33,012 nt of DNA from Syntrophus sp. PtaU1.Bin005 (GCA_002067745.1 MVRU01000026.1:1-33012), one strand, 5' to 3'. Shown: positions 1-33,012, numbered from the stretch's first letter. The notes: generated by a model from the sequence alone, not told the origin. A program made the numbers and translations.

Positions 1-31
1 TCTTCTTAGCAGGTCTCTGGTGCTCTGGGGT

Positions 32-87
32 GGTCAATTTTCGGTTAGCACAAGGCCCTTTCCCTGATCAATTTTAGGTTAGCACAA
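32..87. repeat. Pair of 22-bp IS-like direct repeats
   Basis: Two near-identical 22-bp copies lie at 32-53 and 66-87; they differ at two positions and share the core TCAATTTT-GGTTAGCACAA. Paired short repeats of this kind are found inside the ends of IS21-type elements, so I infer an IS end. No transposase lies in the window, so the rest of the element would be to the left. The second copy abuts the open frame of the YafQ-like gene and seems to have replaced its start codon. Confidence 0.4.
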
Positions 88-354
88 CCAGACGCCTGTT
101 TACACCAATCGCTTCGCAAAAGATCTGAAGCTGATACTGAAGCAAGAGCGTGACCCTAAATCCCTCAAGACCGTCATGGGGGATCTGATCGAAGAAAGAC
201 CTCTTGGCCATAAATACCAAAACCATCTCTTAATAGGCAATTTCAAGGATCGTCGAGAATGTCATATCAACCCGGATTGGTTATTGATACGTCGGATCGA
301 TGCGACCGGATCATATTTGAACGAACGGGAACCCATTCCGACTTGTTCAGGTAG
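83..354 (+). pseudogene. yafQ: YafQ/RelE-type mRNA interferase toxin, start lost and frameshifted
   Basis: The frame opens after a stop at 80-82 and shows the YafQ pattern: FAKDLKLILK near the start, then PLGHKYQNHLLIGNF, RRECHINPDWLLI, all in one frame. The expected C-terminal tail FERTGTHSDLFR is present at about 316-351 in the next frame and ends at a TAG at 352-354, so a small indel around 290-315 splits the gene. No ATG, GTG or TTG sits at the expected N-terminus, where an IS-like repeat abuts the gene. YafQ toxins are ribosome-dependent RNases paired with DinJ antitoxins; no antitoxin gene precedes it here. A non-functional remnant is the simplest reading; a sequencing error at the indel is the alternative. 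Confidence 0.75.
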
Positions 355-430
355 GTAGAGCGTATAGGCCGACGGGCCGAAGACGGGAAGCTCACAAGGT
401 AAAAATAAACACCTGTTCCGTTCCGGAAAT

Positions 431-481
431 CCGTTGAAATGGAGCAGAAACTCCCGGTTTCTTTCAACGGGTTTTATTTTT
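431..481 (+). terminator. Rho-independent terminator after the YafQ relic
   Basis: A 9-bp stem pairs 431-439 (CCGTTGAAA) with 462-470 (TTTCAACGG), followed directly by GTTTTATTTTT. The 22-nt loop is long. It closes the plus-strand toxin unit. Confidence 0.65.
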
Positions 482-505
482 AGCAAAGCATTCGATGAAT
501 TTGGA

Positions 506-1390
506 ATGGACATGCCGAAAGGACTTGACCCTTTTCAAAAGCGGATCGTGATTGAGAATCTCCATAAACATGTGGAATATCTCTCGGTCAAGATCGGAGA
601 TCGGCATCTCTGAAAAGGAAACTCCCTGGATCGGGCGGCCGAGTACATCGAATCGGTCTTCGCCGGATCTGGATATGCAGTAGAGCGCCAGTCCTATTCA
701 AGTTACGGCAAAACCGTTTCCAATCTGATTGTCGAAAAGAAGGAAGAATCGAAAGGGGTTGTGGTTGTCGGCGCCCATTACGATTCAGTTCCCGGAACAC
801 CGGGTGCGGATGACAATGCATCAGCGGTAGCCGGCCTTTTGGAACTGGCAAGATTGTGCAAAGAAAGTCCGAGCAGGAAGACCCTTGTCTTTGCCGCATT
901 TGTCAACGAAGAGCCTCCCTCTTTCGGCTCAAAGAATATGGGGAGCATGGTCTATGCAAAACGCTTGAAAGACAACAAGATTCCAATCGAGGTGATGATC
1001 TCCCTGGAGATGATCGGTTTTTTCAGTGAAGAAAGCATTCAACAGTATCCGCTGCCGGGCATGGATCTGTTCTATCCTAAAGAGGGGAATTTCATCGGAG
1101 TTGTGGGAAATTTTTCTTCATCCAGATATGTTTCTCTTTTCAAAAAGGGGATCCGGAAGCACTCGAACATGATTGCAAAGTCTCTAACGGCACCGGAATT
1201 TTTCGGTGGCATCAACCTTTCAGACCACTACGCGTTCTGGCAGCAGGGCTATCGAGCGGTCATGATCACGGATACATCCTTTTACAGGAACAGGAATTAC
1301 CATCAGGAGACGGACACCATTGATACACTCAACTTTAGGAGGATGGCCGAACTGGTCAAGGGATTGTATTTTACGCTTTTAGAAATTTGA
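506..1390 (+). pseudogene. M28-family metallopeptidase (aminopeptidase), interrupted by an in-frame TGA
   Basis: The zinc-peptidase core is intact from about 761: GAHYDSVPG with the first His/Asp ligands, GADDNASAVAG, a catalytic-type EE in FVNEEPPSFGS, and a final His in the SDHYAFW/NYHQETDT region. Homologous sequence continues upstream in the same frame (LDRAAEYIESVF, GSGYAVERQSY, then LHKHVEYLSVKIGDRHL before the break), but a TGA at 611-613 interrupts it. A GTG at 761 would give a 209-aa product lacking the N-terminal part of the fold. No signal peptide is visible before 506. It is probably a pseudogene; a base-call error at 611-613 would restore an open frame. Family members hydrolyse N-terminal residues of peptides, usually outside the cytoplasm. 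Confidence 0.7.
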
Positions 1391-1529
1391 GCCTTCCTTG
1401 ATAATATGGCCTGTGGCGGCAATCTGTACGGAGGAAAAGGGAGAGACCCACTGTGGTCCATACTGCAAGACAGAGTCATTAATGTATTGAATTGGGAAAC
1501 CATTCTTCCACCGGCAAAGGCATAGGGCA

Positions 1530-2285
1530 ATGAGTACAACGAGCAAAATCATCGATCCAGGCCGTCTTGGAAAAGAGGAAAAGGATCGCTTCATCCGCGA
1601 ACTTTATGCCGTCCAATGCCAGATCTTTCAAGGTATGGATGAAAGTACCTTTTCCAACTATATTTTCCGTCCAGACGCCGTAAGGACGAGAATCAGGATC
1701 TTTCGAAACACAAAGGGGGAGTTGGTCGGCTACCAGGGTATCCACCTGTTCGAAATGAGGTCCGTCGGTGCCCAACCCACGGCGGTTTTCAGATCTGAAG
1801 CAGGATTGCTTTTTCCTTACAGGCGGAAGCACTCCACGATTTCATTCACCTTTGCTGAATTCTGTCGATATAAGTGCCTTCATCCAATCCGAAAGTTGTA
1901 CTTCCTCGGCATACTGGTTCACCCATCAAGCTACCATCTGGTCTTTCGACACTCCTATGAGATGTATCCCACTTACAGACGTGAAACACCACCGCATATC
2001 CTTCATTCTATGTGCGACATTGCGAAGAATTTCGGAATCGAACCCGTTTTCCGGAACAACGCCCTTGTCGTTCCTGTCGGTTCGAGAGTGCAAAACGATA
2101 GAGAAGCCATGGAGTATTGGTCACACTGCAATAAGCAGGACGTCACATATTTCTTGAAGGTAAACCCTGGCTACCTCAAAGGAGAGGGGCTTCTCACCCT
2201 GGTTCCGCTTAGCTGGAAGAACTTACTGTGGATGTTCATCAGTTGGATGATCGAGGCGGGGCGGCGATTGGTTCGAAAGGAGTAG
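1530..2285 (+). CDS. Unknown 251-aa protein next to an acyl-CoA synthetase
   Basis: I do not recognise this family with certainty. The protein is soluble-looking, with an N-terminal half (about 30-110) whose pattern RIFRNTKGELVGYQGIHLFE, then a GLLFPYRRKH segment, is reminiscent of GNAT-type acyltransferases. The C-terminus has a hydrophobic, amphipathic stretch (NLLWMFISWMIEAGRRL) that could touch the membrane. The start ATG has only a weak upstream AAAGG. It ends 5 bp before the acyl-CoA synthetase gene, so the two were probably one operon, which would fit a role in acyl transfer or lipid metabolism. This functional idea is inference only. Confidence 0.6.
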   Translation: MSTTSKIIDPGRLGKEEKDRFIRELYAVQCQIFQGMDESTFSNYIFRPDAVRTRIRIFRNTKGELVGYQGIHLFEMRSVGAQPTAVFRSEAGLLFPYRRKHSTISFTFAEFCRYKCLHPIRKLYFLGILVHPSSYHLVFRHSYEMYPTYRRETPPHILHSMCDIAKNFGIEPVFRNNALVVPVGSRVQNDREAMEYWSHCNKQDVTYFLKVNPGYLKGEGLLTLVPLSWKNLLWMFISWMIEAGRRLVRKE

Positions 2286-2290
2286 TCGGT

Positions 2291-2920
2291 ATGGAAAAAG
2301 AGCCACTCGCACTCATGATTCGTGAAAGAGTCAAAAAATACGGTCAGAAGACCGCGCTGTACTATAAAGATCATGCCACCGGGCAATGGACACCGATTTC
2401 CTGGTCGGCTCTGGGTGAGCAGATCAATGCAGTCGCCAAAGCGCTGCTGGAAATCGGGGTTGAGGAAGGCGACCGGGTGGGCATCTTTTCGCAAAACCGA
2501 CCGGAATGGGCCATCGTAGATTATGGAATCCAGTCTGTCAGGGCTGTTTCTGTCCCCCTTTATGCGACCAGCAGCGCCAAACAGGTTAAGGCCATTGTCG
2601 ATGAGGCGGAGATAGGGGTGCTTTTCCTAGAGGCAAAGGCGCAGCTCCAACGGGTTAAATCCATTATAAATACCTGTTGGTATGTCCAGAGAGTGATCGT
2701 TTTTGACAAGGGGATTCCTTTCTGTGGCGATGAGCGTTTTCTGGACTTTGGGGAATTCGTCTCGTTGGGGAGAAGATCCCGCAAAGGGGAAGAACTCGAG
2801 AAGCGCCTGAGCAGAGGGACTGCCAACGATCTTGCCACGATTGTTTATACATCTGGAACGAAAGGTGAACCCAAGGGCGCCATGCTCACCTCGGGCAACT
2901 TCTTCTGGGTGCTGTATGAT
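2291..2920 (+). pseudogene. Long-chain acyl-CoA synthetase (AMP-forming), 5' fragment
   Basis: The start ATG is preceded by AAGGAG at 2277-2282. The first ~208 residues match the N-terminal part of AMP-forming acyl-CoA synthetases: ISWSALGEQINAVAKALLE, GDRVGIFSQNRPEW, AVSVPLYATSS, and the ATP-binding loop YTSGTKGEPKGAMLT at about 2846-2890. Soon after, at about 2910-2920, similarity stops. The frame stays open into unrelated sequence and ends at 3934. Family members are about 500-650 residues, so the A5, A8 and A10 catalytic motifs and the C-terminal domain are missing and are not elsewhere in the window. The gene was probably cut by insertion of, or a deletion next to, the mobile module that follows. 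Confidence 0.75.
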
Positions 2921-2962
2921 TCGGAAAACACTGAACACGAGGCTGCCAACTGTTCAATTCCA

Positions 2963-3934
2963 ATGACCAGCAAAAAACCATCAACGACGCCTAAAAAAAT
3001 AGGATATGGTGATTTTGTTCAGATTTTTAAAATAGGATCAGCAGAAGTTGATAACTGGGACAATTTTGAGGTACGATCTAACGGCGTATATGTAAAAAAC
3101 CCTGAATCATATAAAGATTGTTTTCTCACTCCTGATGAACTGGCCACACTAACTGCACACCCAATCGGCAACCTATCCGAACCGGCATTAGCCTTTCCTT
3201 GTTCAAAAAAAGAGCTTATCAGATTTATAGATTTTTATGGACTTGCAGGCTTTTTAAATACGGAAGCCCTTAAAATGGCGGCTGATGGTCCAGAAGCAGT
3301 CGAAACAGAACAGGAAACCGCCACACAATTTGCTGTGTCATTGCCACCGGTCCACCAAACGGTCAACTTTTTTACTAAGGGCAATGGCGGTATTTGGCAT
3401 ATCGGATATGACGGGAAAACTGAAATTTTCAGACACCTTGTAGGCTTTTTATATCTCGCTTATCTTTTAGAAAGGCCCGGACAAGATGTTCACTGCACTG
3501 AAATCTATCAGACAGAAAAACCTGCCAATTCCATAACAAGCAACAAAGCGATAGCGGAAGGTCTCAGTCTGGGTTCAACATCACGGACAATCGTACATGG
3601 TGTTGACCAAGAAGAACCTCCGACTCGAGAATCTCTTAAGAAACATTTAGATCAATTGTGGGCAGATTATTATGATGCTGAATCTGACCTTGAACGCAAA
3701 GAGATTCTCGCTGAAATTACGATGGTTAAACAATCATTAAATGCGGAAAGAACACAGCACGATCTTCACAGCGCTAAAGTCCAAACTTACATAAAGAAAG
3801 GCATCGACCGCGCCATATCTGCCCTAGATAAGGCAGGCATGAACAGTCTCGCTGAACATCTCAAATTACATATAAACCCAAATGGCAAGTATGGATATAT
3901 CTATACTGGAACAGCCTGGGAAATTACCTTATAA
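2963..3934 (+). CDS. Unknown protein with a C-terminal domain seen in bacterial regulators/ATPases
   Basis: I place the start at the ATG 2963 (MTSKKPSTTPKK), where the lysine-rich mobile-element sequence begins; the same frame is fused upstream to the acyl-CoA synthetase fragment, so a 548-aa chimera from 2291 is formally possible. No good ribosome site precedes 2963. About residues 140-180 show GGIWHIGYDGKTEIFRHLVGF and YLAYLLERPGQDVHC, a pattern I recall at the C-terminus of some large signalling and ATPase proteins. It is followed, as in those proteins, by a charged helical stretch and a tail of the type IKKGIDRAI...LAEHL...GYIYTG. The molecular role is unknown. A strong terminator follows. 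Confidence 0.6.
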   Translation: MTSKKPSTTPKKIGYGDFVQIFKIGSAEVDNWDNFEVRSNGVYVKNPESYKDCFLTPDELATLTAHPIGNLSEPALAFPCSKKELIRFIDFYGLAGFLNTEALKMAADGPEAVETEQETATQFAVSLPPVHQTVNFFTKGNGGIWHIGYDGKTEIFRHLVGFLYLAYLLERPGQDVHCTEIYQTEKPANSITSNKAIAEGLSLGSTSRTIVHGVDQEEPPTRESLKKHLDQLWADYYDAESDLERKEILAEITMVKQSLNAERTQHDLHSAKVQTYIKKGIDRAISALDKAGMNSLAEHLKLHINPNGKYGYIYTGTAWEITL

Positions 3935-3971
3935 GAAAAATATTTTACCCACTTTTTTAGAAGCCCGGGAG

Positions 3972-4011
3972 AAGTCACTACAACATATCAATTGTAGTGA
4001 CTTTTTTGTTT
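3972..4011 (+). terminator. Strong Rho-independent terminator
   Basis: A perfect 12-bp stem (AAGTCACTACAA at 3972-3983 with its complement at 3992-4003), an 8-nt loop, then TTTTTGTTTTT. It ends transcription of the preceding plus-strand gene and insulates the replication module. Confidence 0.9.
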
Positions 4012-4034
4012 TTCTTCCATTTATCACCATCTTA

Positions 4035-4074
4035 TCTGCCATGTTTCTGTTCTCCAATGGCAGAAGTCTGCCAT
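4035..4074 (+). promoter_or_regulatory. Operator-like repeats before the primase operon
   Basis: The octamer TCTGCCAT occurs at 4035-4042, inverted (ATGGCAGA) at 4057-4064, and again direct at 4067-4074. The three copies lie between the upstream terminator and the first gene of the replication operon, where a repressor site would be expected. The first two could also form an RNA hairpin without a U-run. No cognate regulator is identified. Confidence 0.4.
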
Positions 4075-4141
4075 CAAAAAACTGACATGTAATCAGCAGG
4101 GGTCATCAAACTTCCTGACTTTACCCTGAAGGAGCATGGTT

Positions 4142-4507
4142 ATGTTAGACAAAAAATTGCAGAATGATGTCGTAAACACGGGCAAAGCGGATTTCATATA
4201 CGTTAACAACGATGGTTCTCGATTATCACCTGAGATCGCAAAACTCATCAGGGACGGTGGTTATCAGTTATCTGATGTCGCTCTAATGCTGATCGAAGCT
4301 GTCGCAGCTGAGTTGGGTAATCCCGATAGTTTTACTGCCCGACATAAGATTAATAAGGGTTCAAAGTCGTTTCCCTATAATCACCGAACACTAGCCAACC
4401 GGGATTCTTTGGGAACCGGACCAAAAGACCATATTAATATCGGTAAATATAAGTTTTACAGAAATCTTTCCATCTTGGAGATGCTGTGCAAGGACCTGAG
4501 CAAGTAA
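4142..4507 (+). CDS. Small unknown protein, first gene of the replication module
   Basis: I chose the ATG at 4142 (MLDKKLQNDV) over that at 4136: the GAAGGAG ribosome site ends at 4134, only 1 nt from the first ATG but 7 nt from the second. The 121-aa product has no signal peptide or membrane segment. The part LSPEIAKLIRDGGYQLSDVALMLIEAVAAELG is probably helical. I recognise no family. It lies 12 bp upstream of the primase-like gene, so it is probably co-expressed and may be an accessory to replication or a regulator. Confidence 0.65.
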   Translation: MLDKKLQNDVVNTGKADFIYVNNDGSRLSPEIAKLIRDGGYQLSDVALMLIEAVAAELGNPDSFTARHKINKGSKSFPYNHRTLANRDSLGTGPKDHINIGKYKFYRNLSILEMLCKDLSK

Positions 4508-4519
4508 GGAGCACAGCCG

Positions 4520-5488
4520 ATGAATACTGACAATCCTTTAATCAAACGCTTCAATCAACGGCTGTCTGAGATCCCAGAACCCGGCGGAGGGCAATGTCAT
4601 GTAGCACTGCTTGGTGTGGCAAACGTGGGAGTCATGGCTGGGGTAGCACCTGAAATAATTTTCGATGAGATCCGGCAGTCTATCCCACCTGGCCGACGAA
4701 AAGTTTCTGATAGAGAGATTCAGGAGGCAATCAACAGAGCCCTGCAAGATACTGGTAAGCAATCCAGAACTTTCAAGAAGAAGTCGGAACCTGTTGTTAA
4801 AGATGGCAAAGAGGCACTCAAGCGTATTCTCGAAAAGTCTGTTTCCTGTGATGAAGCTGATCTTTGGGATGCGTCCCCTTACCGCTTGTCCTGGGAACCA
4901 TCGATTGAAGATGCAATTCACTTTCTTAAGACTTTTTTTCATTCAGATGATCTTGTTTTTATCGGGGATCGGACAGAGCCCGGCATCCCGGGTACGAATA
5001 TCCGTACAGTTGCCGATTGGATTTCATTCTTTAAGTATGGCGGAACGGCTGGCCCTTTCTTCATCATTAATCCTCTTGACGGAATTCCCCGACTTAAGAA
5101 TACCTATCAGGGTGAAACGTATCGTGGTGATCAGAATATAAAAGTATTCCGCCACGCTCTCATTGAGTTTGACGATCTTTCCCATGATGATCAAATCCGC
5201 TTCTGGATGGCGATCAATTTACCTGTCCGAGCCCTTATAGATACAGGCGGTAAAAGCATCCATGGGCTGATTGATGTTTCACCTCTGGAAATTCGAACGG
5301 CCGATGACTGGAATCGACACATTAAACAACGCCTTTACGATGAACGGCTTGTCCCCCTCGGGGTAGATCGGGCTTGCAAGAATCCGGCAAGGCTGTCAAG
5401 GTTGCCTGGAGTAATTCGACAGGAATCAGGAAAAATGCAACGCCTCCTTTGGTTGTCCCCAACAGGAAGGAGGTGCATGAATGTCTGA
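4520..5488 (+). CDS. Primase-like protein of a mobile element
   Basis: A ribosome site (TAAGGAG) precedes the ATG. The central and C-terminal parts look like phage/plasmid primases of the archaeo-eukaryotic type: HALIEFDDLS as a metal-binding acidic motif, TGGKSIHGLI as the GxSxH-type nucleotide-binding motif, and DRACKNPARLSRLPGVIR near the C-terminus. The N-terminal GGGQCHVALLGVANVGVMAGVAP and DREIQEAINRAL resemble the N-terminal region of primase proteins in integrated elements. It would make primers for element replication, together with the helicase whose start overlaps its end by 8 bp. The assignment rests on motifs read by eye. Confidence 0.7.
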   Translation: MNTDNPLIKRFNQRLSEIPEPGGGQCHVALLGVANVGVMAGVAPEIIFDEIRQSIPPGRRKVSDREIQEAINRALQDTGKQSRTFKKKSEPVVKDGKEALKRILEKSVSCDEADLWDASPYRLSWEPSIEDAIHFLKTFFHSDDLVFIGDRTEPGIPGTNIRTVADWISFFKYGGTAGPFFIINPLDGIPRLKNTYQGETYRGDQNIKVFRHALIEFDDLSHDDQIRFWMAINLPVRALIDTGGKSIHGLIDVSPLEIRTADDWNRHIKQRLYDERLVPLGVDRACKNPARLSRLPGVIRQESGKMQRLLWLSPTGRRCMNV

Positions 5489-6506
5489 AAATGACTTTTT
5501 CGCTGGAATTGACGCTCAGTTAGATACATGGGAAATACGGACTCTGGCCGATGCTTTTAAACCACGCCCCCCGTTGCAATACGCCATTACTGGACTGTTT
5601 CCTCTTCCAAGTTTGACAATCGTCTTCGGAGCGCCGGGCACCTTGAAATCAATGCTTCTAGGCAGTGCGGCGCTCCATGTGGCTGGGGGGCTGCCCTGGC
5701 TTGGCAGGAAGGTAAAGGCGTTTCCGACCATGTGGCTGGATATGGACAATGGGAAACGCCGAACAGATGAACGCTTTGAGGCTTTGGCGCGTCACTTGGG
5801 ACTGAATGAAGGAACCCCCTTTTTTTACATCTCAATGCCAACACCAATGTTTAACGCTGGTGATACCGGCGATACTGAGGCCATGGTTAACCGCATGATC
5901 TCAAGAGGGATCAAATTGCTTTTCATTGATAACCTAGGCCTGATTAGTCCAGGAGCAGATGAAAACAGTGACGCCATGGTGAAAGTCATGGGGAACCTGC
6001 GATTACTGGCGGAGCTGACTGGCGCGGCTGTCGTAATAATTCACCATCAAAGAAAAAAAAGCAAACAAACCCAAACTGCGCGAACCGGTGAAACACTTCG
6101 AGGACACTCCAGTATCGAAGCATCCTTAGATCTGGCCTTGTTAGTCGAACGCGAGTTTGACAGCGACATAATCACAGTTCGTTCTACAAAAACTCGCGAC
6201 ACAGAGGTGCGGCCATTCTGTGCGGAATGGCGATATGAACATAAGCCCGAAACAGATGAACTCGAAACAGCGGGTTTTGTATCAGCAGATGGGGAGAATT
6301 CATCAGAGACGATTCTTGAAAAGGCCATTATCGAAACTGTATCCAGCAACGCATTAATCAATCAAACGAAGCTAAAAGACGATGTCATGAAGCTTACCGG
6401 GATAGGAAGAAATCAGGTTATCAATATGATCCGCTCTCTGGAGGTTAGAAAAGCCTTAAATGTCAAACCTGGTTCGAACAATGAGAAACTGTATTATATT
6501 GAATAA
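5481..6506 (+). CDS. RepA/AAA_25-like replicative helicase
   Basis: A near-consensus AGGAGGT site lies 9 nt upstream of the ATG, inside the end of the primase gene. The RecA-type ATPase core runs from about residue 40: Walker A GAPGTLKS (Ala-Pro-Gly-Thr form of GxxGxxKS), WLDMDNGKRRTDERF, Walker B LLFIDNLGLI, then AAVVIIHHQRKKS and SSIEASLDLALLVER. This is the usual order in plasmid RepA and phage AAA_25 helicases. The C-terminal ~80 residues (SSNALINQTKLKDDVMKLTGIGRNQVINMI, read as a winged helix) may bind DNA. It would unwind DNA at the element's origin, a candidate for which starts right after the stop codon. Confidence 0.8.
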   Translation: MSENDFFAGIDAQLDTWEIRTLADAFKPRPPLQYAITGLFPLPSLTIVFGAPGTLKSMLLGSAALHVAGGLPWLGRKVKAFPTMWLDMDNGKRRTDERFEALARHLGLNEGTPFFYISMPTPMFNAGDTGDTEAMVNRMISRGIKLLFIDNLGLISPGADENSDAMVKVMGNLRLLAELTGAAVVIIHHQRKKSKQTQTARTGETLRGHSSIEASLDLALLVEREFDSDIITVRSTKTRDTEVRPFCAEWRYEHKPETDELETAGFVSADGENSSETILEKAIIETVSSNALINQTKLKDDVMKLTGIGRNQVINMIRSLEVRKALNVKPGSNNEKLYYIE

Positions 6507-6507
6507 A

Positions 6508-6623
6508 TTGGGTTTGCCGGTTTGCCTACCTTGACTGGAATACCCTCGGGAAACCGGCCTGCCAATATGTTGATTTGGGTTTGCCGGTTTTACCCCCCCT
6601 TTATAGGGGGTAAAACGGTAAAC
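6508..6623. repeat. Origin-like repeats and long hairpin behind the helicase gene
   Basis: The core GCCGGTTT is found direct at 6516-6523 and 6583-6590 and inverted at 6551-6558. The direct copies sit in longer identical blocks starting TTGGGTTTGCCGG. The second copy leads into a hairpin (6584-6618) that pairs GTTTTACCCCC with GGGGGTAAAAC around a short AT loop. It is followed to 6844 by AT-rich DNA without genes. Repeats beside a primase and helicase suggest a replication origin (inference); a terminator is unlikely because no T-run follows the stem. Confidence 0.45.
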
Positions 6624-6844
6624 TGGACAGGATACCGGAAAGAAGAGAAAAAGAGGGAGGCAAAAACCTAAGAAATCAAAGGCCCGTTAATTCGTAATTC
6701 AAGAGATGCAGAATGCATAAAAAAGACGCAAAAAACTACATTTCAAATTAGCAAAATAACTATAGTTAAAGGTAGTTACAGCTTATTTTATACAAATAGA
6801 ACACTATTTTGGTTAATGATTTCGAAAAAAATCTGAGGTTCAGC

Positions 6845-7447
6845 ATGGGTGGATGGGGTTCAGGTAGAGGGAATAGTTACTCGAAGAAAAAAACAACTGA
6901 AAGCCAGCACCGGATTGATATCCGATGGTTGAAGAATCACGGATGCTTAAATCCTGGATCTATAGGTTCATTATCCTGGTCATATAGGGGTGAACAAACC
7001 GGTTCCATCGGTTACAGGATGGAAGCAAACCGCTTGATATTGAACTATAGGCACCGGCCCCATGGTGTGGATTGGGAACAAGAAGTGGAACAAGCCATTA
7101 CCTTTGACCGAACAACATGTAACTATGGCGGTCAGCGAAGATGGTTTCTATGCCCCCGCTGTTGGAAGAGGGTTGCAGTGCTGTATGGTGTGGAAAAATT
7201 TTTTCTTTGCAGGCATTGTTACAGGCTTACATATGGTAGCCAGCAGGAGGGTGCAGTTGATCGAATGATGAGGAAGCAAAGGAAAATCAGGGAACGATTG
7301 CACGCCAGTCAAATTCTCGTTGACCCAATATTGTTCAAACCAAAAGGAATGCACCAAAAAACTTTTGATCGCTTGCGGGAAGACGCGGATTATGCAAGTA
7401 AGCTTTCTTCTCTGATTATATGTCAGCGATTAGGGATCAAAATTTGA
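6845..7447 (+). CDS. Zinc-ribbon protein of the MGGWGSGR type, mobile-element associated
   Basis: I chose the ATG at 6845 because GAGG lies 6 nt upstream and because MGGWGSGR is the typical N-terminus of this widespread hypothetical family. The 200-aa product has two cysteine pairs at roughly residues 102-128, CPRC then CRHC, a likely zinc ribbon, followed by a basic helical stretch (DRMMRKQRKIRERLH). Proteins of this type commonly occur in phages and integrated elements, but their function is not known to me. It is separated from the helicase gene by the origin-like region. Nucleic-acid binding is plausible. Confidence 0.7.
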   Translation: MGGWGSGRGNSYSKKKTTESQHRIDIRWLKNHGCLNPGSIGSLSWSYRGEQTGSIGYRMEANRLILNYRHRPHGVDWEQEVEQAITFDRTTCNYGGQRRWFLCPRCWKRVAVLYGVEKFFLCRHCYRLTYGSQQEGAVDRMMRKQRKIRERLHASQILVDPILFKPKGMHQKTFDRLREDADYASKLSSLIICQRLGIKI

Positions 7448-7499
7448 TGATTTTAAAGTGCTAACAATCTAATGCTTGGTAGAGAGCTCAAGAGAGAAT

Positions 7500-7917
7500 G
7501 TCCGGTCTTGGAACGTCGATTCAGTGCTTGGGCTCGGTCGACCCATTCGTCCGATCCTGATCCAGCACCCAGCAGAGCCCATAAATGGCCGTGTTGGTGT
7601 CGGTATCTCTCCGCGCATGTCAGGTATGGATGACACCTAGTTTGAAGCTCGAGGGATGAAGCAGTTGCCACAGGGAGCGCGATCCAACACCCATCCTTGC
7701 TGTTAAGACGAAGCCTGCCGGGGGATGCATTGGCAGCTCCCAGAATGACATCTATGAGAGTTGGTCCCACATCGCGATCTGCGGCTCAGTCGGCGAGGTC
7801 CTGGTACAACAACTGAGGCTACGCACCGTCCAGATAGCCGCGACGGATTTCCTCCGCCGACTGGATCTCGACTAAGCTACCGAGAGCATCTCCGGCGAAC
7901 TGGCCAAGGAGGCAGCC
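7500..7917 (-). pseudogene. Relic of a second ADP-ribosylglycohydrolase (DraG-like)
   Basis: Minus-strand 7917-7819 encodes GCLLGQFAGDALGSLVE and SAEEIRRGYLDG, the typical N-terminus of DraG-type hydrolases, then a stop. Further down, from 7670, another frame reads WQLLHPSSFKLGVIHT, a stop, then at 7607-7593 DTDTN and TAIYG, the family's C-terminal metal-binding motif; ALLGAG then follows one frame over. The middle of the gene with the SDDT-type motif is gone. This fills the 480-bp gap behind the ADP-ribosylglycohydrolase::VOC gene. It is not a copy of that gene: the residues around the motifs differ. I see no other gene in this gap. Confidence 0.75.
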
Positions 7918-7934
7918 CTAGGCACGACTAATCA

Positions 7935-9707
7935 TCAAGTCATTTGCCCATCTGCCGAAAAGACCTCGACGACATTACCATCCGGATCAAGGCTTCTGAA
8001 AAAAAGCATCCCGGATTTCCCCCACGGAGCCAACGCTGTGACTATCTGTAAATTACTCCCTTTGACCCACTTGAAACGCTCAGCAATTTTCGTTGCCTGA
8101 ATGTAGAGCATCGCTCGAAGTTGAATCCCTTGAGGAACATTGTTTGTGTAGCTCAAAGGAACCAAAACAAGTCCTTGGTCGAAAACAACCACATCCGAGC
8201 TCTGCTTCTTCACAGTTAAGCCAAGGCAGTCACGATAGAACCAAATAGCTCTTTCGAATGAGGCAACAGGAATCTTTGAGCCACATCCCCGACTTTTTGA
8301 AAGGGGCTGTTGGTGGGACATACTATTTTGTTTCGGGCTATTGGCCATTTGCCCAAAACCGCCCTTTGAAATCTTGTTCAAGTATATGATTTGGCCGTCC
8401 TCAGTGGTCAAACGTCGGAATTCGACTTTGAACTTCCCGCTGCGTCCGAAGTAGTCAGTGCCGCGACTAACTCTGGCCTTTCTGCGATCAGGGAGGCTGA
8501 CCTCGCTCGAATCAGGAGCAATTACAACATTATCAATCCAATTCTTGAGCAATGATCTTTTAACAACCTCATGAGTAGGCTTGTCATCAATATGTCCGTT
8601 TACTAGTCGAAATGCATTCTTCTCGATGTAGGCGGCATCTTGAATGCCTTGCTTCACAGATGATAGCCAGTCGGAGCCATTAATGCAGCCGAGCAGACCA
8701 CCCGTCATGGAAGCGATTGTATCAGTGTCCGAACCAATGGCGAAGGCTGCATTTACCACGCCATTAATTGGATCAGCAGCGTGGCGGGACGCCAGATACA
8801 CGGACGCTATCGCGGCCACGGTTCCGGCTCCGCTTATCGTACGGTTGAAGCATTGGAGTTTTTTCAGTACATCGTCATCGAGACTCAAAGCCCCTTTCGA
8901 GAGTTCAGCTCGGCAGACTTCAAGATACTCCATGACCTCAGCTTTGGCCGATTCCCAAAGTTTCATGTAACCCTGAAGGCTTTTTTCCGCTTGGCTCCTC
9001 CATTCTGGCGGGATGCCCGGTGCGGCCGGAAGAGCAGACCAGAGATCCACGTTCTTGATCAATTCTTCCACCAATTCGCCATATGCCAGTTTCGAATCTT
9101 TGCGAAAAGCCCCCCAAAGCGCGAAACTATAAGCCAAAGCGCCTAACAGCGCCCGGGGGTGTCCATGGGTGGCTATACCATCAAGGAAAATGTTAGTGGC
9201 TATTTTGGGGAACTCCTTTTCGCCCAAACGCAATACGTGAGGAAGAACGCGCATCGCGACACCGTTGCCGCCCGCGTCGTAATATCGCTTCACGTCCTGG
9301 GGCTCCCGGTTAGGACTCCATGGCGCGACACCATCCAGCCATGACTCCACGGCTCTTTTGGTTGCACCACCGCCACCACGTTCATAAACGGACCAAAAGG
9401 GTAACTCCACCTGTGTAAAATGATCCCACCACGCTTCACCTTTCTGCAAAGACCTACTGAGACAGAGAATGAGTTGAGTGTCATCGCTGTACTCGCCTTC
9501 CTCAATGATCTCTTCATGAGGGAAAAAGCGACCGCCGGAGCGGCGGGGCCATCTCTTAAAATCATGAAGTCTGCCGTGGGTTTGTTTTGAGGCGTTTGAC
9601 TTGGCAACTCGCTCATTAGGCCAACCTAGTGCATCACCAAAAGCGGCCCCAAGCATGGCTCCGACGCCTTTGCTTATTTTTAGCCTTATTGTGTTGTTAT
9701 CGGCCAT
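7935..9707 (-). CDS. ADP-ribosylglycohydrolase fused to a C-terminal VOC (glyoxalase-fold) domain
   Basis: Residues ~15-350 form a DraG/ARH-type hydrolase that would remove ADP-ribose from modified targets. The metal-binding signatures are complete: GAMLGAAFGDALG (16-28), SDDT (74-77), THGHPRA (180-186) and GSDTDTIASMTGG (325-337). About 350-460 is a linker region with basic stretches. Residues ~470-590 resemble a VOC domain: PVASFERAIWFYRDCLGLTV, then DPDGNVVEVFS at the end. The start overlaps the end of the DarT gene by 11 bp, indicating translational coupling. By analogy with DarTG it could reverse the toxin's modification and so act as antitoxin, but the fold differs from the macrodomain of DarG. 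The role of the VOC domain is unknown; immunity through ligand binding is one idea. Confidence 0.85.
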   Translation of the reverse strand: MADNNTIRLKISKGVGAMLGAAFGDALGWPNERVAKSNASKQTHGRLHDFKRWPRRSGGRFFPHEEIIEEGEYSDDTQLILCLSRSLQKGEAWWDHFTQVELPFWSVYERGGGGATKRAVESWLDGVAPWSPNREPQDVKRYYDAGGNGVAMRVLPHVLRLGEKEFPKIATNIFLDGIATHGHPRALLGALAYSFALWGAFRKDSKLAYGELVEELIKNVDLWSALPAAPGIPPEWRSQAEKSLQGYMKLWESAKAEVMEYLEVCRAELSKGALSLDDDVLKKLQCFNRTISGAGTVAAIASVYLASRHAADPINGVVNAAFAIGSDTDTIASMTGGLLGCINGSDWLSSVKQGIQDAAYIEKNAFRLVNGHIDDKPTHEVVKRSLLKNWIDNVVIAPDSSEVSLPDRRKARVSRGTDYFGRSGKFKVEFRRLTTEDGQIIYLNKISKGGFGQMANSPKQNSMSHQQPLSKSRGCGSKIPVASFERAIWFYRDCLGLTVKKQSSDVVVFDQGLVLVPLSYTNNVPQGIQLRAMLYIQATKIAERFKWVKGSNLQIVTALAPWGKSGMLFFRSLDPDGNVVEVFSADGQMT

Positions 9708-10395
9708 GTAGACCTCCGTTTTCGTATAGCGTTTCCGTCACTCGGACTCCGCGTTGAATCAACCGCGCGAGCGATGTCTTATTGAAGAAGTCCGGAGCGA
9801 TGTAAATTGGTTTGTCGAGTGTGATTCCCTGAAGCTTCAATCTGCATATTTCCCGATGAGCCTGTTCTTCTGTATGAACTGCAATACCAATAATTGAATC
9901 AAGTGGAATCGGGTCTTTAAGAAGAACTTCCGCCTGAATATCGGTCGGCGCTGAGGGGAGATGTCTCGCGGATCGCGTATATACAGGGAACCCCGGAGAT
10001 GTTGAAGCGTAAAGTGAGTTAAACCCATCTATCCCTGCCTGGATATAACGACCGCGTTCGCGGGCCGCATTGCAGGGGCAAAAGCAAGTCCCAGGATGCC
10101 ACAGGTAGTTGGGCTCAATCATCAACACTACCCAGTCCTTAAACAAACGATCTCGATCCCGGACCATAGCGAAGTAATAGGTATTCGGATAATCAATAGA
10201 GCAACAAATCAGATCATCCCTCTCATCATACCGACTTGGATCGGTCGGGTTGTGTGGCATATCGTGCTGCTGAAGCGTCCTTGTCGAACAAAGCCCGAGA
10301 GGATCATCAAAAATATGAGCGAGGTTTCTCGACTGCGTAAAATGACAAATCCGAGTGATTCCACGGTTGACGCACTCCTGTTGAATCAAGTTCAT
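9697..10395 (-). CDS. darT: DarT-like (DUF4433) ADP-ribosyltransferase toxin
   Basis: The 232-aa product fits the size and pattern of DarT enzymes, which attach ADP-ribose from NAD+ to bases in DNA and block replication. It begins ITRICHFTQSRNLAHIF, the family's N-terminal NAD-binding motif (His18). A catalytic-type glutamate (E156) lies in IQAEVLLKDPIPLDSIIGI. The middle shows DLICCSIDYPNTYYF and DWVVLMIEP, also as expected. The ATG overlaps the helicase stop by 4 bp and its end overlaps the hydrolase gene by 11 bp. The substrate (thymidine for DarT2, guanosine for DarT1) cannot be told from sequence alone. A free-standing toxin without a DarG macrodomain partner is unusual. Confidence 0.85.
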   Translation of the reverse strand: MNLIQQECVNRGITRICHFTQSRNLAHIFDDPLGLCSTRTLQQHDMPHNPTDPSRYDERDDLICCSIDYPNTYYFAMVRDRDRLFKDWVVLMIEPNYLWHPGTCFCPCNAARERGRYIQAGIDGFNSLYASTSPGFPVYTRSARHLPSAPTDIQAEVLLKDPIPLDSIIGIAVHTEEQAHREICRLKLQGITLDKPIYIAPDFFNKTSLARLIQRGVRVTETLYENGGLHGR

Positions 10396-11816
10396 GGCTT
10401 GACCCTTTGATAGAGTGATTCGTCAACGGGTAGCAGTGACGTGAGCTCCCCCGTATAGAGCAGGATCAAGCTCGTTTTTGCTCTTGTTACCGCCACATAA
10501 AGGAGTCTGCCATCACGCGTAAGACCATCCTCTTCCCCGTGAGAGGCTATGTAGTCTTGATCGGGTAGATTTTCCGCATCCAAGAAAGGAAGTATCACAA
10601 CATCAAATTCAAGTCCCTTAGCCGCATGATAGGTACCATGGTAAATTCCGGGGCCGTCATTCCAGACCTGAAGGTCGCGGTGCAATCGGGTAGCGTTTGC
10701 TCCCAGAGCGGAGCTAAAGATCTTTTCCTGGGCTCTACCTTTTACGAGGATGGCGACACTCTGAGTTTTCCCGGCACCTCTTGCTGCCCGAAGTGCGATT
10801 TCAACTTGCTGATTCTTGTCTGTACACTTGACTAAGGTAGGCAACGCACCGTCGGCCCTTGGTGATGTGGGTTCAACCAAATCAGGAATGTCCTGAAAAA
10901 ACGGCATTCTGGAAATGGCCAGCCCCAACTGGGCGATCTGTTTTGTATTTCGGTAGTTTTCTTTGAAGAACCACTGTTGAGGGATATTCAATCCTGCAGA
11001 GCGCCAGCTCATCCGCTGTCCATATATTTGCTGAGCAACATCCCCGAAAAATGAAAGTGAACCATCCTCGGGGATTGCTGCCGCTAGCGAGCGAATCATC
11101 TCTGGGGAGAAATCTTGCCCTTCATCAACAATTATGTGTTTATAAAATCTAGACGAAGAATCCTCCTCTAACTCTTTTCGTACAGACATCGCGATATCAT
11201 CCCAGTCATATAATTTTCCGCTGGCAGTTCGAATCTCGAGATACTGCTCGAGAATCTCGTACATAACTGGTCTAAGCTTGCGGGAGAGATTTGTGCCGAT
11301 ACGCCCAACGCGTTCCACTTCCACATATTCTTCCAGGGAAGTAATCCCATGGCTGAAAATCCACTGGATTTCGTCCGAGAAAAATTCGAGGGGTCTCTTA
11401 AAGAATTTTGACGGTTCGTCGCGAGATTCGACAGCTTTGACTGCTTGGGAAATGAAAGTGCTTCTGTAGTCAGGATCGCAAATGCAATTCCTTCTCATTT
11501 TGCCACGCTTGTTGAGATAGCCTCGGGCGAATGTGTGGTAGGTTTCAACCTGGACATTCATGGGTTTGAGATACCTAAGATAGGTGACAAGCGTTTTGTT
11601 AAATGTCAGGAGCAGCGTCCTGCCTGCGTGTGGCATCGATGGCTCGGACAGATAAGCAGCCCGATAGAGAGCGAGTGTCGTCTTACCACTTCCCGCAGTT
11701 CCGAGCACGGCAGTGTGCCCCGCTGAAGGCATGTACAACACCTCGCGCTGCTTCTTGATCGGCTTTGGCAGATTTCCCTTCATTACGTTCTCATCTTTGA
11801 TTTTTGTGCCTCGCAT
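10392..11816 (-). CDS. UvrD/Rep-like superfamily 1 DNA helicase
   Basis: The 474-aa protein has the SF1A helicase motifs in order: motif I GTAGSGKTT near residue 40, motif Ia LLLTFNKTL, motif II as IIVDEGQDFS, motif III FGDVAQQIYG, motif IV FKENYRNTKQI, motif V YHAAKGLEFDVVILP and motif VI LLYVAVTRAKTSLILL. It is shorter than UvrD or Rep (~670-720 aa) and lacks large 1B/2B insertions. An internal ATG at 11783 has a GAG 7 nt upstream and may be the true start. It lies ahead of DarT with a 4-bp overlap. SF1 helicases recur in defence modules; here it might handle DarT-damaged or phage DNA (inference). Confidence 0.85.
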   Translation of the reverse strand: MRGTKIKDENVMKGNLPKPIKKQREVLYMPSAGHTAVLGTAGSGKTTLALYRAAYLSEPSMPHAGRTLLLTFNKTLVTYLRYLKPMNVQVETYHTFARGYLNKRGKMRRNCICDPDYRSTFISQAVKAVESRDEPSKFFKRPLEFFSDEIQWIFSHGITSLEEYVEVERVGRIGTNLSRKLRPVMYEILEQYLEIRTASGKLYDWDDIAMSVRKELEEDSSSRFYKHIIVDEGQDFSPEMIRSLAAAIPEDGSLSFFGDVAQQIYGQRMSWRSAGLNIPQQWFFKENYRNTKQIAQLGLAISRMPFFQDIPDLVEPTSPRADGALPTLVKCTDKNQQVEIALRAARGAGKTQSVAILVKGRAQEKIFSSALGANATRLHRDLQVWNDGPGIYHGTYHAAKGLEFDVVILPFLDAENLPDQDYIASHGEEDGLTRDGRLLYVAVTRAKTSLILLYTGELTSLLPVDESLYQRVKP

Positions 11817-11856
11817 TTAGAGCTGTGATCGTATTTTTGAGAATCTTTCGCAGCTT

Positions 11857-11955
11857 TCATTTCACGCCACCAATGATCCGCTTGGCTATTTCATTGACAT
11901 GCAGCGGTTTGCCTGCCTGTTTCAGTAACTGGATAGTTGCACTCTGGACACTCAT
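11857..11955 (-). CDS. 32-aa HARE-HTH-like mini-protein or truncated remnant
   Basis: Five bases after the brxL stop, an ATG opens a 32-codon frame. The product matches the first helices of the HARE-HTH domain: TIQLLKQAGKPLHVNEIAKRII. This domain is normally about 70 residues, and here a TGA follows at once. The next frames do not clearly supply the missing half. Its start overlaps no gene, but the brxL tail supplies GGTGGAG as a ribosome site 10 nt upstream. It may be a relic of a longer DNA-binding protein or a real short peptide. The remaining gap to the helicase start (11817-11856) holds nothing else. Confidence 0.5.
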   Translation of the reverse strand: MSVQSATIQLLKQAGKPLHVNEIAKRIIGGVK

Positions 11956-11960
11956 TTATA

Positions 11961-14006
11961 TCACTCCACCATTGCTTTCAGCAGGGCATCCCTGGCATCG
12001 GAATAAAATTGAATGTCAATCTTGGTCGCCATGTCATCCGATAGATCAATAAGCTGCCGACGGCAGGCGACCGGCATCAAAAGCGCTGAGGCACCTTTCT
12101 CAACCGCAATCTCGGCAATTGTGACGGGGTTGTGAATAGGCTCGATGGAGCCACCAAGATTAATCTCTCCCACGATGATGAGGCCGCCGCGCACGCTTTT
12201 CTTCAATAGAGCAGTACAGAGCGCGATGAGTGATGCCATGCCGAGTTTCGCGCCGGATTTCGAAGCGTCGAAGGCTCTGAGTTGCGCAGTGAATTCATGG
12301 TGCCGAGGGTCTTTGTCGCCAACCAGTTGCATAGACCTGGCGTAAAGATTTTGCTCGGCGTATCCCATGCTTTCCTTGAATGCTGGCGGAACCGGTTTGT
12401 TGAGGATCTTGACGCCGGAACCAGGGCCTTCGTTTATCTCGATGCGATGGAGCCCGGGATGTTCATCTCCACCACCTGGCGATATGGTCCATACCTGACC
12501 TGGTTCAAGGGGGTCACCACCAATGCTGTTTTCGTTTTGCAGTTCCGGTGTAGAAACAAACTTCTCGACGCCATCAGCGCCCATCACATAGCTAAAATGG
12601 GTGTTGCGAAATTCCGCCGCGCCGATGCGTTTCTGTTGTTCTTTAACGCGACGTCTAGCCTCCAGTGCTATATGGACAGCCCACTCGATGTCCTCGTCGG
12701 TTACCTCACCCTCACCCGGATAGAGGAGCTTGAGCAGTCCACTCACGGTTTTATTGACCGCATTCGTATCGCGCCCGGAAAGGGCACCTCCGAAAAAAAC
12801 CCGGTTCTGAAGCAAACTGACCCGGCTTTGATTCCGGAGCTGGCTCCAACACTCGGACAAGAAATCGCTGACGAGACCGAAGTGATTGGTCAAAAGTTCC
12901 TTGCTGATTTTAGGCACATCCCATCCCGGCAAAAACGCATGGATGCGATCCATGAACGCGGTGTCGTCTTTCATTTCCGGAGGCATGGGGCCGAACAAGT
13001 GCCCGATGCGCTGCTGATGCTCGACATCCACTTCGAAATTGCCGACCAGAACGATGCTGCCATCGGCGCGGATGCTTTCCTTACCACGGCTGAATTCACC
13101 GGACTCCATATACCCCTTCATGATGTTCACGCCATCCTTCTGGTCGAAGGAGATGCCGGACACTTCATCGAAGCAAACCACATCGTATTGGCAGACCAAG
13201 CCGCGCTGGCCGGATGCGTTGTTGACGAACATTCTGGCAACCGTTGCTTTGCCTCCCGAGATCAAGTGCGCATACGGTGAAACCTGCTGGAAGAGATGGC
13301 TTTTCCCCGTTCCTCTGGGGCCAAGTTCTACAAGGTTATAGTTACGTTCAACAAAAGGAACTATCCGCAGCATCAAGGCATCACGTTGCCGCTGAGACAA
13401 TCCTTCCGGTTCAATGCCGATGGAGCGAAGGAGGAATTCCTTCCACTCGCCAGTGGTAAAGGCCTTGCGAGCCTCGGCTAAGATGTCGAGCACATCCCGT
13501 TTGGATAACTGAATTTCCCGCAGGGTCCCGACACCGAAAGGCCTTCCTTTACTCTCCTGAGCAATAGCGGCATCGTAGTTCAGGCTGATTTCGGCATAAA
13601 AGCCGCCTGTCAACATCCGCTCGTGCTCATTGACCAGCTCGGGGCTAATCCGGACATCGGTCAGTCGCAAACTCGGCAGTGTTGCGATATAGGAGTCGGT
13701 CTTGGCATCCAGGCGGGCAGTAATGAGATCAATGATTTTGACCTCGCCGTTTTCCCTGGCCCGAGCCTTAAAGAGCTCTTCTTCGCCGGCCTTGACAGTT
13801 CGTGACTTGAGCTGCCTCTGGACGATTTCGAGACCCTCGTCGATCTCATCCTGATCGGTGCTGGCGCAGTACCGGCCAAGTAAAAACTCGACGACATAGG
13901 TTGGTACCGGAAACTGGTGACTGAACGTCCGAACCAGATCCTTCCGGACCAGGTACCCCTCCAGCGAGGAGGCCGCCTTTTTGTCGATCTGGTCCATTTC
14001 AATCAT
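11961..14006 (-). CDS. brxL: BrxL, BREX AAA+ protein with Lon-like C-terminus
   Basis: The 681-aa protein has a Walker A GPRGTGKS (about 229-236) and Walker B VVCFDEV, followed by SIVLVGNFEVDV and DRIHAFLPGW as in MCM-like AAA+ ATPases. The last ~110 residues look like a Lon (S16) domain: GGLIIVGEINLGGSIEPI and GASALLMP. At the place of Lon's catalytic serine (GPSAG) it reads SGAKLGMA, so the dyad serine is missing; characterised BrxL acts as a DNA-binding AAA+ ring, not a protease. It is required for phage exclusion in several type 1 BREX systems. Its start overlaps the end of pglZ by 8 bp. An alternative start is Met4. Confidence 0.93.
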   Translation of the reverse strand: MIEMDQIDKKAASSLEGYLVRKDLVRTFSHQFPVPTYVVEFLLGRYCASTDQDEIDEGLEIVQRQLKSRTVKAGEEELFKARARENGEVKIIDLITARLDAKTDSYIATLPSLRLTDVRISPELVNEHERMLTGGFYAEISLNYDAAIAQESKGRPFGVGTLREIQLSKRDVLDILAEARKAFTTGEWKEFLLRSIGIEPEGLSQRQRDALMLRIVPFVERNYNLVELGPRGTGKSHLFQQVSPYAHLISGGKATVARMFVNNASGQRGLVCQYDVVCFDEVSGISFDQKDGVNIMKGYMESGEFSRGKESIRADGSIVLVGNFEVDVEHQQRIGHLFGPMPPEMKDDTAFMDRIHAFLPGWDVPKISKELLTNHFGLVSDFLSECWSQLRNQSRVSLLQNRVFFGGALSGRDTNAVNKTVSGLLKLLYPGEGEVTDEDIEWAVHIALEARRRVKEQQKRIGAAEFRNTHFSYVMGADGVEKFVSTPELQNENSIGGDPLEPGQVWTISPGGGDEHPGLHRIEINEGPGSGVKILNKPVPPAFKESMGYAEQNLYARSMQLVGDKDPRHHEFTAQLRAFDASKSGAKLGMASLIALCTALLKKSVRGGLIIVGEINLGGSIEPIHNPVTIAEIAVEKGASALLMPVACRRQLIDLSDDMATKIDIQFYSDARDALLKAMVE

Positions 14007-16350
14007 GGTTTACTCCACCTATTACTGTGGCGATTTGCGCGACCAGCGATCCATTGGCATCGATTAGGACCACCGTGGCTTCTCGCCCCTCCATGTCCTC
14101 GTCTTCGACAACCACGGAGGCCATTCCGTTGTCTTTAAGCGGCTTGACGCCGACGACCACGCTGGACGATGCATTGCCGGCCTGGCTGCGAACATCAAGT
14201 AACAAACCGGAGTAGTTGCCATCCACTGCAACAGTGCAGCGCATTCCTTTCCACACCACGTCGGTAAATTTAACCGATGCTGCCACCTGAGCAGATGTTC
14301 CAGGCGTTACCGTCAATTGGAGCGTCAGGCACTCTTGTAAGCTTAGTCCGCCATGGGTGTACTCTTCACCTTTTTTGAAGCAGCTTACCCCATCAGCGAG
14401 TGCAAAATACTGGATCGGGTTCCAGTACCAGGGATAAAGCCTTTCCTCCGTGGAAGCTCCTGGCTTCAAGGACGCGCAGCGGCCCCATTTATTTTCCGTC
14501 AGGGCGCTGGGAAGATCGATCTTCGGCAAACCACCAGGTAACAACAGCCAGCCATGATCCGTGACGACACAAACACGCTTCCATCCCGCTGCCAAGAGTT
14601 CCGTAATGCGGTCCCTGATCTCCAGAATAAGGGTATCGATATGCTTGGCGAGTTTCCATCCACGGTCGTGTCCTTCATGGTCGATGTCTCCAAACTCACA
14701 CCAGGCCATGCCGTGGCCATCGCCATCAGCAGATCGTTCAAGGATGGACCATCCTGCATCGGTCAGTAGCTTCTTCAGGTGATTACCACCTTTCAATGAC
14801 TGACCGGTATCCACTACAGAAGGCTCGAAATCAGGGCTGCCATCCTGGCCCCGAATCTTGTCTCTCACCGGGGTTACAGCCGCTTTTCCGGTCGCGGTTA
14901 CGCTGGGCAAAGAAGCCCATGCCAGCGCCTCGGTGATCTCAAATCCACCTGCTTCCAGGGATTCAACCAAACGCTTTCCCACATCATAACGAAGACCGTC
15001 GATAAACAGAACGCAGTCACCTGGGCCGAACTGTTTTGTTTTTACCGTCAGGTAAGTGCCTCCCGGGTAAGATGCGCCATCAACCAGCTTCTGGAGATAC
15101 CGTGCTGATTCTTCCACCCACGGCAGGTAAACGGATCGGATAGCGGTTGTAACCACTTCAAAGTCGGCAGAGCTATCTACCTGTGCCAAAGCCCTAAGGA
15201 CTCCATCATCGACGCACCAGCCGTAACTACGATAACCCGCCGCGAGGTCGTTCATGGCACCCGCTGCAAGCCCAGTTTTCGTGTTCTCGGCTATGATGGC
15301 CAGGTGTTCCAATGCGCAGGCCAAGGGCGCGTCACCCAATTCGGCCCAGACCAAAGAGCGCCTGCGGCAGTGCTGTTTTTCAAAATCCTTGATCTTCTCT
15401 CTAGCTTCGTGTGCGGGCGCTTTGGCAAGGCCCATGAGATCACGTTGAAGGTTTTTCTCTTGGTCGTCATTCCATTGCGGCCAGCCGCCAGCCACTTGTT
15501 CATCAGCGAATAAGTCGAATATCGGTGGCTGACACTTTCTGATTTGCGCTGGAATATTGGGATACCGACGAGGTGCCTCGCAGTAACGCTCCCAAACAGC
15601 ATGCCACGGACCTTGGTGGTTTGCGAGCTTGGCACACCCCGCCAAGACGCCTTCGTTCTGGGGATTGAAGGCCAGTTGAGATTTGCAGACCTCAACAAAT
15701 GCTTTCCATTCATTTTCGCCGCGATTTGCTTGAAATGCATCGCCTTGGTCAAGCCACTGAAGCAAGTCGCGAATTGGATCACCGCCTGTCAGTAAAGTAT
15801 TGAAATAGTCTTTGTCGAGGCGCTTGCCTTTCAGCAAAGAGACATCCTCGTCGAGAAGCCTGTACAACGCGAGTTGCATGGCGTTCTTAACGTCGTTGTC
15901 CTGTGCCACATCCAGCCCTAGTCCACCCTGATCTGACTTCAAGTAGGCCAGTATAGTCCAGTCTTTCGCATTGATTTGTGACCAGATCACGCCTCGATAT
16001 TGAAGTTCGGCAAGCGGTTTTAAGTGGTCTGGGCAACTTTCGATGGCACGCAGATCCTGTCGGCTGACGCTAGGCAGATAAAAAATCGGCGGGTGATCCT
16101 TGGGCAGCGAAACATCCTCAGCACGACCGGCGATCACGCAGCGTAGCCAGATGGCAGGCCCCGTGCGCTTATCAGGCGCATAGTCACCCAGGATCATGAG
16201 TTCCGGTAACTCGGCCTGAAGAACGGGAATAACAGCCTGCCACTGCCGATCACGATCCGGCCACAGAATACAGGCCGGAGCCACCTGGATTTCAGGATTG
16301 AAAATAGCGGTATCACGAACGGCTTTCAGGAGATGATCAAGCACCCTCAT
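13999..16350 (-). CDS. pglZ: PglZ (BrxZ), alkaline-phosphatase-superfamily BREX core protein
   Basis: The 783-aa protein shows the PglZ hallmark. In its second half are CVLFIDGLRYDVGKRL, a metal-binding Asp motif, then about 150 residues later VVTDHGWLLLPGGLPK with the Asp-His pair typical of the alkaline phosphatase fold. The N-terminal part has the PglZ-like ACILWPDRDRQWQAVIPVL. It is one of the two BREX signature proteins (with BrxC) and may regulate PglX modification; nuclease activity has been reported for some homologues. The start overlaps the DUF262 gene's stop by 4 bp and its end overlaps brxL by 8 bp. Length and motifs look complete. Confidence 0.95.
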   Translation of the reverse strand: MRVLDHLLKAVRDTAIFNPEIQVAPACILWPDRDRQWQAVIPVLQAELPELMILGDYAPDKRTGPAIWLRCVIAGRAEDVSLPKDHPPIFYLPSVSRQDLRAIESCPDHLKPLAELQYRGVIWSQINAKDWTILAYLKSDQGGLGLDVAQDNDVKNAMQLALYRLLDEDVSLLKGKRLDKDYFNTLLTGGDPIRDLLQWLDQGDAFQANRGENEWKAFVEVCKSQLAFNPQNEGVLAGCAKLANHQGPWHAVWERYCEAPRRYPNIPAQIRKCQPPIFDLFADEQVAGGWPQWNDDQEKNLQRDLMGLAKAPAHEAREKIKDFEKQHCRRRSLVWAELGDAPLACALEHLAIIAENTKTGLAAGAMNDLAAGYRSYGWCVDDGVLRALAQVDSSADFEVVTTAIRSVYLPWVEESARYLQKLVDGASYPGGTYLTVKTKQFGPGDCVLFIDGLRYDVGKRLVESLEAGGFEITEALAWASLPSVTATGKAAVTPVRDKIRGQDGSPDFEPSVVDTGQSLKGGNHLKKLLTDAGWSILERSADGDGHGMAWCEFGDIDHEGHDRGWKLAKHIDTLILEIRDRITELLAAGWKRVCVVTDHGWLLLPGGLPKIDLPSALTENKWGRCASLKPGASTEERLYPWYWNPIQYFALADGVSCFKKGEEYTHGGLSLQECLTLQLTVTPGTSAQVAASVKFTDVVWKGMRCTVAVDGNYSGLLLDVRSQAGNASSSVVVGVKPLKDNGMASVVVEDEDMEGREATVVLIDANGSLVAQIATVIGGVNHD

Positions 16351-18173
16351 GCGTCACATCCCTGCAGTTTGAAGAGTTTGGTCACTTGTTGAACCAGCTT
16401 TTCAGTCCTTGAGTCGATCTGATCGACACTCCAACCAGCTGCGCTGGCCAGGTATTCATTGAGTTTGAGTCCATTTTTGTAGCCTACCGCTCGACCTTGC
16501 CGGTCCATACGATCTCGCTTGTCCTCAAAACTCTTATTTCCAAGAGCACTGTTAAATCCGGAAATTGTCAGGTTGCCCAATTTGTGAACATGCGTTTGTT
16601 GAATTTCCTTCGCCTTTTTTTCATCACCACCGGCAATCATGTTTATCCAGGACTGCGGGATATTATCTCCTTGAGGGAAAATATGCTCGATGGTCCACAT
16701 GAACTGCTTGTTTTCAAAGCGCCATAGATCCACCCAGGTTTCTTTGGTCATGGCCTGCTCGGCAAGTGCACAAAGAATGAACCGGGTTACCCCCGAGTTC
16801 TCCTCATAAATCGGGCCTTCTAACTTGTGCTGGAATGCATCATCCGAAGCAGATACAGCCACAAGTTGCTGCTCAATTGACTGAGGAATCGCGTCAGCAC
16901 GCAGCTTACTGATCTTTTCAATTACCGTCATGAAGAGCCGGTTAAGATCTCGTGTCGGAGGCGTGTCGGTAAGGTTACGGCGAACAAAGAAGCGGGCCAG
17001 AAGTTTGACTATTGACTCCAGGTGGTCATTAGTAAGTTCATGCTTATCTTTTTGCACAAGCAAATACAGCATCAGCAAGTAAGACGGTGCGCCCTGAATC
17101 CGGTCCAGATCCTTCAGCGGTTTTTCCAGCGGCTCCCAGGCTTCATGGTTATTGCGGCCAAGCATCAGCGCATACAACTGGCCAGCAGCGCGAATGGCCT
17201 GCAGGTGGTTTTTGGCGTCCTGATTGATCAGCTTTTCGTAAATCTGAATCAAGTTGGATCGAGTGGCCACCGGGCCCAGGGGATCTTTCTTCTTGTCGTC
17301 GTCTTTGCGGAAGGGTGCGTTCAGCGTGTCTTTGAACGCGTTGTAATAGTGCCTGAAAAAGCGCTCCTGAACGCTATAGTCATCTCCAAGGTAGCCCAGC
17401 AGTTTGTTCCATACATCAAAGTATTGGTCCACCTTGCCGGGTTCGGCAGATTCCAGTCGGGCCAGCAACTTGTTCTTGATTAAGTCGATGGCCGTAAGCG
17501 GCATGCCCCGGTTGTTGAGAGACTCGAAAAGCGTGTAGGCATCAGCATGGCTCGCCACTTCGATCTTCACCAGGCAGGCCTGGCTCACTTTGTCAAGGAA
17601 AGCCATGATTGACGCCAAACGATCGTTCTCGCCATTCACCATCTCTTCAATACGTGATTGAAAGTAGCGGAAGGCACGGAAGATCTTACGGTTTCCTGCG
17701 TAGGCTGGCGTATCGCATTGGCTGATTACACCCACCTCGGATAATACGGCGCGGTAGTCATTTTGGTTGTTGTTCTGAATCTGCGGAATGACGCGCAGCT
17801 GGTCATCTCCCTTTTTCAGCACCAGTTTGCGCTTGATATTGATCAGCTCCACACGCTGGTCATCATCCAGGTCTTTTTCGTGCAGCTTCAACGACTGGTA
17901 TAGTGCCGTAAACAAAAGAGACAGCGTCGTCAGCCGTTGCTGACCGTCCACAACCTCCAGGCGCTGTACGGCCAACGTGTCGGTGGTCTGGTTGATGCAG
18001 ATGATCGAGCCAAGGAAGTAGCTGGGGTCGTTTTCAAGCACATCGTCGAACAGGCTTTCCCACTGATTCTTACCCCAGGTATATTCCCGCTGGTAGCGGG
18101 GAATGGCATAAACCACTCCCGCTTCGATGTCGAAGAGCTGTGAGACTGGGTAGTTGTTAACCGACTTGATCAT
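16347..18173 (-). CDS. GmrSD/BrxU-like DUF262-DUF1524 nuclease
   Basis: The N-terminal DUF262 domain has IPRYQREYTW (24-33) and the nucleotide-binding signature DGQQRLTTL (76-84). A further core motif is TLFESLNNRGMPLTAIDLIKN at about 212-232, typical of the family. Helical middle part, then a C-terminal DUF1524 HNH-type nuclease: WTIEHIFPQ, HKLGNLTISGFNSALGN and SFEDKRDRM. This single-chain architecture (608 aa) is that of BrxU and GmrSD, type IV enzymes that cut modified phage DNA and use NTPs. It sits between pglX and pglZ, as brxU does in the Escherichia fergusonii plasmid BREX locus. Overlaps of 4 bp at both ends show tight coupling. It would cover phages that evade BREX through base modification (inference). 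Confidence 0.9.
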   Translation of the reverse strand: MIKSVNNYPVSQLFDIEAGVVYAIPRYQREYTWGKNQWESLFDDVLENDPSYFLGSIICINQTTDTLAVQRLEVVDGQQRLTTLSLLFTALYQSLKLHEKDLDDDQRVELINIKRKLVLKKGDDQLRVIPQIQNNNQNDYRAVLSEVGVISQCDTPAYAGNRKIFRAFRYFQSRIEEMVNGENDRLASIMAFLDKVSQACLVKIEVASHADAYTLFESLNNRGMPLTAIDLIKNKLLARLESAEPGKVDQYFDVWNKLLGYLGDDYSVQERFFRHYYNAFKDTLNAPFRKDDDKKKDPLGPVATRSNLIQIYEKLINQDAKNHLQAIRAAGQLYALMLGRNNHEAWEPLEKPLKDLDRIQGAPSYLLMLYLLVQKDKHELTNDHLESIVKLLARFFVRRNLTDTPPTRDLNRLFMTVIEKISKLRADAIPQSIEQQLVAVSASDDAFQHKLEGPIYEENSGVTRFILCALAEQAMTKETWVDLWRFENKQFMWTIEHIFPQGDNIPQSWINMIAGGDEKKAKEIQQTHVHKLGNLTISGFNSALGNKSFEDKRDRMDRQGRAVGYKNGLKLNEYLASAAGWSVDQIDSRTEKLVQQVTKLFKLQGCDA

Positions 18174-21100
18174 TCATTCTCCTCCTGGTGTTCAACAACA
18201 ATACGTTGAGCCTCTCGGTCATAGCCATCCGCCAAGTCTCTCAAGGTAACGGCAAATCGTTGAAAACCGGCGTTCTCCACATCCTCGGCTTTACTTCGGA
18301 ACTGTTCAGCCAGTTCTTTTTCCGGGTTGCCCGTTGGATCAACCCTATGAACACCGCGTGAGTTGAAAGTTCCTGTTCTGAAACCATTGCGCATGTCTTC
18401 AGCATCACGGTCATTCAGGGCTGTGGCGACAGCACTGTGTATCCACAGCCCGTTCGGATCTGATGGGGCGTGAATCAAAACTTCACCAATATGAATCAAC
18501 GCAACCTCCAGGTGACCTGACTCTGCGCACAGTGTTTTGACGCGCTGGAGCCATTCGTTGAAATGCTCTTCGCTGAAAGTTCCACCTTCCTGTGTCCCCG
18601 GAGGTGTTTCCCACTCATCCAGAAGCCGCCAAGCATTTGTTGCTATTGCCTTTGATTCCTCAGTAGGTTCCCTTGACGGTTGATCTTCTTTCTTTGAGCG
18701 GTAGATCAGTTGGATCACCTCACAAAAGAACTCAGGATCACTGGCCAGCCTGCTTTCGAGGAGTTTGGGTACGGCTCCTCTATGACGGTCCAGCAAGGGG
18801 AGATATGCCCACTCCACTTTAAAGAGGTCTTCTTGGGGAACCAAAGGATCTGACTGAAGAAACTTAATCAGTTCGATGATGTCATATCCATCCATGGCAT
18901 CGGTTGGTTCACTGGAAGAAAGCGCGGTGAGCAACGCTCGAATACATTGATCAACATCGATTGGCTGCTTGGCATGACGCATCCTGTCCAGGCAATTGAT
19001 CGCCGCATGTGGCCTTGCATGTTCGATAAGCTTTTCAATGGCAATGGCAAGATCGCCATCGGCTTGATAGGCATTGGCACCGGTGCGGGACCAATATTCA
19101 TTCTCATTTTCTTTAAGCCATTCAGAAACACGATCCCATGCCTCCTTAGTAAAAGGCAGGCAAGCCAGGAATTGGCCTATTTGCCCTGGCGTCCAACCTG
19201 ATTTATCGACGTTGTCGCACCATTCCCATCCGTAGATATGGTATCGCCGCCAGACGAATCCGCTGACCAAAGCCTTGTTCTTGTAATCCTTCGCATTTAA
19301 AAAGTGAGGTAAAAGGGTCAGATCAATCACATCATCCGCGATAACGCCAAGTGAGTGACCTACCTTGCCCGGTGAAGTTACGGATTCGGCAAATCGGACG
19401 ACACTTTCGACACCATTTTGCTGAAAGATTTCCGTTATGGCTGTTTCCCGCCGCGCGTTGAGTTTCCTTTGCTGCTCTTCCCAATCGCCGTTATCCTTGA
19501 AGAGATCAAAGTCATGATCAGCAAAGAGATGTTGATACAGGTTGAATGGATTTGTTGGGGTGAGCTTTTCAGAAACATTTTCAATGCGGGAAATCAAGTC
19601 ATCGGGCAATGCCCATTTTGCATCTGAAAACCGCCGGTGTTTGTTTGTGAATTTCGTTAGATGATCCCAAAGTAGAAGTCGTTGGTCTTCAGGAAGTTCG
19701 GATATGGTTTGTGAGGAAAGAACTTCGGCAAGTTGATCAAAGGCTGGTTCAGGCAGGTGATCAAAATGATCAATCAATTGTGAGAGCCGAGTGGTTTCAT
19801 AGTTAGCGGCACTCACTGCAAGCTCCGCATAAAACGACGCCTGTTGCCAGTATTCTTGATGTGTTACGCCCTTATCCAAGTCATCAGGGATTATATTCCG
19901 CCAATTTGGCTTGTATGACCCAAAAGAGGTCTGGTGTTGGCCGGGTAGCAACTGAATGATCAATTTCCAGGCGATATCCGGCCACTCCTTAAGGAGTGTT
20001 TGCACCGCCACCCTGCGCTTATCAACAGACGCCATCGTTTGAGGAAACCAAGGGAGCAAAATGGTTGCCAGTGAATTGGAAGGGCGATTAGCCCACTGAC
20101 CGCCGGGATCATGACTGGCAAGTTCGCCAAGCGCAATACAGACTCTAACAAGGTATTGTTCATCCCAGGCTAATCCTTCCAGTGCCCAGAGTAAACCTGT
20201 TATATAGTTCCTGCCAGTGATACCGTTGCCTTCTTGGGCAAAAAGCTCATCAAAAGGACAGGGTGACAGTCGCAGCGCCTTTTCGACCTCACCAAGGAAT
20301 TCACCTGGGGCAGCTTCGGCTAGAGTGGGCAATAAACTGTTCAAGCTGCCCCAGATAACCCCGTCAGCGGCAGTAAGAGTATCGCGTATCACCAATATGC
20401 AGGTCGACTCTGCTTTCCCTTGTGTACAGTTGATACACGCATCGGGCTGGTTACCCAGAATAGCTAGCCCCTCTGCGACTCCATTTCGCAATACCTGGGA
20501 ATACTTCAGCACCTTACCATGGATACTGGCCGCATATCGCTCTTCGGCAGGCAGTTCGAAAACAGGGTCAGGCTCTTTCAGTATGGTGACAACAAGGGAC
20601 TTAAAGGTCTCAAGATTCTGATCAAGGATGCGCGATCCTAGTAGGTTCCAAAGCTCAGCTCGATTGACGACTTTCCAGATGCCGTTTTTGAGAGACAATG
20701 GGCTGGCAGGGCAGTGCAATATTTCTCGCGCCTTCTGTAGCCAGGCTTCGTAACCGATTCCGAGCAACTGGGTAATTGCTTCAATGTCACTTTTGCTCTT
20801 TTCATTCCAAGCTCCAATCAGAACTGCCAACGCCAAGTAGGTGGCGTCAGAATGATTTTTCCAATCATCGGAAAGCTCTTTCGGTTTTGGTTTAGCGATA
20901 GAATTCAGGTTATGAATTGCTGCCTTAACTGCAGTAAGGCACATTTCAGCAGTGTATCTGTCTGGATGAAAGTCTTCTTTCATCTGCTGATACGGATGGA
21001 TGTAATTGCGAAAATTTCTCAGGTGGTGTCCGAAATTCTTTACATCTAGCCTTAAGATGCCGAGGCCGTGGGCGACGTCAATAAATTGTGCGAGACTCCA

Positions 21101-21412
21101 ATCTTTAAACGGTTTCGGCTTCCCATTTTCGTCCTTTGGAGACCGCGACGAACGATTGAAATCCGCAGGCCTTTTATTCGCTAAACCAAGAAGAAGGCCT
21201 TCTAGCAAGGAGCCACAAAGCATGATGGTGGCCATAGGTGAGTGTGCCACGCAACACTGTGCCTCTCTGAAACGGTCTTCCAAAATGGTGATAAATCCTG
21301 AGTCCACTAAAGAAGAATGCAGGGATAGTTCCTCAACAGCCTGAGAAGGTGCCTCGATCATGGTTTTAATTTGAAGGGAATTCAATGATTCTTGTTTCAG
21401 TTCACCGCTCAT
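18170..21412 (-). CDS. Large HEPN-domain protein, BREX accessory of unknown function
   Basis: The 1080-aa protein has an N-terminal HEPN-like domain (~35-170): MATIMLCGSLLEGLLLGLA, then WSLAQFIDVAHGLGIL, then LRNFRNYIHP (131-140). This supplies an R-x6-H motif (R132, H139), the catalytic pattern of many HEPN RNases. The remaining ~900 residues look all-helical, with many short leucine-rich and tryptophan-containing segments, suggesting a long repeat scaffold; no Walker motif is seen. It overlaps pglX and the DUF262 gene by 4 bp each. Base composition is more AT-rich than the start of pglX (25 G+C of 60 in 20881-20940). A scaffolded RNase that fires when BREX or the nuclease fails is one hypothesis; a structural sensor with an inactive HEPN fold is another. 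Confidence 0.75.
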   Translation of the reverse strand: MSGELKQESLNSLQIKTMIEAPSQAVEELSLHSSLVDSGFITILEDRFREAQCCVAHSPMATIMLCGSLLEGLLLGLANKRPADFNRSSRSPKDENGKPKPFKDWSLAQFIDVAHGLGILRLDVKNFGHHLRNFRNYIHPYQQMKEDFHPDRYTAEMCLTAVKAAIHNLNSIAKPKPKELSDDWKNHSDATYLALAVLIGAWNEKSKSDIEAITQLLGIGYEAWLQKAREILHCPASPLSLKNGIWKVVNRAELWNLLGSRILDQNLETFKSLVVTILKEPDPVFELPAEERYAASIHGKVLKYSQVLRNGVAEGLAILGNQPDACINCTQGKAESTCILVIRDTLTAADGVIWGSLNSLLPTLAEAAPGEFLGEVEKALRLSPCPFDELFAQEGNGITGRNYITGLLWALEGLAWDEQYLVRVCIALGELASHDPGGQWANRPSNSLATILLPWFPQTMASVDKRRVAVQTLLKEWPDIAWKLIIQLLPGQHQTSFGSYKPNWRNIIPDDLDKGVTHQEYWQQASFYAELAVSAANYETTRLSQLIDHFDHLPEPAFDQLAEVLSSQTISELPEDQRLLLWDHLTKFTNKHRRFSDAKWALPDDLISRIENVSEKLTPTNPFNLYQHLFADHDFDLFKDNGDWEEQQRKLNARRETAITEIFQQNGVESVVRFAESVTSPGKVGHSLGVIADDVIDLTLLPHFLNAKDYKNKALVSGFVWRRYHIYGWEWCDNVDKSGWTPGQIGQFLACLPFTKEAWDRVSEWLKENENEYWSRTGANAYQADGDLAIAIEKLIEHARPHAAINCLDRMRHAKQPIDVDQCIRALLTALSSSEPTDAMDGYDIIELIKFLQSDPLVPQEDLFKVEWAYLPLLDRHRGAVPKLLESRLASDPEFFCEVIQLIYRSKKEDQPSREPTEESKAIATNAWRLLDEWETPPGTQEGGTFSEEHFNEWLQRVKTLCAESGHLEVALIHIGEVLIHAPSDPNGLWIHSAVATALNDRDAEDMRNGFRTGTFNSRGVHRVDPTGNPEKELAEQFRSKAEDVENAGFQRFAVTLRDLADGYDREAQRIVVEHQEENE

Positions 21413-24400
21413 CTTATCCCCTCCCGTGCGGCACGTTTCTCGGCCAGGGTCAGGTGGTGGTCATTGATGCGGTCGCCCTTGAACACGTTATACCAAGGGG
21501 CGGATTCCACGTCCTTGCCCCGGTCCTTGTTCCATTTGATGTTGGGTTTGTCGCGCAGGACGCCTGCTCCTTTCTTGCCGACATCGGGTACGGTGAGGAA
21601 GGGGCGGATGTTGAGGCGCACGCCGTCGTTGAGATCCGGGTCCCAGCCTATGGGCTGCTTTTCCAGCGGCTTCCAGCGCACGAAGATGTCATAGGGCGCT
21701 TCGCCTTCTATGATCAGTTCCAGCTTTTTCTTGAGGGCCTCTGCGGCAGCCAGTCGTTCCTGGGCTCCGTCCACACCGCCGGCGATATCCTGCTTCTGGC
21801 GGCTGATCCAGTCGCCCAGATAGGTGTAGATCAGAGTCTCCAGCAACTTGGTGTCGAGCTTGTGATAATTGACCAGGGCGGCAAAGCCGTCGCGCAGGCC
21901 ATCCCAGATGTGCCAGATGAAGGGGCGATGCTGGAACAGCTTGCAGTGCTGGGTGAAGAACTTCTCCCGCAGCCAGGTCTCCAACGTTTTGCCCGCATGA
22001 TTGGCGCTCTTCAGCAGCGCAGCCAGGGTATCGTTGGACCAGGCATCGCCATAGGCAGCGACCAGCAGGTTCAGCAAACGGTCAGCCGCCGAAGCCTCGC
22101 CCCGCACCGGCGGAATGCAGACGATGCCGTCCTCATCGGCGTAGCCAGCCAGGGCTTCGCAGTGATTGACCCATTCGCGCTGCTCGTCTGTCAGTTCCAT
22201 GTTGGCATCAAGCTCGGCAGGCCAGCGGTAGCCGAGGAGGCGGGCAACGGCGACGTGCAACACGGTGTCATCGGTGCGCAGCGGGCCGTGAGCAGTCCAT
22301 TTTTTCTCTTCATTCCAGATGACCGAGCCGCAGGGGTGGCCGTGGAAGATCCATTGGGTGGGATCGTCGGTATAAGGTTTGGGTAGGCCGTTGGGGTATT
22401 TTTTCCCGGTGACTTTGGTCCAGTAACCAAGATTGAAGGGCACTTTGACCATAGTGTGAGCAGCTACATCCAATTTTTGATTTAGTTTTCTTATCTCGGA
22501 TAAATACTCACCTGATTCTATGAAGCTGAAAATCGAGGGCAAAAAGCCGTTGTTATTCTGGGTCAAGACAGAAGTGTTATTGTCGAAAATGTTCGAGCAA
22601 TAAATCGAAAAAGGCATTTCTCTCATTTGAGATTGAATAATACCTGGTTTCCCCCAAACATCTTGACTTCGGATTCCAAATTCCTTGATGCCTTGCTTAT
22701 CAATCTCATCGAGAGTTAAACAGACCTTTTCTTTGCCAGAATAATGCCTTTTCGTTGATGGAGTTGATTCCAACAATTGCCATACCGCGGGAATTCCAAA
22801 AAACTCCCAGTGATACTTCACGACTCTGTCGGTCTGACCTGGTTTCGAACCGTAATTGATGGTAGCCACTTCAGAGAGCAGAGAAGAGTTATTTACTGCC
22901 TGAAATACGACAACAGCATCCGGATTCTCCAGCTGTTTGGTCTGCACAACACTCTTTATTTCAGCAGCCAACAACTGTTCAGCTTTTTCGGCGGCAGTCC
23001 GGGGTTCAGATACATCCACGCCGCGAATCAAGTTGCCATCATCTGACTCTCCAAACAGCCCGCCCGATTCCTTTGTTGAGTTGCCATGACTTATAGTAAT
23101 CAATTGGACATTGAAGTCCCACATAGGGGTTTGAAATGCCTGTGGTCCCAAACGGGCAATCAGATGCCAGGTGTCGTTCTTCAGCAGCTTCTCACGAAAT
23201 TTCTTGTAGCTTGTCAGAAACAGCCAGTTCTGAGGTAAGACAATGCTGGAGGTGCCGCCCTGGACACAGAACTCCAGACAGCGGTCGAGAAATACGGTCG
23301 CCAGATCGTTCTTCGCAGCTGAATATTGCCTTTCGCAGAAATCTCTCAGCCGCTTGTTTTGCTTGCCTCGCACCAGATACGGCACGTTGGTTATGACCCA
23401 TTGATACCGCCCGGCAAGCAGGGTTGCGGCTTTTGCCAGTCCCTGGGCAACAACAGCGACTTCCTGTTGTTCCTCGCCTTGTTCCTGATTCAATGCCTGT
23501 TCCACTGCGCTGGAGAGTTCGTCCCAATGCACCAGCTTGGCGGCGTCGGTTTTGACAGGATTAAGCAGGCTGCCCAGTACCGGAGCATCCTTGAAGGTTT
23601 CGTACATCCAGTCGAGGGCAATTCGAAGATTGTGTTTACCCATAGCCAACTGTTTCCATTCTTCCTTGGCGACGCTTACCGAAAAACCGGAACAAGCCAC
23701 ATTCAGTCCCGGCAACACGCGATAGCCCCCGGCACCGGGGTATTTCCACGCGGTCAGCGCCAGGGCGAAGGCGGCCAGTTCCACGCAGCGCTGATCCAGT
23801 TCCAGACCATGGATGTTTTCCCGCAGCACGGCATCCACCGCTTCTTTGGCCGAAAGGCTGTCGCGCTCCATGCGCATGGTCACCAACATCAGGAAGGCAG
23901 CGACCAGAAAGTGACCCGAGCCGCAGCAGGGGTCGAGGGTCTTAAGGTCGGCAAGCTGCTCCGGCCAGCCGTCAAAGGTTCCGGCTGCCGGTGTCCATCT
24001 CTTGTTACCTTCTGGGTCTTCCACCTGCACGAAACGCAGATACTCCAGCGGCACGCCGGGGATGGCCGCTTTCCGGCGCAGCTCTTCTTCGCTGCTGGCG
24101 TTTTGGAGGTCGGCCTCGGTGAGCCGTCTTGCCGCCCACCAGGCTCCCAAAGAGTTGTCGAGCAGGAAGCTGACCATGTAGGGTTCGGTGAAGAGCTGGG
24201 TCACCGCGGGCAGCTCCCGTGCGCCGATCTTGACCTCGGAGGCGTTGATCTCGTCCTTTTTCTTGGCCTGCCAGAATTGATAGACCCAGCCGAGGCTGTC
24301 GGAGGCGGTAAACACCTCCAGCGGCAGGTCGGCCACCAGGCTTTTCAGCTTTTGCTGGTGCTCCGGGGGCAGCACCAGTTGGAATACCGGAGAGTCGAGC

Positions 24401-24840
24401 CGGAAGATCTGCGGCAGCATGCGGGCGGCGAACCGGGCGGCCAGTTCCCAGCCGTTGGCCGCGCCTTCTTCGGCGGCGAGGTCTTCACACTCTTCGAAGG
24501 TGACAGCCACCGGATCGTCCGGGTCCGGATACATCAGCAGGTTATTCTCTGCCAGGAAGCGGGCAAAGAGCATGCGGTGCCAGTGTTCGTAGGCAACCTC
24601 TTCGATCAGGCGATCCATTGTTTGGATCTTGCCACCATTCAGGGAATCACCCAGTTGACGACCGTGGACACGCAGCTTGCGACGCAGCTCCCTGTCCTGC
24701 TCGCTCAGGTAGGCAAAGGGTGTGGCCTCACCGACACCAAGATGTTCCAGCGCAGCACACGCGGCTTTCTCGGCGATGTCACGCGCATCCTTGATGGTGC
24801 ATTCGAGTTGGTTTCTCAGTATCTTGTCCAGTGGCTGCAT
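21409..24840 (-). CDS. pglX: PglX (BrxX) adenine-specific DNA methyltransferase
   Basis: The 1143-aa protein has the SAM-binding motif DPCCGSGHFL (~303-312) and the catalytic motif IV as NVPY (~485) rather than NPPY. IHGLELDQRCVELA is motif II-like. The protein is of normal length for type 1 PglX. It methylates adenine in an asymmetric site on host DNA and so marks self. Residues ~580-800, the likely target-recognition part, are encoded by clearly AT-richer DNA than the N-terminal part. It starts 3 bp after the DUF4062 gene's stop. Phase-variable repeats were not found in it. Confidence 0.95.
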   Translation of the reverse strand: MQPLDKILRNQLECTIKDARDIAEKAACAALEHLGVGEATPFAYLSEQDRELRRKLRVHGRQLGDSLNGGKIQTMDRLIEEVAYEHWHRMLFARFLAENNLLMYPDPDDPVAVTFEECEDLAAEEGAANGWELAARFAARMLPQIFRLDSPVFQLVLPPEHQQKLKSLVADLPLEVFTASDSLGWVYQFWQAKKKDEINASEVKIGARELPAVTQLFTEPYMVSFLLDNSLGAWWAARRLTEADLQNASSEEELRRKAAIPGVPLEYLRFVQVEDPEGNKRWTPAAGTFDGWPEQLADLKTLDPCCGSGHFLVAAFLMLVTMRMERDSLSAKEAVDAVLRENIHGLELDQRCVELAAFALALTAWKYPGAGGYRVLPGLNVACSGFSVSVAKEEWKQLAMGKHNLRIALDWMYETFKDAPVLGSLLNPVKTDAAKLVHWDELSSAVEQALNQEQGEEQQEVAVVAQGLAKAATLLAGRYQWVITNVPYLVRGKQNKRLRDFCERQYSAAKNDLATVFLDRCLEFCVQGGTSSIVLPQNWLFLTSYKKFREKLLKNDTWHLIARLGPQAFQTPMWDFNVQLITISHGNSTKESGGLFGESDDGNLIRGVDVSEPRTAAEKAEQLLAAEIKSVVQTKQLENPDAVVVFQAVNNSSLLSEVATINYGSKPGQTDRVVKYHWEFFGIPAVWQLLESTPSTKRHYSGKEKVCLTLDEIDKQGIKEFGIRSQDVWGKPGIIQSQMREMPFSIYCSNIFDNNTSVLTQNNNGFLPSIFSFIESGEYLSEIRKLNQKLDVAAHTMVKVPFNLGYWTKVTGKKYPNGLPKPYTDDPTQWIFHGHPCGSVIWNEEKKWTAHGPLRTDDTVLHVAVARLLGYRWPAELDANMELTDEQREWVNHCEALAGYADEDGIVCIPPVRGEASAADRLLNLLVAAYGDAWSNDTLAALLKSANHAGKTLETWLREKFFTQHCKLFQHRPFIWHIWDGLRDGFAALVNYHKLDTKLLETLIYTYLGDWISRQKQDIAGGVDGAQERLAAAEALKKKLELIIEGEAPYDIFVRWKPLEKQPIGWDPDLNDGVRLNIRPFLTVPDVGKKGAGVLRDKPNIKWNKDRGKDVESAPWYNVFKGDRINDHHLTLAEKRAAREGIR

Positions 24841-24843
24841 GGA

Positions 24844-26343
24844 TTACGGCTCCATATAATTCGAAAAAAAATCACGGCCCTTTTTGGTAAGTCGGTACTT
24901 CTGGGTTGGACTGCGGGGTGAATCTGGTTGTGTCATCTCAATCAATATCATTTTCAATGCGGGTTGCAGATAGTCGTAGAGGAAGGTCGGACGGTGGCTC
25001 AATTTAAGACCTTCCATCATTTCGCGGGTTCCCAACTCATTTTCTTTCAAGATGGCAAGCAACCGTCGAACTTGTTCGGTTACTTGTTCGGTTACTTGTT
25101 CGGTTACTTGTTCGGTTACTTGCCTGATGCTTGTTTTTCGGTGAATAGTGGTGACCCATACGCCGCCATCCAGCCGGATATCCGGTTCAGGCAGGCCCGC
25201 CTCCTTGCAGCGTTGAATCATGTCGTGGATGCCGGTTCCCATACGCTCGATGTACTTGGTCAGATACATGGGCTCGGCAATCAAGGGATTGGCGGGGACG
25301 GACGCATGCGGTCCTTTGAGTTTTTCGAGGGACAGCGTGGGCGGAAGGCTGCCGGGATTCCAGACTTCCAGCCGGTCCTTGAACAGCATCACCTGCACGC
25401 TGGCGTTACTGGTGTAGTCACGGTGGCAGACGGCATTAACGATGGCTTCAGCCACGACCTCCTGTGGAATCTCGTAGGAGGTGGGAACTTGAATCCCCTG
25501 TGAGCGATCGCCGGTCCACAAGTCGATTTTTGAGAGCACAAAATCCTTTGCTTGATCCACCAACTCAAAAACGGTGCCTTTGTAGACCTGATAGGAGGGT
25601 ATGGGTTTTTCCACTTCAAACCCATGAAAATGGGCACACTTAACTTCGGATGTTATCAGGAACCTCTGCGGCTTCTTGCCAAACAACAAGATGGCGGCAT
25701 GGGTTGGTCGCCCCTTGTCGAGCAGATTCAGATGGACCAGGACCTCCTTGGGGTGCGTATTCTCCGCTAAAGGAAAACTGCGGCCGCGCCGGGCCAAAAC
25801 CAGAAACCGGGAGATCTTTTCGAAATCCAGGTCCTCCAAAGTCGCATTACGACAGAAGGTAGCGTCAAACGGAGTAAAACGGATCAGTTCCCGATCCTCC
25901 AACAATTTGACCAGACTGGAATAGACAGCGGCAATCAACTCTTCGGCTGAATTGATTCGGCGGCGGATCAAGGCGGTCCCGGCTTCATCAATGAGCCCTC
26001 TCATTTTCGGGTGACGTTGGGTATCATCGTTTCCTTTGACATAGATGAGGCGGTTTTTACCCAATTCTGTAGCTTTGCGGAATTCCCTGTGAGTCGGGGA
26101 AAGCCCCTCTCTGTCTTCCCATCCATACTCATTGCCGAAAATTCCCAAATAAACATCACAACGCTGAATCTCTTCCAGATAGCAGGCATCTGCTCTTTGG
26201 TCTGCCGCAGGCATATCTTCAAACAAGAACACCTCAAAGAACCGGCGCAGGAGGGCGTCTCCCTGCAGGTAATCCCGCAGAACGATGCGTTCTGTTGCCA
26301 GTTCCTTCTGGACGCTGCTGATGAAGATACGCAGAGGGGTCAT
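24844..26343 (-). CDS. DUF4062 + ATP-binding (AlbA/Schlafen-like, COG2865) protein
   Basis: The 499-aa protein begins with a DUF4062 domain: LRIFISSVQKELATERI, then CDVYLGIFGNEYGWEDREGLSPTHREF and KNRLIYVKG, a fold related to TIR-like nucleotide-binding domains. The middle (~200-400) matches proteins of the COG2865/HATPase_c_4 group: EIPQEVVAEAIVNAVCHRDY, then DRLEVWNPGSLPP and IERMGTGIHDMI. A VTEQ tandem repeat links to a winged-helix C-terminus. Such proteins are predicted regulators or effectors; DUF4062 proteins occur in defence islands. It overlaps brxC by 4 bp and ends 3 bp before pglX, so it is built into the BREX core between brxC and pglX, where BREX loci do not usually have it. Confidence 0.85.
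   Translation of the reverse strand: MTPLRIFISSVQKELATERIVLRDYLQGDALLRRFFEVFLFEDMPAADQRADACYLEEIQRCDVYLGIFGNEYGWEDREGLSPTHREFRKATELGKNRLIYVKGNDDTQRHPKMRGLIDEAGTALIRRRINSAEELIAAVYSSLVKLLEDRELIRFTPFDATFCRNATLEDLDFEKISRFLVLARRGRSFPLAENTHPKEVLVHLNLLDKGRPTHAAILLFGKKPQRFLITSEVKCAHFHGFEVEKPIPSYQVYKGTVFELVDQAKDFVLSKIDLWTGDRSQGIQVPTSYEIPQEVVAEAIVNAVCHRDYTSNASVQVMLFKDRLEVWNPGSLPPTLSLEKLKGPHASVPANPLIAEPMYLTKYIERMGTGIHDMIQRCKEAGLPEPDIRLDGGVWVTTIHRKTSIRQVTEQVTEQVTEQVTEQVRRLLAILKENELGTREMMEGLKLSHRPTFLYDYLQPALKMILIEMTQPDSPRSPTQKYRLTKKGRDFFSNYMEP
25071..25122. repeat. 12-bp in-frame tandem repeat (VTEQ linker)
   Basis: Four full copies of CTTGTTCGGTTA (25071-25118) plus a partial copy. On the minus strand it encodes VTEQ units in a linker between the ATPase-like part and the winged helix of the DUF4062 protein. 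Because the unit is 12 bp, slippage would change the linker length without a frameshift. Similar TEQV repeats are known in related COG2865 proteins. Confidence 0.9.
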
Positions 26344-29300
26344 ACAATCACCGGTCCCTTCTTGATTTTTTCCAGCAGAATGGTCCGGCTCTCTTCAATC
26401 CAGGCATCCACATCGGCTTCGGATTTCAGCGTGCGGCCGGGAAGAGAAACATCCTGGACTTTCGGTTCCATCATTTTAGCTGCGCCAAAGATAACTTGGT
26501 CAAAACGCCCAGGCATAGCGGCGATACGGTCACGGAGCGATTGAAGAGAGATGGAATCCAGTGTATTTAGAATGGCGACAGTGTCTTCCACGGTAATTTT
26601 CGGAACGGACGAAGCGATGAGTTGCTGTTTGGTGCGTAATTCATATCGTTGTTCCTGTTCCAACTGCATCCAGTTGTCATCCGCTTTCAGCTTATCTTCT
26701 CCAGCTTCCCAAAGCTGATCCCATTGGACTTTTAACTGGTTCAATTCATCCCGCAAAAGTTGCGTGAGGTTGGCGATCAGTGGCAAGACCGGATCTAGGT
26801 CTTCGAGAAGCTGGCGCTGCTGCTCAATGGTCTTCACCTGGGCCAGAATCACCGCCGCGTCCTGAAGTCCGGAGGCTTGGTCCATCAGTCGCTTCAGTAC
26901 GGCCCAGTTCGGCCAGCGTTTAGTGATGCGTTCAGTAAGATTGGTCCAGCCATCGATGCTGCTTCCGAGTTCATCCCGCCGATTGTAGAGGACAAGCAGT
27001 TGTTCATTGCCAGCCATAAGGCTGATTTCGTTGAGGAATGCGGTATCTGGCCGCGCCGGTTTTGGAGCCTCACCGCCAGCATGGTCGGCGAGATCCAGCA
27101 TCTTTTGCAGGAAATGCGGGACATAGGCCAACTCCTCGCCCTGCTTGGCCGATAGGCCGACCTTCTGCAGCAGCTTGCGGATCTGGATGCGTTGAACGGT
27201 GGTAACGGTGGCAGATTCCACCTTGAACATCACCTTGCCGATGGTCTTGCGCTCCAACTCCTTAGGGTCGAGAGTTTGCCCGCGCTCGTCTTGAACCCGG
27301 ATCAGACCCGCCACCAGCAGCACTTGCAGCCCTCCATCCACCGCATCACGCGACCACCCATAAGGTGACGACTCGAACTGCGTGCGGATGTCCGCACCTT
27401 TCTTGCCACCGGCAATGAAGCCGAGAATGGCTTTACACACCGGGTTCTTGACGGGCTCACCTTCATCGCCCACAGCTTTCAGTGCGTCGGGAGCACCTTT
27501 CTGCGCCTTCTCATAGACCTTGGGCCAACCCACATGGTCGGCGGTATGGAACTGCGGGTAGAGCCGTTGCAGTGCGTTACCGGAGGCCTCCAGCACCATC
27601 TCCTGCAGGTCGTTGCCGAGGATTTCGTTACCGCCGCCCTGAAAGACGCGAGCTCCCGAAAAGGCTTCTTCAAGCAGTTCCCGAATCTTTCCTTCGGCGG
27701 TCTGCTTGGTGGTCTCCATGGCCGAACGGGCCTCGGTGCCTTCCGGTGTGTTGGGGACGCCGCGCTTATCGAGCGTGGCACTGGCTGCCTTGTAATCAAT
27801 GAGGTGATGGCGGAGATCGTCGGCCGAGCGCTTGGGAATAAACACAAAAACGGTCGGCGACTGGTTTCCAGCCTGACGGGCATCGGCGCGTACTGAATTT
27901 TCATCGATGCTCCATCCGTCACGAACCCACACGCAAATCCGCTGGTCGGCATCCGCTGGAAGCTGGGCGTCAAAAACCGGAGTGATGTCGCGGTTGACCT
28001 TTGAGCTGCCCTGGGTCAGAGAAAGTTTGCGCACCAGCTCCCCGAATTTCTTGCGGATGCGGTCGTCGCGTTCGGCCTCGATACGGTGCGCTTCGTTGGA
28101 CAAGGCAGATCTCTGGCTCAGGAACTCATCGCTCCAAGCCGCGCTTTCTTCGGTCTGGATTCGGTATTCATCGCCGACCTTCATCAACAGCTCACATTTG
28201 TCGAGAAGGCTGGGCAACTTGCTCCGCAAATTGCTGCTGCCGCGAGAAAGATCCTCGACCAGGAGATCAGCAAGGGTGTCGCTGGTGGCTCGGATACCGA
28301 TTTCGTTGTTTTGACCGCCGAGTTTGTTGATCAGGAAGGCCAGGCCGCAAGCGCGAGCCATGAGCCGCTCTTCTTCCGTCCCCTTGTTCCAGCTCATCGT
28401 CTTTTCGTGAACCTTGCGCGGTATAATGCGTGACTGGAGCAATTTGTCAGCAGAGTCGAAATAGAGGTAGTCGGCTGGTACAACATGCCCCAACGGCTCA
28501 TTCAGGTTGGTCTGAATAACCTTGTGAACCATACTGAGCTGGTTACGAAGCTGGCTGTCGGTTCCGGTTTGGTCCAGGACCCGCAGGGTATTTTCCCAGA
28601 AACGGCGGCGCACCGGTAAAATCGGATAGTCCTGCACAAAATAAGGAATATCATCCTGTCTGTGGCCGATGGTCGTGTCCGCCAGATGCCGGGAGATCTC
28701 GCCCAGATTGGTTTGCATAATCTGCTCGATGGGTAATTTGGCCTCAGGTTTTTTTGCCAAAATGACCTGACGGATGACGGCATCGACGTCAGTATCTGAG
28801 AGCTCCACGCGAATGGTGAAACGTCCTTCCAGTTTTTTAAGGTTGCTGGTACCTGTAACAGCGGTCTGGCCGGTACCAATGAACAGTAACTTGCCTCCAA
28901 TGTTCTTGCAGCACGATTCCACTGCCTCCTGGACATCCATAGAACGCTGACTGTCTTCGCCGATGTACTGTTGGACCTCGTCGAGTACGATAAGCGTCAG
29001 GGGGAATTTCCCATCCTTCGTCAGCGCCTGTCGAATTGCTTTAAGCATGTCATCACTCGAAATGTCTTGAACGTAGGGATAGAGGTTGTTCAGGGTTTCG
29101 ACGCAGGATGCAGGAGAAGAAAAGAGTTTAGGTTTGGCTTGGACCAGAGCATCATGGAGTCCTTCCGCTACATAGAAATTGTCCATCTCTTCGTTCCAGT
29201 CGAAGCCGCTTTGCTCAACGTGGGTGCGGAGCTGTTCATAGATTCCTTCGTGCTTGAGCCACATGATGAAGCGGGCCACTGGGTACTGCTCAGGCAGGCC

Positions 29301-29777
29301 AACGGATTTGAAGATGATCCGCAGAAGTGCCAGTCGAACACTTCCACTGGCACCAGCTCCTAACGTTCCGGAAGCGGCGTGCAAGCCTCCATGACGCTTG
29401 CCCTGGGTGCTCAGCTCCTTGAGGTTGTCGCGAATGCCTTGTGGCAGGTTGGTAATGCCGCGAGCGGTGGCTCCATCTTCAAAGACCGTGTCAACCCAAA
29501 GCGCACGGAGCATTTTGACGAGGTGTGATTTACCCGAACCGTAAAAGCCACTGACCCAAACAGCCGGTTGCTGCGCCTGGTCGATGTTCTTCAGATAGGT
29601 TTCAAGGATGTGTGACATCCCTTTTTCATATTGACCTTCGCAGACAAAGGTCTCCAACTCATAACGGAGTACGGCCAGTGCCTGGCTTGTTTTTTCGTCG
29701 TTGACGCTTGCCACCCCTTCATTGACCAGTTTTCTGGTGGCCGGATCTTTTTGATAAATGTCACGATTAATCATCAT
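26340..29777 (-). CDS. brxC: BrxC, BREX core P-loop ATPase
   Basis: I chose the ATG ending at 29777 (MMINRDIYQKDPATRKLV) because GAGGGG lies just upstream and because BrxC proteins typically start shortly before a DIF/DIY-x-KDP motif; an upstream ATG at 29834 would add 19 unlike residues and overlap brxB. The 1145-aa protein has Walker A GFYGSGKS (about 77-84) and Walker B-like LIVLDEVQQYIG. BrxC is the DUF499-related ATPase essential for BREX defence. Its start lies 11 bp after the brxB stop, and its end overlaps the DUF4062 gene by 4 bp. Confidence 0.95.
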   Translation of the reverse strand: MMINRDIYQKDPATRKLVNEGVASVNDEKTSQALAVLRYELETFVCEGQYEKGMSHILETYLKNIDQAQQPAVWVSGFYGSGKSHLVKMLRALWVDTVFEDGATARGITNLPQGIRDNLKELSTQGKRHGGLHAASGTLGAGASGSVRLALLRIIFKSVGLPEQYPVARFIMWLKHEGIYEQLRTHVEQSGFDWNEEMDNFYVAEGLHDALVQAKPKLFSSPASCVETLNNLYPYVQDISSDDMLKAIRQALTKDGKFPLTLIVLDEVQQYIGEDSQRSMDVQEAVESCCKNIGGKLLFIGTGQTAVTGTSNLKKLEGRFTIRVELSDTDVDAVIRQVILAKKPEAKLPIEQIMQTNLGEISRHLADTTIGHRQDDIPYFVQDYPILPVRRRFWENTLRVLDQTGTDSQLRNQLSMVHKVIQTNLNEPLGHVVPADYLYFDSADKLLQSRIIPRKVHEKTMSWNKGTEEERLMARACGLAFLINKLGGQNNEIGIRATSDTLADLLVEDLSRGSSNLRSKLPSLLDKCELLMKVGDEYRIQTEESAAWSDEFLSQRSALSNEAHRIEAERDDRIRKKFGELVRKLSLTQGSSKVNRDITPVFDAQLPADADQRICVWVRDGWSIDENSVRADARQAGNQSPTVFVFIPKRSADDLRHHLIDYKAASATLDKRGVPNTPEGTEARSAMETTKQTAEGKIRELLEEAFSGARVFQGGGNEILGNDLQEMVLEASGNALQRLYPQFHTADHVGWPKVYEKAQKGAPDALKAVGDEGEPVKNPVCKAILGFIAGGKKGADIRTQFESSPYGWSRDAVDGGLQVLLVAGLIRVQDERGQTLDPKELERKTIGKVMFKVESATVTTVQRIQIRKLLQKVGLSAKQGEELAYVPHFLQKMLDLADHAGGEAPKPARPDTAFLNEISLMAGNEQLLVLYNRRDELGSSIDGWTNLTERITKRWPNWAVLKRLMDQASGLQDAAVILAQVKTIEQQRQLLEDLDPVLPLIANLTQLLRDELNQLKVQWDQLWEAGEDKLKADDNWMQLEQEQRYELRTKQQLIASSVPKITVEDTVAILNTLDSISLQSLRDRIAAMPGRFDQVIFGAAKMMEPKVQDVSLPGRTLKSEADVDAWIEESRTILLEKIKKGPVIV

Positions 29778-29788
29778 CAACCCCTCGT

Positions 29789-30340
29789 TCAATATTCCTT
29801 GTCCGCAGTGATCGGCACAGCGAGATAATTCCATCCGTCATAGCCATCCAGCAGCCTGTAGTTGTTGTTTTCGTAACTGCCCGGGAAGAAGACCAGCAGC
29901 CGTCCCTTGACCATGGGTGCCAGTTTATCGACGACCTCTTTCACCTTCAGAAAGCCGAAAAGCGACCCGACTCCTTTGAGCGCAACGACGGAATCCGCTC
30001 CGATATCGTTACTCCGGAGGAAGGACTCGAACTCCTCAGTGATGAAAGCGAGGTATTTCGGCAGCAGCGTGGAGAGCAGATGCGGCTTCTGGAAGTAGCT
30101 CTTGGCGTATCGTTGCGAGGCGAGCCAAGTGGCAAAGGTGTCGGTGAGGTCGAAAATCGCCCATTCGTGGCCTGCTTGCCGGGTAACGATTTCAAATTCA
30201 TCCACTTTGGCCCGCAACCAGCGTTCTTGAGTCTCGTTGTAAACACAGAAAATCACACGCTGCGCAGCAGCGGCATCATCGCGCCAGGGGACTAATATGT
30301 ATTTGCTGTAGGAATGTATCAGCCGTTTAATTTTGCTCAC
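29789..30340 (-). CDS. brxB: BrxB (DUF1788)
   Basis: The 183-aa product matches DUF1788: residues 1-60 include VPWRDDAAAAQRVIFCVYN, then EWAIFDLTDTFATWLAS, and the C-terminal part has GRLLVFFPGSYENNNYRLLDGYDGWNYLAVPI. The length is normal for BrxB (~200 aa). BrxB is a small core protein of unknown biochemistry that is needed for defence and modification in characterised systems. Its ATG overlaps the end of brxA by 14 bp. Confidence 0.95.
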   Translation of the reverse strand: MSKIKRLIHSYSKYILVPWRDDAAAAQRVIFCVYNETQERWLRAKVDEFEIVTRQAGHEWAIFDLTDTFATWLASQRYAKSYFQKPHLLSTLLPKYLAFITEEFESFLRSNDIGADSVVALKGVGSLFGFLKVKEVVDKLAPMVKGRLLVFFPGSYENNNYRLLDGYDGWNYLAVPITADKEY

Positions 30341-31136
30341 GAAGCCACTCCATTTCTTCTTGATTGATCAGATTCGGGAACAAAACCTCAATGACGTCGC
30401 CCACGCGTTTGAACACGATCCAACCCTTGCGGGATGCTTCTTCGGCAAGCTCAATGGCCTTGTCGAAAGTGCAATCGAGTAGCTTGGTGTATTCCGTCTG
30501 GAAAAGTGCCTGTCCCCGCACACCTGAGAGATAGCCAAGGAACAAGGCATAGGAGACGCTCCCAGCGGTTGGATTGGCGCGTGCCCGTACCTTTCGGACG
30601 CGACCAGAGAGATGGTCGGATTTCGTCCATGTCGAATTGATGTTCTGGGCCATGGATTTCAAAGTCGCCTTGCTGAAGCGGCCAGGTTCTTGATCATCGA
30701 TGAACTCCTCAAGAGACACGCGGTTAATAATCGTCCCTTCTGGAAACCTCAGGATGAACGGTGCCGTGGAGCGGAAAATGGAGTCTCGGGCGTAGGTGCA
30801 GAGCAGTGCCAGCAGTGGCCGGCCTTCGATGTCGCGATTCCAAAAATAGAGAAGGACTCGGAAAAGGGCATTGGTACGATCAAGTGAGTAAAGATCAACC
30901 AGGTGTCGATACGTGAGAGCGCGGGTTTTACCGGAGCGCTTACCCAAGCAATTTTCGTCAACTATTGCTCGGAAATAATCGTTCTTATCAACCTCGGGGC
31001 AGTTGACATAGGTCAGCAAAGCTCTCAGCTCCTCAAGCATCATGGTGCGAGCAGTGTGAGCGCCGCCGTGTTCGAAGCTGAACCCGAACCGGGATAGAGA
31101 CTTATTCTTTTCTATCATACTCACCACTGGTTTCAT
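30327..31136 (-). CDS. brxA: BrxA (DUF1819)
   Basis: The 269-aa product is a DUF1819 protein: SRFGFSFEHGGAHTARTM (approx. 15-32), then a helical core with KRSGKTRALTYRHLVDLYSLD and LFRVLLYFWN, and a C-terminal part NPTAGSVSYALFLGYLSGVRG. BrxA has a DNA-binding, NusB-like fold in a solved homologue. The start used has GGCGGAG just upstream. A second ATG six codons further in (MIEKNKS, 31118) with GGTGAG upstream is possible. It is the first gene of the long minus-strand operon and overlaps an HTH relic. Confidence 0.93.
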   Translation of the reverse strand: MKPVVSMIEKNKSLSRFGFSFEHGGAHTARTMMLEELRALLTYVNCPEVDKNDYFRAIVDENCLGKRSGKTRALTYRHLVDLYSLDRTNALFRVLLYFWNRDIEGRPLLALLCTYARDSIFRSTAPFILRFPEGTIINRVSLEEFIDDQEPGRFSKATLKSMAQNINSTWTKSDHLSGRVRKVRARANPTAGSVSYALFLGYLSGVRGQALFQTEYTKLLDCTFDKAIELAEEASRKGWIVFKRVGDVIEVLFPNLINQEEMEWLREQN

Positions 31137-31233
31137 TTACTCCGCCTTTGCGTACCCACTTGTCGATTTCGTCTTTTTTGAATTTCCAGAGATGACTCAT
31201 TCGGTGGGTAGCTATACTTTTCCCCCATTTTCC
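31102..31233 (-). pseudogene. C-terminal end of an excisionase-type HTH protein (HTH_17), truncated
   Basis: The minus-strand frame reads from ATG 31200 to the TAA at 31102-31104: MSHLWKFKKDEIDKWVRKGG, followed by 12 more residues. WKFKKDEIDKWV is the conserved end of HTH_17 (MerR/excisionase-like) DNA-binding domains. Upstream, the same frame continues GKSIATHR, also as in the family, but meets a TAG after 11 codons; no N-terminal helices are found in any frame. It overlaps the brxA start by 35 bp. It may be a decayed BREX operon regulator, in the position where other BREX loci carry a regulator such as BrxR (which belongs to a different family). Confidence 0.6.
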
Positions 31234-31748
31234 TATTTATCCTTTCGGTTATCAGTGGCATCACAGACATACAGTCTAATCCTCAGTTTGTGTTTCTTTG
31301 GGTTAACCTGCAATGTTTTACCATCAGATACTTTTGCTACCTACCTTTACTGGTTTGGATGACGACATTAGGATGGAAAGGATAATACTAAAGTGAATAA
31401 AAGAAATGCAAAGAATGCTGCTATTGAATAAGTTTTGCGAAGTTCCATAGGTTTGATCCAACGTGAGAATGTCAAACAACAGCGATGCGCTCTATACCAC
31501 ATTCAGCATAACATTGGAATGGATATTAAAAATATTTAACTATTTCTATAAATTGCATTAGCAGGCAGAATAACATCGTCATAAACATTGAAAAGAAAGC
31601 CAGATAGCCAGATATACTTTTTTATGGCTTTTTTATTGCTGACCCGGGATATGCGCCTATCCCATTAAGTCGACTCAATCCCTCGTTTTATGGATAAAAT
31701 TTATGGGTAAAAAATAAAAAGTGGGTAAAGAATGGGTAAAATAGAAAG
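31234..31748. other. AT-rich intergenic region upstream of the BREX operon
   Basis: About 515 bp without a credible gene on either strand. It must carry the promoter for the minus-strand operon. A TTGACA lies on the minus strand at 31475-31470, but no convincing -10 box follows at 16-18 bp. Other items: AGCCAGAT twice in tandem near 31598-31613; a perfect 6-bp stem GGGATA/TATCCC at 31646-31663; and GGGTAAA at three places between 31704 and 31740. The last region, next to the tRNA-Ala, could hold an attachment site, but no matching copy was identified. Confidence 0.5.
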
Positions 31749-31789
31749 GAAAAACAAAAGGGACTTGATCTATGCTTACTCAAGTCCCT
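31749..31789 (-). terminator. Terminator of tRNA-Ala
   Basis: A 10-bp perfect stem pairs AGGGACTTGA (31759-31768) with TCAAGTCCCT (31780-31789). On the minus strand it is followed by TTTGTTTTT. It lies 8 bp past the tRNA-Ala 3' end. Confidence 0.9.
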
Positions 31790-31797
31790 GATTTTTC

Positions 31798-31873
<76 letters not shown>

Positions 31874-31891
31874 GTTGAATTGGAAGGGGAC

Positions 31892-31920
31892 CTTTAACAC
31901 AGGGCTCGCATCCTTGTCAA
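31892..31920 (-). promoter_or_regulatory. Promoter of tRNA-Ala
   Basis: On the minus strand a perfect TTGACA -35 box (31920-31915) is followed after 17 bp by TTAAAG (31897-31892) as a weak -10 box. The tRNA begins 18 bp beyond it. Confidence 0.6.
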
Positions 31921-31930
31921 CAGATTTTTC

Positions 31931-31960
31931 TTGACAAGAGAAGGCGGGCTGGGCTAATCA
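31931..31960 (+). promoter_or_regulatory. Promoter of tRNA-Leu
   Basis: A perfect TTGACA -35 box at 31931-31936 is followed by CTAATCA at 31954-31960 in the -10 place (17-18 bp spacer, weak match). The tRNA begins 8 bp beyond. The two tRNA promoters lie back to back, with their -35 boxes 10 bp apart. Confidence 0.55.
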
Positions 31961-31968
31961 GGACCTGC

Positions 31969-32056
31969 GCCGGAGTGGTGAAACTGGTAGACGCAGGGGA
32001 CTCAAAATCCCCCGATCCTTGCGGTCATGTGGGTTCGATTCCCACCTCCGGCACCA
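31969..32056 (+). tRNA. tRNA-Leu(CAA)
   Basis: An 88-nt class II tRNA with encoded CCA. Acceptor GCCGGAG pairs with CTCCGGC; the D-arm is TGGTGAAACTGGTAGACGCA; the anticodon arm is GGGGA-CTCAAAA-TCCCC with anticodon CAA. A long variable arm (CGATCCTTGCGGTCAT) and T-arm GTGGGTTCGATTCCCAC complete it. Confidence 0.97.
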
Positions 32057-32067
32057 AGTAAAATCAA

Positions 32068-32110
32068 GGGCTTACAGATTTAAATGAACTGTAAAGCCCT
32101 TTTTATTTTT
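32068..32110 (+). terminator. Terminator of tRNA-Leu
   Basis: GGGCTTACAG (32068-32077) pairs with CTGTAAAGCCC (about 32090-32099, one bulged A), followed by TTTTTATTTTT. It lies 11 bp past the tRNA. Confidence 0.85.
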
Positions 32111-32164
32111 CCGGACAAGTTCATTCTCTCCCCACTCTCTCCCCACTTTTTATTTTTTCCCCAC

Positions 32165-32198
32165 AAAAAGCCAGACAAGATTTTGATCCCTGTCCGGC
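32165..32198 (-). terminator. Second minus-strand terminator of the phage-like genes
   Basis: An imperfect hairpin pairs GCCAGACAAG (32170-32179) with CTGTCCGGC (32190-32198), with one mismatch and one bulge. On the minus strand it is followed by TTTTTGTGG. It would back up the stronger terminator nearer to the gene. Confidence 0.5.
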
Positions 32199-32258
32199 TT
32201 TAAAATCTTCCCAGGACCGAAGCCCCGGCCCCCACAAAAAAGATTTTCCCGGCCCATT

Positions 32259-32294
32259 AAAAAACCCCTTCCGATTTCTCGAAAAAGGGGTTTT
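32259..32294 (-). terminator. Minus-strand terminator downstream of the 81-aa gene
   Basis: A perfect 10-bp stem AAAACCCCTT (32261-32270) / AAGGGGTTTT (32285-32294) with a 14-nt loop. The minus strand carries six Ts at its end; the plus strand carries four, so it may work in both directions. The stretch between it and the gene (32295-32418) holds no other feature I can see. Confidence 0.8.
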
Positions 32295-32418
32295 GTGTCC
32301 ATTCATTGCAACCCGAAGTCAAGGGGAAATCGCCTCAGGACGCCTTCAATGGATTAAGACGGGTCCCCAACATTCGCCTCATCCTGAAATGAGGCCAGGA
32401 CGCCCGAATTTGAACCGC

Positions 32419-32664
32419 TCACCGCTTTTTTAGGGCCTTTCTGATTCTGTACCTCATCGTTTCCGGCTCAATGTTCAGCGCATGACAGACGGCATCGAAA
32501 AATTGATTATCCCGATCAAATAGAAAAGACTCCGCGCCCCCGGACGGCCCCCAATCTCGAAGGCGTTCAAAGGCGTCAATCAGGACCGTAAACCATAGCC
32601 GGAAAGCGCCCCGGCAAAGGTTTGCGTCGTGTGAAATCTCAAGGTTCGGTGTGGACTTTATCAT
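32419..32664 (-). CDS. Small phage-like protein
   Basis: The 81-aa product has LCRGAFRLWFTVLIDAFERLRDW, a short linker, FLFDRDNQFFDAVCHALNIEPETMRYRIRKALKKR. This pattern, a hydrophobic helix followed by an NxxFxxVCxxLxIxPExxR element, is familiar from small prophage proteins of unknown function, and the C-terminal part could be a helix-turn-helix. No convincing ribosome site is seen before the ATG. A terminator follows about 125 bp downstream. Confidence 0.6.
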   Translation of the reverse strand: MIKSTPNLEISHDANLCRGAFRLWFTVLIDAFERLRDWGPSGGAESFLFDRDNQFFDAVCHALNIEPETMRYRIRKALKKR

Positions 32665-32804
32665 GGCATAAAATGAAAAAGGCCAGGGGTCAACCGCAGA
32701 AAGGGCAACAAGCCAACAATCAACCCGCAGTATCCCCCCGACGTGTCCGGCCAGGGTGACTAAGCCCGGCCTATTTCCGTGGGTGAGGGTAGCCCCCGGA
32801 CGTT

Positions 32805-33012
32805 CTATTGCAGCGGAAAATCATAAACCTCATCTTCCGTGAAAACTGAATGATCCGGCACATTGTCCAGAAAAAATTGAATTTTTTCCGCGTCCGCCGC
32901 CGGTAACAGCTTCATTGACTCAAGCTCGGCAAGCGCCTGACGGCAATAATCGACGGCACCCAAGACCGACGCCACATTGCTTGAACGGTAGATTTCCTGC
33001 TTGTTGTTAAGC
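32805..33012 (-). CDS. Unknown protein, 5' end beyond the window
   Basis: On the minus strand an open frame enters at 33011 and ends at a TAG at 32805-32807. The visible 68 residues are mostly helical and acidic (YRSSNVASVLGAVDYCRQAL, then AADAEKIQFFLDNVPDH and a tail EDEVYDFPLQ). Codon use is regular and no start is seen, so it continues to the right. I recognise no family. It precedes the 81-aa gene on the same strand with a 140-bp gap and is likely part of the same phage-like unit. Confidence 0.6.
   Translation of the reverse strand, partial: LNNKQEIYRSSNVASVLGAVDYCRQALAELESMKLLPAADAEKIQFFLDNVPDHSVFTEDEVYDFPLQ

What the first reader, a model, noticed from the sequence alone, without database searches (positions are those of the whole stretch)
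16347..21412. HEPN mega-protein plus BrxU-like nuclease as a cassette inside BREX
Seen: a 1080-aa protein with an R-x6-H HEPN motif and a GmrSD-like nuclease occupy the space between pglX and pglZ with 4-bp overlaps on every side. The nuclease position matches brxU in known loci; the large HEPN partner is not a standard BREX gene to my knowledge. A two-part effector, RNase plus modified-DNA nuclease, is a fair hypothesis.
Basis: partly seen in the sequence, partly recalled or inferred. Interest (0 to 1): 0.7.

Follow-up and report, generated by a model that had tools for sequence, protein, structure and literature searches.

The report
RNase-sensor gene carried inside BREX
Between two core genes of a BREX anti-phage operon sits a giant protein that joins a probable RNA-cutting (HEPN) domain to a large helical, probably sensing, module which other bacteria fit with different front domains; it looks like a self-contained second line of defence, and the DNA-cutting gene beside it is probably independent.

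Summary
Inside a complete type 1 BREX operon (brxA-brxB-brxC-[DUF4062 gene]-pglX-HEPN gene-GmrSD gene-pglZ-brxL) lie a 1080-aa protein and a 608-aa DUF262/DUF1524 (GmrSD) nuclease, joined to neighbours by 4-bp ATGA overlaps. The R-x6-H match alone is chance-level, but R132, R135, N136 and H139 are invariant in 18 diverged relatives, and the N-domain modelled alone has the HEPN fold (best Z 12.1). The other ~900 residues are a winged helix plus alpha-solenoid, a widespread family of unknown function (PHROG 18693) whose members mostly stand alone and carry other N-termini: nuclease-like, HTH plus PD-(D/E)XK-like, a second HEPN-like type, or none. The HEPN version was found twice, both times in BREX, on two different solenoid lineages. 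The 'two-part effector' is not supported: the second HEPN-solenoid BREX locus has no GmrSD, a Pseudomonas BREX plasmid has the same GmrSD without the HEPN protein, and no other fetched solenoid or HEPN locus holds a full GmrSD relative. Best reading: a self-contained sensor-RNase abortive-infection protein carried as BREX cargo, with GmrSD as an independent type IV restriction layer. A PrrC-like guard of BREX is the main rival. No function was tested.

The parts
18170..21412 (-). HEPN-wHTH-alpha-solenoid protein, 1080 aa
   Evidence: no Pfam (DUF4145 E 0.15 only), PADLOC or NCBIfam match; PHROG 18693, unknown function, E 1.8e-121 over residues 169-1070
20894..21301 (-). HEPN domain, residues ~38-173
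   Evidence: model pLDDT 86.7; VIA-align Z 12.1 to HEPN 2hsb, 11.2 HepT, 9.6 AbiA, 9.0 Csm6
20990..21019 (-). candidate active-site motif R132-N-F-R135-N136-Y-I-H139-P140-Y141
   Evidence: R132, R135, N136, H139, P140 invariant in 18 relatives
20669..20845 (-). predicted winged helix, residues ~190-248, at the start of the module shared with other N-termini
   Evidence: helix/strand order in the model; homology to nuclease-type relatives starts at residue ~173-183
18173..20665 (-). alpha-solenoid (HEAT/ARM-like), residues ~250-1080, putative sensor
   Evidence: model pLDDT mostly 80-95; only generic solenoid matches in PDB
16347..18173 (-). GmrSD-family (DUF262+DUF1524) putative type IV restriction enzyme, 608 aa
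   Evidence: GmrSD_N E 4.9e-37, GmrSD_C E 1.6e-18; DGQQR at 76, EHIFP at 496
13999..16350 (-). pglZ, type B
   Evidence: NF033450 957.6 bits against cut-off 400
11961..14006 (-). brxL
   Evidence: PADLOC BrxL 8e-303, Pfam BrxL_ATPase 3.4e-132
21409..24840 (-). pglX
   Evidence: PADLOC PglX 1800 bits
24844..26343 (-). accessory gene in the brxC-pglX gap: DUF4062 + HATPase_c_4 + Fic-like_C
26340..29834 (-). brxC
   Evidence: NF033441 954 bits against cut-off 400
29789..30340 (-). brxB (no NCBIfam model matched; named by position and 87-91% identity to genes in the same place in the nearest other BREX loci)
30327..31136 (-). brxA (no NCBIfam model matched; named by position and 78-84% identity to genes in the same place in the nearest other BREX loci)

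Best explanation
A self-contained sensor-effector protein carried in the accessory slot between pglX and pglZ. Shown: the N-terminal ~170 residues have a predicted HEPN fold with invariant R/N/H; residues ~183-1080 are a winged helix plus alpha-solenoid that is conserved while the N-terminal domain changes. Inferred: the solenoid keeps the HEPN domain silent and recognises a phage component or infection state directly; binding lets HEPN domains pair and cut RNA (host tRNA or mRNA), stopping growth when restriction fails. The neighbouring GmrSD would independently cut phage DNA with modified cytosines, so the slot stacks complementary layers on BREX.
For: HEPN fold and invariant residues. The ~900-aa module is 66-79% identical in single ~1180-aa proteins of very different bacteria, with a different N-domain, and 24-48% identical on plasmids with HTH-containing or other N-termini. 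Eight of eight genomes checked with the standalone form have no match to this PglZ, so the module does not need this BREX to be kept. The boundary at residue ~173-183 is where the fold changes from HEPN bundle to winged helix. The two HEPN-type solenoids sit on different nuclease-type lineages (one clade rejected, p-AU 3.2e-05), so front and body recombine. In 11 other BREX loci of the same phylum holding at least the end of pglX, the pglX-pglZ interval varies and has no HEPN-solenoid and no GmrSD. Type IV BrxU acts independently of BREX (PMC12707154).
Against: No activity shown; RNA target and trigger unknown. Both HEPN-type members lie in BREX, and 5 of 9 close HEPN-only relatives lie by type I RM genes, which suits a guard role tied to restriction systems. 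The full-length model has modest overall confidence (pTM 0.53), and generic solenoid matches say nothing of a ligand. No member has a demonstrated defence phenotype that I know of; the weak link to PD-Lambda-4_A covers only ~110-170 residues in a few diverged members and not this protein.
Confidence: 0.5

Rival explanations
1. PrrC-like guard: the protein is held silent by the intact BREX complex and its HEPN RNase is released when a phage BREX inhibitor (such as Ocr or OrbA) disables or remodels BREX.
For: It is embedded between pglX and pglZ with ATGA overlaps, like prrC inside a type I RM locus; HEPN-only relatives sit beside hsd genes in 5 of 9 close genomic loci; one nuclease-type solenoid gene lies between hsdS and hsdR with 4-bp overlaps (L126); the concept is established for HEPN-RM pairs (PMC3710099) and backup suicidal effectors are proposed for BREX (PMC12839542). 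Both HEPN-type members are in BREX.
Against: The solenoid, the likely sensor, mostly lives outside BREX or RM loci, in genomes without this PglZ. No ABC ATPase as in PrrC. No data on binding to BREX.
Confidence: 0.3
2. One reading: HEPN protein and GmrSD act together as one RNase plus modified-DNA nuclease system.
For: Adjacent, co-oriented, with a 4-bp overlap in the window.
Against: Second HEPN-solenoid BREX locus lacks GmrSD; a GmrSD 57% identical occurs in a BREX locus without the HEPN protein; no other fetched solenoid or HEPN locus holds a full GmrSD relative. BrxU works alone.
Confidence: 0.05
3. The HEPN domain is not catalytic here but a dimerisation or RNA-binding adaptor; the solenoid acts as scaffold.
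For: Some HEPN families are non-catalytic (PMC3710099); two HEPN-only relatives sit beside a caspase-domain gene and an AbiH gene (L019, L037), so the domain may also couple to other effectors; R135-N136-x2-H139 might be structural.
Against: R132, R135, N136, H139 all kept in distant relatives, and R-x6-H-x-Y matches the R-x4-6-H-x-Y pattern of HepT toxins (own knowledge).
Confidence: 0.15

Closest known systems
PHROG 18693 (unknown function)
   Same: The C-terminal ~900 residues belong to it (E 1.8e-121, residues 169-1070 to profile 340-1244 of 1258).
   Different: The profile's first ~340 positions are not matched; in the window the N-terminus is a HEPN domain.
DUF4145-like HEPN proteins, standalone or in RM operons (Anantharaman 2013)
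   Same: N-domain fold, R..RN..H motif, occurrence of relatives by hsd genes.
   Different: Below the Pfam gathering score (12.6 against 23.1 bits); fused to the winged helix plus solenoid.
PrrC and RloC anticodon nucleases
   Same: HEPN RNase domain; PrrC embedded in a restriction operon.
   Different: No ABC ATPase (no Walker A motif); HEPN is N-terminal; BREX instead of type I RM.
Avs / STAND NLR-like defence proteins
   Same: Swappable N-terminal effector plus long C-terminal helical repeat (comparison from own knowledge).
   Different: No Walker A motif in the window protein.
BrxU / GmrSD type IV restriction enzymes
   Same: The neighbouring gene has DUF262 + DUF1524, DGQQR and an HNH-like motif.
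   Different: Lies between the HEPN gene and pglZ, not between brxC and pglX as in pEFER; EHIFP instead of DHIYP.
PD-Lambda-4 (component A)
   Same: A ~110-170-residue stretch of some diverged solenoid members matches the model (E 1e-4 to 0.035).
   Different: No match in the window protein; too weak for membership.

Membership tests
HEPN superfamily | four-helix HEPN fold | tested here: met
   model mef7ec13349c6, pLDDT 86.7; Z 12.1 to 2hsb (rmsd 2.9, 119 aligned); HEPN or HEPN-like chains fill nearly all of the top ~30 rows, clearly unrelated rows at about 6.5 and below
HEPN superfamily | conserved R-x4-6-H with polar residue after R | tested here: met
   R132-N133...H139; R132 and H139 invariant in 18 relatives
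HEPN superfamily | RNase activity | not testable with these tools
   needs biochemistry
Pfam DUF4145 (PF13643) | score above gathering threshold 23.1 | tested here: not met
   12.6 bits; the L002 copy reaches 22.9
PHROG 18693 | profile match over most of its length | tested here: met
   E 1.8e-121, positions 340-1244 of 1258
BREX type 1 | brxA, brxB, brxC, pglX, pglZ type B, brxL in one operon | tested here: met
   brxC, pglX, pglZ, brxL by models; brxA and brxB by position and identity to the same genes in other BREX loci
GmrSD / BrxU type IV restriction | DUF262 + DUF1524 in one chain with DGQQR and HNH motif | tested here: met
   (EHIFP in place of DHIYP)
GmrSD / BrxU type IV restriction | cleavage of DNA with modified cytosine | not testable with these tools
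   needs biochemistry
PrrC / RloC | ABC ATPase fused to HEPN | tested here: not met
   no Walker A motif, no ATPase family match
PrrC / RloC | gene embedded in a restriction or RM-like operon (true of PrrC) | tested here: met
   between pglX and pglZ
Avs / STAND NTPase | P-loop NTPase with Walker A | tested here: not met
   no Walker A motif in the window protein
PD-Lambda-4 | component A model match | tested here: not met
   no match for the window protein
HEPN + GmrSD two-part system | the pair co-occurs elsewhere | tested here: not met

The most novel reading that the evidence does not exclude
A previously undescribed defence family in which one ~900-aa winged-helix/alpha-solenoid sensor is refitted with different N-terminal domains (HEPN-like RNases, nuclease-like domains, HTH plus PD-(D/E)XK-like, a HetE-N partner), a P-loop-free analogue of NLR/Avs proteins; and a BREX cargo slot that grows by tandem cassettes bounded by pglX-3' and pglZ-5' copies, in which HEPN-fitted versions sit on two solenoid lineages.
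Probability: 0.35. Interest if true: 0.75.

Novelty: new variant of a known kind. Interest (0 to 1): 0.55.

Why it matters
HEPN genes beside restriction and BREX systems are known, and so are GmrSD enzymes in BREX. New here is the fusion partner: a large, widely spread solenoid module of unknown function whose N-terminal domain is swapped between unrelated types. If confirmed, it gives a sensor scaffold without an obvious nucleotide switch, testable by domain swaps, and shows that BREX accessory genes can be autonomous defence units. It also corrects the idea that this HEPN protein and GmrSD form one machine.

Tried and rejected
Pair hypothesis tested by co-occurrence and not supported. Sequence profile of the solenoid against PDB: no match up to E 5. 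Nuclease-type N-domain (class B): no credible Pfam or PDB match, and Pfam Cap4_nuclease gave no match in three of four class B genomes and one sub-threshold match, in a 1435-codon frame rather than the class B gene, in the fourth, so 'nuclease-like' rests on an invariant E...DD...QxK pattern read from alignment A7. Class D N-domain: only chance-level PDB matches; PD-(D/E)XK-like by reading only. Whole-model fold search: generic HEAT/ARM solenoids; an Avs3 row at Z 5.6 over 79 residues was not taken as evidence. PD-Lambda-4 kinship considered, too weak. Phage records: no match. Megablast of 23.3 kb of the locus against plasmids: one 124-bp match only. Scanning the window's class and sampling its phylum found no further HEPN-solenoid fusion, nor did 369 genomes of another class. 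A +1 frameshift in the two-gene class E loci was considered; a strong AGGAGG ahead of the second ATG makes re-initiation the simpler reading.

Full report
Observation. The window holds a type 1 BREX operon on the minus strand: brxA 30327-31136, brxB 29789-30340, brxC 26340-29834, an accessory gene 24844-26343 (DUF4062, HATPase_c_4, Fic-like_C), pglX 21409-24840, the 1080-aa protein 18170-21412, a DUF262/DUF1524 protein 16347-18173, pglZ type B 13999-16350 and brxL 11961-14006. No NCBIfam model matched brxA or brxB; they are named by position and by 78-91% identity to the genes in the same places in the nearest other BREX loci. The pglX/HEPN, HEPN/GmrSD and GmrSD/pglZ junctions are 4-bp ATGA overlaps.

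Is the HEPN motif real? The pattern R-x4-6-H occurs five times in the protein and 5.3 times on average in shuffled versions, so by itself it is worthless. But relatives of the first ~180 residues, most of them free-standing proteins of about 240-310 aa, keep R132, R135, N136, H139 and P140 without exception in an alignment of 18 sequences whose identity to the window falls to 23%. The domain modelled alone (pLDDT 86.7, pTM 0.78) is a HEPN bundle: the VIA-align list is led by HEPN proteins, with AF0298, HepT toxins, sacsin HEPN, AbiA and Csm6 at Z 12.1 to 9.0, and clearly unrelated folds follow only at about 6.5 and below. Foldseek alone gave no E below 0.001 but put HEPN chains in its top ranks. 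Pfam DUF4145, a HEPN family, scores 12.6 bits in the window (cut-off 23.1) and 22.9 in the closest homologue, so 'DUF4145-like' is as far as one can go. Catalysis is not shown.

The rest of the protein. Residues ~183-1080 have no Pfam, PADLOC or NCBIfam family but belong to PHROG 18693, unknown function (E 1.8e-121; all 19 aligned relatives match it). The model gives a winged helix at ~190-248 and then an alpha-solenoid; PDB matches are generic HEAT/ARM proteins. There is no Walker A motif.

Relatives. In 13 loci from genome contigs of very different bacteria (the record titles name, among others, Desulfogranum, Verrucomicrobia, Chlorobium, Neomarinimicrobiota, Legionella and a Clostridiaceae MAG) the module is 67-79% identical. 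In ten of them it belongs to a single ~1180-aa gene with another N-domain, here class B; two are incomplete at one end; the thirteenth is L002. The class B domain has an invariant E...DD...QxK pattern, which I read as nuclease-like; no HMM confirms it. Plasmid and viral loci add class D, 1250-1380 aa, some with an XRE HTH, plus a domain with invariant GxDG...WE...KA..D; class C with a short N-terminus, one of which (L016) has a HetE-N gene upstream; and class E, two overlapping genes of which the first carries a second HEPN-like motif, RNEHYH in two of three loci and RSEQYH in the third. So the module is constant and the front is exchanged.

HEPN-solenoid fusions are rare. Only the window and L002 (MAG STC_100) have them, and both are in BREX between pglX and pglZ. 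A tree of the modules puts the window copy in one nuclease-type clade and the L002 copy in another; holding them together is rejected (delta lnL 66, p-AU 3.2e-05). Either the HEPN front was fitted twice, or one fusion later exchanged its body. Eight of eight genomes checked with standalone solenoid genes lack a match to this PglZ.

The pair. L002 has no GmrSD. A GmrSD 57% identical to the window's lies directly before pglZ in a Pseudomonas veronii BREX plasmid, preceded by a DUF932 gene, not a HEPN protein. A search of all loci fetched by then with the window's GmrSD hit only the window's own locus, L162 and a partial match in L091, none of them another HEPN or solenoid locus; one search agrees. 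One HEPN-only locus (L043/L133) has a 131-aa ORF with 26% identity to the GmrSD N-terminus. Eleven further BREX loci of the same phylum that hold at least the end of pglX show a variable pglX-pglZ gap (AAA with DUF4276-like, AlbA-like or PHP-like genes, read from sequence by eye, and some nearly empty) with neither gene. BrxU, the archetype, lies between brxC and pglX (PMC8565348) and acts independently of BREX (PMC12707154). The two genes are therefore best seen as separate cargo.

Mechanism. Two readings remain. (a) Autonomous sensor-effector: the solenoid, which mostly lives outside BREX, senses a phage product and releases the RNase. (b) PrrC-like guard: HEPN-only relatives lie beside type I RM genes in 5 of 9 close genomic loci (L118, L120, L121, L130, L156; not L119, L133, L134, L153, whose held flanks are partly short), one class B gene lies between hsdS and hsdR with 4-bp overlaps (L126), and HEPN genes with RM and Pgl/BREX systems were described by Anantharaman et al. 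2013 (PMC3710099) and Rakesh and Krishnan 2026 (PMC12839542). I favour (a) because the probable sensor is kept without BREX elsewhere, but the HEPN front's occurrence in restriction operons keeps (b) alive.

Novelty. HEPN in RM and BREX and GmrSD in BREX are known. The fusion of a HEPN domain to this swappable solenoid, and the solenoid family itself as a modular putative defence family, I did not find described; my search covers only the held open-access library and the family libraries named. Rating: new variant of a known kind.

Limits. Flanks of many loci are only 1.5-8 kb; the sample of HEPN-solenoid fusions is two; family counts come from sampled genomes; effector labels for classes B and D are by reading; no function was tested.

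Noticed in passing
L002:13275-13784 and 15331-15840 (also L087:12631-12696, L089:9708-9902): In the second BREX locus an ORF made of the first 67 aa of PglZ, a ~70-aa linker and ~30 aa of the PglX end occurs twice (98% identical over 300 nt), separating cargo genes: the slot looks like a tandem array of cassettes bounded by pglX-3' and pglZ-5' copies. Two other BREX loci show short pglX-3' remnants after cargo.
   Followed up: partly
L096, L097, L098 (G355:C133, G493:C174, G400:C1): Short ORFs or stretches matching only PglZ residues ~3-73, with no full pglZ on the fetched stretch.
   Followed up: no
L122:2290-5515, L123:7524-10740, L124:2-3095: Class E: the solenoid gene is split inside its winged helix into two ORFs overlapping by 11 nt, with AGGAGG before the second ATG; the first ORF carries a HEPN-like RNEHYH motif (RSEQYH in L122).
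   Followed up: partly
window:7935-11816: Downstream of brxL: a UvrD-like helicase, a DarT (Pfam E 6.4e-22) and, instead of a macro-domain DarG, an ADP-ribosylglycohydrolase fused to a glyoxalase domain.
   Followed up: no
window:24844-26343: DUF4062 + HATPase_c_4 + Fic-like_C gene between brxC and pglX; related genes sit in the same or the pglX-pglZ gap in several other BREX loci.
   Followed up: no
L019:7581-9892, L037:3673-5865: HEPN-only relatives next to a caspase-domain gene and to an AbiH gene, respectively.
   Followed up: no
G534:C1:1722-2174 (L156): The genome holding the second HEPN-solenoid BREX locus also has a free-standing relative of the HEPN domain beside an hsdM-like gene.
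   Followed up: no
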